Shown here: in pieces, positions 1 to 64,000 of the stretch
How the letters are laid out: every line of letters starts with the position of its first letter
How positions within the stretch are numbered: the stretch's first letter is position 1
Origin: Halorubrum sp. PV6
GTDB lineage: Archaea > Halobacteriota > Halobacteria > Halobacteriales > Haloferacaceae
Reading direction: 5' to 3'
NCBI RefSeq assembly: GCF_003990725.2
Contig: NZ_CP030064.1
Location: 2,356,001 to 2,420,000 of the forward strand
Length of the DNA: 64,000 bases
Made by a program: the position numbers and the translations under genes
The notes under the pieces: model-generated
Databases searched by the model: none
Told to the model about the DNA's origin: nothing
Seen by the model: the letters and a program-made list of their open reading frames with translations, nothing else

Positions 1-86
1 CCTGCGACCGGCGTGACGATGAGGAACGTGACGGCGAGCGCACCGACCGTCGAGGCGAGCGAGGGCGAACCACCGGCGTCGGTCAT
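1..86 (-). CDS. Partial membrane protein, N-terminus only
   Basis: The reverse strand has an ATG at 86 followed by an open frame that runs off the left edge. The 28 visible residues begin MTDAGGSPS and lead into a hydrophobic stretch (GALAVTFLIVTPVAG) that looks like a first membrane segment. It is divergent from the nucleoside phosphorylase, so a nucleoside transporter would be a sensible guess, but nothing in the visible residues proves it. The family cannot be assigned from this fragment. Confidence 0.5.
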   Translation of the reverse strand, partial: MTDAGGSPSLASTVGALAVTFLIVTPVA

Positions 87-263
87 ACCCGGATCTGCGG
101 CCGTCGGGCGATAAGCCGGTCGATCGGTGCGACGGCGCAGAGCGGGCGGAATCGGTCGACAATCCGCTTATAAATCGTATGCTGCGATATCAAATTGGCT
201 TCGCGGCTCCCTCTCCGCCCGCCGACCGGTCCGTTTTTGCGCGCGGCGGGTGTCTCGGCGCGT

Positions 264-989
264 ATGGCGAAACAGCCGCACCTGCTGGTCGAGGAGGGCG
301 ACGTCCACGAAATCGCGATCATTCCGGGCGACCCCGGCCGCGTCGACCGCATCGCCGACCTGTGTGACGAGAGCGAACTCGTCGCGCAGAACCGCGAGTA
401 CAAGATCGTCAACGCGAGCTACGAGGGCACCGACCTCACCATCTGCTCGACCGGGATCGGCTGCCCGTCGGCCGCCATCGCGGTGGAGGAGCTCTCGCGT
501 GTCGGCGTCGAGACGTTCCTCCGGTGTGGCACCTGCGGCGCGTTACAGGCCGACATGGAGGTCGGCGACATGGTGGTCGCGACGGGCGCGGCCAAAGAGG
601 AGGGGACGAGCAAGCGCTACGAGTCGGCGAACTACCCCGCGGTCCCGGACTACGACGCGCTCACCGAGCTCGTCGGCGCCGCAGAGGACAACGGCGAGGA
701 GATCCACGTCGGGCCGATCGTCTCGGACGACGCCTTCTACAACGAGAGCGACGCGTACGTCGACGACTGGAACGACGCGAACCTGCTCGCGATCGAGATG
801 GAGGCCGCGACCGTCTTCTCGCTGGCGCGACGCAAGGGGCTCCGCGCCGGCGCCATCTGCACCGTCGACGGCAACCTCGTCGCGGGCTCACAGAAGGGCG
901 CAGACTCCGATGACGAACTGCCGGAAAAGGCGAAAGACAACGTCGAACGCGCGATCTTGATCACGCTGAACGCGGTCACGGCCCTGTAG
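264..989 (+). CDS. Nucleoside phosphorylase (uridine phosphorylase-like)
   Basis: This 241-residue protein belongs to the PNP/UDP phosphorylase family, which cleaves nucleosides with phosphate to give a free base and (deoxy)ribose-1-phosphate in the cytoplasmic salvage pathway. Visible signatures are the phosphate-binding GDPGRVDRI near residue 20, a Gly-rich CSTGIGCPSAAIAVEE segment, and AIEMEAATVF near 183, where Glu-Met-Glu binds the ribose. Uridine is the likeliest substrate because of the UDP-like arrangement, but substrate cannot be read from sequence alone. I chose the ATG at 264 because the family-like sequence begins there (MAKQPHLL); a TTG at 195 would add 23 arginine- and proline-rich residues. 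A TATA-like CTTATAAAT lies near 168-176, so a leader of about 65 bases is implied, unlike the leaderless neighbours. Confidence 0.9.
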   Translation: MAKQPHLLVEEGDVHEIAIIPGDPGRVDRIADLCDESELVAQNREYKIVNASYEGTDLTICSTGIGCPSAAIAVEELSRVGVETFLRCGTCGALQADMEVGDMVVATGAAKEEGTSKRYESANYPAVPDYDALTELVGAAEDNGEEIHVGPIVSDDAFYNESDAYVDDWNDANLLAIEMEAATVFSLARRKGLRAGAICTVDGNLVAGSQKGADSDDELPEKAKDNVERAILITLNAVTAL

Positions 990-1009
990 GCGGCGGTCGA
1001 GACGCCTCC

Positions 1010-1456
1010 TTACTCTTCGGCGCGGAACTCCACCAGCGTCAGGTCCCGGTCGAGCGCGCAGGTGTCGTGGGGCGGCTCGCCGAGCACCTGGTCGATCACG
1101 CGCTCGTCGTCGAAGTCGGCGCCGTCGGGGACGCAGTACCCGTGGCTCGGGCACTCGGTGTGAGGACACGGCCCCGCAAGCGACACCCTGCTGCCGGCGT
1201 ACGCCTGCCGCGACGGGACGTTCGCGGGGACGGGCGCGGGCTCGACTTCGACCGCGCGGACGCCGGCGTCGTGGACGGCGCAGTCGAGCGTCTGCGCGTT
1301 CTCGCGGATTCCCGTCACGCGGTACCGCGTCCCCTCGGAGAGGTTGAGACACTGACTCCGGTAGGGACACCCCTCACAGTCGGGCGACTCTCCCTGATAG
1401 ACGAACTCGCGGCCCGTGTCGGCGAGCCGCGTTCCGATGAGCGTGACCGTGGTCAT
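1010..1456 (-). CDS. UPF0179 family Cys-rich protein
   Basis: This 148-residue protein matches the archaeal UPF0179 family, whose function is not known. It has CEGCPYRSQC near residue 26 and CPHTECPSHGYC near residue 97, plus further single cysteines, which suggests a bound metal (zinc or iron-sulfur). The start ATG at 1456 lies 27 bases from a TTACGG box, fitting leaderless transcription. It is convergent with the phosphorylase and divergent from tmcA. A much longer open frame extends upstream on this strand but is the antisense shadow of tmcA. Confidence 0.85.
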   Translation of the reverse strand: MTTVTLIGTRLADTGREFVYQGESPDCEGCPYRSQCLNLSEGTRYRVTGIRENAQTLDCAVHDAGVRAVEVEPAPVPANVPSRQAYAGSRVSLAGPCPHTECPSHGYCVPDGADFDDERVIDQVLGEPPHDTCALDRDLTLVEFRAEE

Positions 1457-1588
1457 AGACGGGGTGAGGCTCCGCGCCGCCGTAAGCCTCCCGCCTCGCG
1501 CGGAGCGCGTCGCAACGCGCCGCTCCGACCCTGTCGGGGCGCGGAGAGGGCAAGACACATCCGCGCGCCCCGGAAACGGAGACCAAAG

Positions 1589-3904
1589 ATGATCGCGACG
1601 CTGGCGCGAGACGCGAAGCGGGCGGCCGAGCGGGCGAACGAGCGACGCGTCCTCGTGTTCGCCGGCGACCGCGACCGCGGCTTCGACGCGGCCTACGACG
1701 CGATCGAAGCCGTCGTCGACGACGGAGCGGGCGACGCCGACGACTCGCCCGCGGTGTCGGTCGTCTCCACGCGAGAGGGGTTCCGCTTCGAGGAACACCG
1801 CCCGCGGAGCGCCGACGATCTCCTCGGTCGCACCCGCGAGGTCGTCGTCGTCGACTGCCACGAGCAGTTCGTCCCGAACGCGCTCGGTCGGACCGTCGGC
1901 GCGGTCGACGGCGGCGGGCTCCTCGTCCTGTTGACGCCCGACCTCGACGCGTGGCCCGAGGTTCGCGACCGGTTCGACGACTCGCTCGCGGTGCCGCCGT
2001 TTACAATCGAGGACGTGACCGGCCGGTTCCGAGAGCGCTTCGTCGGGACCCTCCGGTCGCATCCGGGGATCGCCGTCGTCTCGCTCGGCGGAGCCGACGG
2101 GCACCCGAGCGTCGAGCGCGACGGCGGCGTCGGCCGAGCGCCCGACGCGGAGGCGGCGGGAACCGAGCCGGAGAGCGAGCCGAGGGCGGAGTCGCCGCCT
2201 CACCCCCCGAACGCGACGTTCCCGCCCGCCGCCTACGACGCGTGTCTCACGGGCGACCAGGTGCGGGCGGTGAGGGCCTTCGAGTCGCTCTCGACGCCGG
2301 GACACGCGGTCGTCGTCGAGGCTGATCGCGGGCGCGGCAAATCGAGCGCGGCGGGGCTCGCGGCCGGCTCGCTCGCGCTCGCCGGCAAGGACGTGGTAGT
2401 CACGGCGCCGGCGTTTCGCAACGCGGCCGAACTGTTCGCGCGCGCGTCGGAGCTGATCGGAGCGAGCGTCGACGCGGAGCGGCGCCGGATCGACGCGCCC
2501 GACGGCGGCTGCGTTCGGTACCTGCCGCCCGCCGCGGCCGCCGACCTGCCCGCGGCCCCGGACGCGGTGCTCGTCGACGAGGCGGCGGCGCTCCCCGTGC
2601 GCCTGCTGGAGCGGTACCTCGACGCACCCGCCGTCGCGTTCTGCACGACGGTGCACGGCTACGAGGGCGCCGGTCGCGGGTTCGCGATCCGGTTTAAATC
2701 CCGCCTGCGCGACAGCCGGTTCGCGGTCCGGGAGGTCCGCCTCGACGAGCCGATCCGGTACGCCCGGAACGACCCGGTGGAGGCGTGGGCGTCGCGCGCG
2801 CTCTTACTCGACGCGCGGCCGGCGGTGGACGCGGCTGTCGCGGACAGCACGGTCGAGACGGCGACGTATCGGGCGGTCGCGCCGGACGACCTGCTCGCCG
2901 ACGAGGCGCTGCTCCGCGAGGCGTTCGGGCTGCTCGTCGCCGCCCACTACCGCACCGAGCCGAACGACCTCGCGCGGCTGCTCGACGCGCCGAACCTCAC
3001 CGCGAGAGCCCTCGTCGACGACGGACGAGTGGTCGCGGTCGCCATGCTCGCTCGCGAGGGCGGCCTCGACGCCGACACCCGCCGGAAGATGTACGAGGGC
3101 GAGCGCGTCCGCGGCAACATGGTCCCGGACGTGCTCACGAGCCAGCTCCGCGACGTGGACGCGGCCGAGCCGCGCGGGCTCCGGACGGTCCGGATAGCGA
3201 CCCACCACGCCTGCAGAGACGAGGGGTTCGGCTCGCGGCTGCTCGACGAGATACACGGGGAGTTCGGTCGGGGTCGAGGCGGCGAGGAGGCCGGCGCGGT
3301 CGACTACTTCTCCGTCGGGTACGGCGCCACCCCGCGCCTGCTCCGCTTCTGGCGGCGGGCCGGCTACCGGACGGTCCACCTCTCGACGTCGCGCAACGAC
3401 GCCTCCGGCGAACACTCCGCGATCATGGTACGGCCCGTCGGCGAGGGGGCCGGCCGGGCGCTGCTCGACCGCAACGCGACCGCCTTCCGCGACCGCGAGC
3501 GCGACGGGCTCTCGGACGCCCACCGGGACGTGGACCCCGATGTGGTCGCCGGCGCGCTCCGCGCCTGCTCGGCCGAGGTGCCGATCGATCTCACCCGGCG
3601 GGAGTGGCGCTCGGTCGTCGGCGCGTCGTTCGGCCCGGGGATGTACGACAGCGCGCCCGGCGCGTTCCGGGACCTCGCGCTCGCGGCGCTGATCGAGGGC
3701 GTTCCGGCGCTCGACGGGCGCGAGGCGCGCCTGCTCGTCCGGAAGGTGTTACAGGGCCGCCCGTGGGAGTCGGTCGCCGAGGAGCTCGGCTACGTCTCGA
3801 CGGCCGCCTGTATGCGCGCGCTCGGCGACGCCTACGAGCCGCTCGTCGAACGGTACGGGAGCGAGTTCGCCCGGCGCGAGCGGGAGCGGTTTCGCGGTGA
3901 CTGA
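1589..3904 (+). CDS. tmcA: tRNA(Met) cytidine acetyltransferase TmcA
   Basis: TmcA makes N4-acetylcytidine in RNA from acetyl-CoA and ATP; archaeal members modify tRNA and often many rRNA and mRNA sites. The 771 residues show the family order: an N-terminal DUF1726-like domain, a helicase-like module with Walker A (DRGRGKSSA, about 247-254) and Walker B (LVDEAAALP, about 330), a GNAT acetyltransferase domain with the acetyl-CoA loop HACRDEGFGSRLL near 540, and a C-terminal tRNA-binding tail. The start ATG at 1589 follows the divergent UPF0179 gene; a longer frame reaching to 1067 overlaps that gene and is rejected. Length fits the family. Confidence 0.95.
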   Translation: MIATLARDAKRAAERANERRVLVFAGDRDRGFDAAYDAIEAVVDDGAGDADDSPAVSVVSTREGFRFEEHRPRSADDLLGRTREVVVVDCHEQFVPNALGRTVGAVDGGGLLVLLTPDLDAWPEVRDRFDDSLAVPPFTIEDVTGRFRERFVGTLRSHPGIAVVSLGGADGHPSVERDGGVGRAPDAEAAGTEPESEPRAESPPHPPNATFPPAAYDACLTGDQVRAVRAFESLSTPGHAVVVEADRGRGKSSAAGLAAGSLALAGKDVVVTAPAFRNAAELFARASELIGASVDAERRRIDAPDGGCVRYLPPAAAADLPAAPDAVLVDEAAALPVRLLERYLDAPAVAFCTTVHGYEGAGRGFAIRFKSRLRDSRFAVREVRLDEPIRYARNDPVEAWASRALLLDARPAVDAAVADSTVETATYRAVAPDDLLADEALLREAFGLLVAAHYRTEPNDLARLLDAPNLTARALVDDGRVVAVAMLAREGGLDADTRRKMYEGERVRGNMVPDVLTSQLRDVDAAEPRGLRTVRIATHHACRDEGFGSRLLDEIHGEFGRGRGGEEAGAVDYFSVGYGATPRLLRFWRRAGYRTVHLSTSRNDASGEHSAIMVRPVGEGAGRALLDRNATAFRDRERDGLSDAHRDVDPDVVAGALRACSAEVPIDLTRREWRSVVGASFGPGMYDSAPGAFRDLALAALIEGVPALDGREARLLVRKVLQGRPWESVAEELGYVSTAACMRALGDAYEPLVERYGSEFARRERERFRGD

Positions 3905-3942
3905 GCGGGATTTATAAGTAGGTCACGCGGCCGGCGGCGCGC

Positions 3943-4374
<432 letters not shown>

Positions 4375-6147
4375 CTACGGGTGCGCGTAGTACGCCAGCA
4401 GGTCCTCGGAGCCGTCCGGACCGTCGTCCTCGTCGGTCGCCTCGGGGTCGAACGCGTCGATGCGAGCGAAGCCGACGCGCTCGAACTGGACGACGGTGTC
4501 GGGCTCGACGTCGGCTATCGCGGGCTCGGCGTAGCCGACCACGTCGCCGGAGACCGTCCGCAGGCGGGTCGCGAGCCCCTCGTCGGCCGGCGCCCAGTGG
4601 ATCACGTCCACGTCGCCGTCGCGGACCACGTCGATGTCGGCGTCGACGAAGACCAGTTCGTCGCCCTCGTCGCGCACGCAGCCGTACCCCTTGAGCCAGA
4701 CGCGTTCGCCCTCGGGCGGACGGTCGGACGACTCGACGACGACCCGACCGGCGGGCACCTCCCGGTCGCCGCGGTCCGGGAAGTCGGGGTGGAAGGGCGG
4801 GTGGCCGGCCGCGGGCGCGGGCGCTCCGCCGTCGACGACCGGTAGTTCGACCGCCGGGTCGTCCTCGCGGTCGCGGACGAGGAAGAAGCGGTCGGCCTCG
4901 TCGTCGACGATGTCCCGGTTGTTCGCGTACACCGACGACATCGCCAGATCGACGTCGGAGGTGGACATCCCCAGCGCCGTCATCGAGTCGACGAGCGCCT
5001 GTCCCTGGATTCCGCGGCGGCGCATGGACCGAATCGTCGGCGCGCGCGGGTCGTCCCAGCCCGTCAACTCGCCGTCTTCGATGAGGCCTTTGATCGTCGA
5101 CGTCGAGAGTTTCACGTCGTACTCGTCGACCTGCACGTGGCCCCAGTGGAGGACCTCGGGGTACTCCCAGTCGAAGTAGTCGTAGACGAACCGCTGGCGC
5201 TTCGCGGAGTCCTGGAGGTCGATGCCGCGGATGATGTGGGTGACGCCCGTGAGGTGGTCGTCGACGCCGGACTGGAAGTCGAGCATGGGCCAGCAGCGGT
5301 AGTCCGCGGCCGCCTCGCGCGGGTGCGGCGTGTCGATCATTCGGAAGGCCACCCAGTCGCGCAGCGCGGGGTTTTTGTGCTCGATGTCGGTCTTCACGCG
5401 GAGGACCATCTCGCCGGAGTCGTACTCCCCGTCGACCATCGCGGCGAACTCCTCGTGGACCGTCTCGGCGTCCTTCTCGCGGTGCGGACAGGGCTCGGCG
5501 TCGTTTTTCAGCGACGAGAAGGTCTCGCCGGAACACGAGCAGGTGTACGCGCCGCCGAGGTCGATCAGGTCGCGGGCGTGGTCGTAGTACGTCTCCAGCC
5601 GGTCGGAGGCTTTCAGCACGCGGTCGGCCTCGAAGCCGAGGTACGCGATGTCCTCCAAGATGGCGTCGTACGCGTCCAGATCGGGTCGTTTCGTCTCCGG
5701 GTCGGTGTCGTCGAACCGGCAGATGAGCTCGCCGTCGTACCGCTCCTTGTACGTCCCGATGACGGCGGGCATGCGCGCGTGGCCGACGTGCCACGGACCG
5801 TTCGGGTTCGGGGCGGCGCGCATCACGACTGCGCCGTCCTCGGCGTTCGGCAGCTCGGGGAGGACGTGGTCGTCCGTCTCGTCGTCGGCCTCCAGCGCCG
5901 CGAGGCGGTCGGGCGCGAGTTCGCCGAGGCGGTCGCGACGCTCGGCTTCGTCCATGTCGGCGACCCGGTTCACGACCGGCGCGACGACGCCGGGGATCTC
6001 GTCGCCGTGCGGTCGGAAGTCGGGGTTCTCGCCCATGAGCGGGCCCATGATGGCGCCCACGTCCGGGTCGTTGCCGTGTTTGAGCGCGTTAAACAGCGCG
6101 GCGGTCTCGGCGGCCGCCTCGGCGCGCTCGCGGAGTTCGTCGTCCAT
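4375..6147 (-). CDS. gltX: Glutamyl-tRNA synthetase (archaeal non-discriminating type)
   Basis: Charges tRNA-Glu, and in archaea usually tRNA-Gln as well, with glutamate. The 590-residue class I synthetase shows the HIGH-type motif as WHVGHARM (about residues 118-125) and the KMSKS-type motif as KLSTS (about 346), followed by the archaeal/eukaryotic beta-barrel anticodon-binding C-terminus. A CSCSG motif near 208 is probably part of the insert. The ATG at 6147 was chosen because a TTTTTGA box sits 26 bases upstream and the family-like N-terminus starts there; the frame is open 41 codons further but those are Arg/Pro-rich. Confidence 0.95.
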   Translation of the reverse strand: MDDELRERAEAAAETAALFNALKHGNDPDVGAIMGPLMGENPDFRPHGDEIPGVVAPVVNRVADMDEAERRDRLGELAPDRLAALEADDETDDHVLPELPNAEDGAVVMRAAPNPNGPWHVGHARMPAVIGTYKERYDGELICRFDDTDPETKRPDLDAYDAILEDIAYLGFEADRVLKASDRLETYYDHARDLIDLGGAYTCSCSGETFSSLKNDAEPCPHREKDAETVHEEFAAMVDGEYDSGEMVLRVKTDIEHKNPALRDWVAFRMIDTPHPREAAADYRCWPMLDFQSGVDDHLTGVTHIIRGIDLQDSAKRQRFVYDYFDWEYPEVLHWGHVQVDEYDVKLSTSTIKGLIEDGELTGWDDPRAPTIRSMRRRGIQGQALVDSMTALGMSTSDVDLAMSSVYANNRDIVDDEADRFFLVRDREDDPAVELPVVDGGAPAPAAGHPPFHPDFPDRGDREVPAGRVVVESSDRPPEGERVWLKGYGCVRDEGDELVFVDADIDVVRDGDVDVIHWAPADEGLATRLRTVSGDVVGYAEPAIADVEPDTVVQFERVGFARIDAFDPEATDEDDGPDGSEDLLAYYAHP

Positions 6148-6490
6148 GCCGGTCGGTTGTCGGGGTCGGCTCAAAAACGCCGCGGAACGGCGGTCGCGGA
6201 GGCGGCTCGCGGGGGCGCGAGCGCCGCGGGGCCGCGGGTAGGGGTATCGAAGCCGTGGCGCCGGACCCACCTAAATCGTCGAGACCGTTCACGCCGCGAG
6301 GACCGCCGCGTCGCCGTGAACGGTCGAGAGGCTTATTACCGCTCGATAACGTAGATATGCGATCTGCTAGCAAGACAACCTCTGAGGCCGCCGTGCGCCG
6401 GCTCCGCCGGGTTGATATCGGGGCGAACCGTTGTGCGGCTATGGACACGGGAGCGACCGACGGCCGGGCGCGGCAGACGAGGGGGTCGAC
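6148..6490. other. Intergenic region with inverted repeat
   Basis: No convincing gene is seen here. It holds the gltX promoter box near 6173 and an inverted repeat, ACCGTTCACG at 6284-6293 and CGTGAACGGT at 6315-6324, with 21 bases between the arms. A short open frame from ATG 6358 (46 codons) is Arg-rich and not supported. The stretch probably also carries the promoter of the small membrane protein that follows. Confidence 0.4.
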
Positions 6491-6730
6491 GTGGTAGGAC
6501 CGATAACCGAATCGGAGCGCGACGCCGGCAACCGGCGAATAAAACTCGTTATTCTGCTCATCGTGGCGACGTCGCCGCCGCTCATCTCGCTCCAGTTCGA
6601 CCCCTCCCCGCTCGAACTCCTCGCGGCGCTCGGCGCCGGAACGGCGCTGGGGCTCGTCGTCGTGTGGTACCTCAGTCGGTTGGGAACGGAGTTCGCCGGC
6701 AGTTCGCGCCGACCGGACCGGCGACGGTGA
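6491..6730 (+). CDS. Small two-segment membrane protein, unknown
   Basis: From a GTG at 6491 this frame encodes 79 residues with a polar N-terminus (VGPITESERDAGNRRIK), a hydrophobic segment (LVILLIVATSPPLI), a short loop, a second hydrophobic segment (LLAALGAGTALGLVVVWYL) and a basic tail. The hydrophobic pattern and low arginine in the core mark it as coding. The frame is open further upstream, but the added residues are unlike a membrane protein start, so the GTG is preferred. Family and role are not recognised. Confidence 0.55.
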   Translation: MVGPITESERDAGNRRIKLVILLIVATSPPLISLQFDPSPLELLAALGAGTALGLVVVWYLSRLGTEFAGSSRRPDRRR

Positions 6731-6756
6731 GCGGAGCGTAACCGGCTGTCTCGGCG

Positions 6757-7653
6757 TCAGTCCTGTTCGATCCGCGAACTCGCGGACGCGCCCGACTCCG
6801 GAGCGGTGACCACCTCGCCGGCGCGGTCGCCGGTGATCGACCGGGACGACGACAGCGGCGAGATGCTCACTTCGCCCTCAATCACCGCGAGCCGGTCCGA
6901 GCCGGGGTCGTCGGCCACGTCGCCGCGGAGGAACTCCCGCCAGAAGCGGTCGCGGAGCTCCATGCCCATCTCGCCGCGCCGCTCGTTGACCGACCAGCCC
7001 TCGGGGACGTTCTCGGGTTCCGACGGCGCGTCGCCGGGGTGGAACTCGATGACGTCGAAGCCGCGCGCGGGCTCGGTCAGCCGGTAGGTGGGGTCGGCGG
7101 CCGTCTCGTCGCCGGCCGCGGGGACGTTGACGTTCAACACGTCGGCCCCGAAGGGGAGGACGAGGCCGTCGTCGCCGCGCTCCGCGCGCTCGATCAGGTC
7201 GACAACGACGCGCGCGGCGACCGCGAAGTCGCTGTGGTCGAGCGTCGGCGGGACGGGGAGGTTCCCGCGGTCGTACAGCGACACCGCGATCGCCGGGGTC
7301 CCGAGGAACGACGCCTCCATCGCGGCGCCGACCGTGCCGGACTGCCCGAGGATGTGCGCGCCGATGTTCGGGCCGTGGTTACAGCCGGAGACGACCACGT
7401 CTGGGTCGAGGCCGAGCGCCACCTCCGCGACGGCGACGCAGTCGGCGGGCGTGCCCTCGACCGCGTAGCCCGCGTCGGTCTCCGTGTACTCGACGGTCGT
7501 GTCCCACCACGAGCGCGCGCCGCCGACACCGGACTGGTTGCTCTTGGGGGCGACCACCGTCACGTCGTACTCGCGACCGAGCGCGTCGGCCAGCGCCCGG
7601 ATCCCGACGGCGTCGATACCGTCGTCGTTGGTGAGGAGGATCTCCGTCGTCAT
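6757..7653 (-). CDS. surE: 5'/3'-nucleotidase SurE
   Basis: SurE is a metal-dependent phosphatase that removes phosphate from nucleoside monophosphates. The 298 residues begin with the metal-binding ILLTNDDGIDAVG, and carry SNQSGVGGA near residue 39 and the SGCNHGPNIG loop near 90. The ATG at 7653 is preferred over a GTG at 7662 because a TTTTCTC box lies about 26 bases before it. The C-terminal 30 residues are a weakly conserved tail. It is alone between the small membrane gene and carA. Confidence 0.92.
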   Translation of the reverse strand: MTTEILLTNDDGIDAVGIRALADALGREYDVTVVAPKSNQSGVGGARSWWDTTVEYTETDAGYAVEGTPADCVAVAEVALGLDPDVVVSGCNHGPNIGAHILGQSGTVGAAMEASFLGTPAIAVSLYDRGNLPVPPTLDHSDFAVAARVVVDLIERAERGDDGLVLPFGADVLNVNVPAAGDETAADPTYRLTEPARGFDVIEFHPGDAPSEPENVPEGWSVNERRGEMGMELRDRFWREFLRGDVADDPGSDRLAVIEGEVSISPLSSSRSITGDRAGEVVTAPESGASASSRIEQD

Positions 7654-7793
7654 GATCGACACTGCGAGCGGACGGGAGAAAACGTCGCCGGTCGCAGACG
7701 AGCGACGGTAGCGGCGAAAAACGGGGGTCGCGGGCGTCGTCCGGGTGGTACTCGCGGATGGTCAGCCGGAGGGCGGAGTCCGTCGGCGGGCGC

Positions 7794-8855
7794 TCAGTCG
7801 GCCGAGACGGGCGGGGCGGACCGCGCCAACTCCAGCACCTCGTCGAAGAAGCCGAGGGAGTCGTGCGGGCCGGGGTTTGCTTCGGGGTGGTACTGGCGGG
7901 TGATGACGTCGAGTTCGGCGCTGTCGAGGCCCTCGACCGTGTCGTCGTTGACGTTCACCTGCGTCACCTCAAGCGGGCCGGTGTCGGCGACGGTGTAGCC
8001 GTGGTTCTGCGTCGTCATCACGACCTGGCCGCTGCGGAGGTCCTTGACCGGCTGGTTGACGCCGCGGTGGCCGAACATCATCTTCTCCGTCGAACCGCCG
8101 AGCGCGCTCGTGATGACCTGCTGGCCGAGACAGATGCCGGCCATCGGCAGGTCGCCGGCGAAGGCGTCGACGACGGCCTGCGCCGCGACGAAGTTCTCCG
8201 GGTCGCCGGGGCCGTTCGAGACGAAGAGGATGTCGGGGTCGATGTCGGCCACGTCCTCGGGCGAGGCGTCGTACGGCAGGACGTGGACGTCCGCGCCGCG
8301 CTCGGTGAGCGAGGTGATGATAGAGCCCTTGGCGCCGCAGTCGATGAGCGCCACGTCGGCGACGCCGTCGCCCTCGTGGACGGTCGGCTCGGACACCGAC
8401 ACCTGCGCGCCGATGTCGACGTGGTCGCTCATCGGCTCGCACGTCTCCATCTCCGCGACCGCGTCCTCGGGGGTGACGTCGGGGCCGGCGGCGATCCCGC
8501 AGGCCATCGCGCCCTCCTCGCGGACGGTCGTGACGATTTCGCGGGTGTCGACGTGGTCGACCGCGGGCACGTCTTCGCCGTCGAGCCAGTCGGCCACGTC
8601 GTCGGTCAGCTCGCGGGCGATGGCCGCGCGGGGCTGGACCGACTCGGACTCGAACCGTTCAGTTCGGACGCCGTAGTTCCCGATCAGCGGGTACGAGAAG
8701 GTGAGGATCTGTTCGGCGTAGGAGGGGTCGGTAAGCGACTCCTCGTAGCCGGTGTACGCGGTCGTAAACACCAGTTCGCCGCGGGTGCGCCCCGGCGAGC
8801 GAGCGCGCGCTTCGAGCACGCGACCGTCAGCCAGCGCGATATAGGCGTCCGACAT
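7794..8855 (-). CDS. carA: Carbamoyl-phosphate synthase small subunit
   Basis: This glutamine amidotransferase subunit releases ammonia from glutamine and channels it to the large subunit CarB for carbamoyl phosphate, the precursor of pyrimidines and arginine. The 353 residues have an N-terminal CPSase small-chain domain and a C-terminal class I amidotransferase domain with the nucleophile in GICLGQQV (about Cys241) and the His-Glu pair in YHPEANPGPHD (about 325). The ATG at 8855 lies 28-29 bases after a TTTATTA box. carB is not adjacent in this window. A divergent Lrp-type regulator and a perfect palindrome upstream suggest amino-acid-responsive control. Confidence 0.95.
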   Translation of the reverse strand: MSDAYIALADGRVLEARARSPGRTRGELVFTTAYTGYEESLTDPSYAEQILTFSYPLIGNYGVRTERFESESVQPRAAIARELTDDVADWLDGEDVPAVDHVDTREIVTTVREEGAMACGIAAGPDVTPEDAVAEMETCEPMSDHVDIGAQVSVSEPTVHEGDGVADVALIDCGAKGSIITSLTERGADVHVLPYDASPEDVADIDPDILFVSNGPGDPENFVAAQAVVDAFAGDLPMAGICLGQQVITSALGGSTEKMMFGHRGVNQPVKDLRSGQVVMTTQNHGYTVADTGPLEVTQVNVNDDTVEGLDSAELDVITRQYHPEANPGPHDSLGFFDEVLELARSAPPVSAD

Positions 8856-8879
8856 TACGAGAAACGTACGTGTATAGGG

Positions 8880-8951
8880 TAATAAATGCGTCGTTCGTAG
8901 ATACGTTACGATATTCGTAACGAGTAAGTCGGCGGAGCGAGACGAAGAGGT
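8880..8951. promoter_or_regulatory. carA/lrp divergent promoter region with palindrome
   Basis: The 96 bases between carA and the Lrp gene hold a carA TATA-like box (TTTATTA on the reverse strand, about 8881-8888) and a perfect inverted repeat CGTTACGATATTCGTAACG at 8904-8922: two 8-base arms around TAT. Its position between a regulator and its divergent neighbour is typical of a regulator binding site. That the Lrp protein binds it is inference. Confidence 0.6.
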
Positions 8952-9365
8952 ATGGACGATCTCGATCGCCGGATCCTCTCGATACTGCGGCGGGACGCGC
9001 GAACCCCCTACACGGAGATCGCGGACCGCGTCGGCACCTCCGAGGGGACGGTGCGCAACCGCGTCGACCGCATGACGGAGGAGGGCGTGATCGAGCGGTT
9101 CACCGTCACGACCCGCACCGGCAACGTGAAGGCGATGATCGAGATCTCGGTGGAGATGAACGTCGACACCGCGGCCGTCGGCGAGCGGATGGTCGACTGG
9201 GAGGAGGTGGATTTCGTCTGGCAGGTGTCCGGCGAGGACGACGTGGTCTTAGTCGTCGACGCCGTGGACACCCGCGCCGTCAACGAACTCATCTCGCAGG
9301 CCCGCGAGATGGACGAGGTCAAATCGACGAAGACGCGGCTCATTCTGGACGAGCGGTTGGGCTGA
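8952..9365 (+). CDS. Lrp/AsnC family transcriptional regulator
   Basis: A 137-residue regulator with an N-terminal winged helix-turn-helix (LDRRILSILRRDARTP then VGTSEGTVRNRVDRM, about residues 3-40) and a C-terminal RAM ligand-binding domain (about 55-135). Lrp proteins form octamers or dimers and respond to amino acids. It is divergent from carA, with the 19-base palindrome about 30 bases before its start, so it is a good candidate to control both itself and carbamoyl phosphate synthesis. Ligand unknown. Confidence 0.9.
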   Translation: MDDLDRRILSILRRDARTPYTEIADRVGTSEGTVRNRVDRMTEEGVIERFTVTTRTGNVKAMIEISVEMNVDTAAVGERMVDWEEVDFVWQVSGEDDVVLVVDAVDTRAVNELISQAREMDEVKSTKTRLILDERLG

Positions 9366-9460
9366 GCGACTCGGCGTGCCGACGCGAGGAGCGCTGGTCC
9401 TATTTAAATAAAACCGCGAAGTCGATGAGCGCACAGCGGACGAAACACGGCGAGCGACGC

Positions 9461-12271
9461 TTACGCCGACTCTGACTCGCCGGCGAGGGTCGCACCCGCG
9501 TCGCTGCCTCCGTCGCGGTCGGCCGCTCGCCGGTTCCGGAGGGCGAACAGCGCGAACAGCACGAATCCGATCCCGCGCAGGGCCAGATCCAACAGGAGCG
9601 CGTTGACCGAGACCGAGGCGCCGAGGAGCCCGAGGATGTCGAAGACGGGGTCCGAGAGCATCCCCGGCGCCATCAACAGCAGGGCGCTGAGCGCGAACAC
9701 CGCTCGGGCGGGTCGGCTGACTCGGGTGTACAGCGTCCCGATGACGGTGGCGCCGAGCGCGATCACCCCGAGGAACACCCCGACGACGGGAATGAGTATC
9801 TCGGGGATCGAGTAGGACAGCTCGGCGAGGTCGGAGAAGCCGACCACCTGATACTGCTTGCCGTCCGTCATGCCCGGAATCTCTCTGAGCAGGACGATCC
9901 CCGGCGCGAACACGAACGCGAAGGGAACGATCGCCTTGTTTAGCGACAGCGAGAACGCCTGAACGCCGGTTTGGAACGGATCGGATTTGGCAACCCCGCT
10001 CGCCGCGTACGCCGCAACCGCGACCGGCGGCGTGATGTCGGCGACGACGCCGAAGTAGAGGATGTAGAGGTGGGCGGCGAGCAGCGGAATCCCGAACTGG
10101 ACGAGCGGCGTCGCCAGCATCGAGATGAGGATGATGTAGGTGACCGTCGTCGGCATCCCCATCCCGAGGATGATGCTCGCGATGGCCGTCACGAGCAGCA
10201 TGATCACCTTCGAGCCGCCGGAGAGCGCCAACAGCAGCGACGTGAGGTTCGGTCCGAGGCCGGAGACGCTGATGACGCCGGGGATGATCCCCGCGGCCGC
10301 GACCGCGATCACGACCGGAACCGCGGTTCGCGCGCCCTCGTCCATCGATTTGACGACGAAGGTTCCGAGCTTGAACGGCTGGCTGTCACCCAGGTCTCGC
10401 CCGGTTCGCTCGCCGAGGTCTTCCGCGGTCTCGCGGATCTCGGGGTTGAGTTCGAGCAGCGACGCGTCCAGATTCGGCCGCGAGAGCAGCGTCACCACGC
10501 CTGCCAACATCACGTACCACTCGGTGCCGGCCGTGACGGCGGTCGCGGCCTCCACGAGTGAGAGTCCCTCGCCGCCGGCGCCGGTCACGAGCCCGAGGAC
10601 GGGCACGCCCGCGACGACGTAACTCGCCAGTTCGACGCCCACGATGGCCGAGAGGACGCCGAAGAGCCGGAGCCGCGTCTCCTTGCTGTACGCGGCGATG
10701 AAGGCGATGAGCGCGACGAGCGCCACCAGCGTGAACCACGCCGACCGGGAGACGGAGAGCCGCTCGACGATGAGGTAGTACAGGAGGAGCCCGATCGGAA
10801 CGAGGTAGAACCAGCCGTATTTGAGGTGTTCGACGAGGCCGACCGTGTCCTCGGCGGCCACGCCCCCGATGTCCTGCTCGACCGCCTTGAGGTGAACCAT
10901 CACCCACACGCCGAAGAAGAAGACGACCGCCGGAATCGTCGAGAGGATGATGATCTCCGCGAACGGCGTCGCGGTGTACTGCACCATCAGGAAGGCGGCC
11001 GCGCCCATCACGGGCGGGAGGATCTGTCCACCGGAGGAGGCGGACGACTCGACGGCGCCGGAGAACTCGGGCGAGTAGCCCGACCGCTTCATCAGCGGGA
11101 TGGTGAACGCGCCGGTCGTGACCGTGTTAGCGATCGAGGAGCCGGAGATGGTCCCCATGAAGCCGCTGGCGAGGATGCTCGCTTTCGCCGGGCCGCCCTT
11201 GCGGCGCCCGGTGAGCGCGTACGCGAGGTCGATGAACCACTGGCCGGCCCCGCTCATCTCGAGGAACGAGCCGAAGAGGATGAAGATGTAGATGAAGCTC
11301 ACCGAGACGGTGACCGGTATCCCGAAGACACCGTTTTCGGTGTTATACCAGAGGTTCTGCACGATGTCCGGCCAGGTGAGTTCCGGAATCGCGAGCAGCC
11401 CGAGGAAGGGCGTGCTCCCGCTGATGAGGTACCCCCACCGGGCGTAGACGATGAACGTGGCGACGATGATCATCAGCGGGACCCCGAGAGTGCGACGCGT
11501 GGCCTCCAAGACGAGCAACACGCCGATGGCGCCGAGCGCCATCGCGTACGAGTACTCGCTCACGAACGGCACGCCGCCGAGGAGCGGCTGCAGGAAGGCG
11601 TACACCTCGGTAATCGGGCGCCCCGAGTCGATCCCGAAGACGCGCATGTTCTGGATCTCCGCGAACTCGGTGAGGAAGTACAGCGCCGACAGGATCGCCG
11701 CCGCGATACACACGAGGTCGAACGGCGTCACCCGCTGGCGGTCCGGATCGAGGAACGCCCATCGGAAGACCGACCGGACGCCGGCGGCCAGCCGCGTGAT
11801 CGGGCTGTTCGAACCGAGCCGCTGGGCGAGCCCCGGCACGACGCGGCCGAGGTTCCTCGCGACGAACCCGTCGCCCATGCTCCCCGGAAACAGCAGGAAC
11901 GTGAGCACGAGCGCGAAGGAGACGTGGATCGCGTTCGCCTGGAGGAGCTGGAGCGACACCCGCACCGGCGACAGCGAGAGTCCGGCGATCTCGACGGTGG
12001 GCAGCCACACCGTGAAGGTGAAACTGCGGGCGGCGAGGAACAGCTGGAACACCGAAAACAGGATGCCGATGGCCGCGACCGCCACCGCCGCGGCGCCCTG
12101 GAGCGAGCGGCGGCGCTCGATCTCGTCTATCAGTTCGTCGGCCTCCTCGCGGGAGATGGCCTCGTCGTCCGGCGGCGCGTCCGTGCCGGGAGCGGCGGGC
12201 CCACCGGGGTCTCGCGGGCCGCCATCGTTCGGGTCGTCGGTGCCGCCGTCGGTTCGGTGAGTCGTAGTCAT
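9461..12271 (-). CDS. TRAP transporter fused permease (TAXI type)
   Basis: This 936-residue membrane protein fits the 4TM/12TM fused permeases of TAXI-type TRAP transporters, ion-gradient-driven uptake systems that work with a substrate-binding protein. The N-terminus is a long acidic, Pro/Gly-rich cytoplasmic tail and then a 4-helix DctQ-like part; the remainder is the DctM-like large subunit, with the characteristic GFMGTISGSSIANTVTTG-type repeat near residues 372-390 and a second copy near 690 (GMGMPTTVTYII). It overlaps the upstream DUF1850 gene by four bases, so translation is probably coupled. Substrate not deducible; TAXI systems include glutamate and other dicarboxylate transporters. 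Confidence 0.93.
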   Translation of the reverse strand: MTTTHRTDGGTDDPNDGGPRDPGGPAAPGTDAPPDDEAISREEADELIDEIERRRSLQGAAAVAVAAIGILFSVFQLFLAARSFTFTVWLPTVEIAGLSLSPVRVSLQLLQANAIHVSFALVLTFLLFPGSMGDGFVARNLGRVVPGLAQRLGSNSPITRLAAGVRSVFRWAFLDPDRQRVTPFDLVCIAAAILSALYFLTEFAEIQNMRVFGIDSGRPITEVYAFLQPLLGGVPFVSEYSYAMALGAIGVLLVLEATRRTLGVPLMIIVATFIVYARWGYLISGSTPFLGLLAIPELTWPDIVQNLWYNTENGVFGIPVTVSVSFIYIFILFGSFLEMSGAGQWFIDLAYALTGRRKGGPAKASILASGFMGTISGSSIANTVTTGAFTIPLMKRSGYSPEFSGAVESSASSGGQILPPVMGAAAFLMVQYTATPFAEIIILSTIPAVVFFFGVWVMVHLKAVEQDIGGVAAEDTVGLVEHLKYGWFYLVPIGLLLYYLIVERLSVSRSAWFTLVALVALIAFIAAYSKETRLRLFGVLSAIVGVELASYVVAGVPVLGLVTGAGGEGLSLVEAATAVTAGTEWYVMLAGVVTLLSRPNLDASLLELNPEIRETAEDLGERTGRDLGDSQPFKLGTFVVKSMDEGARTAVPVVIAVAAAGIIPGVISVSGLGPNLTSLLLALSGGSKVIMLLVTAIASIILGMGMPTTVTYIILISMLATPLVQFGIPLLAAHLYILYFGVVADITPPVAVAAYAASGVAKSDPFQTGVQAFSLSLNKAIVPFAFVFAPGIVLLREIPGMTDGKQYQVVGFSDLAELSYSIPEILIPVVGVFLGVIALGATVIGTLYTRVSRPARAVFALSALLLMAPGMLSDPVFDILGLLGASVSVNALLLDLALRGIGFVLFALFALRNRRAADRDGGSDAGATLAGESESA

Positions 12272-12762
12272 AGGGTCATCTCAAGGATCGAGCGTCGTTC
12301 GATGTGAAGCGTGACGTCGTTACCGTTGCTGACCGCGACGAGGTCGTGTTCCCGCCCGTCGACGATCAGCGTGTGACCGGCTATCCGGCCGGGCGAGACA
12401 GAGAGGCGTTCGAGTTCCGTGATCGGCTCCGCGGGGTCGTACACCAGGGTCCCGTTGACGTTCGTGACGTTGACGCGCGCGGGGAGCCCCCACCCGTACG
12501 ACTCGAACTCCATCCGCGTGTTCACGAGCGTCTCGCCGTCGACGCGGTACTCGTCGTACACGCGCGACTTCTCGACGCTGTGGGTGTACTCCAGCGCGAC
12601 GGTGCTCCCGGAGTCGACCGGCTCCGAGAGGTACTGTTCACCCGTCTCGGTGTCCTCGACGACGAGGACGTCTCCCGCCGGCGCCGTCGCCGCCACGCCG
12701 ACGACGAGCACCACGGCTGCGAGGAGCGCGGCGCCCGCGACCGAGCGAGAAAGGTGACCCAT
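12268..12762 (-). CDS. DUF1850 protein of the TRAP operon
   Basis: A 164-residue protein with an N-terminal hydrophobic export segment (SVAGAALLAAVVLVVGVAATA) followed by a beta-rich DUF1850 domain; the central VALEYTHSVEKSRVYDEYRV is typical of that family. DUF1850 genes are regularly found between the binding protein and fused permease of TAXI-type TRAP transporters, as here, so it probably acts outside the membrane with that transporter. The biochemical role is unknown. It shares four bases with the permease gene. Confidence 0.85.
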   Translation of the reverse strand: MGHLSRSVAGAALLAAVVLVVGVAATAPAGDVLVVEDTETGEQYLSEPVDSGSTVALEYTHSVEKSRVYDEYRVDGETLVNTRMEFESYGWGLPARVNVTNVNGTLVYDPAEPITELERLSVSPGRIAGHTLIVDGREHDLVAVSNGNDVTLHIERRSILEMTL

Positions 12763-12855
12763 GGTTTCGGGTGATTGTGGTGTGATCGAGTTTGAAACGG
12801 TTGCGAAACGACCCGCGACGAGACGGCGGGTCGAGTCAGCTCACGACGGCGTGAG

Positions 12856-13830
12856 TTAGGCGTCGAAGTATGCCGCAGCGCCCTCGTGCAGTTCGATCGA
12901 CATCCCGTCCTGCGCGCTGTCGGCGGTGATGAAGTCGGTCTTGATCGAGAGGTCGCCCACGTTGTCGAAGATGGCCGCCGTGACCGTCTCGACGGTGTCG
13001 GCCGGAACGTCGGCGTTCGTCGCGATCATCGCCTGCACGGCGACGGTCTCGACGGCCTCGTCGACGCCGCTGTACGTGCCCGCCGGGATGGTGTCGTTGG
13101 CGAACCAGGAGGCGTCGGACTTGACGGCCTCGCGGTTGTCGCCGGCGATCGGAACGATCTGGATGTCGTTCGTGTTCGCGAGGTCCTCGATGGCACCGAC
13201 CGGCCAGCCGCCGACGACGAAGGCCGCGTCGATGTCGCCGTTCGCGAGCTGTTCGGACGCCTGCGAGAAGCCGGCGTTCTGCTCGCTGTAGTCGGAGATG
13301 CCGAGCGACTCCAGGATCTGGTTCGCGTTGACCTGCGTCCCCGAGCCGAGGTCGCCGGTGTTGATCGTGGCGCCGCTGAGGTCGCCGACCGAGGAGATGT
13401 CGTTCTCGGCGAGCGTGACGAGCGTGATGGTCTCCGGGTACAGCGTCGCGACGCCCTGGAGGCTCTCGATCGGTTCGTCCTGGAAGGCGTCGATGCCGGT
13501 CCCGTTCTTCGCGAACGAGGCGACGTCGTTCTGGATCAGCGCGAAGTCGGCGGAGCCGTCCGCGAGGCTCCCGACGTTCTCCACGCTGGCGCCCGTCGAC
13601 TGGACGTTGAGCGAGAAGTCGGTGTTGGCCTCGACGACCGTCTTGAACTCGTTCGAGAGCGGGTAGTAGGTGCCGCCGGTACCGCCGGCGTGCCAGCTCA
13701 GACGGTTCGAGTCGCCACCGTCGCCGCCGTCCCCGCCGTCGCCGCCGTTTCCGCTACAGCCGGCCAGTGCGGCCACGCCAGCGACGCCCGTCGCTTTCAG
13801 GAACTTCCGTCGTGTTCGGTGTGAAGACAT
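12856..13830 (-). CDS. TAXI-family TRAP substrate-binding lipoprotein
   Basis: This 324-residue protein captures the substrate for the permease at 9461-12271. The N-terminus is a Tat-type signal (TRRKFLKATG) ending in the lipobox AALAGC near residue 24, so it should be exported folded and lipid-anchored, then a Gly/Asp linker. The mature part has the TAXI signature WHAGGTGGTYYPLSNE and DFALIQNDVA. The ATG at 13830 is preferred because an ATTTATG box lies about 28 bases upstream. DUF1850 and the permease follow after 93 bases, giving the whole transporter as one operon. Confidence 0.92.
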   Translation of the reverse strand: MSSHRTRRKFLKATGVAGVAALAGCSGNGGDGGDGGDGGDSNRLSWHAGGTGGTYYPLSNEFKTVVEANTDFSLNVQSTGASVENVGSLADGSADFALIQNDVASFAKNGTGIDAFQDEPIESLQGVATLYPETITLVTLAENDISSVGDLSGATINTGDLGSGTQVNANQILESLGISDYSEQNAGFSQASEQLANGDIDAAFVVGGWPVGAIEDLANTNDIQIVPIAGDNREAVKSDASWFANDTIPAGTYSGVDEAVETVAVQAMIATNADVPADTVETVTAAIFDNVGDLSIKTDFITADSAQDGMSIELHEGAAAYFDA

Positions 13831-14183
13831 ACGATAGTCAAATGCGAGTACGAACATAAATACCTGAGGATATTACAAAAGATCGTTCGTGATCGACCAC
13901 CGAGACGGTACTGCGAAACACAGGTGCGTATTTTACCGAAAGGTGTGAAATCGCGCTCGATAGTCGAGCTCACAGTAACTCGCGACGGTCGATCCGCCGG
14001 ACGGTCGCTCGGCCGGGCGGGCCGACGAGTGGGCAGTGGTGACATGTCTGGGGGCAGAGCGAATCGGGTCAGAGACGGCTCCGGAGACGGCGCGGAAAAA
14101 TACCCAGCGTGTCGGAGACCGCGCTCAGGCGAGGTCGTCGACGTTCTCGGAAACGAAAGATTTCCGAGCGCTCGAAGGGCGGT
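13831..14183. other. Intergenic region between TRAP operon and icd
   Basis: No gene was found. It holds the TRAP promoter box near 13855-13862, a perfect palindrome GCTCGATAGTCGAGC at 13955-13969 about 125 bases before the binding-protein gene, and the hairpin downstream of icd described separately. Short frames across it are Arg-rich shadows. Confidence 0.5.
14146..14168 (-). terminator. icd: Hairpin downstream of icd
   Basis: CTCGGAAA at 14146-14153 and TTTCCGAG at 14161-14168 form a perfect 8-base stem with a 7-base loop, starting 16 bases past the icd stop codon. There is no T-run directly after it, but reverse-strand T5 follows about 45 bases on (14097-14101). It could be a terminator or a 3' end stabiliser. 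Confidence 0.45.
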
Positions 14184-15446
14184 CTACGACAGTTGTTCGA
14201 TGTTCTCGACGACGGCGTCGGCGAACTCGCTGGTCGCGAGCTTCTCGCCGCCCTCGATCTGTCGGTGGAGGTCGTAGGTGACCTGACCCGAGGAGATGGT
14301 CTCTTCGACGGCGTCGCGCACGAGGTCCGCGGCGTCGGACCAGCCGAGGTAATCGAGCATCTCGCGGCCGGAGAGGATCATGGCGGTGGGGTTGACCTTG
14401 TCCTCGCCGGCGTACTTGGGCGCGGAGCCGTGGACCGGCTCGGCGAGACAGCGACCGTGGCCGCGGTTGATACCGGGTGCGATGCCGAGGCCGCCGATCT
14501 GTGCGCCGGCGGCGTCGGACATGTAGTCGCCGTTGAGGTTCATCGTCGCGATGACGGAGTACTCGTCGGTGCGGGTCAACAGCTGCTGGAGCATGTTGTC
14601 CGCGATGCGGTCTTTCACGACGAGCGTGCCCTCGGGCTGTTCGCCGTCGTGCTCCTCCCAGAGCTGGTCTTCGGTGATGACGTCGTCGCCGTACTCCTCT
14701 TCTGCGACCTCGTAGCCCCAGTCACGGAACGCGCCCTCGGTGAACTTCATGATGTTCCCCTTGTGGACGAGCGTGACCGAGTCGCGGTCGTTCGCGAGCG
14801 CGTAGTCGACCGCCTCGCGGATGAGGCGCTTCGAGCCGAACTCGGAGATGGGTTTGACGCCGATGCCGACCGGTCCGTCGTGGATCACGTCGGCGACATC
14901 CATATCCTGTTCTAAGAAGTCGCGTACCTCCTCGGACTCGTCGGTGCCGGCCTCCCACTCGATGCCGGCGTACACGTCTTCCGTGTTCTCGCGGAAGGTG
15001 ATCATGTCCATCGCCTCGGGGTTTTTGACGGGCGACGGGACGCCGTCGAGGTGGTAGGTCGGGCGGACGTTCGCGTACAGGTCGAGCGTCTTGCGGAGCG
15101 CGACGTTCAGCGAGCGGAACCCGGCGCCGACGGGGGTCGTCAGCGGGCCCTTGATCGCGACGCGGTGGTCGCGGATGGCCGAGACGGTGTCCTCGGGGAG
15201 GTTCTCGTCGTACATCTCGCGGGCGCTGGAGCCGGCGTAGACGCGCATCCACGCGATGGAGCGGCCGGTCGCCTCTGCGGCCGCGTCGAGTACCTTCTGT
15301 GCGGCCGGTCCGACGTCGGTACCGATCCCGTCGCCGTGAATGATCGGGATGATCGGGTTCTCGGGGACGTTCAGCTCGCCGGTTTCCTCGTCGGCGAGCG
15401 TGATGGCCTCGCCGTCGTCGGGGACGTCGACTTTATCGTAGCTCAT
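14184..15446 (-). CDS. icd: Isocitrate dehydrogenase (NADP type)
   Basis: Oxidises isocitrate to 2-oxoglutarate and CO2 in the citric acid cycle. The 420-residue protein is the homodimeric bacterial/archaeal form, with the substrate loop AGSSAREMYDENL near residue 112, the arginines of FRSLNVALRKTLDLYANVRP near 133, the catalytic Tyr in FRENTEDVYAGIEWE, and the cofactor-region APKYAGEDKVNPTAMILSG near 340. The Lys/Tyr-containing segment after NPTAMI resembles NADP-using forms, and the haloarchaeal enzyme is known as NADP-dependent. A CTTTACG box lies 28 bases before the ATG. Confidence 0.95.
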   Translation of the reverse strand: MSYDKVDVPDDGEAITLADEETGELNVPENPIIPIIHGDGIGTDVGPAAQKVLDAAAEATGRSIAWMRVYAGSSAREMYDENLPEDTVSAIRDHRVAIKGPLTTPVGAGFRSLNVALRKTLDLYANVRPTYHLDGVPSPVKNPEAMDMITFRENTEDVYAGIEWEAGTDESEEVRDFLEQDMDVADVIHDGPVGIGVKPISEFGSKRLIREAVDYALANDRDSVTLVHKGNIMKFTEGAFRDWGYEVAEEEYGDDVITEDQLWEEHDGEQPEGTLVVKDRIADNMLQQLLTRTDEYSVIATMNLNGDYMSDAAGAQIGGLGIAPGINRGHGRCLAEPVHGSAPKYAGEDKVNPTAMILSGREMLDYLGWSDAADLVRDAVEETISSGQVTYDLHRQIEGGEKLATSEFADAVVENIEQLS

Positions 15447-15536
15447 GAACGTCCGTGCGTTGACGGACCCGCGTAAAGTGCCTGCCGCTTTGTTTGTAGC
15501 CGCCGTATCAACGGGAATCCGCCGGTAGCAGCGATA

Positions 15537-16514
15537 TCACACGGGAAGTACTTCCACGTCGAACAGCGAGCGCCATCGGTAGCGGCGGCCACCCCAGACG
15601 AAGGTCCGCCGAGCGAGCGCGTACGCGAGCAGCGGCGGCGAGACGAGGACCGACGGGAACGCGAGCAGGAACGTCGCCCGGCGAACCCCGAACCGGGCGT
15701 ACACGGCGGCCGCGATGGCGGTGACGAGCCCGGCCCCGACCACCGGCGCGAGCAGACACAGGACGGCGGACGAGACGGCGAAGGCGACGTCGAACGCGGC
15801 CGCGCGAGGGGCGTGGAACCGGACGATCCGGAAGAACCGGACGAACCGCTCGACCGAGCCCCGGATCGAGCCGCCCGCGGGGACGGTCCGCGTCCGGTCT
15901 GCGGCCGTCACGTCGAGGTACTCGGTGAGCGTCCCGTCGTCGCTGACGGTCCGCCTGAGGTCGGCGAGGAGCGCCGCCTCCGGACCGGCGGCGGCCGCGG
16001 CGGCGTCGGAGACCGATTCGGGGCGAGCGAGGTCGTCGCGCTCGAAGACCACCGCGCCGCCCCAGGCGATGCCGCCGGCGAACACCGCGGCGGTCCCGCC
16101 GATCGCGTACGCAGGCTCGAAGAGTCTGGAGAGCGGGTCCTTTCCGACGAAGACGGGGACTTCCGTCGTCGGTCCGCGTCGCTCGTAGTCGGCGTTGAGC
16201 GTCGCGAGCCAGTCGTCCGGGTGCGCGAAGTCGTCGTCCGTCCAGACGATACGATCGTGGGCGGCCGCCTCCATCCCCGCCGCGATGGCGTTCGCCTTCC
16301 CGGAACAGCCCTCGGGCTCGGCGGCGAGGACGATCCGGACGCCGTCCGGCGTCGTCCCGCGGCGGTCCGCGACCGGGTCGTCGTCGGTGTCACAGAGGAC
16401 AAGCAGTTCGTCCCGCGCGCCGAGTTGGCCGGCCACCTCGTCGCAGGCGCCGGTCCAGCGCACGGTCGGGAGGAGGACGGATATCGGCGGGCGATCCTGG
16501 TCCGTGGCAGTCAC
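15537..16514 (-). CDS. Family 2 glycosyltransferase with C-terminal membrane helices
   Basis: A 325-residue GT-A fold enzyme. The N-terminal half carries SVLLPTVRWTGACDE, the nucleotide-sugar motif ELLVLCDTDDDP and the metal-binding IVWTDDDFAHPDDW near residue 92; the second half contains hydrophobic helices (VAFAVSSAVLCLLAPVVGAGL and another near 270) that anchor it. It resembles the ceramide-glucosyltransferase/dolichyl-phosphate group, so a lipid-linked acceptor is possible. The GTG at 16514 is preferred because a TTATCA box lies 26 bases upstream. Acceptor and donor cannot be read from the sequence. Confidence 0.85.
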   Translation of the reverse strand: MTATDQDRPPISVLLPTVRWTGACDEVAGQLGARDELLVLCDTDDDPVADRRGTTPDGVRIVLAAEPEGCSGKANAIAAGMEAAAHDRIVWTDDDFAHPDDWLATLNADYERRGPTTEVPVFVGKDPLSRLFEPAYAIGGTAAVFAGGIAWGGAVVFERDDLARPESVSDAAAAAAGPEAALLADLRRTVSDDGTLTEYLDVTAADRTRTVPAGGSIRGSVERFVRFFRIVRFHAPRAAAFDVAFAVSSAVLCLLAPVVGAGLVTAIAAAVYARFGVRRATFLLAFPSVLVSPPLLAYALARRTFVWGGRRYRWRSLFDVEVLPV

Positions 16515-16580
16515 GTCGACCGATTCGGGCGGGGGGTTGATAAGTGTCGGTCGGCGGCGCGGCGTGCTCGCCCGAGAGAG

Positions 16581-18137
16581 TCACCGACACCGTCGCGCGC
16601 CGAGGTCGCGGCGGTCGACCACTCGGCGAGTGTCGGGGTCGAATTCGACGACGGAGAGCGTCACCGACGACGCCGCGCCGGCGGGCCCTGTCGCGCGATC
16701 ACAGAGGTGCGCGAGGGTCGCGTCGACGCGCTCGGCGTCGGCCGTCGCGAGCAGCGAGACGTGCTTCCGCCAGCGAGCGGTGGGGTAGCCCCGAGCGTCG
16801 GAGGGGGGCCGGTCCGCCGCGACCGCGTCGCCGTACAGCGCGTCGATCCGGTCGCCGTCCGCGGTCGTCGCCGTCGCGAGGACGCGGGCGTCGGTCGACG
16901 GCGGCTCCGGCGCGAACATGTCCCAGTCGCTTTCGGCCGGGTCCGACACCGCCGCGACCGGCTCCGGCGCGTCGACGAGCCCGAGCCCCGTGGCCGTCCA
17001 CGCGAGCAGCGCGACGAGGAGGACCGCGGCGACGGCGTCGAGGACCCGGCCGCGAGTCGCTCGGTCCGGGAGCGCTTTTAAACCGGGGCGGGCCGCGGCC
17101 GTGGCGCCGACCGCCGACGCGAGCCCGCGCTCGGCCGTCGACCGACACCGCTCGATGGCCGGCGCCGCCGCCGCTTCGATCCGGTCCCAGACGGGGGGCG
17201 GGAAGAACGCCACCAGCGCGGTCGCCGACACCAGCGGGAAGACGCCGATCTGCAGCGCGGGCGCCATCGACAGGTGAGCGGCGACGAGGGCGCCGGCGAG
17301 CGTCGTCCGAACGCGCCCGGTGGCCGCGACGAGCAGCGGGGAGGCGAGGAGGAGCGCGAGCCAGCCGTAGGTGGCGGCCGTAAGCAGCGCCGGGCTCTTG
17401 GGGACGAGCCCCCCGAGCGGGCCGTGGAGGTACGTGAGCCGGAAGACGGTCCCGACCGCCTCGCCCGCGGGCCACGCCTCGCCGCGGAGCTTCACGACCG
17501 CGTTCGAGACGTAGACGACGAGGACGACGATCAGGAGCAGGGCCGACCGAGGGCCGGCGAACCGGCGCGCCTCCGGGTTCCTCGCGGTCGTCGACCGGGC
17601 GTTCCGGACCGCGTCGACCGACCACCGAGCGCCGAGCGGACACAGCAGGCCCACCCCGAGCAGCTGCCAGAAGAGCGTGTCGCCGGCGTTGAGCACGAAC
17701 GGGTTCCGCGCCTGCAGCGACGCCAGGAGGACGAACGAGACGGCGGCCGCGACCCGCGTCCGATAGCCGACCGCGAGCGCGACGGCGGCGACCGCGGCGA
17801 GGAGGAACAGCGCGGCGACAGCCCACGGCTCGCCCGAGCGCGCGTACAGCGAGGCTCCCGCGAGCGGGTACGACTCGACGAGCAGCGCGCGCGGGAGGAC
17901 GCCGGCGTCGGTATAAAAGGCGGTCAGGTTCCGGGAGCGCAGCGCGAGGTCGACGAGGAGGAGGACGCCGAGCGCGATCCGGACGACGGCGAGCGCGCGC
18001 ACGTCGATTCCGAGGCGGCGTCGGACCGCGGCACCGAGCGCGGGTGAGCGTCCGCGCGAACCGTCGGCCGCGCCCGCCGACGCCGACGCTGTCGGGGGTC
18101 GCGCGTCGTCGTCGTCGTCGTCTCGGCGGTCGGTCAC
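16581..18137 (-). CDS. HTTM domain membrane protein
   Basis: This 518-residue protein has the HTTM (horizontally transferred transmembrane) domain of the vitamin K-dependent gamma-carboxylase-like family: IDVRALAVVRIALGVLLLVD, then FYTDAGVLPR, then about ten hydrophobic segments, with LQARNPFVLNAGDTLFWQLL near residue 175. A charged C-terminal domain of about 130 residues follows (WDMFAPEPP onward), as in related bacterial proteins. The acidic N-terminus has seven consecutive Asp-type codons. GTG at 18137 is chosen since the frame further up is Arg-rich and overlaps the divergent promoter. Enzyme activity is unproven for prokaryotic HTTM proteins. Confidence 0.85.
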   Translation of the reverse strand: MTDRRDDDDDDARPPTASASAGAADGSRGRSPALGAAVRRRLGIDVRALAVVRIALGVLLLVDLALRSRNLTAFYTDAGVLPRALLVESYPLAGASLYARSGEPWAVAALFLLAAVAAVALAVGYRTRVAAAVSFVLLASLQARNPFVLNAGDTLFWQLLGVGLLCPLGARWSVDAVRNARSTTARNPEARRFAGPRSALLLIVVLVVYVSNAVVKLRGEAWPAGEAVGTVFRLTYLHGPLGGLVPKSPALLTAATYGWLALLLASPLLVAATGRVRTTLAGALVAAHLSMAPALQIGVFPLVSATALVAFFPPPVWDRIEAAAAPAIERCRSTAERGLASAVGATAAARPGLKALPDRATRGRVLDAVAAVLLVALLAWTATGLGLVDAPEPVAAVSDPAESDWDMFAPEPPSTDARVLATATTADGDRIDALYGDAVAADRPPSDARGYPTARWRKHVSLLATADAERVDATLAHLCDRATGPAGAASSVTLSVVEFDPDTRRVVDRRDLGARRCR

Positions 18138-18241
18138 GTGGTGACGACTCTCCGAGCGGCGTGCATACCTCTTTCGGGGACCGACGCGGTCGAGGGGCCC
18201 GCTTTCCGCGCGCTTATCCGGGCGCCGCGACACGTCGGCGT

Positions 18242-19135
18242 ATGCGCGTCATCGCTCACGGCGGCGCCGGCGGGCGCCCGGACGAACCGAAGGCCAGGCG
18301 GGCGACGCTCGACGAAGCGACCCGGTGCGGCGTCGACGCCGACACGCCCCTCGACGCGGTCGAGGCGGCGCTCGGCGTGCTCGAATCGGACCCGCGGTTC
18401 AACGCCGGCGTCGGCGGCGCGGTCCAGACCGACGGGGTCGTCCGCACGGACGCCGGCGTGATGACGGCCGACCGCGAGGTCGGGGCGGCCTGCTCGATGC
18501 CCGGCGTGGAACACGCGGCCAGCGTCGCGCGCGTGGTTCACGCGGAGACGCCGCACGTCCTCGTTTCCGGTTCCCACGCCGTCGCCCTCGCCGACGAGTT
18601 CGGGATCGAAACCGGGGTCGACCTCCTCACCGACGAGAAGCGGGAGCGATACGAGCAAGCGGACCCGCCGGATGGCGGGCCGCGGGCGCACCTCGACTGG
18701 CTCGCGACGCGGTTCGGGTCGGGCGGCGATCAGGCGGGCGGGCGCTCGGAGCGCGACGCGCCCGATCACGACACGGTCGGCGCGGTCGCGACCGACGGCG
18801 AGACGTTCGCCGCGGCGACGTCGACGGGCGGTCGCTCGTTCGCGCTCGCTGGGCGCGTCGGCGACGTGCCGCAGGTTGGCTCGGGCTTCTTCTGTACCGA
18901 GGCGGGCGGCGCGAGCGCGACGGGCGCCGGCGAGGACATCGCCCGCGTGACGCTCTCGCGGCGGGCCGTGGGACACCTCGAAGACGGGCTGGACGCGCAG
19001 GCGGCGGCCGAGCGAGCCATCGACGAGTTCGAGGAGATCACCGGATCGGGCGCCGGCGTCATCGTTCTCGGAGCGGACGAGGCCGGGGGCGCGTTCAACA
19101 CCGACGCGATGCAGACGAGTATCGCTTATAAGTAA
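18242..19135 (+). CDS. Isoaspartyl peptidase / L-asparaginase (Ntn hydrolase)
   Basis: This 297-residue protein is a type 2 (plant-type) asparaginase. It begins MRVIAHGGAGG, as family members do, has the NAGVGGAVQTDGVVRTDAGVM segment near residue 60, and the self-cleavage site HDTVGAVA, where the threonine near residue 179 becomes the N-terminal nucleophile of the beta subunit. The C-terminal GSGFFCTEAGGASATGAGED is the substrate loop. It would hydrolyse isoaspartyl dipeptides and asparagine. The ATG at 18242 is 104 bases from the divergent HTTM gene. Confidence 0.92.
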   Translation: MRVIAHGGAGGRPDEPKARRATLDEATRCGVDADTPLDAVEAALGVLESDPRFNAGVGGAVQTDGVVRTDAGVMTADREVGAACSMPGVEHAASVARVVHAETPHVLVSGSHAVALADEFGIETGVDLLTDEKRERYEQADPPDGGPRAHLDWLATRFGSGGDQAGGRSERDAPDHDTVGAVATDGETFAAATSTGGRSFALAGRVGDVPQVGSGFFCTEAGGASATGAGEDIARVTLSRRAVGHLEDGLDAQAAAERAIDEFEEITGSGAGVIVLGADEAGGAFNTDAMQTSIAYK

Positions 19136-19244
19136 TCGGCGGCGCGGCGGCGGTTATTGATACGCAGCTCCGCTCGGGGCACGCCGGGCCGCCCCGACGC
19201 CCGCGGAGCCGAGGATACAAACCCGCCGGCCGCCTTGCCCGCGT

Positions 19245-20267
19245 ATGGTTACGTTCCTCGCCGGCGGGACGGGAACGCCGAAACTCCTCGACGGGGCGAC
19301 CCGCGTGTGGGACCCCTCGGAGATCGCGGTCGTCGCCAACACGGGCGACGACGTCGAACTCGGCGGCCACCTCGTCTGCCCCGACGTCGACACCGTGCTG
19401 TTCGCCGGCGGCGGCGTCCTCGACCGCGACCTGTGGTGGGGGATCGAAGGCGACACGACGGCGACCCACGACGAACTCCGGCGGCTCGCGGACGCGGTCG
19501 ACGCCGAAACCGGTCCCCGGTACCTCGACGACGAGGCGCAGACCGCGGGACGCGAGATCGCTCGCTGGCGGCGCTTCTCTGGCGTCGGCGAGTTCATGGA
19601 GATCGGCGACCGCGACCGCGCGGTCCACGTCACGCGGACGAGCCTCCTCGACGAGGGGCGCACGCTGACCGAGGCGATCCGGACGCTCGCGGCCGCGTTC
19701 GACCTCGACGTCGACCTCCTCCCGATGTCCGACGACCCGGTCGCGACGCTGATACACACGACGGACGGCGACACGATGCACTTCCAGGAGTTCTGGGTCG
19801 CCCACCGGGCCGAACCGGCGGTCGCCGACGTCGAGTTCCGGGGCGCCGAGGCCGCGACGCCGACCCCGGCGGTCGAGGCCGCGCTCGACGCGCCCGTCGT
19901 GATCGGCCCCTCGAACCCCGTGACGAGCATCGGCCCGCTGCTGGCGCTGCCGGGCGTCGAGGCGGCGCTGTCGGCGACCCCCGTCGTCGCCGTCTCGCCG
20001 TTCGTGGGCGACGAGGTGTTCTCCGGGCCCGCCGCCGACCTCATGGCCGGCGTCGGTCGCGACCCCTCGACCGCGGGCGTCGCCGAGGCGTACCCGTTCG
20101 CCGACGCATTCGTCCTCGACGACGACGATCCGACCGCCCTCCCCGACCGCCACGTCGAACGCACCGACACGCGTATCGACGACGCCGACGACGCCGAGCG
20201 CGTCGCGCTGGCGTGCGAGCGCGCGCTGGCCGCGGTGACGGGCTCCGACGCGGGGGTGACGGAGTGA
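19245..20267 (+). CDS. cofD: 2-phospho-L-lactate transferase (F420 biosynthesis)
   Basis: CofD joins the activated phospho-lactate moiety to the deazaflavin Fo to give F420-0. The 340 residues start with the family signature [16 protein letters not shown] and contain [19 protein letters not shown] near 28 and [17 protein letters not shown] near 222. It heads a four-gene operon in which each following gene starts inside the stop codon of the one before (4-base overlap at 20264-20267). An ATACAAAC box lies about 28 bases before the ATG. Confidence 0.95.
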
Positions 20268-21094
20268 CCCCGACCGAGGGGGCGGAGCCGGCCCCGTTCC
20301 TCGTCGCCGCCAGCCTCAGCGGGGCGGCCGACGCCGACTGGGCGCGGGCCGCGGCCCCCCACGTCGACGCCGCGCTGCTCGGGGGGATCGCGCTCGACCC
20401 GGCCAGCCGGGCCGCCGCGCGCGACCTCGTCGCCCGCGACCGCTCGGAGTTCCTCCCCGAAGAGCCGCTCGCGTGGATCGACCGGCAGCTCGACCGGCTC
20501 GCCGCGGTCCCGGTCCGTCCCGGCGTCAACGTCCGGAGCGCGACCGTCGCCTCGATCCGCGAGGCGGCGGCGCGCTGTGCCGAGCGCGACGCGATCTGCG
20601 AGGTGAACGCCCACTGCCGACAGCCCGAACTCCGCGCGGTCGGCTGCGGCGAGTCGCTGCTCCGCGACCCGGACCGACTCGGAGAGTACGTGGCCGCCGC
20701 GAGCGAGACGGGGGCGACGACGAGCGTCAAGGTGCGCGCCGAGGTGCCCGGCGTCGACCTCGTCGCCGTCGCGGACGCGGTCGCCGATGCGGGCGCCGAC
20801 TGGCTCCACGTCGACGCGATGGACTCGGAGGCGGTCGTCTCGGCGATAACTGCGGGGCGGGCGGCCGACGGTTCCGATCGACCGCGGGACGGGCTCACGG
20901 TGATAGCGAACAACGGGGTCCGGGGGGCGGAGACCGTCGCCGAGTACGCCGCGTACGGCGCGGACGCCGTGAGCGTCGGGCGGCCGAGCGACCGCCCGGC
21001 GGCCCTCTCGCGGATCGCCGACGCCGTGGCCGCGTGGCGCGAGGGGACGTTGCCAGCCCCGGCGGACCGGCCCCGGTCGGAGGCGCGGCCGTGA
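20264..21094 (+). CDS. DUS-like TIM-barrel flavoprotein homologue
   Basis: This 276-residue protein resembles tRNA-dihydrouridine synthases but is diverged. Corresponding motifs are [10 protein letters not shown] near 121 (in place of the usual NxGCP with its catalytic Cys, so a cysteine is retained), the VKVRAE lysine near 152, and [15 protein letters not shown] with [11 protein letters not shown] near 220-250, the FMN-phosphate region. The tRNA-binding C-terminal helical domain of true Dus is mostly missing. Whether it acts on RNA is unknown; its fixed place between cofD and a CitG-like gene hints at a cofactor role. GTG start overlaps the cofD stop. Confidence 0.7.
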
Positions 21095-22119
21095 CCTCCG
21101 ACTCGACCCAGACGGGGACCGAGGAACTCGGGCGGCGGGCCGTCGACGACGCGACCCTCGCGCTCTTACTCGAAGTGGCCGGGACGCCGAAGCCCGGTAA
21201 CGTCGACCGGAACCGAGACCTCGCGGACCTCCGCTTCGAGACGTTCCTCGGCGGGGCGGTCGGCGCCCGCGAGGGGCTGGAACTGGCCGCCGAGCGCGAC
21301 GGTGCGGCCCGGATCGGTCGGGCCTTCGAGCGCGCCGTCGCCGGGATGGCGGCGCGGGCGGGGACGAACGCCCAGTTCGGCTGTCTCCTCCTGCTCGCCC
21401 CGCTGGTGCGCGCGAGCGTCGAGGCCGGGGCGACGGGCGACGATCTCTCCCCGGAGCGCGTCGAGAGGGTGACCGAGGCGACGACCGTCGAGGACGCCGT
21501 CGACTTCTACCGCGCCTTCGAGCACGTCGGCGTCGCGGTCGAGGCACCGCCGCCGGGCGCCGCCGACCTCGACGTGCGGCGCGGAAGCGACGCGGCCCCC
21601 GCGCTCCGCGAGCGAGGGGCGACGCTCCGGGACGTGATGGCGCTGTCGGCCGATCCGGCGAGCGCGGCCGACCCCGACGAGTCCGGCGAGGCCACCGCCG
21701 ACGACCGCGTCCCCGACCGCAACGCCCGAGAGTGGGTCGAGGGGTTCCCGCGGACGTTCCGGGCGGCCGGGTGGATCGAGCGCGACGCGGGCCCGCTGAC
21801 CGACCGGGCGGCCCGCGCGTTCCTCGGCTTGCTCGCGGCCGAACCGGACACGCTCGTGGCGACGACGCACGACCCGGCGGTCGCGCGCGAAGCCAGCGAG
21901 CGGGCGGCTGAGTTGCTCGGGGGACCGGACGAGCGCGTGGAGGCGCTGTCCGGGGTTGGAGCCATCGACGACGCCGCGGTCCACGAGGCCGACCTCGACG
22001 CCGCCGAGTCGGTGGCGGCCGACTTCGTCGACACGGGGATAAACCCCGGTACCACCGCGGACATCACCTGTGCGGCGCTGTACGTCGCCCTCCGGCGCGG
22101 GGCGGAGGTGGCGCCGTGA
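21091..22119 (+). CDS. Triphosphoribosyl-dephospho-CoA synthase-like protein
   Basis: A 342-residue CitG/MdcB-family protein. The family joins ATP ribose to dephospho-CoA for citrate lyase, but haloarchaea are not known to use that enzyme's prosthetic group, so the archaeal member probably has another role. Seen motifs are EVAGTPKPGNVDR near 26 (substrate-binding), the Asn-rich GTNAQFGCLLLLAPL near 92 and NPGTTADITCAALYVAL at the C-terminus. The GTG at 21091 overlaps the upstream stop by four bases, and its own stop overlaps the DUF447 start. Confidence 0.8.
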   Translation: MTSDSTQTGTEELGRRAVDDATLALLLEVAGTPKPGNVDRNRDLADLRFETFLGGAVGAREGLELAAERDGAARIGRAFERAVAGMAARAGTNAQFGCLLLLAPLVRASVEAGATGDDLSPERVERVTEATTVEDAVDFYRAFEHVGVAVEAPPPGAADLDVRRGSDAAPALRERGATLRDVMALSADPASAADPDESGEATADDRVPDRNAREWVEGFPRTFRAAGWIERDAGPLTDRAARAFLGLLAAEPDTLVATTHDPAVAREASERAAELLGGPDERVEALSGVGAIDDAAVHEADLDAAESVAADFVDTGINPGTTADITCAALYVALRRGAEVAP

Positions 22120-22775
22120 GCGAGCGCGACGACGGAGCTCTCACGCTCCCCGGCTGGCCGGTCGGTCTCCGCGGCGTCACCGAGTCCGTCGTGACGACGC
22201 TCGGGCCGAACGACCGGTGGAACGTCGCGGCGCTCGGGCTCCACGCTCCGGACGGCCCGAGTGATCCCGTCACCGCGCGGACGTACGGGCGCACGCGGAC
22301 CTGGCGGAACTTCGAGGCGCGCGGCGAGGGCGTCGTCCAGTTCACGAGCGATCCCCGGACGTTCGTCGACGCCGCGCTGACGGTCCGCGAGGTCGACGAC
22401 CCCGTGCTCCCGACCGCCGACGCGTGGGTCGAGGTGACCGTCGAGGCGGTCGACAGCGAACGCGAGGGCGACACCACGATCCGGACGTGGGCGCTCGACC
22501 CGGCCGAGCACGCGGTCGTGAGCGAGCGGGTGCCGACGGTGAACCGCGGGTTCGGCGCGGTCGTCGACGCCACGGTGGCGGCCTCCCGGCTCGACGTGCC
22601 GGGGTTCGAGACGGCGGCGCTGCTGGACCGACTGCGATACTTCGGGGAGGTCGTCGAGCGGTGTGGCGGCCCGGCCGAGCGCGAGGCGTTCGCCCGGATC
22701 GACGAGGCGACGGGATGGCGAGAGCGAGCGAGCGACGGGCGGACGGCCGAACGCGACAGCGACGAGACGACGTGA
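22116..22775 (+). CDS. DUF447 family protein
   Basis: A 219-residue protein of the archaeal/methylotroph DUF447 family, which has a flavin-reductase-like split barrel fold. Recognised by ESVVTTLGPNDRWNVAALGLH near residue 23, TWRNFEARGEGVVQFT near 62 and VNRGFGAVVDATVAASRLDV near 140. Relatives lie near CitG-like and tetrahydromethanopterin genes in other organisms, so a cofactor-related job with the upstream genes is reasonable but unproven. It starts with GTG in a four-base overlap and ends the cofD operon. Confidence 0.8.
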   Translation: MSERDDGALTLPGWPVGLRGVTESVVTTLGPNDRWNVAALGLHAPDGPSDPVTARTYGRTRTWRNFEARGEGVVQFTSDPRTFVDAALTVREVDDPVLPTADAWVEVTVEAVDSEREGDTTIRTWALDPAEHAVVSERVPTVNRGFGAVVDATVAASRLDVPGFETAALLDRLRYFGEVVERCGGPAEREAFARIDEATGWRERASDGRTAERDSDETT

Positions 22776-22849
22776 CCGTCGCGGACGCGCCTGCGGGCCG
22801 CTCGCGGCGTAACGAACCCTTTTAGTTCGGGCCGGCGGTATCGCTCGAT

Positions 22850-23044
22850 ATGGCCATCAAGCCCAAGTACATCAAGCAGCTCGGGAACGTCCTGCTTGAG
22901 CGGTACCCCGATTCGTTCAACACGGACTTCGAGACGAACAAGGAGAGCGTCACCACGCTGACGACCGTCGAGTCGAAGGGCGTCCGGAACCGGATCGCCG
23001 GCTACGTCACCCAGAAGAAGTCGCAGGCGGCCCAGAAGGCGTAA
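22850..23044 (+). CDS. rps17e: 30S ribosomal protein S17e
   Basis: This 64-residue basic protein is the archaeal/eukaryotic small-subunit protein S17e (MAIKPKYIKQLGNVLLERYP, then VESKGVRNRIAGYV). Length matches archaeal members. A TTTTAGTT box lies about 27 bases before the ATG, so it has its own promoter despite following the cofD operon. Confidence 0.95.
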   Translation: MAIKPKYIKQLGNVLLERYPDSFNTDFETNKESVTTLTTVESKGVRNRIAGYVTQKKSQAAQKA

Positions 23045-23158
23045 CCGCAGTTTCTGCCGGTTCGTTTCGTCGCCGCCGAGCCGCGGGGTTCGCGCCCGCA
23101 CGCCCGCAGCGGTGCGCCGCCCGACGTTTAAATGCGGAGCCGCGGCCACCTCGTCTCG

Positions 23159-24394
23159 ATGGACGCACTGGTCCGCCCGGTCGTGGAGCCGGGGTTCGCG
23201 GCGGCCGCGCTGGCGTGTCTGTTCGGCGGCGTCGCCCTCGGCACCGCGAGCGGGCTCGTGCCGGGGCTCCACGCCAACAACTTCGCGCTGCTTTTGGCCG
23301 GTCTCGCCCCCTCCGCGCCCGGCGACCCGCTGCTCGTCGGGGTCGCGATGCTCGGCGCGGGCGTCGTCCACTCGTTTCTCGACATCGTGCCCGCGCTCGC
23401 GCTCGGCGTGCCCGACGCCGCGACCGCGGTGGCGGCGCTGCCGGGACACCGGCTCGTCGTGGCCGGGCGAGGCCGCGAGGCGGTCCGGCTGTCGGCCGTC
23501 GGGTCGGGCGTGGCCGTCGCGCTCGCGGTACCGCTCGCGGTGCCGATCACGTTCGTCATGGTCCGCGGGTACCCCGTCGTCAGCGACCACCTGCCGCTGG
23601 TTTTGAGCGTCGTCGTCGCGTTCTTGGTTCTCACTGAGTCGTCGAAGGAGGCCGCGGTCGCCGGCTGCTGCGCCTTCCTCGCGAGCGCCGCGCTCGGGCT
23701 GGCGACCCTCGACGTCGACCCCGCGGCCCCGCTCGACGCCGGCGGCGTCCTCGCGCCGCTTTTCGCCGGCCTGTTCGGCGCGCCGGTGCTCGTCGACGCC
23801 CTCGGGGGCGAGGGCGTGCCGCCGCAGGCCGACGCGCGGATCGCGATGAGTCGCCGCGGGCTCGGCGTGAGCGCGGGTGGCGGGTCGCTCGCGGGCGCGG
23901 TGGTCGGGTACGTGCCGGGCGTCTCCGCGGCGATCGCGGCGGTCGCAGCGATGCCCGCGGTCCCGCGAGAGGAGTCGGACCGCGGGTTCGTCGTGGCCAC
24001 GAGCGGCGCGAACACGGCGAACACGATCTTCGCGCTGTTCGCGCTCGTCGCGCTCGGGACGCCGCGAACGGGCGTGACCGTCGCGATCGACCGCGCCGAG
24101 GTCCCCTTCGCGCTCCCGATCCTCCTCGTCGCGGCCGCGACCGCCGCGGCGTGTGGGTTCGCGCTCGTGTTGCTGGTCGGCGACACGTACCTCCGCGTCG
24201 TCGGGAACGCGGATTACACGCGGCTGTCGATCGGCGTGTTGGGGCTGCTCGTGACGATCTCCTGGCTGTTTGCGGGCTGGTTCGGCGTCGCGATATTCGT
24301 CGTCGCCGGCGCGCTGGGGCTCGTCCCGCCGCGGGTCGGCGCCCGACGCGTGCACCTGATGGGCGTGTTGATCGGGCCGCTCATCCTGGGGTGA
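23159..24394 (+). CDS. TctA-like tripartite tricarboxylate transporter permease
   Basis: A 411-residue polytopic membrane protein related to the TctA large permease (archaeal COG1784 group). The TctA glycine motif is seen twice: [14 protein letters not shown] near residue 27 and [20 protein letters not shown] near 245. There are 10-12 hydrophobic segments. No TctB or TctC partner is next to it, so the archaeal version may work alone or with distant partners; substrate unknown. ATG 23159 is taken because it precedes the first hydrophobic segment and a TTTAAA box lies about 28 bases upstream. Confidence 0.85.
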
Positions 24395-24477
24395 GCCGCG
24401 GTATCTCGTCGCAATCGGCCACGGAGTACGCGGGGCAAAGAACAACGGTTAAAAGTCGCGCGGTGGTGATTTGCTGT

Positions 24478-24657
24478 ATGAGCGAGAGTGAAACGCAGGG
24501 CACCCGGCAGTGTGTCTCCTGTGGCATTCAGGTGGCCGGAATGAACGCAGCGCGGTTCTCCTGTCCCGACTGCGGAGAGACGATCCACCGATGCGCGAAA
24601 TGCCGGAAGCAGAGCAACCTCTATGAGTGTCCCGACTGCGGCTTCCGAGGGCCCTAA
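24478..24657 (+). CDS. Zinc-finger microprotein (HVO_2753 type)
   Basis: A 59-residue protein with four CxxC motifs (CVSC, CPDC, CAKC, CPDC) forming two zinc fingers, matching in length and layout the Haloferax volcanii microprotein HVO_2753, studied as a two-zinc-finger protein with effects on swarming and biofilm. The start ATG lies 27 bases after TTAAAAG. Two bases separate it from aEF1B, and the pair is probably one transcript. It may bind RNA or ribosomes, which would fit the neighbour, but that is inference. Confidence 0.9.
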
Positions 24658-24659
24658 CA

Positions 24660-24926
24660 ATGGGAGACGTCGCCGCGAAGATCAAGGTCATGCCGGACAG
24701 CCCCGACATCGACCTCGACGACCTCCAGGACCGACTCGAAGAGTCGCTGCCGCAGGGCGCGAAGATTCGCGGGTTCCAGCGCGACGACGTCGCGTTCGGG
24801 CTCGTCGCGCTGCTCCCGACCGTCATCGTCCCCGACGGAGCGGGCGGCACCGAGGCCGTCGAAGAGGCGTTCAACGACGTCGACGGCGTCGAGTCCGTCG
24901 CCGTCGAGAACGTCGGCCGACTGTAG
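24660..24926 (+). CDS. aef1B: Elongation factor 1-beta
   Basis: An 88-residue guanine-nucleotide exchange factor for EF-1alpha. The family start [19 protein letters not shown] and the C-terminal [16 protein letters not shown] are clear, and length matches archaeal aEF1B. It is transcribed with the zinc-finger gene upstream. Confidence 0.95.
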
Positions 24927-25042
24927 TCGCCGGCGACCGTTTCGCCGACTGCAGACGCGATTTTCGAACGAAGGAGTCCGGGTAGCGTGCCGTGTGGTCG
25001 GTCACCCCGCGGGGCGTCCGGCGAACGGCGAACAGACGAGTG

Positions 25043-25432
25043 TTACGCGGCGTCGGCGAGGGAGTCGGTGATCCACGCGCCGAGGTCGTCGCCCGGAATG
25101 AACCCCTCCGCCCGGCGCGCGACCGGCTCCCCGTCGACGAACAACACGAAGAGCGGGACGCTTCGCACGTCGAACCGCTCGACGAGCGGCGGGTCGTCGC
25201 GGGGGTTCACGGTGGCCACGGCCACGTCCAACTCGCGGGCGACGTTGCCGAGAACCGGCTCCATGCTCGCGCAGATACCGCAGCCGTCCGTGTAGAACTC
25301 GACCACGGCGGCCTCCGCGTCCGCGACGAACGCGTCGAGGGCGGACGCGTCGTCGAGGGGCTTCGGGCGGTTGACTTCCGCGGAAGCGCCGCTCGCGTCC
25401 GCGTCGTCTCCTGGCGCAGTCTTGGAATCCAT
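25043..25432 (-). CDS. Thioredoxin-like protein (CGIC active site)
   Basis: A 129-residue thioredoxin-fold protein with active site DGCGICASMEP near residues 48-57 and the cis-Pro loop VRSVPLFVLF near 90. CGIC is unusual beside the standard CGPC and would change redox potential. The ATG at 25432 is favoured over one at 25438, since a TTATAA box lies 25-27 bases upstream. The acidic N-terminal 30 residues look disordered. Confidence 0.88.
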   Translation of the reverse strand: MDSKTAPGDDADASGASAEVNRPKPLDDASALDAFVADAEAAVVEFYTDGCGICASMEPVLGNVARELDVAVATVNPRDDPPLVERFDVRSVPLFVLFVDGEPVARRAEGFIPGDDLGAWITDSLADAA

Positions 25433-25567
25433 ACACATTATTGTCGGCCGGCGATTATAAATGCTCGCACCGGATCGCGGCCGCGGCGAGCGCGGCGCCA
25501 ACTCGCGTGGGCCGCTTCGGCCGGCGACGTGTTTTTATATGTCCGGTGAAGCAGATACGCCAACACG

Positions 25568-26242
25568 ATGCCACGCGAACAGTACCAAACGAAACTGGAG
25601 GGGCTCCGCGACGACGTACTTTATATGAGCGAGGTCGTCGCCGACCAGCTCCGCATGGGACTCAACGCCTTGGAGCGGCAGGACGGCGAACTCGGCGAGA
25701 AAGTTATCGCCGGCGACGCCGAGATCAACGAGCTGTACCTCGAGTTGGAAGGGCAGTGTACGGACCTCATCGCGCTCCAGCAGCCGGTCGCGGGCGACCT
25801 GCGATTCATCGCCGCGTCGTTTAAGATCATCACCGATCTGGAGCGCATCGCCGACCTCGCGACGAACCTCGGCGAGTACGCCAAACAGCCCGACCGAGAG
25901 GTGTTCCCGGACGTCAACGTACAGCGTATCGGCGACGACACGCTGACGATGCTCGACGACGCGATGGCCGCCTACGCCGAGTCGGACTCCGACCGCTGCT
26001 TCGCGGTCGCCGAGGCCGACGACGAGGTCGACGCCGCCTGTGAAGCCGCGAGCGACCTCGTCGTCCGCGACCTCATCGAGCGCGACGAACTGCGCGAGAC
26101 GGGAGACACGGAGGAGACCTTACAGCACGTCTCCCGGCTGCTGCTCACGATTCGCGACCTGGAGCGCGTCGGCGACCACGCGGTCAACATCGCGGCGCGC
26201 TCGCTGTACATGATCGAAAACGACGACGAACTGTTGTACTGA
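25568..26242 (+). CDS. phoU: Phosphate signalling/transport regulator PhoU
   Basis: This 224-residue all-helical protein has two PhoU domains, each with a metal-binding E/DxxxD motif (DLERIADLATNLGEYA near 92 and DLERVGDHAVNIAARS near 199). PhoU damps phosphate uptake through the Pst transporter and its sensor. No pst genes are in this window. A TTTTTATATG box at 25531-25540 lies about 30 bases before the ATG. Confidence 0.93.
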   Translation: MPREQYQTKLEGLRDDVLYMSEVVADQLRMGLNALERQDGELGEKVIAGDAEINELYLELEGQCTDLIALQQPVAGDLRFIAASFKIITDLERIADLATNLGEYAKQPDREVFPDVNVQRIGDDTLTMLDDAMAAYAESDSDRCFAVAEADDEVDAACEAASDLVVRDLIERDELRETGDTEETLQHVSRLLLTIRDLERVGDHAVNIAARSLYMIENDDELLY

Positions 26243-26280
26243 CGCTCGCGCGGCGAGGCGCCGCGGCGACCCGACGGTAG

Positions 26281-26361
26281 TCGATCCGGTCGCTTCGGTC
26301 GATCCGATCGATCCGGTCGCTTCGGTCGATCCGATCGATCCGGTCGCTTCGGTCGATTCGG
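26281..26361. repeat. Three tandem copies of a 27-base repeat
   Basis: Three head-to-tail units begin at 26281, 26308 and 26335. The first two are identical; the third differs in two of its last three bases. Each contains CGGTCGCTTCGGTCGAT. They fill most of the gap between phoU and the thioesterase. They encode nothing convincing; no spacers, so not a CRISPR array. Confidence 0.9.
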
Positions 26362-26430
26362 TGTGTGTGATCTGAATCGCCGTCCGGACGATCCCGACGG
26401 CTACATACGGCGTCCCGACGAGCACCCGCC

Positions 26431-26826
26431 GTGAGCACATACACTACAGAGATCGACGTTCGCTTTCGTGATATCGACGCGATGGGCCACGTCAACAACG
26501 CCGTGTACGCGACGTACATCGAACAGGCGCGCACCAACTACTTCCGCGACGTGCTCGGCGACGACATCTCCACGATACCGACGGTGTTGGCGTCGGTGTC
26601 CATCGACTTCCGGCGCCCCGTCAAGCTGACCGACGGGAGCGTTACGGTGGAGATATCGATAGCGAACATCGGCACGTCCAGCGTGACGATGGACCACGAG
26701 ATTCGCACCGGCGGCGAGGTCGTCGCCGAGGCGGAGGCGACGCTCGTGAGTCTCGACGCGAGCGGCGATCCCGTCCCGATTCCGGAGAAACACCGATCGG
26801 CCATCGAGTCGTTCCACGACCTCTGA
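26431..26826 (+). CDS. Acyl-CoA thioesterase, hotdog fold (4HBT)
   Basis: A 131-residue hotdog protein with the YbgC/4-hydroxybenzoyl-CoA thioesterase signature RFRDIDAMGHVNNAVYATYIEQAR (catalytic Asp near 14, spanning residues 11-33). It should hydrolyse a CoA thioester in the cytoplasm; the acyl group is unknown. Start is a GTG at 26431, since no ATG precedes the conserved N-terminus. The 27-base tandem repeats lie 70 bases upstream. Confidence 0.88.
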   Translation: MSTYTTEIDVRFRDIDAMGHVNNAVYATYIEQARTNYFRDVLGDDISTIPTVLASVSIDFRRPVKLTDGSVTVEISIANIGTSSVTMDHEIRTGGEVVAEAEATLVSLDASGDPVPIPEKHRSAIESFHDL

Positions 26827-26905
26827 GCGGGGAGACCGGGGCGTCGTCGCCGCGCCGCGTCGGCGACACCGTACCTTCTTGCCGACGCGCGCCGACACGT
26901 GCTGT

Positions 26906-27145
26906 ATGACTGTACGGTTGTACGCACTGGAGGGGTGTCCCTACTGTGAGACGGTTTCGGACGCGCTCGACGACGCTGGAGTCGCGTACGAGACGGAGTG
27001 GGTCGACGGCGTACACTCCTTGCGGGACGAGGTGAAGCGAGTCAGCGGACAGCGCGCCGTCCCGGTGCTGGTGGACGAAGCGCGCGGCGTGACCATGGCC
27101 GAGAGCGCGAACATCGTCGAGTACGTCGAACGGAGCCTCGCGTGA
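26906..27145 (+). CDS. Glutaredoxin-like protein
   Basis: A 79-residue thioredoxin-fold protein with CPYC at residues 11-14, the cis-Pro region QRAVPVLVDE and the C-terminal SANIVEYVERSL typical of glutaredoxin and GST N-domains. Haloarchaea use gamma-glutamylcysteine rather than glutathione, so this could be the partner. Its stop overlaps the GTG of the adenosyltransferase gene by four bases, so the two are co-expressed. Confidence 0.9.
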   Translation: MTVRLYALEGCPYCETVSDALDDAGVAYETEWVDGVHSLRDEVKRVSGQRAVPVLVDEARGVTMAESANIVEYVERSLA

Positions 27146-27675
27146 CCATCTACACCGGACGCGGCGACGAGGGCGACACCGACCTCCGAGACATGAGCCG
27201 GGTGTCGAAGTCGAGCCCGCGGATCGAGGCGTACGGGACCGTCGACGAGGCGAACGCGCTGATCGGGACGATACGCCCGACCGGCCACGACGACCTCGAC
27301 GACCTGCTCGCCACCGTCCAGAACCACCTGCACGTCGTGCAGGCCGACCTCGCGAACCCGGACCCCGACCCCGACGACCCCGCGGTCGAACCCGCCCACG
27401 TCGAGGTCCTCGAAGACCAGATCGACGCGCTCGACGAGGAGTTGGAGCCGCTTCGGTCGTTTATCCTCCCCGGCGGCAGCGAGGCGGGGGCCGGGCTTCA
27501 CCACGCGCGCACGGTGACCCGCCGCGCCGAGCGCCGGGTCGTCGAACTCGCCGGCTCGGAGCCGATAAACGAGACGGTCGTCACCTACATCAATCGGCTC
27601 TCCGACCTGCTCTTTACCCTCGGACGCGTCGCCAACGCGCGCGACGGCGAGCCCGAGGAGTCGCCGACGTACTGA
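27142..27675 (+). CDS. ATP:cob(I)alamin adenosyltransferase (PduO type)
   Basis: This 177-residue enzyme transfers the adenosyl group of ATP to reduced cobalamin to make adenosylcobalamin. Family signatures are YTGRGDEGDTDL at the N-terminus, the ATP-binding RIEAYGTVDEANALIG near 26 and HHARTVTRRAERRVV near 120. GTG start inside the upstream stop. Adenosylcobalamin is the cofactor of the ribonucleotide reductase at the right end of this window. Confidence 0.92.
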   Translation: MTIYTGRGDEGDTDLRDMSRVSKSSPRIEAYGTVDEANALIGTIRPTGHDDLDDLLATVQNHLHVVQADLANPDPDPDDPAVEPAHVEVLEDQIDALDEELEPLRSFILPGGSEAGAGLHHARTVTRRAERRVVELAGSEPINETVVTYINRLSDLLFTLGRVANARDGEPEESPTY

Positions 27676-27769
27676 CGCGCCGACGTACTGACGCGGGGGC
27701 GGCGAGGCAGCATTCTGTTGCCGGCCTATCGCCACAAAGGATATATCGGTCGGCTGTGAAAGGACAGAT

Positions 27770-28048
27770 ATGAGCAAACACTTCGAAGACGCGCGGTACT
27801 ACCTCGGTCGAGCGGCCGAGCACGCGAAGGCGGGCGTCAAAGAGGAGTTAGAGCCCATCGAGGCCCGTGTGAAGGACCTGGTCGGCATCGAAGCCGAAGC
27901 GGAGGAACCGGAGCCGTCGCGACTCGACCGGCTGCAGGCCGATTTAAAAGCGCTCGAAGAGCGCGCCGAGGGCGAGGCCCGCGAGGCGGTGGCGTCAGCC
28001 CGAGCGCGCGTCAAGGAGTACCGCGGCCACGACGCCGCCGCGGAGTAA
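27770..28048 (+). CDS. Small helical charged protein, haloarchaeal
   Basis: A 92-residue acidic protein (MSKHFEDARYYLGRAAEHA) predicted to be almost wholly helical, with a likely coiled coil in its second half (LDRLQADLKALEERAEGEA). No cysteines or membrane segments. Similar small proteins are common in haloarchaea without known function. A TATATC box lies about 28 bases before the ATG, giving good support that it is expressed. Confidence 0.75.
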   Translation: MSKHFEDARYYLGRAAEHAKAGVKEELEPIEARVKDLVGIEAEAEEPEPSRLDRLQADLKALEERAEGEAREAVASARARVKEYRGHDAAAE

Positions 28049-28052
28049 CGAC

Positions 28053-28565
28053 TCAGTTTTCGGAGGCGCCCTCGGGCGCGACGCGTCCGTCGGCGGGGAC
28101 CACGGCGTACTCGATCCCCTCCCGTTCGAACAGCGCGCGGGTCCGCTCGATGCCGGTTTCCGCGTCGACGTCTGTCGCCCGGTAGTGACGGATCGGGTGG
28201 CGGATCCACGAGGGCTCCCAGTGGGCGTACACGTCGGTCGTCGTGCGGTCTGGGCCGACGAAGAGCGCGAGGTGGAGCTGTGAGTCGCTGGCGAGTGCCC
28301 CCTCCGGATACCGGACCCAACTCGCGACCGACGTCTCGGGGGGCATCGCGTAGTCGCGGAACTTCAGCGAGGAGACGAGGTTGCGGACGAACCCCAGTCG
28401 ATGCAGTTGGGCCTCGACTGACGGATACGGCTCGTGGAGCGTGAGCGCGTACTGGTCGCGGGGGGTCTCCCGTTCGGCGTAGAGCCCGACCGCCGACAGC
28501 GGGAGGTGCAGCAGGCTCGTGACGCCCTGACGCGCTCGTTCGAGGAACCGGAGTTCGTGAGTCAC
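28053..28565 (-). CDS. Conserved haloarchaeal protein of unknown function
   Basis: From a GTG at 28565 the frame encodes 170 residues beginning THELRFLERARQGV and ending in a PADGRVAPEG tail. Composition is acidic and non-repetitive, with no membrane segment. YAHWEPSWIRHPIRHY near 118 is a possible conserved core. The open frame continues upstream to 28628 but enters the tRNA-Val promoter region, so the GTG is preferred. It is convergent with the gene before it. Function not recognised. Confidence 0.7.
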   Translation of the reverse strand: MTHELRFLERARQGVTSLLHLPLSAVGLYAERETPRDQYALTLHEPYPSVEAQLHRLGFVRNLVSSLKFRDYAMPPETSVASWVRYPEGALASDSQLHLALFVGPDRTTTDVYAHWEPSWIRHPIRHYRATDVDAETGIERTRALFEREGIEYAVVPADGRVAPEGASEN

Positions 28566-28647
28566 AGCGTGACGTGGAGCGCGCGGCTGATGAATCCCCG
28601 CGACAAAGTAACCCTTAAGTCCCGACATCAGGTAGCAGAAGGCGAGC

Positions 28648-28722
28648 GGGTTGGTGGTCTAGCCAGGTTATGACGGCTCCTTCACACGGAGCAGGTCGGC
28701 GGTTCGAATCCGCCCCAACCCA
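28648..28722 (+). tRNA. tRNA-Val (anticodon CAC)
   Basis: A complete 75-base cloverleaf: acceptor stem GGGTTGG paired with CCAACCC and discriminator A, D arm with TAGCCAGGTTATGA, anticodon stem GCTCC/GGAGC around TTCACAC giving anticodon CAC, short variable loop, and T arm GGCGG-TTCGAAT-CCGCC. CCA is not encoded. A CTTAAGT box lies about 30 bases upstream. The 3' part from 28691 on serves as the integration target of the following element and is duplicated at 40130. Confidence 0.97.
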
Positions 28723-28726
28723 TACG
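28691..28726 (+). repeat. attL: tRNA-Val 3' end, 36-base direct repeat
   Basis: This 36-base stretch covers the variable loop, T arm, acceptor 3' strand and four bases past the tRNA. It is identical to 40130-40165; the bases just outside differ on both sides, so the repeat is exactly 36. It marks the left junction of the integrated element. Confidence 0.95.
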
Positions 28727-29129
28727 CGCTGCGCGCTTTTGTGAAGTAGCAAACCGCATGACGGGGAGGCTATACCCTTCCACCCCCTCAGCAATTCACT
28801 AAGTCACCGGCTACTTTTGTCCCAAATCGCCATACGTGGCGGGGTTCACCGAAAAGTAGTATATCCAATTACAAATAACCACCTGCTATCGATAAATAAA
28901 ATATAGGCCCTATTGAAGCTCTATTTGTCAGACACGGCCGAGGAGACGTATCCCGCACTTGATTCTAAAACATGAATTAAATATTAATATACTGAAATGT
29001 TAAAATTAAATTGAGGATTTTATGACAAGACAGAGGAGTTAACTATTCAAAGAGATACGTTCACTTCGTGAGCCGTATCAACTCCAGCCAGGAACGTACA
29101 ATACTATTCAAAAGGAATCGTGATCAATA
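28727..29129. other. Non-coding left end of the element
   Basis: No gene was found in this AT-rich stretch. The first 130 bases are mixed composition, then it becomes poor in G and C with several stop codons in every frame. The region near 29096-29110 (AATACTATTCAAAAGG) could hold the promoter of the glycosyltransferase. Confidence 0.5.
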
Positions 29130-30638
29130 ATGCGTAACCTTTTGACTCGAACATCATTGTCTGTAGGAGAGTTATTGCTAGCGGTAGCGATTCTCATCGG
29201 AGCTGTTGGCGTGCTTGTGTACTTACTCCCAACTCCGATTCTGGTGTTAGGCGGGGCAATTATTCTGTTGTCAATCCTCATCTATTCAATTGGTTTTTTG
29301 AGCATCATACGCCAATACAGATTCTTGTATCGATTGAACCGAGTGCCGATCTTGGTGGTCTTTCTGGCTCCAGTAATTCTCACATTTATTTTCATACATG
29401 TATTTGATCTGTCTCTCTCGATTGCAAACTGGGTAATTTTGATTGCGCTTCTGTTGTCCCTGGCGACATACTGGTTAATCGTCCCGGCTGCTCTTTATGA
29501 ACAACTACGAGAGCAGCAGGAAGAGACCGCGATCGAGGATTGGCCCAGTGTATGTGTACTTGTACCAGCATATAACGAGGAGGGATATGTTGGAGAGTGT
29601 ATTGAATCTCTCTTGGCTATTGAGTATCCAACAGAATTGCTTGATATTGTTGTTATTGACGATGGAAGTACCGATAACACCTATCAAGAGGCAGCTAACT
29701 ACGAGAGTGACGGAATACGTATTCTTCAGAAAGAGAACGCCGGGAAACATTCTGCTCTCAACTACGGTATGGAACGGACGAGTTCTGAATTTATCGTCTG
29801 TATCGATGCTGACTCTGTTGTTGATACAAAGGCGGTAAAAGAGCTCATACGTACCTATAGAACGTCGTCAAACCCAGGTGCGATCGCTGGCAATGTAGAG
29901 GTCGCAAATGCAGATTCATTCATAACACGAATACAAGCTCTTGAGTACATAATCGGGATTAATATGTTCCGGCGAGCGCTCAGTTTGCTTGGGCTTGTAA
30001 AAGTGGTCCCCGGTTGCCTTGGCATGTTTGACCGTAAGCTTGTCAATGAGATTGGTGGGTATTCAGGAGACACCGTTACTGAAGACTTTGACCTCACAAT
30101 AGATATTCTCAAAGGAGGCCATAGAATCTACCACAGTAGTAATGCTGTCGCCCAGACAGAGGTTCCAGACACATGGCTTGATTTATATCGTCAACGCATC
30201 CGCTGGTTCCGTGGAAATGTACAGACAGTCCTCAAACACTGGCAAATTTTCAAAAATACCGATTTTGGAATCTTACATGTGGTGATGGCACCATACTTAA
30301 TACTTTCAATGGTTATTATTCCTGGGTTAGGATTTGTGATCTCCGCTTACATTATTTGGATGCTCTTTTCTGGGGCCATAATCCAGTTGATTGGATTACT
30401 AGTGCTGTTCACACTCCTTCAATTACTGTTTTGTACACTTGCTATCCTAATCGAAGATGACGATCTGTCGCTTGTAAAGTATGCCCCGCTAACGGTTATC
30501 GGCTACAAACAGTTCCTGGATGTTATATTAGCAAAAGGGACACTGGATGTTATATTGAAAGACAGTTTCAGTTGGACGAGAGCTCAACGCATTCGACAGC
30601 GAGAGACCACTGAAAAAACAACTAATCAAGATGATTAA
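29130..30638 (+). CDS. Membrane family 2 glycosyltransferase (synthase type)
   Basis: A 502-residue processive-type GT2 enzyme like hyaluronan, chitin or poly-N-acetylglucosamine synthases. About four N-terminal membrane segments precede the catalytic domain (about 139-370), with VLVPAYNEEGYV, IVVIDDGSTDNT near 174, VCIDADS near 224 (metal-binding Asp pair), TEDFDLT near 317 (catalytic base) and QRIRWFRGN near 355 (the QxxRW motif). C-terminal membrane segments follow. It likely builds and exports a surface polysaccharide from a UDP-sugar. Codon use is strongly AT-shifted relative to the host, so it is probably cargo acquired from elsewhere. Confidence 0.9.
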   Translation: MRNLLTRTSLSVGELLLAVAILIGAVGVLVYLLPTPILVLGGAIILLSILIYSIGFLSIIRQYRFLYRLNRVPILVVFLAPVILTFIFIHVFDLSLSIANWVILIALLLSLATYWLIVPAALYEQLREQQEETAIEDWPSVCVLVPAYNEEGYVGECIESLLAIEYPTELLDIVVIDDGSTDNTYQEAANYESDGIRILQKENAGKHSALNYGMERTSSEFIVCIDADSVVDTKAVKELIRTYRTSSNPGAIAGNVEVANADSFITRIQALEYIIGINMFRRALSLLGLVKVVPGCLGMFDRKLVNEIGGYSGDTVTEDFDLTIDILKGGHRIYHSSNAVAQTEVPDTWLDLYRQRIRWFRGNVQTVLKHWQIFKNTDFGILHVVMAPYLILSMVIIPGLGFVISAYIIWMLFSGAIIQLIGLLVLFTLLQLLFCTLAILIEDDDLSLVKYAPLTVIGYKQFLDVILAKGTLDVILKDSFSWTRAQRIRQRETTEKTTNQDD

Positions 30639-30757
30639 ACCATAATAGTATTTATAAATAATAGATCCACAGTGGTTGGTCTCCCGAAGAGAGACTTCGG
30701 TCTGTACCCAGCCCGTAATCTATATTAAATATATTCCATATGTGATAGTTCTCTATA

Positions 30758-30823
30758 GTGTCACAACCAGAGTCGCCGGAGTTTAATCAGAGTGAGTTTC
30801 ACTCAATGGTATCCCTTCGTTAA
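30758..30823 (+). pseudogene. Out-of-frame 5' fragment of the helicase-like gene
   Basis: GTG at 30758 opens a 21-codon frame (MSQPESPEFNQSEFHSMVSLR) that ends at TAA 30821-30823. A TATA-like TTAAATATATT at 30725-30735 lies 26-28 bases upstream, which is what a leaderless start here would need. The main helicase frame is open from 30796 but lacks any ATG, GTG or TTG before its P-loop, and lies one base out of step with this fragment. I read the two as one gene with a single-base loss between about 30806 and 30821. Confidence 0.55.
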
Positions 30824-30930
30824 GTCTGTCTCCAAGTCTGACGATAGACAACGTTCGGGCTCGCCTCAATGAAACAATCCACCGAGCCTTCAGCCAGGAT
30901 GGAACCACCCTCGTTGAAGCTCTCCCTGCG

Positions 30931-32637
30931 ATGGGAAAGAGCTACGATGCTGTCGAGTGGGCTGAGAGTACGGGTAATCCACTAACAATCTTCACTTCTC
31001 GGCGAGAATTGTACGGACAGTACGAGAAGTGGTGTGAGGAACAAGGATTAGACTACCTCGTACTACCGGCGTTTCAACATGAGTGCGAAACCATCGGAGA
31101 GGATCATCCCATTGAGGCGAGAGTCAATGAGCTGTATGAGTCCGGCATTTCGGGAGCAGAAATTCACAGAGAAGCACAGCGGTACTTTGGGAGAGATCTC
31201 CCCTGCCAACTTGACGGCCCCTGTAGGTACATGGAGAAGCGGGAGTTCAATCCAGAAGAGTACGACGTACTGATCGGCCACTACCTCCAAGCTCACAATA
31301 GAGACTATCTCGAAGACCGCTATGTCGCGATTGACGAGTTCCCTGGTGACTCTTACTTCTTTGAGCCGACTCATAACGACGCAACAAGAGCGGTGAGTAA
31401 CTACCTGAAAAGTGAGGATGGTCTCCCATTCAAGAACTGGAAAGATCTCCATCGTCGGCATGATAACGAAGAACACGAGCAAGTTGTCTCCGAGTGGAAG
31501 GAGGACTTAGGATTCTATTCCCACCGGGATACACGAGTTGTCCTCCAGCAGAGTCCCAACTTCCACGCCCATGCTCCGCTTCTAACCCACGCCGCTATCG
31601 AGTTTGAACTCTTGGAGAACGAGTGGGAATCTGCCCAACTCGGCTCCGGTCGAGTAGCAGTCAGAAGTCCCGAAGACGAGTGGACTGTTCTAATTCCTCC
31701 ACCATTCTACGCCGCAGAGAGCGTCGTCGCTCTGGATGGAACTCCTACTATCTCGAAGTGGCGGATGGCCCTTGGAGAGAACTGGATAGAGCATGAAGAA
31801 GTCTTAGGTTCGGACGACAAGAAGCGTGAATACCTCCGAGACGTTCTCGGTCTCAAAATAAAGCAGACAAACGCTGGAGCGAAGCCGTATCAGAGTGGCT
31901 CTCACGTCAATGTCGATTCTGACGGCGCACTCTTGGAGAGCATCCACGAGAAAGAAGGATCACGTCCAGCTGTCATCACCTCAAAACAAGCGAAGGAACA
32001 GTACGAATCGACTGAGGTAGAACAACACATTGAGGTCGCGGAGCATTACGGGAACCTCAAAGGGAGTAATAAGTTCGCAGAAACTCGCCTTGGAGCGATC
32101 ATCGGAAGTCCACATCCTCCTGAGGGAGAAGCAGTCATTCGATGGGGAGCGATTGATGGTGTAGCAATTTCACGAAAAGAGGACGAGAACGGTCGCGTCA
32201 CGAAGGGTATGAACTTGGACTTCGGTAGATACGGGAACGCACTCTTCCGAGATGTTGTCGAGAAGGAAGTCCTCCAAGCGATCATGCGCTTTGGTCGGAC
32301 CCCGAGTGAAGACGAGCATGGAGCGACAGTGTATGCTCACACCTCCCGTCTTCCGTATTGGGTGGAAGCTGACGAACGCTTGGAGGTCAACACGTGGTCT
32401 AAAGGGATGGTCGAAGTTGTGAACGCGATCCGTAACTCGGAGAAGTGGCCCGATGGTGAGTGGAAGAACGACGAGATTGCCGCGGATACCTCAGTCGGAG
32501 ATCGACAGGTGGGCAAGCTGATGAAGGAATTGGACGAAGAGGGATACGTCACTCATCGTCGCGGCGGGCGCGGGAACGCGTATCATTGGTCGAATAAGCG
32601 GCTTGACGAGTTCTCGCGATACGGGCGCGTGGTGTAG
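30931..32637 (+). CDS. SF2 helicase-like ATPase with C-terminal winged helix
   Basis: The ATG-initiated frame gives 568 residues, but coding sequence clearly extends upstream: the in-frame codons before 30931 spell LVEALPA, completing a Walker A motif LPAMGKS that the ATG would cut. Further motifs are the Walker B-like VAIDEFPGD near residue 136, ALDGTPT near 270, the motif V-like IIGSPHPPEGEA near 392 and the motif VI-like QAIMRFGRTP near 451. Residues about 510-565 look like a winged helix (DEIAADTSVGDRQVGKLMKEL). It is probably the replication helicase or initiator of the element. As it stands the gene has no usable start in frame with the P-loop (see the 30758 fragment). Confidence 0.75.
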   Translation: MGKSYDAVEWAESTGNPLTIFTSRRELYGQYEKWCEEQGLDYLVLPAFQHECETIGEDHPIEARVNELYESGISGAEIHREAQRYFGRDLPCQLDGPCRYMEKREFNPEEYDVLIGHYLQAHNRDYLEDRYVAIDEFPGDSYFFEPTHNDATRAVSNYLKSEDGLPFKNWKDLHRRHDNEEHEQVVSEWKEDLGFYSHRDTRVVLQQSPNFHAHAPLLTHAAIEFELLENEWESAQLGSGRVAVRSPEDEWTVLIPPPFYAAESVVALDGTPTISKWRMALGENWIEHEEVLGSDDKKREYLRDVLGLKIKQTNAGAKPYQSGSHVNVDSDGALLESIHEKEGSRPAVITSKQAKEQYESTEVEQHIEVAEHYGNLKGSNKFAETRLGAIIGSPHPPEGEAVIRWGAIDGVAISRKEDENGRVTKGMNLDFGRYGNALFRDVVEKEVLQAIMRFGRTPSEDEHGATVYAHTSRLPYWVEADERLEVNTWSKGMVEVVNAIRNSEKWPDGEWKNDEIAADTSVGDRQVGKLMKELDEEGYVTHRRGGRGNAYHWSNKRLDEFSRYGRVV

Positions 32638-33146
32638 GGTTATCGAACTCTGACGTACCATATTTATACGTGAAACCTCAGAAATAGTCGTTCGCGGAGT
32701 AGTAACGCATGGAGTCGGCACTATTCTCTTCCGTGTCCGTCACCGATTTTGACTATAGGACATAACTACCATACTTACATAATATAAATAATTCTGATAT
32801 GTTGGCAGATACTCATCAGATCATCTTCGTTCGCAGTTGACAGTCATACACGCATGTTTCATCAATGTGAATTAGTAACATGCAATCTCTCGTAGGTCTG
32901 ATCCTTTGAGTCAGGGTACTGTTCGGAGCTTGATTGTACAGTTTATTGGGTAATAGTAATGGTAATAGTAATACAGCACAGCAGACCGCACACAACGCGC
33001 GCTACAGCACAGCAACGCAACAACAGCGCCCGCACACGTACGTACAACAACAGCACAGCAACAGATACAGCATAATAGTAACAGTCAACCCAAACCCTCC
33101 CCCTCAATGTGTTGTTACGTACGATTAATCCATACGCAAATACAAG
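32638..33146. other. Non-coding region with short repeats, candidate origin
   Basis: AT-rich non-coding DNA between the helicase and the Rep-side genes. At 32941-33100 it becomes a low-complexity CA-rich block: ACAGCACAGCA occurs at 32973, 33004 and 33050, and TAATAGTAA at 32951, 32963 and 33073. Such iterated short repeats beside replication genes are typical of plasmid origins. A 64-codon frame across the block (32934-33128) is Gln/Thr low-complexity and not believed. Confidence 0.45.
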
Positions 33147-33236
33147 ATGGGTGTTGACCTACAAGATCGAGACGCGATTGCTCGGATGTACGTGATGGAA
33201 GGCGAGGAAGTGCCATATAATTCAGCGCGCTTCTAA
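33147..33236 (+). pseudogene. Truncated relative of the 33687 regulator
   Basis: A 29-codon frame (MGVDLQDRDAIARMYVM then EGEEVPYNSARF) ends in TAA. Its ARMY...EEVPY core parallels LAMYNTDEVPYGAVIDEL of the intact small protein at 33687, but the N-terminal beta strand and C-terminal helix are missing. A GATTAATC box lies about 22 bases before the ATG, so it may still be transcribed. Likely a degenerate copy. Confidence 0.4.
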
Positions 33237-33686
33237 GGCCGCTGGCAGTATCGCAGTCAAATCTCTCCGGTGTCCGAATGGTTCTGTTCATTTCCGTACG
33301 AAAACGTCGTGTGAGTCTTCTGAGCGTTTCGCCTTGCGAGAGTAACAGGAATAATACTAATATTTCTTATGCTACTACATTCATACCATATATCTTATAC
33401 TACAGTTGGAACATTCGTCGATCTGTTGAGCGCGTCGATAGGTGACTCTCTCTCAGAGATTTTCGGTCTGAGGCCAAGAAATACGGGTCACAATAAGTCA
33501 AATTCTGTGGATACAGAGGTTCAGGAATGAGAGTGCATGGGAGATATTAAAAAACTTTATAGTATTAACAAATCATGAATGACACTGCGACTCAATCCCA
33601 TCGGACACCGGAGAGGGGTATATAAACCCTTTACCATTAATAGTAGTGTAGGGGGACAGAGACAAATCCCGCCTCCTATATCTATT
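33237..33686. other. Non-coding region
   Basis: AT-rich, with stops in all frames and no gene seen apart from an N-terminal open extension of the next frame. TATATAAA at 33617-33624 and TTAATAGT near 33637 are candidate promoter boxes for the small regulator. Confidence 0.4.
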
Positions 33687-33830
33687 ATGCGAGAAACAAC
33701 TATCAGCGTCAGCCATGCCGAAAAGGACGCACTCGACGATGCGCGACTTGCAATGTACAATACTGACGAAGTACCCTACGGAGCTGTAATTGACGAACTT
33801 GCTGGCCGGATAACTGGCGACAAGGAATAG
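33687..33830 (+). CDS. Small antitoxin/regulator-like protein
   Basis: A 47-residue protein (MRETTISVSHAEKDALDDAR, then MYNTDEVPYGAVIDEL). The short N-terminal strand followed by two helices is the layout of ribbon-helix-helix-type regulators, and haloarchaeal elements often carry such tiny proteins. The frame is open from an ATG at 33579, but the extra residues are not family-like, and start at 33687 is preferred. It precedes the Rep gene by 25 bases and may regulate it. Confidence 0.6.
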   Translation: MRETTISVSHAEKDALDDARLAMYNTDEVPYGAVIDELAGRITGDKE

Positions 33831-33855
33831 CGACAGCTGCTGAATTTCAGATCTT

Positions 33856-34179
33856 ATGTCGATTTCTAAATCTAACGAGCAGAATCCATATTGTATCGGT
33901 GAATCAGATAATGAGCAGTCCTGTTACTTTTGGACTCAAGACGACCGAGATTATTTCAAGGAACCTGGAGGTGAGATGTTGAATCTCTCACGACTGACAG
34001 CCTACGCAGAATATGGTGAGAAAGTCCACGAACTCGAAGTTCATCATGAAATTCCAGCCATCAAAGCAGACATACCCGAGTTCTTGGACCCGGTACCTCT
34101 TGGAGAACATAGACCGTCTCACTCTGGTCATCCGGTAGTCGAGGAAGACGGTATACCGCTACTTCGTGTTGACAGCTGA
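33856..34179 (+). CDS. Probable N-terminal part of a split Rep protein
   Basis: A 107-residue acidic frame starting MSISKSNEQNPYCIG, with FKEPGGEMLNLSRLTAYAEYG and VHHEIPAIKADIPEFLDPVP. It has no hydrophobic segment. Its last 14 bases overlap the next frame, which is shifted by one base. Deleting one T near 34175 would fuse them as ...LLRVDS-DGSRDDYGG..., so I think this is the N-terminus of the Rep gene. The alternative, a separate protein with an HH/HNH-like motif (EVHHEIP), cannot be excluded. Confidence 0.55.
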   Translation: MSISKSNEQNPYCIGESDNEQSCYFWTQDDRDYFKEPGGEMLNLSRLTAYAEYGEKVHELEVHHEIPAIKADIPEFLDPVPLGEHRPSHSGHPVVEEDGIPLLRVDS

Positions 34180-35077
34180 CGGTAGCCGAGACGACTATGG
34201 CGGACACCACGAAACCGAACCAGGCGATCCGTCAAACCCAAACCACGCGGCACGTCGAAGGTTACCACTCGCACCATCATCGGTCAAGGTAGAACGACTA
34301 CCAGACCCACTCACAGAGTTCGGAGAGCCACTATCCATTGAGGAAGCACGAGAGGCGTACCTACGTACTCAACGAGCCTCATGGAACTCTGATAATCGTA
34401 CATCGAAGTACGAGCGCCATCGGTATAGTCTCTATCCGAGAATCCTCGATGCCGACCGACATTTTCAGTCAGAGTTCGATGGGCTGACTACAGCGATGCT
34501 ATCCCGACGGCTTTCACCCATTGACGAGGCAGGGAACTGGCTCACTCCCTGGGAATGTAACGAAATGCTACATGGAGGGAGTATTCATCGCTCGGTTCGA
34601 GAAGCCGTAGACTACCAACTTGACAGGTTCTCATACGAATGGGTTGCCGTGACAGCGCCAACTCAAAGTGCTGGTACTCCGCATGAACACGTCTACTTCT
34701 GGATTGACGATCCTGACAACAAGGTGATGACAGAGTACTTCGAGACTGGGCTTGAGAGACACTTGGACCACTGTGTCAACGCCTACCAGAAACATCACCA
34801 GTATCGGACTGACGGATCAGGTGGAGCGATGACAGTTCAACATAGTCCGGAAGTTGTCAAAGAAGCGCCGGATAAGGTTCATGAGATTCTCGAAGAGAGT
34901 TCACCACGACCGAACACGCAAGGATCACAGTATCTCGCTTCTCAGCTTGCTCATCTTCCTGTGGGGGACGTCTACGATGGGGGTAAAGAGAATCCCCCAG
35001 AGGCTCTGATCGAAGGGGCGGCTCTCTCATGGGCAAGTCCACGGAACTGGTTCCGAGCGAGTCGGGGAGTACCGTAG
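34166..35077 (+). CDS. Rolling-circle-type replication protein (Rep), C-terminal part
   Basis: From a GTG at 34166 the frame encodes 303 residues. WVAVTAPTQSAGTPHEHVYFWIDDP near residue 155 has the PHxHxxxW pattern of motif II in HUH replication proteins of haloarchaeal plasmids and pleolipoviruses, and SQYLASQLAHLPVGDVYDG near 252 fits a motif III with the nicking Tyr. Such proteins nick the origin and start rolling-circle replication. The N-terminus seems to lie in the preceding frame (33856). The HEH spacing is not a textbook HUH, so the family call is by overall resemblance. Confidence 0.6.
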   Translation: MLTADGSRDDYGGHHETEPGDPSNPNHAARRRLPLAPSSVKVERLPDPLTEFGEPLSIEEAREAYLRTQRASWNSDNRTSKYERHRYSLYPRILDADRHFQSEFDGLTTAMLSRRLSPIDEAGNWLTPWECNEMLHGGSIHRSVREAVDYQLDRFSYEWVAVTAPTQSAGTPHEHVYFWIDDPDNKVMTEYFETGLERHLDHCVNAYQKHHQYRTDGSGGAMTVQHSPEVVKEAPDKVHEILEESSPRPNTQGSQYLASQLAHLPVGDVYDGGKENPPEALIEGAALSWASPRNWFRASRGVP

Positions 35078-35212
35078 TTGTAGAGTTTCCGTTGGGTAGG
35101 CCATAGTCATCTCCTAAAGATTGGTCCGATTAGTTACACTGAAAATCTTTGAGTTACATCATTTGATAATTATTCCACAAATTATAATCAATATGGGTTT
35201 TGTGTCATTCAT

Positions 35213-36025
35213 ATGGATACTCCCGAAACGATAGAAGAAATATATGACTCATGGAATCCAGATAATGGAGGATTTGAAAGTGCTTGTTCAAAATGTCCCG
35301 TTAGGGATGAACGGGGTTGCCGTTCGCCATTCTATGGTCTTGGGACTTTTGACGATCGTGGTGAAGTAGATGTAATGCTGATTGGAGAATCTCCTGGAAC
35401 AGCGAACCAGGAAGACGGTGCTAATCCATCAGTTTCCGAAATTCCAAAATTTCCAGAATTTTTCACGAAGAAGATATCGGATGGTTTCGGAGAAAATAGC
35501 CCACACTTACATCCATTTACTAATGAGCTACAAGAAAAAAACCATGTTTATTACACAAATTTGCTGAAGTGCAACAAGTTGGCTGTCCCCGATGATGGAG
35601 ATTCTTGGTTACCCGTTAGGATCTTGAACGAACAATCTGAGCCTACAGGTCGCCATTCTGATCTAAATGATCGTGCGAAGAGAATCTGTATGAATTACCT
35701 TATTACTGAGATAATCCGGTTGAATCCTGACGTGATTGTTCCGTTTGGAGGAAATAAGATGGTTAAAGAAGTATACGACCTTTTTGGAGTGTCAGTCCCC
35801 AATTTAAAAAAGGCGATTAATAATAGGAAGACATATTCGGTCAACCTTGCCTCCGATACCCACTCAAAGACATATTCAGGTACAGTTGTCCCATCTTATC
35901 ATTTTTCTGAGAACCATTTCAAAAGTAGAGTAACGAATATTTCTGGCGTCTCGGGCGACTCGGTGGATGAAGTGCGAGGCCAGTATTGGCCTATAATTAC
36001 CCAGATGATAGAACAAGAGCTGTAA
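35213..36025 (+). CDS. Uracil-DNA glycosylase-like protein
   Basis: A 270-residue protein of the UDG superfamily. The motifs are VMLIGESPGTANQEDG near 53 (family 4/5 GExPGxxED), YYTNLLKCN near 112, NPDVIVPFGG near 175 and the final VVPSYHFSENHF near 227 where the usual HPS is changed. Cysteines in ACSKCPVRDERGC near 23-34, plus one near 161, could hold an iron-sulfur cluster as in family 4. It probably excises damaged bases or recognises uracil DNA. A TTATAATC box lies about 28 bases before the ATG. AT-rich codons mark it as element DNA. Confidence 0.75.
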   Translation: MDTPETIEEIYDSWNPDNGGFESACSKCPVRDERGCRSPFYGLGTFDDRGEVDVMLIGESPGTANQEDGANPSVSEIPKFPEFFTKKISDGFGENSPHLHPFTNELQEKNHVYYTNLLKCNKLAVPDDGDSWLPVRILNEQSEPTGRHSDLNDRAKRICMNYLITEIIRLNPDVIVPFGGNKMVKEVYDLFGVSVPNLKKAINNRKTYSVNLASDTHSKTYSGTVVPSYHFSENHFKSRVTNISGVSGDSVDEVRGQYWPIITQMIEQEL

Positions 36026-36406
36026 TTTGCCAACGCGAAGTTCTTCGCCCAACGTTTGATGGACGAGAGCGAGAATAAGCTGAGTCCACAACCTGCTGAT
36101 CCTGTTCATTTGGAGTCTGTGAGCCGGGTGTGTTCCAGATTGGCTCGCCATAGTTCTATTACGGTGACAAGACCGATAAAACCGGTTACAGAGAGCCACG
36201 GAATCACCGCCAGATCATAGTTGACGTATTCAAACTACCATGGCTAAGCCGTTTTCCGTGGAATAGCTCATAGTCGTCTCCAAACTGATAAGAACCTGAA
36301 CTATTCTATACACTACCAATATTGCCCCTCCAAGATTAGCTGTTATCCAGCCAAATTGTAAGCTACCCGAATAGTTATACAGTTATCATGTGTTGTCTGT
36401 GAGCGG
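36026..36406. other. Intergenic region, possible decayed coding fragment
   Basis: Directly after the UDG-like stop, the same frame stays open for 65 codons (FANAKFFAQRLMDESENK... to a TAG at 36222-36224) with protein-like composition but no start codon and GC content above its neighbours. It could be a remnant of a lost gene. The rest is AT-rich. TTATACAG near 36376 is the promoter box of the TRAM gene. Confidence 0.35.
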
Positions 36407-36766
36407 ATGGCACCCCAGACACAGACGATAACTGTAGACCGCATGAGTAACAGCGGTAACGCCATCGCTCACCAGCAACATGCTGGTAAAACCGTCCTCG
36501 TTCCTGCTGGAGAGGTCGGTGTAGAATACGACGTGCGATTGGTCGATCAGGGGTCTCACTTCGAGGCGCGACTGGTTGACCGTACTGAGCAGACTCAACC
36601 CTCGCAACCAAGCATTAGTCCCGACACGAGTAACGTCGGCAAGGGACGCGGGTCAGACTCTCACTCTCATAAGATTCAGTCGTCACCAGCTGGTGGCCGA
36701 CTGCGTGGGACTCCTGGTGGGTCTGGGAAGGCGCAACGTCGACGTATGTCTCAACGGAAGAAGTAG
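36407..36766 (+). CDS. TRAM domain protein
   Basis: A 119-residue protein. Residues 5-60 (ITVDRMSNSGNAIAHQQHAGK then VLVPAGEVGVEYDVRLVD) match the TRAM fold, a beta-barrel RNA-binding domain common in archaea. The C-terminal 60 residues are Ser/Gly/basic (SQRKK end) and likely disordered nucleic-acid contacts. A TTATAC box lies about 29 bases upstream of the ATG. Host TRAM proteins act as RNA chaperones; an element copy might alter host RNA. Confidence 0.75.
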   Translation: MAPQTQTITVDRMSNSGNAIAHQQHAGKTVLVPAGEVGVEYDVRLVDQGSHFEARLVDRTEQTQPSQPSISPDTSNVGKGRGSDSHSHKIQSSPAGGRLRGTPGGSGKAQRRRMSQRKK

Positions 36767-36954
36767 AGACTGCGAGCGGAGCGATTATTTTTTAGTTCAT
36801 TTCTGACGCCGAGATACAGCTGAAACTACATCGCCTCAAAGGATTGATTCTCCGGAGAGGTTCCTCCCAAATCGGCTGTCCAAAGACAAAGACCGGTCTT
36901 TAATTCTTTATATCAATAATCTTATATATCTGTAGATACTATGATCAAACACGA

Positions 36955-37287
36955 ATGACAGACGAAAATGCCGGACGTCAGCAGGTCGAACAAGACGATA
37001 TTGATCTCACAGAGTGGGTCCTTGGATTCGAAATTCGAGTGGACGGGGACATGGTGGGAGCTATCGAAGGAGAACCAGGAACTATCGAGTATTTCACGGT
37101 CATTCCAAACCCCAAGTATGAGCATCTCAAGCAAGCCGCGCTCAACGAGTTCATCGAAGAAAGCCGGAATCACGGTGCTACCGAGATCGTTACGAGCGGT
37201 CTGATGGAGCCTTCGGTTATCCCAACGCTTGAAGCAGAAGGATTCGAAGAGCGAAGCGACGAGATTGGTTGGGTAAAAGAAATCTGA
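36955..37287 (+). CDS. Possible GNAT-fold small protein
   Basis: A 110-residue acidic protein. The second half (YFTVIPNPKYEHLKQAALNEF ... LMEPSVIPTLEAEGFEE) has the strand-helix pattern of the C-terminal half of GNAT acetyltransferases, including a closing LExxGFEE. The acetyl-CoA loop is not clear. TCTTATATATC near 36919-36929 lies about 30 bases before the ATG. Confidence 0.5.
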   Translation: MTDENAGRQQVEQDDIDLTEWVLGFEIRVDGDMVGAIEGEPGTIEYFTVIPNPKYEHLKQAALNEFIEESRNHGATEIVTSGLMEPSVIPTLEAEGFEERSDEIGWVKEI

Positions 37288-37305
37288 GGACGATTGACCC
37301 TCAGC

Positions 37306-37488
37306 TCATTCGAACAAGTCTACCGATTCTGGATCGACCACATGAGAGCCGGAATTAGCAGATACTGATACTTCTGAAGCGGGAGTGTATTCATCATCAT
37401 ACTGGCTCAGAACAGCTTCATTCTGGGCGATGATCCTCTCGACGGTACGGACCATTGAGTCGATCTGGGAGGTCGGTTGGCTGTCCAT
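37306..37488 (-). CDS. Small acidic protein, unknown
   Basis: A 60-residue frame (MDSQPTSQIDSMVRTVERII) with a helical first half and an acidic, Ser-rich end. It follows the HELVH membrane gene by 62 bases on the same strand and may be co-transcribed. No TATA box was found just upstream. Weak support beyond composition and length. Confidence 0.4.
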   Translation of the reverse strand: MDSQPTSQIDSMVRTVERIIAQNEAVLSQYDDEYTPASEVSVSANSGSHVVDPESVDLFE

Positions 37489-37550
37489 CTGCCAGGTCTT
37501 TCAGATGTGGCGGCCTCAATGCACCGAAACTCGATCCCACCCCTCAGCTG

Positions 37551-37937
37551 TTACTCGAAATCCCTCCGATTTACCGACTCACCCGCAGTGAAATCTTTCC
37601 ATGCCTCGGGGTTCTGGTAACCCATCATGTCAGTCATGCTAACTCCGATGCCTCCAGCACCGAAAGCAAAAATCGGGATTGAGTGTAAGTACGCTCCAAG
37701 GAGTGCGATACATGGGAATATGAGAACGCCTCCAGCAGTTGCCTTGACCTGTCGATTACTCATTTCGTGTGGTGTTCGAAAGTCCACCTGAGTCGGGATC
37801 CTAAACCAATATCGAGAGAAGAACGTACTTCCTCCGAATATACGCCCGAATAGAAAATGGACTAACTCATGAGCAAATAGACCAGCAGCAGACAGTCCAA
37901 GTATGACAGCCACGTCCTGAATAAGTCCGAGATTCAT
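37551..37937 (-). CDS. Small membrane protein with HELVH zinc motif
   Basis: A 128-residue protein with three or four hydrophobic segments. The first holds AHELVHFLFGR near residue 23, the HExxH motif of zinc metallopeptidases, and the last region has SMTDMMGYQNPEAWKDF near 100 with an Asp that could be the third ligand. The layout recalls a minimal M50-type intramembrane protease. A TATTAG box lies about 31 bases upstream. Protease activity is inference. Confidence 0.6.
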   Translation of the reverse strand: MNLGLIQDVAVILGLSAAGLFAHELVHFLFGRIFGGSTFFSRYWFRIPTQVDFRTPHEMSNRQVKATAGGVLIFPCIALLGAYLHSIPIFAFGAGGIGVSMTDMMGYQNPEAWKDFTAGESVNRRDFE

Positions 37938-38097
37938 TGGCCGCTTCGTACAACGGACTCTCTCGTCTAATACCTAAGGCTATTAGATATAGATCTGTTC
38001 TTTGAACAATACCTCAAGGTATTCTGGACAATGTTGGCTCAAATCATTCGAATCGGAACCTAAAATATACATATTATCAAGTAGAACTGTTTAGAAA

Positions 38098-38757
38098 GTG
38101 GATCGACAAATATTGCTCACGGCGATTATTGCAGTTGCAAGTGTTCTAAGCCTCATGATTTCGACGTTGGCTGGGATTCCAGAAATTGTCAGATATTACC
38201 CAAGTGCTATAACAGGTCTTTTAGAGATTATCCCTCTCGATCTGGTGTCTGTATGGGGTGAAAGGATTGGTTTGCTTTTGCTAGGTCTATCTCTCGGCTG
38301 GCTTGCTCATATTAGATACATATCAGACTCATCAAAATCTGTTGACAAGATAGAGGGATGTGTTAAATTGAGAGGTGTCCTGTGGAAGGGGACAGCAAAG
38401 ATAAATAATGGTCATTTTGTTGATATTAGTGTCCCTAATAAACCGTTGTGTTCTGAATGTCAGTCACCTATGAACAGCTCTGAAACAGGGAGTGGGTTCA
38501 ACCAAGATTTTTTCTGGAAATGTCCCAGTTCAGCTCATGAAAACATAGTAGAGCGAGATTTTGATCGAGAAGACGAAGCAGTAAATCTGTTCTCGAAACA
38601 TTTTGGTCGCATTGTTGAATCTGAAGATGAGGAATATTCACTTGATTCGCTAGTTGAGAGTATTAAAAATAGGGGTGGCAAAATCACCAGTAGAGCAATC
38701 TGGATCGAATACGTGGGAGTTGTAGACGATCCAGACATATCTGTAGATTGTTTTTAA
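38098..38757 (+). CDS. Membrane protein with cytoplasmic zinc-ribbon-like domain
   Basis: A 219-residue protein with two N-terminal membrane segments (LLTAIIAVASVLSLMIS and IGLLLLGLSLGWLAHI), then a soluble domain with PLCSECQSPM near 117 and a further FFWKCPSS near 138, a possible zinc ribbon, and a charged C-terminus. It starts with a GTG at 38098, about 28 bases after AATATACATATTAT, the expected spacing for a leaderless transcript. Not recognised as a known family. Confidence 0.6.
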   Translation: MDRQILLTAIIAVASVLSLMISTLAGIPEIVRYYPSAITGLLEIIPLDLVSVWGERIGLLLLGLSLGWLAHIRYISDSSKSVDKIEGCVKLRGVLWKGTAKINNGHFVDISVPNKPLCSECQSPMNSSETGSGFNQDFFWKCPSSAHENIVERDFDREDEAVNLFSKHFGRIVESEDEEYSLDSLVESIKNRGGKITSRAIWIEYVGVVDDPDISVDCF

Positions 38758-38818
38758 ACCCTAACAGTATACTATATTACGAAGTGTTGGCTACTGAGAA
38801 TTTCAACAGAATCAGTTC

Positions 38819-38977
38819 TCATATATTGTGCTGCCCTTCCTTTCGTTGCAGCTCCTCCTCAACACGTTCTAACACAGAGGATGCATAACTTCGACCCTCA
38901 GAGTCTCGGTCCTTTGAGTTGACTATCTTCTCCATTTCATGCTCAAGGAAGACAAGCTGGCGGAGAGTGAGATCCAC
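38819..38977 (-). CDS. Small charged protein downstream of the integrase
   Basis: Too short for usual gene callers: GTG at 38977 to TGA at 38819-38821, 52 residues (MDLTLRQLVFLEHEMEKIVN, then SYASSVLERVEEEL). It is helical and charged like small regulators. A perfect TTTATAAA at 38998-39005 lies 25-26 bases before the GTG, which strongly suggests a leaderless transcript starting exactly there. It follows the integrase by 40 bases on the same strand and might be an excision or copy-control factor. Confidence 0.5.
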   Translation of the reverse strand: MDLTLRQLVFLEHEMEKIVNSKDRDSEGRSYASSVLERVEEELQRKEGQHNI

Positions 38978-39017
38978 ATAAAGAATAGGGACCGTGAGTT
39001 TATAAAAGACGGTGAGG

Positions 39018-40031
39018 CTATTCCATATCGAACATCTCTCGCCGTAAGTCTCGCTTCTCTGATTCAGTCCGAGCGTCGTAGTGTTTGTCCAGCGTTGGTA
39101 TGCTGACGTTCATCCGGTCGCTGATCAGCTCCTTCCGGTGCCCTTCGTTAAGCCAATGGGTGATAGCTCCTCGCCGAATAGCGTGGGGCTTGTGAGAGCC
39201 GGGACATTGCGCGGCCTTGTTGTACTCCTGCACGGCGACACACTCTGACTTTTCTCGATCGTGGGGACACTCTCCGGTGTAGTGGCACGGACGGGTGAGT
39301 CGGCGGATGTGTGTCCGGAGATTAGACAACGCCATACGACCATACTTTGAGGCGAAGAGAGGGTTCCGACCGTAGTCGTCCTCCACCTCGATGTGATTCA
39401 TCCGTAGATAATCGTCGAGGATTTCGCACGTCCAATCGTGGAGATTTACTTCTCGTTCGGCAGGCTCCTTGTTTTTCTGTGGAGTACCTTCGTCGGGATC
39501 GTGAGACACCTCAATGTATTTCTCTTCGGGATAGTAGTCGTCAACGTCTAACGACCGAGCGTTTCCGAGACGCATACCAGTATCCCATAAGAGGGCAAAG
39601 AGGGCGTGCCGTCTCGTTGCATACTCAAAGTCGTCTAAGTATTCGAGAATCTGGTCAGCTATCTCCGGTTCAATCTTCTCGGAGCGAACCTTCTCGTCGG
39701 GGTCATTGAGGACCATGTTCTCCACGACCCACGACTCAATGAGTCCCATCGAATTGGACCACTTGAGGAAGCTTCGGAGTGAGCAGAGGTCGTTGTAGAG
39801 GGTCATTTCATTGACCTCGCCAACTTCTCGCCGCCGTTTCTTGAAGTCGGAGATGTGGAAGCCGTCTATCTCACAGATGTTGTCGAGGTCAATTCCCTCG
39901 CAGAAGTCGAGGAACAGTCCAAGGGATGAGGCGTTGTTGTAGTACGTAGAGTCAGCCCATTCGGGTTTCTTGTCGGTCAGGTAGCGTTCAATCGCACGTT
40001 CCGGCTTCATTTGTGTTCGAGATTCGGACAT
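39018..40031 (-). CDS. int: Tyrosine recombinase (integrase) of the element
   Basis: A 337-residue XerC/D-type integrase. The N-terminal SAM-like core-binding domain (about 10-105) is followed by the catalytic domain with TGMRLGNARS (Arg near 153), a Lys near 188, HAIRRG (His-x-x-Arg near 281-284), HWLNEGH (near 289) and the nucleophile in LDKHYDAR (Tyr near 316). All catalytic residues are present, so it looks active. An unusual cysteine cluster (CHYTGECPHDREKSEC ... CPGSHK, about 248-275) may bind zinc, a feature of many haloarchaeal integrases. It starts 99 bases from attR and should integrate the element at the tRNA-Val repeat. Confidence 0.92.
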   Translation of the reverse strand: MSESRTQMKPERAIERYLTDKKPEWADSTYYNNASSLGLFLDFCEGIDLDNICEIDGFHISDFKKRRREVGEVNEMTLYNDLCSLRSFLKWSNSMGLIESWVVENMVLNDPDEKVRSEKIEPEIADQILEYLDDFEYATRRHALFALLWDTGMRLGNARSLDVDDYYPEEKYIEVSHDPDEGTPQKNKEPAEREVNLHDWTCEILDDYLRMNHIEVEDDYGRNPLFASKYGRMALSNLRTHIRRLTRPCHYTGECPHDREKSECVAVQEYNKAAQCPGSHKPHAIRRGAITHWLNEGHRKELISDRMNVSIPTLDKHYDARTESEKRDLRREMFDME

Positions 40032-40066
40032 GGTTGAGTCGAACCCCGGTACGGTGAAGCGAGTTA

Positions 40067-40097
40067 TACCGCAGGTTCACACTCCTGCGGTGCGGTA
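40067..40097. promoter_or_regulatory. Nested inverted repeats upstream of the integrase
   Basis: CCGCAGG (40069-40075) and CCTGCGG (40084-40090) form a perfect 7-base inverted repeat around TTCACACT; TACCGCA (40067-40073) also pairs with TGCGGTA (40091-40097). It overlaps the upstream edge of the integrase promoter box (TATAAC near 40062-40068) and lies 33 bases from attR, so it could be a recombinase arm site or operator. Confidence 0.5.
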
Positions 40098-40129
40098 GCC
40101 GGAGCGCGTGCGGATTCGCGCGACGGCGG

Positions 40130-40165
40130 GCAGGTCGGCGGTTCGAATCCGCCCCAACCCATACG
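40130..40165 (+). repeat. attR: 36-base copy of the tRNA-Val 3' end
   Basis: Identical over 36 bases to 28691-28726. Only the 3' portion of the tRNA is present, so no second functional tRNA exists here. It is the right junction of the element; host GC-rich DNA continues after it. Confidence 0.95.
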
Positions 40166-40204
40166 TTTTCCTGCCGCGCTTGAAGGAGTGACGGAGTCGG
40201 CCGA

Positions 40205-41026
40205 TTAGGCCCCTGCCTGGTCTACCCAGTCGGGCTCCTCGACCGTGGTCGAACCGACGCCGGTGAGCGAGAACTCCCACGCGCCGCTCACCTCTTGATC
40301 GTCCGCTCGCCCGGAGAACTGCCACGATTCGTGGCGCGAGAGGCCGTTTTCGTCGACCAAGACGGCGTACTCGAAGTTCGTCACCTCGAAGTTGCCGGGT
40401 TCGCCTTGCGCGGAGACCGATCCGGCCCGAATCAGCGCTTCGTCGGTGGCGGACAGCTCGTATCGATCCACGGTGACACCGTCGAACGTCTCGGTCCCGG
40501 CGGACACCAGATCGTCGTCGGCGCCGTACGCGCGGGCCTGAGACAGCGCGATGGCGGTGCCGAGCACCTCCGAGGACCCCTCCTGTGACGACACGAACGC
40601 GTCGTCGCCGGTCCCAAAGCGGACGTACGTCACGCCGCCGTCGACGAACTGCTCGATGTTGCCGCCGTCCGCCTGCCCGTCGGTTGCGGACGTAGTACGG
40701 GTGTACGATCGCTCGGCCTCGAGGTCGGCGTAGAACTCGCGGGTGACCTCGATCTCTGCCCCGCTCGCGTCGACACCGCTGTACGACCACGTGACGGTGA
40801 AACTCCCCGCATCGCGGAGCAGGCGCTCGGGATCGCCCAGATCGAACGCGTCGCTGCCGCTCGCGCCGTCGCCGGTCGCTCCGTCGCCGGTCGCACCGTC
40901 GCCGGTCTCGGCCGATCCGCCCGCGGAGTCGGCGCCATCGGCGCTTGGCATACCACCGCCGCCGGCACAACCCGCGAGGACGACGAGCAACACCACGACG
41001 AAGAGATGGATGCGACGCGAATGCAT
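40205..41026 (-). CDS. Haloarchaeal lipoprotein, unknown function
   Basis: A 273-residue exported protein: MHSRRIHLFVVVLLVVLAGC is a signal peptide with lipobox LAGC, followed by a Gly/Ala/Asp-rich linker with three GDGATGDGA-type repeats, then a beta-rich domain (residues ~75-270) with YELSATDEALIRAG and NFEYAVLVDENGLSRH. It resembles haloarchaeal lipoproteins of the DUF7537 kind, similar in shape to LppX/LolA-type domains. ATG at 41026 lies 27 bases from a CTTATG box. It is the first host gene right of the element. Confidence 0.8.
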   Translation of the reverse strand: MHSRRIHLFVVVLLVVLAGCAGGGGMPSADGADSAGGSAETGDGATGDGATGDGASGSDAFDLGDPERLLRDAGSFTVTWSYSGVDASGAEIEVTREFYADLEAERSYTRTTSATDGQADGGNIEQFVDGGVTYVRFGTGDDAFVSSQEGSSEVLGTAIALSQARAYGADDDLVSAGTETFDGVTVDRYELSATDEALIRAGSVSAQGEPGNFEVTNFEYAVLVDENGLSRHESWQFSGRADDQEVSGAWEFSLTGVGSTTVEEPDWVDQAGA

Positions 41027-41111
41027 GACAGCGATACGCCGAGCAGCAGCATAAGTAGATACGGAACACGCCACGAACGCCGACCTACTCGATCGGCGAG
41101 TCCGTCGGGCC

Positions 41112-41582
41112 TCAGTTGACTTCGAGGATTTCGACGTCGAACGTCAGCGTCTCGCCGGCGAGGCGGGGGTTAAAATCGACGCGGACGACATCCTCGTCGA
41201 CGTGGACGACTTCGCCCTGGCTCCCGTTTTGCGCCTCTAGATAAGCGCCCTCCTCGGGCGTCTGGCCGCCGAGCATCTCTTCGAGTTCCGCGGTGTCGAA
41301 CGCCTGAATCTGGTCGTCGCTGGGCTCGCCGTAGGCCTTCTCGGGCGGGATCTCCAGCGTCTCTTCCTCGCCGGCCGCCAAGCCGATCAGCCCCTCCTCC
41401 ATCCCCTGGATGACCTGCTCGTCACCAACCTCGACCGTCAGCGGTGCGTACTCGCGGTCGGGTTGGGCTTCGGCGAGACCCGTCTCCTCCGCGACGGAGC
41501 GTCGGGACGTATCGAACACGGTGCCATCGTCGAGGCGCCCTGTGTACTCGAGGGTCACAGAGTCGCCTGTGGTTATCGACAT
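41112..41582 (-). CDS. FKBP-type peptidyl-prolyl isomerase (SlyD-like)
   Basis: A 156-residue cis-trans prolyl isomerase. The FKBP core is seen as VTLEYTGRLDDGTVFDTS at the N-terminus and GMEEGLIGLAAGEEETLEIPPEKAYGEP near 64-92, with an inserted flap domain (about 95-130) that gives chaperone activity in SlyD relatives. Highly acidic, as expected in a salt-in cytoplasm. Single gene. Confidence 0.93.
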   Translation of the reverse strand: MSITTGDSVTLEYTGRLDDGTVFDTSRRSVAEETGLAEAQPDREYAPLTVEVGDEQVIQGMEEGLIGLAAGEEETLEIPPEKAYGEPSDDQIQAFDTAELEEMLGGQTPEEGAYLEAQNGSQGEVVHVDEDVVRVDFNPRLAGETLTFDVEILEVN

Positions 41583-41706
41583 ACCGAGGGGAGACGCGCC
41601 ACAGGGGAAAGGCCGTCGTACGAGGACGGCGAGAGACCGAGCGTCGATAGCGGCGCGTCAGCCACCGGACGCGGTCGCGTCGTCCCCGTACTCGGTACAT
41701 CTCGAC

Positions 41707-42927
41707 TCAGCCAACGAGGCCCCGAACCGCGTCAGGGACGTCAGTTCGGTCGATCTCGCCGACCTCCGGGTCGTCGTCGCCGGGCGTCCCGTACTTGTAC
41801 CCCGACCCGGTCAAGATCACGGCGACGTCCTCGTCGGGCGCGAGTTCGCCGGCCGCCGTGAGATCGCGGACGGCCGCGGTCGCCACGGCGCAGGACGGTT
41901 CGACCGATATCCCGGCGTCGGCCGCGAGCCGATCCGTCTCGGCCAGCAACGCCTCCTCCGGGACGGACACGACCGCCCCGTCGGTGTCGCGGGCCGCCGC
42001 CAGCGCCCGGTTCCCGCTCGGCGGATCGGCGTTGTTGATCGAGACGGCGGCCGTCGGCTCGCCTCGAACGGCGTCGACGTTCGTCGCGCCGCGTTCGAAC
42101 GCCTGCGCGATCGGGTCACAGCGCGCGGCCTGCGCGAGGTAGATCCGCGGTACGGCGTCGATCAGCCCCGCCGCGTGCAGCTCTCGAAGCGCCTTCCAGA
42201 CGCCGCTCGCCTGCCCGCCGCTGCTGACGGGTAGGACGATCGCGTCGGGGACCGCCGGGCGGAACGCCTCGCAGATCTCGTACGCGACGGTCTTCTGTCC
42301 GGCGACCCGCAGGGGGCTGTCGGAGTTCAGAAAGGCGACGCCCAGATCGTGTTCGAGGGTGTCGTAGTACAGCCGACCGTACTCGCCGCGAACCCTGAAC
42401 AGGTGCGGGTCGTGCTGGGCGATCATCGCCAGCCGGGAGTCGGGCGTGTCTTCGGCGACGAGGATCACCGCCTCGCGGTCGTCCGCCGCCGCGTGCGCGG
42501 CGACGCTCAGGGCCATGTTCCCGTGCGAGACGGTCCCGACCGGGCCGTCGAGGCGGCTGAGCCCGACGGCCGTTCCCCGGTCTTTGAAACTGCCGGTCGG
42601 GTTGGTGCCCTCGAGTTTGAGGTGGATTCGCGGCCCGTCCGACGGTTCGATCGCCGGGGCTCGCAGGAGGGGCGTGCCGCCTGCCGCCGCGCCGAGGCCG
42701 ACGGGCGTCGTCGCGGGGAGGGCGGACTCGTAGCGCCAGAGGCCGCGCCGCCCGGCGACCGCGTCGGGAGTTGCGCCGGTGGTCGCGTCGCCGGATTTCG
42801 CGCCGGCGTCGGGCCAGGAGACGGCCGCAGCGTCGATGTCGAACCAGAGCGGCTCGCCGCAGGAACAGCGGTCGGCGTCGCCGAACGGGTACGTCTCGCC
42901 GCAGTCGTAACACGTCAGTCGGTTCAT
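41707..42927 (-). CDS. thrC: Threonine synthase
   Basis: Makes threonine from O-phosphohomoserine with pyridoxal phosphate. The 406 residues carry an N-terminal zinc-ribbon-like CYDCGETYPFGDADRCSCGE, the PLP lysine in NPTGSFKDRG near 117, the Ser/Gly-rich PVSSGGQASGVWKAL near 231 and the C-terminal AVILTGSGYKYG phosphate-binding loop. A TTTAGG box lies 26 bases before the ATG. A fold-type II relative such as threonine dehydratase is less likely given the N-terminal zinc module. Confidence 0.93.
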   Translation of the reverse strand: MNRLTCYDCGETYPFGDADRCSCGEPLWFDIDAAAVSWPDAGAKSGDATTGATPDAVAGRRGLWRYESALPATTPVGLGAAAGGTPLLRAPAIEPSDGPRIHLKLEGTNPTGSFKDRGTAVGLSRLDGPVGTVSHGNMALSVAAHAAADDREAVILVAEDTPDSRLAMIAQHDPHLFRVRGEYGRLYYDTLEHDLGVAFLNSDSPLRVAGQKTVAYEICEAFRPAVPDAIVLPVSSGGQASGVWKALRELHAAGLIDAVPRIYLAQAARCDPIAQAFERGATNVDAVRGEPTAAVSINNADPPSGNRALAAARDTDGAVVSVPEEALLAETDRLAADAGISVEPSCAVATAAVRDLTAAGELAPDEDVAVILTGSGYKYGTPGDDDPEVGEIDRTDVPDAVRGLVG

Positions 42928-42995
42928 GGCCGCCGATCGCGGCCTTGCCTAAAGGGTTGCCCGATACCTCGCGCCACCGGGGACCGGGAGTCGCG

Positions 42996-43847
42996 TCAGA
43001 CCTCGCGTTCGAACGCCGGGTCGAACATCTGTGCCGACATCGGTGCCGGATCGCCCTCGGTGAGGTTGTACGCCGAGAAGTCGGTGACGCCGGCCTCGCG
43101 GAGCAGGTCCTCATCGTAGAAGCTGTTGCCCGTGCAACTCGCGGGGTCGCGGGAGAGGATTTCGAGCGCCGCGTCGGAGACGATCTCCGGGGTGCGCCAG
43201 TCGTCCTCGGTGCCGAGCCCGAAGTACCGGGTCGCGCGGGTGTCGATGGCGGTCACCGGCCAGAAGGTGTTACAGCCGACGTCGGCGCTGTTCAGCTCCT
43301 TGGCGAGCGAGAGCGTGATAAACGACATCCCGAGTTTGGACCACGCGTACGGCGCCTTCCCCGGAGAGCGGTCGGTCACGACCGGCGGCGAGTTCGACAG
43401 GAGCCACGCCTCGTCGAGTTCGGCGAGGTGGTCGGCGAACGCGTGTGCGACGAGGTGGGTACCCCGGACGTTCACGTCGGTCAGCAGGTCGAATCGGTTC
43501 GCCGGCAGGTCGGCGACGTTGGCCAGTTGGATGGCGCTCGCGTTGTTGATGACGATGTCGACCTCGCCGAAGTGGTCTATCGCCTCCTCGACGACCGCCT
43601 CAACGCGGTCCTCGTCGCGGAGGTCGAGTTCGAGCGCGAGCGCCTCGACGCCGCGGTCGCGAACCTCGCGGGCCGTCTGCTCTATGGTGCCGTCGAGTTC
43701 GGCCTCGTCGTCGTCGGTCGTCTTGCCCGTCGAGACGACGTTACAGCCGCAGTCGGCGAGCGCGAGGGCGAGCTGTTTGCCGATACCGCGGGTCGTGCCC
43801 GTGATGAAGGCCGTCGAGCCCGAAAGATCGGGGGGCGTAAGTGCCAT
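42996..43847 (-). CDS. Short-chain dehydrogenase/reductase
   Basis: A 283-residue SDR with the cofactor motif ITGTTRGIGKQLA near residue 14, NNAS near 101 and the catalytic YAWSKLGM near 169. The C-terminal region (WPVTAIDTRATRYFG and DAALEILSRDPASCTGNSF) resembles the HSDL2-like clade, where the sterol-binding domain is absent here. NAD(P) specificity and substrate are not deducible. CTATAC box 27 bases upstream. Confidence 0.88.
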   Translation of the reverse strand: MALTPPDLSGSTAFITGTTRGIGKQLALALADCGCNVVSTGKTTDDDEAELDGTIEQTAREVRDRGVEALALELDLRDEDRVEAVVEEAIDHFGEVDIVINNASAIQLANVADLPANRFDLLTDVNVRGTHLVAHAFADHLAELDEAWLLSNSPPVVTDRSPGKAPYAWSKLGMSFITLSLAKELNSADVGCNTFWPVTAIDTRATRYFGLGTEDDWRTPEIVSDAALEILSRDPASCTGNSFYDEDLLREAGVTDFSAYNLTEGDPAPMSAQMFDPAFEREV

Positions 43848-43902
43848 ACCGGCCGTTCGGCGGGCCGACGTATAGAAGTCGGTGTGTCGGCGGGAGGCGA
43901 CC

Positions 43903-44169
43903 TTACGTCGGCGAGACGCGCCACGTCGTCGCGCCGGTGTACGACCACTTTTCGATCTCGATACCCTGTACCGAGTCCTGTAGCTGCACTATCAGGGCGC
44001 CGATCTCCTTCGGCGAGAGGTCCACGTCGTCGGCGATAAACTTCGCTTTGAGGTACGTCTCGCCGTCGGCGGCCTCCTCGCGGAGGAACGCCGCGAGCCG
44101 GTCTGCCTTTTCGGTGGTCGATTCGCTGGACTGTGCGGTCGTCTGCGCGCTGGTGTGTGTGGTACTCAT
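43903..44169 (-). CDS. DUF7123-type small haloarchaeal protein
   Basis: An 88-residue protein with a Ser/Thr-rich N-terminus and a winged-helix-like domain (KADRLAAFLREEAADGETYL, then DDVDLSPKEIGALIVQLQ) ending in WSYTGATTWRVS. It looks like a small DNA-binding regulator found in many haloarchaea. It overlaps the preceding membrane-protein gene by four bases, so they are translated together. Confidence 0.75.
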   Translation of the reverse strand: MSTTHTSAQTTAQSSESTTEKADRLAAFLREEAADGETYLKAKFIADDVDLSPKEIGALIVQLQDSVQGIEIEKWSYTGATTWRVSPT

Positions 44170-44435
44170 TGGGTTGAAGCGTCAGCGGGGGTGGTGTGTT
44201 CGTGACCGACGACGACGCACGCCGCGTGTGCGGCGATGAGCGCGAGCGTGCTCCAGCCGTTGTCGAATCCCAGCAGGCCGTACGCCGCGGGGAGGTACGC
44301 GAGCGGGAGGAGCACCGCCGCCCAGAACGCGGCGGCGCGAACGCCCGCGACGGCTTTGTCTCGGCAGGCGGCCGAGAGGCTGGACCCGATCCGAAGTGGC
44401 GTCCGAACGGACGAGGAGGACGTTTGGCTTGACAT
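44166..44435 (-). CDS. Small two-helix membrane protein
   Basis: An 89-residue protein with an Ser/Thr N-terminus, two membrane segments (AAAFWAAVLLPLAYLPAAYGLL and LALIAAHAACVVVGH) and a short polar end. It shares four bases with the downstream DUF7123 gene. An in-frame ATG at 44444 is an alternative start. A TTATATG box lies near 44472-44480. Function unknown. Confidence 0.65.
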   Translation of the reverse strand: MSSQTSSSSVRTPLRIGSSLSAACRDKAVAGVRAAAFWAAVLLPLAYLPAAYGLLGFDNGWSTLALIAAHAACVVVGHEHTTPADASTQ

Positions 44436-44768
44436 GTGGAACACCGTCGTCGCTCATCGCTCGGAGCGCCGACTGCATATAAGGGGCAGAGCGTTGACGC
44501 GTTTTCAGCCGGATTATCGACGCCTACGGTGAGTTTCAGACCGTTCAGCGACTGGGAGGCATCGTTTTAAACGGTTCGAAAAACGCTTAAAAGATTTATT
44601 CTGCTCGTTGAGCGGTTAAAATCGGAACGGGGGCTGAGCGCGACGGTGCCGGAGTGTGCCGGCTCCGACCGGGCGAACTTCGCCGTGAGTAAGTCATATT
44701 ACCGTCAGGCGGCTACCACGCGACATGACGAGGACTCGACGACGTGGCTCGCCCGGGGGCGCTCGACC
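44436..44768. promoter_or_regulatory. Divergent promoter region
   Basis: About 330 bases between the membrane-protein gene and the Lrp/RCK_C gene. Contains TTATATG on the reverse strand (44472-44480) and an AT-rich patch at 44564-44625 with TTTTAAACGG, CTTAAAAG and GGTTAAAATCGG, likely tandem promoter or regulator sites. CATATTACC near 44696 is nearest the regulator gene. No other gene seen. Confidence 0.4.
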
Positions 44769-45530
44769 GTGAGCCACCGACTCGACGAGATAGACCGACA
44801 GATCGTCCACGCGCTGATGTCGGACGCGAGGAACACCTCCGCGCCGATGATCGCGGAGGAGATGAACGTGTCCGCGGGGACGGTCCGCAACCGGATCGAG
44901 CGGTTAGAGGAGGCGGGCGTGATCCGCGGCTACACCGCAATCGTCGACTTCGAGCAGGCCGACGGGCGGCTCACGTCGGTCTTTATGTGCACCGTCCCGG
45001 CGGACGAGCGCGAGCGGCTGGCGCTCGCGGCCCGGTCGATTCCGGGCGTCATCAACGTGCGCGTGCTGATGGCGGGACGCCGCGACCTGCAGGTGGTCGC
45101 GGTCGGCGAGGAGACGAGCGACCTCCGCGAGATTGCGCGCGCGCTCTCGGGACTCGACATCCGCATCGAGGACGAGGAACTGCTCCAGTCCGAGCTACAC
45201 ACGCCGTACTCGCGGTTCCTCAGCGACGACAGCAGGAAGTCGGTCGTCACGGACACCGTCACCCTCGCGGACGGGAGCGCCGTGATCGAGGTGTGCGTCA
45301 CCGACGACGCGCCGATCGTGGGACAGTCGCCCGCGGCGGCCCGGTCCGAGGGCCTCCTCCCGAGCACGACCGTCGTGACGTCCATCGAGCGCGACGGCTC
45401 CATCATCCACCCGGTCGACGACACGGCCATCCAACCGAACGACGTGGTGACCGTGCTGCCGAAAGAGTCGTCCGACGAGGCCGTCCTCGACGCGTTCCTC
45501 GCGGACGACGCCGCGACGCTGTCGACGTAA
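44769..45530 (+). CDS. Lrp/AsnC regulator fused to an RCK_C (TrkA-C) domain
   Basis: A 253-residue protein with an AsnC-type winged helix (LDEIDRQIVHALMSDARNT then VSAGTVRNRIERLEEAG), a RAM-like domain (about 60-140) and a C-terminal RCK_C domain (about 155-240, with APIVGQSPAAARSEG and VDDTAIQPNDVVTVLP). RCK_C domains bind ions or nucleotides such as c-di-AMP in transport control, so this regulator probably reads an ionic or nucleotide signal and controls a transporter or the adjacent Usp gene. GTG at 44769 chosen as the frame upstream is not family-like. Confidence 0.88.
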   Translation: MSHRLDEIDRQIVHALMSDARNTSAPMIAEEMNVSAGTVRNRIERLEEAGVIRGYTAIVDFEQADGRLTSVFMCTVPADERERLALAARSIPGVINVRVLMAGRRDLQVVAVGEETSDLREIARALSGLDIRIEDEELLQSELHTPYSRFLSDDSRKSVVTDTVTLADGSAVIEVCVTDDAPIVGQSPAAARSEGLLPSTTVVTSIERDGSIIHPVDDTAIQPNDVVTVLPKESSDEAVLDAFLADDAATLST

Positions 45531-45594
45531 GATCGAAGCGGCGAGCCGGTCGGTCGATCGGCCGTTTATTGTTCCGGACGCCCAACGGTACGGT

Positions 45595-46302
45595 ATGGTA
45601 GACACGATCCTCGTTCCGATCGAACTTCCCGATCCCGAGCCGTTGTCGCCGGTTCTCGTGGACGACCTCTCGTCGCTTGAGGTGGTGCTCCTCGGTCACT
45701 ACGGGCTCCCGGAGCAGACGCCGGCGGCGTCCGCGCGCGACCAGTTCGGCGCGGACGCGCAGGCGACGCTCGACGAGGTGGCCGAGCGCTTCGCCGAGGC
45801 GGGCGCCGCCGTCCGGACGCGACTCGTGTTCGGCAAGGACCGGGCGGCCGCCATCCAGGAGGTGGCCGCCGAAGAGGACTGCGTGGCCGAACTCGACCCC
45901 GCCCCGACCGACGGCATCGAGCGGATCCTCGTCCCGCTTCCGGACGTCGCCGAGGTCGACCGCCTGCCGACGTTCATCCGGATCCTCTGTGAGGACTCGA
46001 CCGGACAGATCACCCTCTTCCACGTCGTCGAGGGCGAGGAGCGGCGCGAGCAGGGGGAAGCGGTGGTCACGGAGACGCGCGAACAGCTGATCGCGGACGG
46101 ATTCGACCCCGACGAGGTCGACACGCGGGTCGTGGAGGGCGAGGAACACGACGAGGAGATTCTCAGGGTCGCCGCCGAGTACGACGCCGTCGTGATGTAC
46201 GAGGCCGAGTCGCGGCTGGGCGACCGACTCTTCGGAACCCTCCCCGACCGGATCGCGAATCAGACCGGCGACCCGGTGATCGTCGTCAACCGAGACTACT
46301 GA
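45595..46302 (+). CDS. Universal stress protein family
   Basis: A 235-residue protein with two UspA-like halves; the first is reduced (VDTILVPIELPDPEPL), the second is more complete (IERILVPLPDVAEVDRLPTF ... GDRLFGTLPDRIANQTGDPVIVVN). The G-x2-G-x9-G ATP loop is not well kept, so nucleotide binding is doubtful. It follows the Lrp/RCK_C gene by 64 bases with its own TTTATTG box 27 bases from the ATG; both may belong to an osmotic or transport response. Confidence 0.82.
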   Translation: MVDTILVPIELPDPEPLSPVLVDDLSSLEVVLLGHYGLPEQTPAASARDQFGADAQATLDEVAERFAEAGAAVRTRLVFGKDRAAAIQEVAAEEDCVAELDPAPTDGIERILVPLPDVAEVDRLPTFIRILCEDSTGQITLFHVVEGEERREQGEAVVTETREQLIADGFDPDEVDTRVVEGEEHDEEILRVAAEYDAVVMYEAESRLGDRLFGTLPDRIANQTGDPVIVVNRDY

Positions 46303-46403
46303 CCGCGGACGGCCGAGACGCGGGCCGACACGCTCCGAACTGAATCGATGGTAGTGAACCGCAGGCGGGCTGAGTCTCGGGATACGCGGCCGCGCTCTCG
46401 CGG

Positions 46404-47426
46404 TTACTCGTCGTCGGTCTGCTTGTCGTCGGTCTGCTTGTCGTCGGTCTGCTTGTCGTCGACCGTCTCTTCGACCTTCTTGTCGACGGTCTCCTCTACC
46501 TTCTCGTCGACCTTCTCGTCTACCGTCTTCTCGACCGTCTCCTCGACTTTTTCGCCGACCGTCTCCTCGACCGTCTTCTCGACTGTTTCGCCGACTGTCT
46601 CCTCGACGGTCTCTTCTACTTTCTCGCCGACCGTCTCGTCTACCGTCTCCTCAACCGTCTTCTCGACCGTTTCGCCGACGGTCTCCTCGACTTTCTCGCC
46701 GACCGTCTCGTCTACCGTCTTCTCGACCGTTTCGCCGACTGTCTCTTCGACTTTCTCGCCGACTGTCTCTTCGACTTTCTCGCCGACCGTCTCTTCGACC
46801 GTCTTCTCGACTGTTTCGCCGACCGTCTTCTCGACCGTCTCGCCGACGGTCTCCTCTACCTTCTCACCGACGGTCTCCTCTACCTTCTCGCCGACGGTCT
46901 CCTCTACCTTCTCGCCGACGGTCTTCTCGACCGTCTCGCCCACGCTCTTTTCGACCTCCTTGCTCACCGTGTCGCCGACCGTCTTCTCCACCTCTTTGCT
47001 CACGGTCTCGCCCACGCTCTTCTCGACCTCTTTGCTCACCGTATCGCCGACCGTCTTCTCCACCTCCTTGCTCACGGTCTCGCCCACGCTCTTTTCGACC
47101 TCCTTGCTCACCGTGTCACCGACCGTCTTCTCGACTTCCTTGTTGACCGTCTCGCCCACGCTCTTCTCGACTTCCTTGTTGACCGTCTCGCCCACGCTCT
47201 TTTCCACCTCTTTGCCGACTTGATCGGCGACCTCGCGGGTCATCCAGTCGGGGTCGAACCGGGCCATCTTCCAGACGACGTGAACGACGTAAGAGGCGAA
47301 CACGCCGATCCCGAACGCCACGCCGATGTTGTTCGCGTTGAGCGTCGCGATGAGGACGATCGAGAGGATGATCAGCGCACCGTAGGCGATGTCGGTGATC
47401 GCGTCGACGCGGGCGGGGCTTACCAT
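46404..47426 (-). CDS. Membrane protein with 65-unit tetrad-repeat tail
   Basis: A 340-residue protein. Residues 10-55 form two membrane segments (GALIILSIVLIATL and GVAFGIGVFASYVVHVVW). Residues 66-325 are 65 consecutive four-residue units, every one starting with Val (VGET, VEKT, VSKE, VEET, VGEK and similar), with no break. The first part is built of 12-residue units (KEVEKSVGETVN type), the later part of 8-residue units (VGEKVEET type). It ends with three DDKQT repeats and DDE. The tail is helix-forming and very acidic. At DNA level units are multiples of 12 bases, so gain or loss keeps the frame. ATG 47426 precedes the membrane segments. Function unknown; a scaffold, tether or surface/cytoskeletal spacer is conceivable. 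Confidence 0.8.
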   Translation of the reverse strand: MVSPARVDAITDIAYGALIILSIVLIATLNANNIGVAFGIGVFASYVVHVVWKMARFDPDWMTREVADQVGKEVEKSVGETVNKEVEKSVGETVNKEVEKTVGDTVSKEVEKSVGETVSKEVEKTVGDTVSKEVEKSVGETVSKEVEKTVGDTVSKEVEKSVGETVEKTVGEKVEETVGEKVEETVGEKVEETVGETVEKTVGETVEKTVEETVGEKVEETVGEKVEETVGETVEKTVDETVGEKVEETVGETVEKTVEETVDETVGEKVEETVEETVGETVEKTVEETVGEKVEETVEKTVDEKVDEKVEETVDKKVEETVDDKQTDDKQTDDKQTDDE

Positions 47427-47663
47427 CGCCGATCCGCCTCCGCGAGCGCGACGCGTCCGTGACTCGCTCCGTCTCCGCGATCGTCTCGTCTGTTCCACGT
47501 GAAACTCATTCGTACCTTCCCTTTCCGCGCTGACGGGCTAAATCTCCCGCTTCGCGTCGCCGGCGCTTGTTCCCAATTGACGAGGCGGACGGCGCCGGTT
47601 CGGGGCGTCACGGTACGGCGCGCGGAGCGGGCCGCTTTTGTGGCGGATGACCGAACGCGAGGC

Positions 47664-48782
47664 ATGGACATCGAGGAGGGCGGTCTCACCGTTTCCGTTC
47701 CGGAGGCCCGCGACGGCGCCAGCGAGGGCACCGGCGGCGGCGTCTTTTTTAACCCCACCCAAGAGCTGAACCGCGACATCACCGTCGCGGTGCTGCGCGC
47801 GTACCGCGACCGCGAGCCGCGAGCGGCCTCGTATCTCGACGCGATGGCGGCCTCCGGCGTCCGGGGCGTCCGCGCCGCCGCCGAGGGGTACGACGTGACG
47901 TGCGCGGACGTGGACCCGGACGCGGTCGAACTGGCCGCCGAGAACCTCGCCGCGAACGACCTCGACGGCGACACCGTCCACCGCGACGTCAACGCGCTGT
48001 TGTACGAGAACGTCTTCGACGTCGTCGACCTGGACCCGTACGGGACGCCGATCCCCTTCGCCGACGCCGCGCTGGCGAACGCGCGCAACCTCGTCTGCGT
48101 CACGGCGACCGACACCGCCCCCCTCTGTGGCGCCCACTTACAGAGCGGCATCCGCAAGTACGGCGCGGTCCCGCGGAACACCGATTACCACCCCGAGATG
48201 GGGCTTCGGACGCTGATCTCCGCGCTGGTCCGGACCGCCGCGCGCTACGACAAGGCGGCGCGACCGATCGTGTCGCACGTCTCGCGACACTACGCGCGGA
48301 CCTACCTCGAACTGGACTCCGGCGCGCAGGCGGCCGACGCCTGCATCGACGAACTCGGCTACGTCGACCACTGCGAGGACTGCCTCTGGCGCGAGGCGAC
48401 CCGCGGGCTGATCGCGGACCCCGTCGAGCGCTGTCCCGTCTGTGACGGCGACCGCGTGCTCACCGCCGGACCGCTCTGGCTCGGCCCCGTCGCAGACCCC
48501 GACTTCACCCGCGCCGTCCGCGGACACGTCACCGACGACATGGGGGAGGCGAAGCGCGCCCGGAAGCTGCTCGGAACCGTCGCCCGCGAACTCGACACGC
48601 CCACCCACTACGACCAGCACCGACTGTACAAGGCGTGGGGCGAGGCGGCCATCGGGATGGACGAGTTCGTCGAGCGCCTCCGGGGCGCGGGCCACGAGGC
48701 GAGCCGCGCGCACTACCGCGGGACCGCGGTCAAAAGCGGCGCGTCGATCCCAGAGATGCGCGCGGCGGTCCTCGACGACTGA
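47664..48782 (+). CDS. trm1: tRNA (guanine26-N2)-dimethyltransferase
   Basis: Trm1 dimethylates G26 of tRNAs with S-adenosylmethionine. The 372 residues carry the SAM loop [20 protein letters not shown] near 55, the catalytic-region [19 protein letters not shown] near 118 and a zinc site CEDCLWRE ... RCPVCDGD near 235-262. Length matches archaeal Trm1. ATG 47664 is family-consistent; the frame is open 55 codons upstream but Arg-rich. Confidence 0.95.
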
Positions 48783-48855
48783 GCCGCGCGAGCGACCCGC
48801 GTCACCCGCCCCCCTTTTGTCGCCGTCGCTCGAACCCGCGGCCGTGTCCCGTCGC

Positions 48856-50127
48856 ATGACCACCGCCGCCGGAACCGCTCGCCGCGTCGTCGACACCGCG
48901 CTCGACCGCCGCGTGACGTTTCTCGCGGCCGCCATCGCCTACTACGCGTTCGTCTCGCTCATCCCCGCGCTGCTCCTGCTCGTCGTCGTCGCCAGCGTGG
49001 CGTTCGGAGAGTCGATAGCCGCGGAGTTGGTCGCCGCGACCGGCGACTTCCTGACGCCGGCCGGCGAGGAGGCCGTCGCCGCGGCCGTCTCCAGCGCCGG
49101 CGGGCGGACCGGCGCGAGCCTGCTCGGGGTGGCGGTGCTGCTCTGGTCGACGCTCAAGGTGTTCCGCGGGCTCGACACGGCGTTCGTCGAGCTGTACGGC
49201 GTCGAAGAGGCGCCGGGGTTCGTCAAGCAGGTCACGAACGCCGCCTCCGTCGTCCTCGGCGTCGGTCTCGGTATCGGGGTGATGGTCGCCGTCGGCGCGT
49301 TCGTCGCGGCCGCCGACGCGGTCCCGCTGGTGGAGGCCGCGAGCGTGTTCGCGCTGCCGGTCGTCCTCGCCGTCGTCTTCTTCCCGATGTACTACCTCGT
49401 GCCGCAGTTGACCATCGGCGTCCGCGAGGCGGTTCCCGGAGCCGTCTTCGCGGCCGTCGGGTGGACGCTGTTACAGGCCGGCTTCCAAGTGTACGCCGCG
49501 GGCGCCGGGCAGTACCAGGTGTACGGAGTGATCGGCGGCGTCCTCCTCCTCGTCACGTGGCTGTACCTCGCGGCCGTCGTCGTCGTGGTCGGCGGCGTGG
49601 TCAACGTCGTGCTGTCGGGACGGGGCGGTGGCGCCGTCGCCCGCGACCACGACGCGGACCGGCAGTTACAACACGACCGCGGCCGACCCACGGGTATGAA
49701 CGGTGAGTCGGACGGCGCGGCCGACGCCGGCGACGAGGAGCGCCCGGCGGGGGCGCCGGACGTGGCGGCGCTACAGGAGGAAGTGAGGCGGCTGCGGACA
49801 GAGTTCGACGCGTTCGAGGACGACGTCGAAGAACGCACCGTCGACAAGCCGGCCGTCGAGTCGGAACTCAAGCGATACGTTCGCTCGCGGATGCGCCGCG
49901 GTCACGCTCGGGGGTGGGGGCCGTACCTCGTCCTCTTGTACGGGACGGTGCTGATTCTCGGGGCCTTCTCGTTTCTCGACGGGCTCTACGCCATCGCCGC
50001 GATGCTCATCCTCGGGCTCTCGACGCTCGGGCTGTACACGCTCTTCATCCTCGTCGGCGTCGGCCTCAACCTGCTCGAAACGCCCGGCAAAGCGCTCGAC
50101 TACGCCCGCGACCGTGGCGACGACTGA
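48856..50127 (+). CDS. YihY/BrkB membrane protein fused to a haloarchaeal C-terminal domain
   Basis: A 423-residue protein. Residues ~1-265 are a YihY/BrkB (formerly RNase BN) family domain with six hydrophobic segments, FLAAAIAYYAFVSLIPALLLL and the typical LYGVEEAPGF and VGWTLLQAGFQVYA. A Gly/Asp linker leads at residue ~281 to MNGESDGAADAG, a charged coiled-coil-like stretch (VAALQEEVRRLRTEFDAFEDD) and two more membrane segments. The internal Met suggests the second part may exist elsewhere as its own gene. A GTG at 48844 is an alternative start. Function of YihY is not established. Confidence 0.8.
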   Translation: MTTAAGTARRVVDTALDRRVTFLAAAIAYYAFVSLIPALLLLVVVASVAFGESIAAELVAATGDFLTPAGEEAVAAAVSSAGGRTGASLLGVAVLLWSTLKVFRGLDTAFVELYGVEEAPGFVKQVTNAASVVLGVGLGIGVMVAVGAFVAAADAVPLVEAASVFALPVVLAVVFFPMYYLVPQLTIGVREAVPGAVFAAVGWTLLQAGFQVYAAGAGQYQVYGVIGGVLLLVTWLYLAAVVVVVGGVVNVVLSGRGGGAVARDHDADRQLQHDRGRPTGMNGESDGAADAGDEERPAGAPDVAALQEEVRRLRTEFDAFEDDVEERTVDKPAVESELKRYVRSRMRRGHARGWGPYLVLLYGTVLILGAFSFLDGLYAIAAMLILGLSTLGLYTLFILVGVGLNLLETPGKALDYARDRGDD

Positions 50128-50142
50128 CCGCGTGATCGGTCC

Positions 50143-51147
50143 ATGAGCGGCCCCGCTGCGGCTGGCCCCGTCGCGCCGGGACTCGTCTCCGCGGAGCGCG
50201 GCGTCGGCGAGATCGCCCTCGTCGACGCGCTCCCGGAGGCCGTCGTCGTCGTCTTCGCCGCCGTGACGCACCTCGCCGACCCGTGGTTCCTGTTCGGCCT
50301 CCTGGCCGTCGGCTACTGGTTCGGCGGCGGCCGGGTGGCGGGCTCGCCGCGCCGGGCCGGGGCGACCGCCATCGCCGCCGTCACCTGCGCGTACGCCGCC
50401 ACCGCGCTCGGAAAGGCGTGGTTCGCGGTTCCCCGGCCGCCCGGCGCGGTCGGCCCCGCTGACGTGCCGGCGTGGCTGCCGGGGCTCCTCTCTGCGTGGT
50501 ACGAGGGACAGGTCCTCTCCGACGGCTTCGGGTTCCCGAGCGGCCACGCGACCGGCGCGGCGGCCGCGTACCTCGCGCTGGCGCTCGTCTACGACCGCGC
50601 GTGGACCCCCGGACGCCGGTACCTCGCGGCCGGGGCCGTCGCCGTCGCGGTCGCGGCCTCCCGAGTCGTGATCGAGGTCCACTACCTCGTCGACGTGCTC
50701 GCGGGGTTGGCCGTGGGCGTCGGGGTCGTCCTCGGCGCGCTGTGGCTCGCCGGCGACCCGCGGCTCGGACGGTCCGGCGAGGCGAGCGACGGGGCGACAG
50801 ACGCGCTCGACCCGACGCTGCCGTTTCTGTCGGCGGCGGTCGTCTCGGCCGGCGCGCTCGCGGTCGCCGTCGCGGGCGGTCACACCGGCGAGGTCGTCGA
50901 GGCGGGCATCGGCATCGCCACCGGCGCGGGCGGCGCGATCGGGTGGCGGTTCGTCGACGGCGACGAACCCGCAGTCCCGATCCGGATCGCGCTTCCCGCC
51001 CTCGTCGTCACCGGCGGGCTCTGGGTGGGCGCGTACGTGGCCTCGGAGTCGCTCGCGGTCACGCTGGCCGCGACGACCGCCGTCGTCGTCGCCGTCGTCG
51101 CGCTCCCGGCGCTCCCGAGCCGGGTCGAGTCGCTGGGCGCGTCGTAA
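50143..51147 (+). CDS. PAP2 family membrane phosphatase
   Basis: A 334-residue membrane protein with the three PAP2 motifs: KAWFAVPRP near 90 (KxxxxxxRP), FPSGHATG near 128 and SRVVIEVHYLVDVLAG near 173 (SRxxxxxHxxxD). It would remove phosphate from a lipid pyrophosphate or phosphatidate, for example recycling dolichyl/polyprenyl diphosphate. Additional C-terminal membrane segments extend it beyond the core. It follows the YihY fusion by 15 bases, probably in one operon. Confidence 0.9.
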   Translation: MSGPAAAGPVAPGLVSAERGVGEIALVDALPEAVVVVFAAVTHLADPWFLFGLLAVGYWFGGGRVAGSPRRAGATAIAAVTCAYAATALGKAWFAVPRPPGAVGPADVPAWLPGLLSAWYEGQVLSDGFGFPSGHATGAAAAYLALALVYDRAWTPGRRYLAAGAVAVAVAASRVVIEVHYLVDVLAGLAVGVGVVLGALWLAGDPRLGRSGEASDGATDALDPTLPFLSAAVVSAGALAVAVAGGHTGEVVEAGIGIATGAGGAIGWRFVDGDEPAVPIRIALPALVVTGGLWVGAYVASESLAVTLAATTAVVVAVVALPALPSRVESLGAS

Positions 51148-51180
51148 GTAGCGGAAAACGAGAAGAGAGCGAGCCGCCGT

Positions 51181-51621
51181 TCAGTCGTCTTCGAGCGCCT
51201 GCGCGATACGCTGGAGCTGGCGGGTCGCGTCGCGGACCTCGTCGCGGAGCTGTCGGACCTCGCGGACGAGCTCTTCGTTGCCGGCCTGTCCGCCGCGTTC
51301 CTCGCCGTGACCGCCCGGACCGCCGCCCATCCCCGGCGGGCCGCCGGCGCCGCCCGGACCGCCGCCGCCGCCCATCATCCCGGACATCATCTGCGCGAAG
51401 GGGTTGCCGCCACCGCCGCCACCGCCCATCCCCGGCGGGCCGCCGCCGCCCATCATCTCCTCGGGGTCGGGCCGGTCGCCTTCCTCGCGCTCCTGCTCGC
51501 GACGCTCGCGGATCTCCTCGACGCGCTCGCGGAAGGATTTCTCTTCGCCGTCGTCGCCGCCCTCGGCTCCGGCGGCGCTGTCGGCCTGTTCGTCGCCGGC
51601 GTCGGTGTCGTCGTCTGCCAT
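51181..51621 (-). CDS. Gly/Met-rich low-complexity protein with coiled-coil ends
   Basis: A 146-residue protein: an acidic N-terminus, a charged helix (FRERVEEIRERREQEREE), a middle of about 60 residues made of Gly, Pro and Met (GGGGPPGMGGGG and NPFAQMMSGMMG), and a C-terminal coiled coil (VREVRQLRDEVRDATRQLQR). The CTTTTC box lies about 28 bases from the ATG. The layout could suit an oligomerising, phase-separating or client-binding protein. No known family recognised. Confidence 0.7.
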   Translation of the reverse strand: MADDDTDAGDEQADSAAGAEGGDDGEEKSFRERVEEIRERREQEREEGDRPDPEEMMGGGGPPGMGGGGGGGNPFAQMMSGMMGGGGGPGGAGGPPGMGGGPGGHGEERGGQAGNEELVREVRQLRDEVRDATRQLQRIAQALEDD

Positions 51622-51764
51622 GAATCCCGGTTTGGCGTCCCGGCCGAAAAGGGTTGCCGTGCCGACCGCGACGGTGCGTTTATAAGCGATCCGCCGGGGA
51701 GCGGGCCGACTGCGGCGGCGAGCGCGTCATCTCGACGGCGACGGCATCATCCGCGACGGCGACG

Positions 51765-52739
51765 CTACTCGTGGCCCGAGACGCGGACCGGCTCGTACGG
51801 CGCTTCGAGCCACTCGATATCCGAGTCGGACAGGTCGATGTCGAGCGCCTCGACGGCGTCTTCGAGGTGTTCGACGCTGGTCGTACCGACGATGGGCGTG
51901 TCGACCCACGGCTTGTGGAACAGCCACGCCAGCGCGATCTGGGCCATCTTCACGCCCTTCTCGTCGGCGAGTTCCGCGACGCGCTCGTTGACCGCGGGGC
52001 CGCCGCCCTCCTGGTACGGGTGTTCGTACAGGTGTTCTTCGGTCTCCCCGCGGAGCGTCGCGTCCACGTCGTCGTGCGGGCGGGTGAGGTACCCCCGCGC
52101 GAGCGGGCTCCATGGCATGACGCCGATCCCTTCCCGCTCGCAGAGCGGGAGCATCTCGCGCTCCTCCTCGCGGTACGCGAGGTTGTAGTGGTTCTGCATG
52201 GTGGCGAACCGGTCGTACCCCTCGCGCTCGCTGGCGTGGAGCGCAGCCGCGAACTGATGGGCCCACATCGACGAGGCCCCGATGTGACGAACCTTCCCGC
52301 GCCGCACCGCGTCGTCGAGCGCGGCGAGCGTCTCCTCGATTGGCGTCTGGTCGTCCCAGCGGTGGATCTGATACAGATCGATCGTCTCCATCCCGAGCCG
52401 GTCGAGGCTGTTCTCCAGTTCCTGTTCGATGGCCTTCCGCGAGAGCCCGCCCGAGTTGGGGTCCGACTCGTCCATCTGGAAGTACGCCTTCGTGGCGACG
52501 ACGCTCTCCTCGCGATGGCCGTCCAGCGCCTCTCCGAGGACGCGCTCCGACTCGCCGTTCGAGTACATGTTGGCGGTGTCGAAGAAGTTGATACCGAGTT
52601 CGAGCGCGCGCTCGACGATGGCCTTCCCTTCGTCTTCGTCGAGGACCCACTCGCGCCAGTCCGGGTCGCCGAAGCTCATACAGCCGAGACAGAGTTTCGA
52701 GACGGTCGTCCCGGTGTCGCCGAGCGTCGTGTACTCCAT
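51765..52739 (-). CDS. Aldo/keto reductase
   Basis: A 324-residue NADPH-dependent (beta/alpha)8 reductase. The tetrad is visible: Asp and Tyr in FFDTANMYSNGESE near 56-63, Lys in VATKAYF near 90 and His in YQIHRWD near 130. The C-terminal VGTTSVEHLEDAV near 287 binds cofactor. The ATG at 52739 is preferred over 52754 because a TTTTTTAC box lies about 28 bases upstream. Substrate unknown. Confidence 0.92.
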   Translation of the reverse strand: MEYTTLGDTGTTVSKLCLGCMSFGDPDWREWVLDEDEGKAIVERALELGINFFDTANMYSNGESERVLGEALDGHREESVVATKAYFQMDESDPNSGGLSRKAIEQELENSLDRLGMETIDLYQIHRWDDQTPIEETLAALDDAVRRGKVRHIGASSMWAHQFAAALHASEREGYDRFATMQNHYNLAYREEEREMLPLCEREGIGVMPWSPLARGYLTRPHDDVDATLRGETEEHLYEHPYQEGGGPAVNERVAELADEKGVKMAQIALAWLFHKPWVDTPIVGTTSVEHLEDAVEALDIDLSDSDIEWLEAPYEPVRVSGHE

Positions 52740-52798
52740 ACCGCGAGCAGACACACCGAGTGTAAAAAACTACGCGCGCCGGCGAACGGCGCGAGTCC

Positions 52799-52996
52799 CT
52801 ACAGGTCGCGGAACGACGCCGTGTAGACCAGGAACGCACCCGTCAGGATGATAAATGCGAGGAACGTCACCAGCGCGAGCACGTTCGCGACCGGAGAGAG
52901 CGGATCGAGGAACGACTGGCCGGTGGAGTCGAGCACGAGGACGGCAAGGAGGGCCGCGATCAACCCGAGAAGCCAGTTCGTGAGGATGTTATCCAT
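52799..52996 (-). CDS. Small two-helix membrane protein
   Basis: A 65-residue protein, almost entirely two membrane segments (WLLGLIAALLAVLVLD and VLALVTFLAFIILTGAFLVYTA), with a short loop and polar end. A TTTGTAC box lies about 25-28 bases before the ATG. Haloarchaeal unknown. Confidence 0.7.
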   Translation of the reverse strand: MDNILTNWLLGLIAALLAVLVLDSTGQSFLDPLSPVANVLALVTFLAFIILTGAFLVYTASFRDL

Positions 52997-53088
52997 ACCC
53001 GGTCACACATCGAGGCCGTACAAAAAGGATCGTGGTTTCGGTAACGACCGGCCCGTAGAGATACAGTGGCGGCGCTCCTACGGCAACC

Positions 53089-54759
53089 ATGAGCGACAGA
53101 TCCGTGTGTTGGCTGCTTGGCGATCAGCTCAACCCAGACCTCGACGCGGTCGCCGACGCCGACGAGGTGTTACTGATCGAGGCCCACGAGTTTGCCGACC
53201 GGAAGCCGTACCACGCCCACAAGTTGACCCTCGTGTTCTCGGCGATGCGCCACGCGCGCGACACGCTCCGGGAGCGCGGCCACGAGGTGACGTACGTTCA
53301 GGCCGACTCGTTCGGCGAGGGCGTGGCCGAGTTTCTCGCAGAGCGCCCCGACGCACGCCTCCGGCTCATGCGACCCGCGAGCCACGGGGCGGCCGACCGG
53401 CTGCAGGAACTCGTCACCGACCGCGGCGGCTCGCTGGAACTGCTGGACAACGAACTGTTCTGGACGACGCCGGCCGACTGGCGCGACTGGGCGGGCGAGA
53501 CGGACGAGGCTGGGCCTCTCGTCGACGACGACGGGAGCGCCGACAGACGCTACCGCCAGGAGAGCTGGTACCGCCACGTCCGCCGCGAGACGGGCGTGCT
53601 GATGGACGGCGACGAGCCGGTCGGCGGCGAGTGGAACTACGACGACCTGAACCAGGAGACGCCTCCGGACGACTGGGAGCCGCCGGAGCGGCCGTGCTTC
53701 GAGCCGGACGCGCTCACCCGCGAGACCCACGCGTGGGTCCGCGAGCGGTTCGACACGTGGGGTAACGACTCGCTCGACGGGTTCGCGTGGCCGGTCACGC
53801 GGGACGAGGCGCAGGCGGCGCTCGACGCGTTCGTCCGCGACCGGCTCCCGTCGTTCGGGCGGTACGAGGACGCGATGGTGACGGGCGAGCCGTTCCTCTC
53901 GCACTCGCTGCTCTCGCCGGCTATCAACCTCGGCCTCCTCGACCCGCGCGAGCCCGTTCGGGCGGCGACGGCGGCGTACGAAGAGCGCGGCGTCGAACCG
54001 GGCGGGTACGAGCCGGCAGAGGACGCCGCGAGCGGCGCCGCGGCGACGACGCTCGACGCCTTCGCGCCGGACGACACCGACTCGGCGGCCGACCGCGAGC
54101 CCGCTCCGGTCCCGCTCAACGCGGTGGAGGGGTTTATCAGGCAGATACTCGGCTGGCGCGAGTTCATGCGACACGTCTACCGCGAGGCGATGCCGGCGCT
54201 GGCGTCGGCCAATCAGCTGGAGCAGTCGCGGAACCTCCCGCCCGCCTACTGGGACGGCGACACGGAGATGCGGTGTCTCTCCGAGGCCGTCGACCACGTC
54301 CGCGAGTACGGCTACGCCCATCACATCGAGCGACTGATGGTGCTTTCGAACTTCGCGCTGATCTACGGCGCCGACCCGGGCGAAGTGAACGAGTGGTTCC
54401 ACCTCGGCTTCGTCGACGCCTACCACTGGGTGACGACGCCGAACGTGGTCGCGATGGGGTCGTTCGGGACCGACGTGCTCTCCTCGAAGCCGTACGCGTC
54501 GTCGGGGAACTACGTGAACCGCATGAGCGACCACTGCGCCTCGTGTCCGTACGCGGTCTCGCGGACGACGGGCGAGGGCGCGTGCCCGTTCAACGCGCTC
54601 TACTGGGACTTCCTGAAGGAAAACGAGGAGACGCTCCGGGGCACCGGCCGGATGGGACTGATGTACTCACACGTCGACAACAAAGACGAGGAGGAGTGGA
54701 CCGCGATCCGCGAGCGGGCGGCCGCGGTCAGAGAGCTGGCGGCGAACGGGGAGCTGTGA
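53089..54759 (+). CDS. Photolyase-related FeS protein (FeS-BCP/CryPro type)
   Basis: A 556-residue member of the deoxyribodipyrimidine photolyase-related family (COG3046), bacterial-type (6-4) photolyases with FAD, a lumazine-type antenna and a 4Fe-4S cluster. The N-terminal antenna domain starts CWLLGDQLNPDLDAV. Four cysteines fit the cluster: MRC near 400 and HCASCPYAV with GEGACPFNA near 480-505. The FAD region has QILGWREFMRHVY and VDNKDEEEW. It likely repairs UV lesions, which suits sun-exposed salterns. An acidic insertion around 310-345 lengthens it against bacterial relatives. Confidence 0.9.
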   Translation: MSDRSVCWLLGDQLNPDLDAVADADEVLLIEAHEFADRKPYHAHKLTLVFSAMRHARDTLRERGHEVTYVQADSFGEGVAEFLAERPDARLRLMRPASHGAADRLQELVTDRGGSLELLDNELFWTTPADWRDWAGETDEAGPLVDDDGSADRRYRQESWYRHVRRETGVLMDGDEPVGGEWNYDDLNQETPPDDWEPPERPCFEPDALTRETHAWVRERFDTWGNDSLDGFAWPVTRDEAQAALDAFVRDRLPSFGRYEDAMVTGEPFLSHSLLSPAINLGLLDPREPVRAATAAYEERGVEPGGYEPAEDAASGAAATTLDAFAPDDTDSAADREPAPVPLNAVEGFIRQILGWREFMRHVYREAMPALASANQLEQSRNLPPAYWDGDTEMRCLSEAVDHVREYGYAHHIERLMVLSNFALIYGADPGEVNEWFHLGFVDAYHWVTTPNVVAMGSFGTDVLSSKPYASSGNYVNRMSDHCASCPYAVSRTTGEGACPFNALYWDFLKENEETLRGTGRMGLMYSHVDNKDEEEWTAIRERAAAVRELAANGEL

Positions 54760-54780
54760 CGGCGGGGCGACGGAACTCGA

Positions 54781-55026
54781 TCACTCGCCGGCCGTGAGAC
54801 GCTGCACGCGGGGAATCACCTGCTCGTAGCCGAGCGCGACGACCCCGACGTACAGCGCGAGCAGGCCCATTCCGACCGCCCACGCGCCGAGGACTAACTC
54901 TCCGCCGGAGACCGCATCGAGCCCGATGCGCTCGAGCGTGACGCCGATCGCCGAGGCGGCGCCGGCGCCGACGACGACGGCGAGGAGTTCGAACAGTTCG
55001 ACGACAACCGCGGGTACGTCGGCCAT
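54781..55026 (-). CDS. Small membrane protein, haloarchaeal
   Basis: An 81-residue protein with hydrophobic segments around 8-27 and 46-70 and a basic end (VIPRVQRL). ATATTC lies about 25 bases before the ATG. No known function. Confidence 0.65.
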   Translation of the reverse strand: MADVPAVVVELFELLAVVVGAGAASAIGVTLERIGLDAVSGGELVLGAWAVGMGLLALYVGVVALGYEQVIPRVQRLTAGE

Positions 55027-55115
55027 ACCGGCTCGCGACGGCCGGTGAATATGACTCTTTCGGGAGCCGCGTCGCCGTCGCGCACGTTAAACGCCCGAAA
55101 ACGTCCCCGTGAGCG

Positions 55116-55295
55116 TTATTTGAGGCCGAACGCCCGCATCGTCGAGTCGGCGATGCCCTTCGCGATCAGTGCGAGACCGGCCAGAAGCACCATGACGCCG
55201 CCGCCGACGACCGGGTCGTGGACGGTCAGGATGCCGACCGCGACGAACACGACCGCGACGCCGGCGATGCCTTCGGAACCGAGGGTGTCGCGCAT
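55116..55295 (-). CDS. Small two-helix membrane protein (DUF7470 type)
   Basis: A 59-residue protein (MRDTLGSEGIAGVAVVFVAV ...) with two hydrophobic segments separated by VHDPVVGGG. Similar tiny proteins occur across haloarchaea. The ATG at 55295 lies 28 bases from TTTTAA; an in-frame ATG at 55301 is the alternative. Confidence 0.7.
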   Translation of the reverse strand: MRDTLGSEGIAGVAVVFVAVGILTVHDPVVGGGVMVLLAGLALIAKGIADSTMRAFGLK

Positions 55296-55320
55296 ACGCA
55301 CCGATTACGGCGGTTGCGGG

Positions 55321-55361
55321 TTAAAAGGCCGTTTCGGCGTTGAGGTTTAAAAGGCCGTTTC
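55321..55361. repeat. Duplicated promoter-like motif
   Basis: TTAAAAGGCCGTTTC occurs at 55321-55335 and again at 55347-55361, 26 bases apart. Each copy contains a TATA-like TTTTAA on the reverse strand; the first is correctly placed for the small membrane gene at 55295. The aIF1A box (TTTTATTTC, 55379-55387) lies just beyond. Confidence 0.6.
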
Positions 55362-55412
55362 CGGACGGAGAGCGGCCCTTTTATTTCAGCGAGCGCGTAT
55401 CACCGCGTACGC

Positions 55413-55700
55413 ATGAGCAACGGAGACGGCGGTCGGAACGACCTCCGGATGCCCGACGATGACGAGGTGTTCGCCGAGGTCGTCGAGATGCTCGGCGCGA
55501 ACCGCGTCCGAGTGCGCTGTGCGGACGGGACAGAGCGGACCGTGCGCATCCCCGGACGGATGCAAAAGCGGGTCTGGATCCGCGAAGACGACATCGTCCT
55601 CGTCGAGCCGTGGGACTGGCAAGACGAGAAGGGCGACATCACGTGGCGCTACGAGAAGAGCGAGGCCGAACAGCTTCGCGCGGAAGGCCACCTGCAGTAG
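55413..55700 (+). CDS. eif1A: Translation initiation factor aIF1A
   Basis: A 95-residue S1/OB-fold factor that binds the ribosomal A site during initiation. [20 protein letters not shown] and [18 protein letters not shown] are unmistakable. ATG 55413 follows a TTTTATTTC box by about 30 bases. It has its own promoter next to the ATP-grasp gene. Confidence 0.95.
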
Positions 55701-55751
55701 GCGGGCGTCACGGCGCGCGGTTTTTAAGTCCGAACGGCCCGGAACGGGCGT

Positions 55752-56630
55752 ATGATCCGGCTCGCGATGACGACGGCCGCCGAGACCTTCGAACGGGTGC
55801 GCGAGCCGCTCGCCGAGCGCGGCATCGCGGTCGACCACGTGCAGACGAAAGAGCGGGCGCTTCGCGTCTCGGGCGGCGACTCGACCGACGAGTTCGCCGG
55901 TTTCGACGCCGGCTTCGTCTACCCCTCCCGGCTCATGGAGGGCGCGGTGGTCGACCGGCGGCTCTCGGTCCCGTGGGTGAACGGGCGAGAGGCCGTCTTG
56001 ACCTCCCGAAACAAGGCGGGCGTGCTCGCCGCCCTCGACGAGGCCGGCGTCCCGACGCCGCGGACGACGGTCGTCTCGAACCCCGTCGACGAGGCGGTCG
56101 TCACCGAGGCCGTCGCCCCGTTCGACTACCCGGTGGTGGTCAAGCCGAACTCCGCGACTCGCGGCGTCGGGGTCGCGACCGCGGCCGACCTGGACTCGCT
56201 TTTGGGCGTCGTCGACTACCTGAATCTCGTCCACGACTACCGCGCGACCGGCGACAAGTCGTACCTGATCCAGGAGTTTCTCCCGGAGGCGCGCGACTAC
56301 CGCGCGATGGTCGTCGACGGCGCGTACGCCGGCGCGGTCGAACGGCGGCTCTCCCCCGACGCGGTCGAGGCGGGACGCTGGAAGCACAACGTCCACCGCG
56401 GCGCGACCGCGACCGGAGTCGACCTCCCGGAGCGCGCCCGAACGCTGGCGGAGCGGGCGGCCGCGGTCCTCGACATCGACTACCTCGGCGTCGACATCCT
56501 GGCGTCTGACGGGCGGCTGGTCGTCAACGAGACCAACGCGCGACCGACGATCGACGCGGCGACGAAGTACGAGCCGGGGTTTTACGACCGGCTGGCGGCG
56601 CTCGTCGAGCGAACCGCGAAGGAAGGATAA
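55752..56630 (+). CDS. RimK-type ATP-grasp ligase
   Basis: A 292-residue ATP-grasp enzyme of the RimK/LysX group that ligates an amino acid (often glutamate) to a carboxylate. ATP-grasp features: YPVVVKPNSATRGVGVA near 122, LIQEFLPEARDYRAMVV near 170, and the metal-binding VNETNARPTIDAATK near 258. Substrate could be a peptide, cofactor or the gamma-glutamyl thiols of haloarchaea; the sequence does not tell. TTTTTAAG lies 28 bases from the ATG. Confidence 0.85.
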   Translation: MIRLAMTTAAETFERVREPLAERGIAVDHVQTKERALRVSGGDSTDEFAGFDAGFVYPSRLMEGAVVDRRLSVPWVNGREAVLTSRNKAGVLAALDEAGVPTPRTTVVSNPVDEAVVTEAVAPFDYPVVVKPNSATRGVGVATAADLDSLLGVVDYLNLVHDYRATGDKSYLIQEFLPEARDYRAMVVDGAYAGAVERRLSPDAVEAGRWKHNVHRGATATGVDLPERARTLAERAAAVLDIDYLGVDILASDGRLVVNETNARPTIDAATKYEPGFYDRLAALVERTAKEG

Positions 56631-56642
56631 TCCGGCGCGACG

Positions 56643-57020
56643 CTACTCTAAGTCGATCGAGGCGGAGTCGTCGTCGCGGTCGAAGGTGACCTCTAACACG
56701 CCGTTGTTGAACGTCGCGTTGGCGGAGTGTTCGTCGACCGGGACGGGGAGTTTGACGGTCTCGTCGTACTCGCGCCGGTCGGACGCCGCGGAGATGGTAA
56801 GCGACTCACCGTCGCACTGCAGCGAGAGTTCGTCTTTCGAGACGGCCGGGAGGTCAGCAACGAGTCGCACGCCCTCCTCGGTCGTGTACGCGTCCACGTG
56901 CGTCGCCGAACCGAAGCCGGCGTCCTCGTTTCCGGGCTCCCCGTTGGCCATCTCGTTCATCATCCGTTCGATCTCCTCGAAGAAGTTACCGAACGGATCG
57001 TCACGGTCGTCTCTGTCCAT
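56643..57020 (-). CDS. Hsp20/alpha-crystallin small heat shock protein
   Basis: A 125-residue chaperone. The alpha-crystallin domain runs from VDAYTTEEGVRLVADLPAV near 43 to FNNGVLEVTFDRDD near 105. The N-terminus is Asp/Glu-rich with EEIERMMNEMANG, and the C-terminus ends IDLE with no clear IxI motif, so oligomer size may be unusual. It is convergent with the ATP-grasp gene. A CTTATC box lies near 57041-57046. Confidence 0.9.
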   Translation of the reverse strand: MDRDDRDDPFGNFFEEIERMMNEMANGEPGNEDAGFGSATHVDAYTTEEGVRLVADLPAVSKDELSLQCDGESLTISAASDRREYDETVKLPVPVDEHSANATFNNGVLEVTFDRDDDSASIDLE

Positions 57021-57305
57021 GGTTCACATGACGGCGGTGGCCCCGATAAGCCTTCTGTCCACGTCCGTCTTCGCCGGCGCTCGGAGGGTTTACGGGCTGT
57101 GCGTGCGGGGTTCGGCGCCTGTCGGTCGATCTCCAGATCACCCGTCGCTCGGCTCACAGCTCCGCCCGATTCGCGTCGTGGATCGAGCCGGATCGGTCGC
57201 CGAGGGGACAGACGCGCCGAGACCGATCGTAACAAAATCGAACGATAGTGACCGTCTCGCGCCAACTCGGTCGGATTTAAGTATCTGGGCTCGCCTTTTT
57301 CGAAT

Positions 57306-58358
57306 ATGAGTAAATCATACCTAGACGCCGGTGCTGACGTGAGCGACGACGAGGTCGTACGGGTGGGGCTGAACGGGTTCGGACGGATCGGACGGAACGT
57401 GTTCCGCGCGGTGTTGGAGTCGCCCCGGATCGAACTCGTCGGCATCAACGACGTGATGGACTTCGACGACATGGCGTATCTCGCGAAGTACGACACCGTC
57501 ATGGGCCGGCTCGACGGCGTCGAGCGCGACGGCGACACGCTGACGATCGGCGACACCGCCGTCCCGCTGTACAACGTGCAGGACCCCGCCGACCTCCCGT
57601 GGGGCGACCTCGACGTCGACGTCGCCTTGGAGTGTACGGGCGTCTTCCGCACCCGCGAGGACGCGAGCGCACACCTCGAGGGCGGCGCGGACACCGTGAT
57701 CATCTCGGCGCCCCCGAAAGGCGAGGAGCCGGTCAAACAGCTCGTGTACGGCGTCAATCACGACGAGTACGACGGCGACGACGTGATCTCGAACGCCTCC
57801 TGTACGACCAACTCCATCACGCCGGTCGCGAAGGTGCTCGACGAGGAGTTCGGCATCGACGCCGGCACCCTCACCACCGTCCATGCGTACACCGGCTCGC
57901 AGACGCTCATCGACGGCCCGAAGGCGAAGACGCGCCGCGGTCGAGCGGCCGCCGAGAACATCGTGCCCACCTCGACCGGCGCCGCGGGCGCCGCACAGAA
58001 GGTGCTTCCGCAGCTCGAGGGCAAAATCGACGGGATGGCGATGCGCGTGCCCGTTCCGAGCGGCTCGCTCACCGAGTTCGTCGTCACGCTCGACGAGACC
58101 GTCACCGAGGAGGACGTGAACTCGGCCTTCCGTGACGCCGCCGACTCCGGCCCGCTCGCCGGCGTCTTAGGGTACACCGACGACGAGGTCGTCTCCTCCG
58201 ACATCGTCGGCCTCCCCTTCTCCAGTTACGTCGACTTAGAGTCGACGAACGTCATCGCCGGCGGGAAGCTCCTGAAGATCCTCACCTGGTACGACAACGA
58301 GTACGGCTTCTCGAACCGGATGCTCGACATGGCCGCCTACGTCCAGGACGAGGCCTGA
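57306..58358 (+). CDS. gap: Glyceraldehyde-3-phosphate dehydrogenase (type I)
   Basis: A 350-residue bacterial-type GAPDH. GLNGFGRIGRNVFRA near residue 22 binds the cofactor, and ISNASCTTNSITPVAKVLDEE near 162 has the active Cys; TGAAGAAQKVLPQL and WYDNEYGFSNRM follow. Catabolic in haloarchaea. It has an N-terminal extension of about 18 acidic residues. It lies 90 bases before pgk on the same strand, with a TTTAAGTA box 28 bases upstream; pgk has its own box, so partial co-transcription is likely. Confidence 0.95.
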   Translation: MSKSYLDAGADVSDDEVVRVGLNGFGRIGRNVFRAVLESPRIELVGINDVMDFDDMAYLAKYDTVMGRLDGVERDGDTLTIGDTAVPLYNVQDPADLPWGDLDVDVALECTGVFRTREDASAHLEGGADTVIISAPPKGEEPVKQLVYGVNHDEYDGDDVISNASCTTNSITPVAKVLDEEFGIDAGTLTTVHAYTGSQTLIDGPKAKTRRGRAAAENIVPTSTGAAGAAQKVLPQLEGKIDGMAMRVPVPSGSLTEFVVTLDETVTEEDVNSAFRDAADSGPLAGVLGYTDDEVVSSDIVGLPFSSYVDLESTNVIAGGKLLKILTWYDNEYGFSNRMLDMAAYVQDEA

Positions 58359-58448
58359 GCGGTCGACGCGTTCCGCGACATCGCCCCCCGGCGGCAACGT
58401 TTCCCCGGAGAGCCACCCCTTAAATATTCCATCGACGACACTCACACA

Positions 58449-59669
58449 ATGGCCGCGTTCGACACCATCGACGACGTTCCAGCAGAGAGCCGCGTCCTCG
58501 TTCGACTCGACCTGAACTCCCCGATAGAGGACGGCACGCCCCAAGACAACCGCCGCTTCGAGCGCCACGCGGAGACGGTCCGCGAACTCGCCGAGGCGGG
58601 CCACCGCGTCGTGCTGATGGCCCACCAGGGCCGCCCCGGTCGCGACGACTTCACGTCGCTCGCGGGCCACGCCGACATCCTCGCCGGACACGTCGACCGC
58701 GAGGTGGCGTTCGTCGAGGACACGTACGGCGACGCGGCGCTCGCCGCGATCGACGGGCTCGACGCGGGCGAGGTCCTCCTGCTGGAGAACACCCGGATGT
58801 GCGACGACGAACTCCCCGAGGAGTCGCCGGAGGAGAAGGCGGACACCGAGTTCGTTCGGACGCTCGCGCCGCACTTCGACGCGTACGTCAACGACGCCTA
58901 CTCGGCGGCCCACCGCAAGCACGCCTCGCTGGTCGGGTTCCCGCTCGCGCTGCCCGCCTACGCCGGCCGCGTGATGGAGACGGAGTACGAGGCGAACACC
59001 GCAATCGCGACCCGCGAGTTCGACGGGCCGGTGACGATGGTGGTCGGCGGGACGAAGGCGACCGACGTGATCGGCGTGATGGACGCGTTAGACGACCGGG
59101 TCGACCGCTTCCTGCTCGGCGGCGTCGCGGGCGAGCTCTTCTTGCGCGCCGCGGGACACCCCGTCGGCCACGACGTTGGCGAGATGGACCTGTTCGACGA
59201 GCAGTGGGAGCGCAACCGCGAGCTGATCGAGTCGGTGCTCGACGAGCGCGGCGACGCGATCCACCTCGCGACGGACCTCGCGTACGCGGGGGCGGACGGC
59301 GAGCGCGCGGAGGTCGCCGTCGACGACATCGACGAGAAGACCGAGGGGTACCTCGACGTCGGCTCGGCGACGGTCGCCGACTACGAGCCGCTCATCCGCG
59401 AGTCCGACGGCGTGTTCGTGAAGGGTGCGCTCGGCGTCTTCGAGGACGAACGGTTCGCCGACGGGACCGTGGGCGTCCTCGAAGCGATATCCGAGACCGA
59501 CTGTTTCTCGGTCGTCGGCGGCGGGGACACGTCGCGGGCCATCGAGATGTACGGACTAGACGAGGCCGACTTCTCGCACGTCTCCATCGCGGGCGGCGCG
59601 TACATCCGCGCGCTGACGGGCGAGCCGCTGCCGGCGGTCGAGGCGTTGACGGCGGCCGCAGATCGGTAG
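58449..59669 (+). CDS. pgk: Phosphoglycerate kinase
   Basis: Transfers phosphate between 1,3-bisphosphoglycerate and ADP, the step after GAPDH. The 406 residues show RVLVRLDLNSPIEDG near 15, HRVVLMAHQGRPGRDDF near 56, NDAYSAAHRKHASLVGFP near 148 and SVVGGGDTSRAIEMYG near 357, with the usual two-domain length. TTAAATA lies 28 bases before the ATG. Confidence 0.95.
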   Translation: MAAFDTIDDVPAESRVLVRLDLNSPIEDGTPQDNRRFERHAETVRELAEAGHRVVLMAHQGRPGRDDFTSLAGHADILAGHVDREVAFVEDTYGDAALAAIDGLDAGEVLLLENTRMCDDELPEESPEEKADTEFVRTLAPHFDAYVNDAYSAAHRKHASLVGFPLALPAYAGRVMETEYEANTAIATREFDGPVTMVVGGTKATDVIGVMDALDDRVDRFLLGGVAGELFLRAAGHPVGHDVGEMDLFDEQWERNRELIESVLDERGDAIHLATDLAYAGADGERAEVAVDDIDEKTEGYLDVGSATVADYEPLIRESDGVFVKGALGVFEDERFADGTVGVLEAISETDCFSVVGGGDTSRAIEMYGLDEADFSHVSIAGGAYIRALTGEPLPAVEALTAAADR

Positions 59670-59674
59670 GCGAA

Positions 59675-60136
59675 CTACTCTTCGTTTAAATCGAGGTCGA
59701 ACTGCTCGTTTTCGGTGACGGCGTTGAGGACGACGCTCGTGTTCGACTCGCGGATGTCGGCGTCGGTGAGGATCGACTTGATCTGGTCGTTCATCCCGTC
59801 GGTGTCGGTGAACTTGCCGATCGCGATCACGTCGTAGTCGCCCGTGACCTCGTAGACGCTCACCATCTGCTTCTCCTGGCGGAGTTTTTCGGTCACGGCC
59901 GGGAGCGCGCTCCCCTCCACTTTCAGCTGGAGGACGGCGGTCACGTCGTAGCCGAGTTTGTCGTAGTCGACGATGGGCGTGTACCCGCGGATCACGCCCT
60001 CGTCTTCGAGATCGCGGAGGTGGTTCGACACCGTCGTCACGGATACGTCGAGTTCGTCGCCGAGGCTTCTGAGGCTCGCCCGCCCGTTGCTGAGAAGGGA
60101 GTTGACGAGTTTCGCGTCGAGGTTTTCGTACGTCAT
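59675..60136 (-). CDS. lrp: Lrp/AsnC family regulator next to glnA
   Basis: A 153-residue regulator with winged helix ([19 protein letters not shown], then [17 protein letters not shown]) and a RAM domain. Divergent lrp-glnA pairs are known in haloarchaea, where Lrp affects glnA and its own gene. The ATG at 60136 is chosen: a perfect TTATAAA at 60161-60167 (reverse strand) lies 27 bases upstream; a GTG at 60139 is the other option. AACGTCCAG occurs at 60175 and again at 60251, flanking the region. Confidence 0.9.
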
Positions 60137-60262
60137 CACAGCTAATCACGCCGTCAGGGGTTTATAATTTTACGAACGTCCAGCATTCTTGCGCGACTGG
60201 CGGTTCATGCACCAAGCGATAAGGCCTTTATACTGGCAGATAAGGAAACAAACGTCCAGAAC
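60137..60262. promoter_or_regulatory. lrp/glnA divergent promoter region
   Basis: Holds TTATAAA for lrp (60161-60167), CCTTTATA for glnA (60224-60231, about 33 bases before the glnA ATG), and a direct repeat AACGTCCAG at 60175-60183 and 60251-60259, one on each side. The repeat may be a regulator site; the regulator identity is inference. Confidence 0.55.
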
Positions 60263-61633
60263 ATGACGGACGAACACGCGAAACCAGACGGCGGCCTCAC
60301 GGCCGAAGAACAGGCAGTACTCGACGAGATCGAGGAGAAAAACGTTGACTTCCTTCGCCTCCAGTTCACCGACATTCTCGGCGTCGTAAAGAACGTCTCC
60401 GTGCCGGCCCACCAGGCGGAGAAGGCGTTCACCGAGGGGATCTACTTCGACGGCTCCTCCATCGAGGGGTTCGTTCGCATCCAGGAGTCGGACATGCGTC
60501 TCGTCCCCGACCCCGACACGTTCGCGGTGCTCCCGTGGCGCAGCGACGGGGAGGGTGACAGCGGGGCGGCGCGGCTCATCTGTGACATCGTCACCACCGA
60601 AGGCGAGCCGTTCGTCGGCGGCCCGCGGCAGGTCTTAAAAAGCGTCCTCGAAGAGGCCGAGGAGATGGGCTACACCGTCTCCATCGGTCCCGAGCCGGAG
60701 TTCTTCCTGTTCGAGAAGGACGACGACGGGAATGCGACGACCATCCCCCACGACAACGGTGGCTACTTCGATCTGGCGCCGAAGGACCTCGCGTCCGACG
60801 TGCGCAAAGAGATCATCTTCACGCTCGAAAAGATGGGCTTCGAGATCGAAGCCTCCCACCACGAGGTCGCGGAGGGCCAACACGAGATCAACTTCAAGTA
60901 CGACGACGCGCTCACGACCGCGGACAACATCGCGACGTTCCGCGCGGTCGTCCGCGCGGTCGCCGAGCAGCACGACCTCCACGCGACGTTCATGCCCAAG
61001 CCGATCGCCGACATCAACGGCTCGGGGATGCACAGCCACATCTCGCTTTTCGACGAGGACGGCAACGCCTTCGCCGACGACTCCGACGAGTTCAACCTGA
61101 GCGAGACGGCCTACCAGTTCATGGGCGGCATCTTAGAGCACGCCCCCGCGTTCACGGCCGTGACGAATCCGACCGTGAACTCCTACAAGCGCCTGGTGCC
61201 CGGCTACGAGGCGCCCATCTACGTCGCCTGGTCCGACACGAACCGCTCGGCGCTCGTCCGCGTCCCGGACGCCGCCGGCGTCTCCGCCCGCTTCGAGGTC
61301 CGCAGCCCCGACCCGTCCTGTAACCCGTACCTCGGGATGGCGTCGCTCATCGCCGCCGGCCTCGACGGGATCAAGACCGAGGCCGACCCCGGCGACCCGG
61401 TCCGCGAGGACATCTACGAGTTCGACGACGAGAAGCGCCAGGAGTACGGCATCGAGACGCTCCCGCCGAACCTCGGCGCCGCCGTCGAGGAGTTGGAGGC
61501 CGACGAAGTCATGCAGGAAGCGCTCGGTCCGCACACCTCGGAGAAGTTCGCCGAGGCGAAGTCGCAGGAGTTCAGCGAGTACCTCACCCAGGTCTCGGAG
61601 TGGGAAGAGGACCGCTACCTCGAGACGTTCTGA
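60263..61633 (+). CDS. glnA: Glutamine synthetase type I
   Basis: Makes glutamine from glutamate, ammonia and ATP. The 456 residues include [19 protein letters not shown] near 60, the metal-binding PEPEFFLFE near 140, [12 protein letters not shown] near 252, [17 protein letters not shown] near 312 and [15 protein letters not shown] near 347. Type I length of about 450 is matched. Located divergent from lrp, typical nitrogen-related arrangement. Confidence 0.95.
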
Positions 61634-61680
61634 GGACGGCACGACCCGGATTTTTTCGGCTGTCGCGGCTCGGCTCGGTT
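61634..61680 (+). terminator. glnA: T-rich site after glnA
   Basis: T6 at 61651-61656 in a GC-rich context lies 18 bases past the glnA stop. Haloarchaeal terminators are often just T-runs, so it may end glnA transcription. Weak stem potential before it. Confidence 0.4.
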
Positions 61681-61791
61681 CGCTCGCGATTTCTCGACCC
61701 GCGTAGTTGCACCCCTCGCTCGCGACGGGAACCGACCCGCGTTGACGACCGATAAAAAGAACTGCCGCAGTTGCTGTGACGCCGCGTTACC

Positions 61792-64000
61792 TCAACACTC
61801 CGACCAGCCGCACGACTCGCACGTCTTGCAGCCCTCGGAGTAGTAGAGGTTCATCCCGCCGCACTCGGGACATTCGGGTGACTCGCCGGCCGCGATCAGT
61901 TCCTGCGTCGCGTCGTCCGCACCGGCCGCGTCGTCCTTGGCCGCCGGGCCGGGACCGCTCGGCGCGTCGGTCGCCGCGTCGGCGTCGACCGCGCCGCCGT
62001 CGGTCTGGCTCGCCGGTTCGGCCGTGCCCTCGACGTCGTCGAGGCTCTGCTGTTGCGGGATGCCCTTGTCTATCTCGTCGTCGAGGTAGCGACGGAGCGC
62101 GGTGCCGATGGCGTCCGGGATCGACTGGATCTGCTCGCCTTTGTCCCACGCGACCTTCGGGCTCCGGGTGCCGTGGAGCTCGTCGACGATCTCCTCGGGG
62201 TCGACCCCCGAGCGGAGCGCCGTCGAGATAACCTTCGCGAGCGCCTCGGTGAAGGAGTTGGTGTAGCCGCCGGAGTGGCCGATGTTCGCGAACAGCTCGA
62301 ACGGCCGACCGTGCTCGTCTTCGTTGATGGTGACGTACAGCTTCCCGTAACCGGTCTCGACGCGCTGGGTGACGCCGCTCAGCGAGTCGGGGCGCGGGCT
62401 GCGTTCGCTGTAGTCGATCCGGGGCTGCTCGCTGGCTTCGAGCAGATCGGAAATCTCCGCGTCGATCTGCGCCTGCACGTCCTCGTTGTCGAGGAACGAC
62501 TCGATGCCGCCGAACACCTCGCCGATCTGTTCGACGATGGTCTCGGCCGCCTCGGCCTCGTCGGCGAACTCCGTGTTCTTCGCGCGCGTCGTGAGCACCT
62601 GCTTCGAGCGGGTGCCGTCGCGGTAGACGGTGACGCCCTTCCCGCCGTGGTCGTAGATGTAGCGGTACACCTCTTCCATCTCCTCGGCGGTGGCGTCGTT
62701 CGGGAAGTTACACGTCTTCGAGATGGCGGAGTCGACGCCCTCCTGACAGGCACACTGGACCGACGCGTGCTGCTTGCCAGAGAGATCGCCGGTGACGACG
62801 AACAGTTCGCCGATGGCGTCCGGGACCGTCTCTAACCCGTCCACGCCGTCGAACTCGTTGGTCGCCATCTGGTCTTGGGCCTCCTGTTTGACGGCGTCGA
62901 CGTCGACGTCGTTCTCCTCTAAGGTGCGGAGGAAGTAGTCGTCGAACTCGACGAGCATCTCGTCGCCCTGCACGTCGTCGGAGACGTTCTTGTAGTAGGC
63001 GACGTTGTAGATGGGCTCACAGCCGCCGGTGGTGTTGCCGATCATCGACGTCGTGCCCGTCGGCGCGATGGTCGTCGTGTTGTGGTTGCGGATCGGGAAG
63101 CCGTCCGCCCACTCGTCGGCGTCGAGCCCGGTGTAGTGTTCGAACCAGTCGCGGTACTCGGTGGGATTCGCGTACTTCGAGTCCTCCCAGTCGTTGAACG
63201 TCCCGCGCTCTTCGGCGAGCTCGTGGGAGGTCTGTTTCGACGCGTGGTTGATGTGGGTCATCAGCTGGCGGGCGACCTCGTTGCCCGGCTCGGTCCCGTA
63301 CTGGATGCCGAGCTGGATATACAGCTGTGCGAGCCCCATGACGCCGAGCCCGATCTTCCGCATGTCGCGGACCTTCTCCTCGATCTTCTCGACCGGGAAG
63401 TCCGACATCGTCACGACGTTCTCCAAGAAGCGGGTGCCGTAGTCGATCCGCTCGTCGAACTCCTCGAAGTCGATCGCCTCCTCTAAGAACGCCGACATCG
63501 CGGCCTCCTGTGAGTCGTACTCGTCGGCGTGTTCCGCAGACCAGACGCGCCAGTCCGGTGCGTCCTGCGCCGCGAGCGTCGAGAGGTTGATATGCCCGAG
63601 GTTACAGGCCTCGTACTCTTCGAGCGGCTGCTCGCCGCACGGGTTCGTCGCGAGGATCCGGTGGTCCGGGTTTTCTTCCACGTCGAAGGAGTGCTCCTTG
63701 TTCACCCGTTCGAGGTAGATGACGCCCGGTTCGCCGTTCTCGTGGGCGCCCTCGATCATGTCGTCCCAGAGCTCCTGTGCCGGGATCGAGAGGACCTCGC
63801 CGACCTCAACGTGCTCGCCGAGACCGAACATATCGTAGATCTCTTTCGTCTCGGGGGTCGCGACGTGGGGCTCCTCCGTGCGCGGGTTCGTGAAGGTGAA
63901 CTCCTCGTCGTTGTACAGCGCCTCCATGAAGTCGTCGGTGACGCCGACGCTGATGTTGAAATTCGAGAGGTGGCCCTCGACCGCGTTCCGGAGGTGCTCG
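61792..64000 (-). CDS. Adenosylcobalamin-dependent ribonucleotide reductase, partial
   Basis: Class II ribonucleotide reductase, which reduces ribonucleotides with a radical generated from adenosylcobalamin. The 5' part lies outside the window; the visible 736 residues begin EHLRNAVEGHLSNFNISVGV. Seen motifs are NPCGEQPLEEYEACNLGHINLS (the radical cysteine region), IAPTGTTSMIGNTTGGCEPIY, and QCACQEGVDSAISKTCNFP. The C-terminus ends with a zinc-ribbon-like CPECGGMNLYYSEGCKTCESCGWSEC spread over the last 26 residues, which probably holds the redox cysteines. The cobalamin adenosyltransferase at 27142 could supply the cofactor. Confidence 0.93.
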   Translation of the reverse strand, partial: EHLRNAVEGHLSNFNISVGVTDDFMEALYNDEEFTFTNPRTEEPHVATPETKEIYDMFGLGEHVEVGEVLSIPAQELWDDMIEGAHENGEPGVIYLERVNKEHSFDVEENPDHRILATNPCGEQPLEEYEACNLGHINLSTLAAQDAPDWRVWSAEHADEYDSQEAAMSAFLEEAIDFEEFDERIDYGTRFLENVVTMSDFPVEKIEEKVRDMRKIGLGVMGLAQLYIQLGIQYGTEPGNEVARQLMTHINHASKQTSHELAEERGTFNDWEDSKYANPTEYRDWFEHYTGLDADEWADGFPIRNHNTTTIAPTGTTSMIGNTTGGCEPIYNVAYYKNVSDDVQGDEMLVEFDDYFLRTLEENDVDVDAVKQEAQDQMATNEFDGVDGLETVPDAIGELFVVTGDLSGKQHASVQCACQEGVDSAISKTCNFPNDATAEEMEEVYRYIYDHGGKGVTVYRDGTRSKQVLTTRAKNTEFADEAEAAETIVEQIGEVFGGIESFLDNEDVQAQIDAEISDLLEASEQPRIDYSERSPRPDSLSGVTQRVETGYGKLYVTINEDEHGRPFELFANIGHSGGYTNSFTEALAKVISTALRSGVDPEEIVDELHGTRSPKVAWDKGEQIQSIPDAIGTALRRYLDDEIDKGIPQQQSLDDVEGTAEPASQTDGGAVDADAATDAPSGPGPAAKDDAAGADDATQELIAAGESPECPECGGMNLYYSEGCKTCESCGWSEC

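Follow-up and report, generated by a model that had tools for sequence, protein, structure and literature searches.

A haloarchaeal membrane protein family with valine-tetrad tails that co-occurs with one subtype of PHO4 (PiT) phosphate transporter

Introduction

What does a membrane-anchored protein do that carries a valine at every fourth position over 260 residues, and can such a tail form a regular helical assembly? The gene that raises this question lies in a stretch of 64,000 nucleotides from Halorubrum sp. PV6 (contig NZ_CP030064.1, positions 2,356,001 to 2,420,000), here called the window. Estimates for coiled coils span 3.33 to about 3.9 residues in each helical turn, with YadA, at 3.8, as the extreme among known cases; a value of 4.0 has been stated to lie outside the accessible range (Hartmann et al., 2016; PMC4786415). 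Phosphate uptake in haloarchaea relies mainly on PHO4-type rather than ABC-type transporters (PMC4230888). Searches of the open-licence literature turned up nothing pertinent on tetrad coiled coils, and no described accessory protein for haloarchaeal PHO4/PiT transporters.

In our best reading, the gene codes for a haloarchaeal membrane protein, so far undescribed, that is associated with PiT transporters and extends a helical rod into the cytoplasm; we infer its molecular role. What began as a curious repeat can now be put to the test as an unnamed haloarchaeal family with ties to a single phosphate-transporter subtype.

The tail gene and its product

The following features were assigned (window coordinates):
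46404..47426, minus strand: complete gene for a protein of 340 aa with a two-helix membrane anchor and a Val-tetrad tail (translation; start at the conserved start of relatives; single copy in its own genome)
47238..47426, minus strand: hairpin in the membrane plus the conserved junction WKMARFDPDWMT, aa 1-63 (residues invariant among 22 diverse members; hydropathy peaks; AlphaFold2 helices)
46452..47231, minus strand: 65 unbroken Val-x-x-x tetrads, aa 66-325 (translation and residue count)
46407..46460, minus strand: acidic C-terminus with three DDKQT units and DDE, aa 323-340 (translation; 15-base tandem repeat at 46410-46461)
47664..48782, plus strand: trm1, tRNA N2,N2-dimethylguanosine methyltransferase (PF02005, E=7.6e-86), divergent from the tail gene

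The start codon is the ATG at 47426, which agrees with the conserved start in relatives, and the protein ends in DDKQTDDKQTDDKQTDDE. An open reading frame on the plus strand (46348-47223, STVSSTFSPTV...) arises as a shadow of the tail; only the minus strand frame contains the conserved anchor. The tail gene is genuine, since its anchor is conserved across genomes and its valine codons vary mostly synonymously. Rfam returned no match within window positions 45000-49000.

Translation confirmed the unbroken tetrad run claimed in the initial annotation. Valine stands at residues 66, 70 and so on to 322 with zero exceptions, and none of the 65 valines between residues 66 and 325 is off register. 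Shuffling the same 260 residues 20,000 times produced tetrad runs no longer than 10 (mean 3.7). In composition, the tail has 28% E, 25% V, 15% T and 14% K, and its net charge is -48. Within the tetrads, position Val+2 is always E, K or D, while Val+1 is mostly E or G and Val+3 mostly T.

A conserved anchor across haloarchaea

The initial annotation knew of no described family with such a layout and had proposed a search with the membrane part alone. This search found a single relative in 125 of the 170 genomes of the same family (Haloferacaceae) and none in the other 45. Among 393 genomes drawn from the phylum, the anchor matched 59, all of the same order and some of them own-family genomes again. 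Genera with relatives include Halorubrum, Natrinema, Natrialba, Natronococcus, Halosimplex, Halobaculum, Halobellus and Halogranum. The junction is invariant or almost invariant over 22 diverse members, as are several Gly and Asp residues. The protein is therefore no orphan and belongs to a family spread across haloarchaea. That this family is undescribed did hold: the anchor alone gave no significant match in Pfam or NCBIfam, and RefSeq labels two plasmid-borne relatives 'hypothetical protein'. Matches of anchors to VirB3 and MgtE (E at or above 0.0035) were inconsistent and were rejected. On both haloarchaeal plasmids that we read, a gene for a helix-turn-helix protein lies upstream of the tail gene (L209, 2200-2889; L210, 2943-3596) and possibly encodes a local regulator.

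Variation of the tail and constraint on the valines

Between relatives, the tail varies from 29 to 405 aa (129 distinct complete tails); a comparison of tail lengths between strains had been suggested at the outset. In these tails 4177 of about 4520 hydrophobic-to-hydrophobic spacings (92%) are exactly 4 and 254 are 3. Over all tails, Val dominates the core, with 4814 Val compared with 395 Ile, Leu or Met. The 65 tetrads of the window copy form the longest unbroken run (median 22), and at least 40 consecutive tetrads occur in 15 of the 129 tails. The perfect run is a feature of the window species: 33 of 38 Halorubrum tails lose register one or more times, frequently within a module around KEVSEVADDVSDTVSEEV, which the window copy does not have.

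Three-residue steps in some relatives create hendecad-like 4-4-3 stretches, and in several relatives the tetrads pass directly into heptad segments. A heptad segment that ends in RVDRRPREDEVEE is present in many relatives; it mostly lies at the C-terminus or close to it, and in some cases close to the anchor. The shortest forms consist of hardly more than the anchor, a few tetrads and this heptad cap. The cap, xxVQAxVEAVDERVDRRPREDEVEELI, is conserved in Natrialbaceae and some Haloferacaceae (loci L120-L160, C-terminal part). A short motif, such as RRDDS or YRRGDS, recurs at the C-terminus of many Halorubrum members (loci L002-L030 and L071-L079), where the window copy has its DDKQT repeats instead. 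At locus L038 the tail is cut to 29 aa, and the match to the PHO4 subtype described below is also poor in that genome; at L082 the gene ends in a frameshift-like stretch (LSKIPSKGPSTTPSKTLL). Judging from these two loci, repeat expansion probably breaks the tail gene at times.

At the DNA level, Tandem Repeats Finder detected a 15-base unit repeated 3.5 times in the DDKQT part (46410-46461) and periods of 24, 36 and 72 bases in the tetrad part. The latter are all multiples of 12, which, together with tail lengths that differ widely between species, bears out the earlier description of the repeats as in-frame units that allow the length to change. Because these periods match at just 69-87%, most repeat copies in the window gene are old and decayed, and there is no fresh slippage tract. 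The window tail uses all four valine codons (43 GTC, 13 GTG, 8 GTA, 1 GTT); over all 65 the first two bases are invariant and the third is variable (1.3 bits). Between close relatives, valine codons show 178 synonymous and 19 replacement differences and the other tail codons 658 and 388, a comparison that is inflated by the aligner, which favours Val-Val pairing. Because of this difference, we think that the valine pattern is probably kept by selection rather than merely copied.

These data bear on the strongest alternative to a defined assembly. The tail might be a length-variable polyelectrolyte rod or spacer, either a single helix or partly disordered, in which the valine spacing is a by-product of repeat expansion in multiples of 12 bases and is kept as harmless. 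Such a rod would agree with the extreme length variation, the biased composition, the DNA periods, the Gly found in 22 of the 65 window tetrads and the absence of confident supersecondary structure in AlphaFold2 models. It is harder to reconcile with valine codons that are far more constrained than their neighbours, with the invariant first two bases, and with a valine register that is maintained in the tails of many genera despite differing repeat units. We consider it possible, though rather unlikely.

Predicted structure of anchor and tail

Hydropathy peaks and AlphaFold2 helices at residues 4-28 and 31-56 (pLDDT about 66-78 per ten-residue block) support the two membrane helices that had been placed ahead of the tail. 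A helix prediction had likewise been suggested, and AlphaFold2 indeed returned helix throughout, with a mean pLDDT of 65 without alignment and 56 with 31 relatives. The model with homologues scores best in the hairpin and has low confidence along the tail (pLDDT about 46-61 per block). A test of the sequence itself, independent of the models, pointed the same way: against shuffled tails with preserved tetrad columns, pairs of opposite charge were in excess at i+1, i+3 and i+4 and too few at i+2, i+5 and i+7, with z-scores that are inflated by repeat copying. This spacing and the low-confidence models favour a helical tail over a strand. By the positive-inside rule (R6; K53, R56), both ends of the protein, and hence the tail, would be cytoplasmic.

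On a helix with about 3.6 residues per turn, a step of four residues is calculated to rotate the valine stripe by about 37-40 degrees per tetrad, and the stripe makes a full turn per 9-10 tetrads. The core periodicity of the window tail is exactly 4.0 over 65 steps. It thus falls outside the published coiled-coil range of about 3.33-3.9; the initial annotation had already set a period of four apart from heptads (3.5) and hendecads (3.67). Given the published limit near 3.9, a perfect tetrad rod is therefore either no regular coiled coil or a new type of one. Non-heptad coiled coils (hendecads 11/3, pentadecads 15/4, 19/5 of YadA, and alpha/beta forms; PMC4786415) are alike in their long repeats, which carry a hydrophobic residue once in each helical turn at spacings of 3 and 4, and several relatives of the window protein share with them hendecad-like 4-4-3 stretches and a heptad cap. 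They differ from the window tail in its period of exactly 4.0 over up to 65 steps and its Val core in place of mixed residues. Relatives with three-residue steps and heptad caps fall locally inside the coiled-coil range.

We doubt a reading in which the tails assemble as a right-handed coiled coil of regular geometry, with about 4.0 residues in each turn, or in which local unwinding mimics such a coil. The long unbroken tetrads of many members, the dominance of valine in the core, the helix-like charge spacing and the 4-4-3 stretches of relatives would all be compatible with it, yet the literature sets the limit near 3.9, has no case beyond YadA and puts 4.0 outside (PMC4786415). A search of solved structures with the window protein gave a best E of 0.007, which reflects composition only. 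The tetrads are long and regular enough for a direct test of helix assembly at 4.0 residues per turn.

Co-occurrence with a PHO4 transporter subtype

A link that the window by itself does not reveal emerged from the loci of relatives. Outside Halorubrum, the tail gene commonly adjoins a gene for a PHO4-family (PiT) transporter, which is either divergent from it or follows immediately downstream on the same strand. In many of the same-strand pairs in the loci examined, the gap is about 30-100 bp or the alignments overlap; on a Halobaculum plasmid, RefSeq lists a 'hypothetical protein', a gap of about 50 bases and an 'inorganic phosphate transporter'. We ran a profile of the linked PHO4 type ('TGPAFGPAVG') over the same genomes as the anchor. 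The subtype threshold of E 1e-160 was set after the scores had been seen, and bits per aligned position show a gap there (about 1.43 versus 1.52). Of the own-family genomes with a completeness of 90% or more, 112 carry both genes, 1 the tail gene only, 4 the transporter subtype only and 34 neither (Fisher p=3e-28). Concordance was 146 of 151. In 20,000 permutations within genera, which handle phylogenetic non-independence in part, this value was never attained (maximum 144, mean 130.5). Presence and absence switch jointly in 8 of 9 mixed genera. A gas-vesicle protein, used as a patchy control, showed no within-genus association with the tail gene. Because PHO4 as a whole is present in all 170 own-family genomes, the association concerns the subtype.

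In the order's remaining families, the subtype is present in 35 of the 36 genomes with a tail gene, and the two genes are adjacent in 26 (13 divergent, 13 with the transporter gene downstream on the same strand). In Halorubrum the tail gene is not beside the transporter, and adjacency was lost in several other lineages too; in the window's own genome 0.8 Mb separate the tail gene from the subtype, which is located at C1:1577324-1578487. Conserved linkage combined with co-occurrence, as expected of a PiT (PHO4) accessory gene, was found for the family, in Halorubrum by co-occurrence only (46 genomes with both, 1 with the tail gene only, 1 with the transporter only). The subtype occurs without a tail gene in four complete own-family genomes and at least two outside the family; therefore, the transporter can work without the tail protein. 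In genomes without an anchor match, the loci that we read contained no diverged tail gene beside the transporter. The asymmetry, a tail gene rarely without the transporter and a transporter sometimes without the tail gene, would fit an accessory role. A special cytoplasmic loop of the subtype was considered as a docking site and rejected as unspecific, because it occurs in other PHO4 types too.

Alternatively, the gene could be tied to the genes next to it in Halorubrum, trm1 or the one for a universal stress protein (Usp), in tRNA modification or stress, with the PHO4 link as ancestral baggage. The tail gene is divergent from trm1, its constant upstream neighbour, in nearly every Halorubrum locus, and Usp genes lie near it in other lineages also. 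Constancy of trm1 is confined to Halorubrum, though; it was not found beside the tail gene elsewhere, and co-occurrence with the PHO4 subtype persists in Halorubrum despite the lost adjacency. We do not think that trm1 is part of the system, and trm1 and Usp were rejected as functional partners because the trm1 neighbourhood is not conserved beyond Halorubrum. This reading is improbable.

Comparison with known families

PhoU-like Pit accessory proteins (DUF47) accompany bacterial pit genes. The tail gene resembles them as a small gene that lies beside and co-occurs with a PiT/PHO4 transporter, and its product would, like theirs, be a helical and probably cytoplasmic regulatory part. In contrast to them, the window protein is hairpin-anchored in the membrane and built of tetrads, and Pfam and NCBIfam gave no PhoU/DUF47 profile match. 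The membrane or endonuclease stalks of DUF1640 and DUF3782, which are beta-layer proteins (PMC4786415), offer a second comparison. DUF1640 is likewise a membrane-anchored prokaryotic protein with a long helical stalk, but the window protein lacks the [aliphatic]-A-T-K-[polar]-[DE] motif and a DUF1640 profile match.

The whole window protein scored above the cut-off for DUF445 (PF04286; 37.6 bits versus 33.8, E=3e-9, best stretch residues 77-273). This match is confined to the low-complexity tail, several unrelated families match the same stretch, and the anchor has no match. We attribute DUF445, CdrL_M, EcsC, Gp5_trimer_C and the other profile matches to tail composition. A beta-solenoid or triple beta-helix of the gp5/VgrG kind in place of a helix, as the beta-forming Val and Thr and the weak Gp5_trimer_C match (E=9.8e-5, below cut-off) might suggest, is very improbable given the depletion of opposite-charge pairs at i+2 and their enrichment at i+3 and i+4, the absence of any strand from the AlphaFold2 models, the merging of tetrads into heptads in relatives, and the many unrelated families that the same profile scan also hits, as biased composition does.

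A possible accessory role at the transporter

We give about an even chance to the tail gene encoding an accessory membrane protein of the haloarchaeal PHO4/PiT phosphate transporter with a helical, bundling cytoplasmic tail. That it is a functional partner of the PHO4 subtype, taken alone, seems somewhat better than even, and any specific mechanism less so. The data support the two-helix anchor, selection on the valines, the helical tendency and the linkage and co-occurrence with one subtype; the helical state and the cytoplasmic position of the tail are supported indirectly. In the proposed mechanism, the hairpin would sit in the membrane alongside the PHO4 transporter, and the acidic, mostly helical tail would project into the cytoplasm. 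The valine stripe would give the tail an adhesive line that rotates slowly, so that neighbouring copies might associate laterally into bundles. Such bundles could gather transporters into clusters, serve them as a scaffold, or keep a regulatory end, which in many relatives would be the conserved heptad cap, at variable distance. Co-occurrence is not contact, and contact with the transporter, bundling and an effect on transport are conjectural steps.

A bolder version is a new helical fibre, in which membrane-anchored Val-tetrad helices assemble at a period of 4.0 as a dedicated phosphate-transporter scaffold or regulator throughout haloarchaea. We regard this as a long shot; if true, a helical fibre of 4.0 residues would lie beyond the known coiled-coil range.

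Genomic surroundings

The Usp-family protein (45595-46302) adjoins an AsnC/Lrp-type winged-helix regulator (44646-45530) that has a weak C-terminal TrkA_C-like domain, scoring just below cut-off. Farther away, window positions 28000-40000 have about 47-52% G+C, compared with about 64-77% for the chromosome. This stretch carries a family 2 glycosyltransferase (29130-30638), a putative Rep protein (DUF1424, 34166-35077), a uracil-DNA-glycosylase-like protein (35213-36025) and a phage-type integrase (39018-40031, minus strand), and looks like an integrated mobile element.
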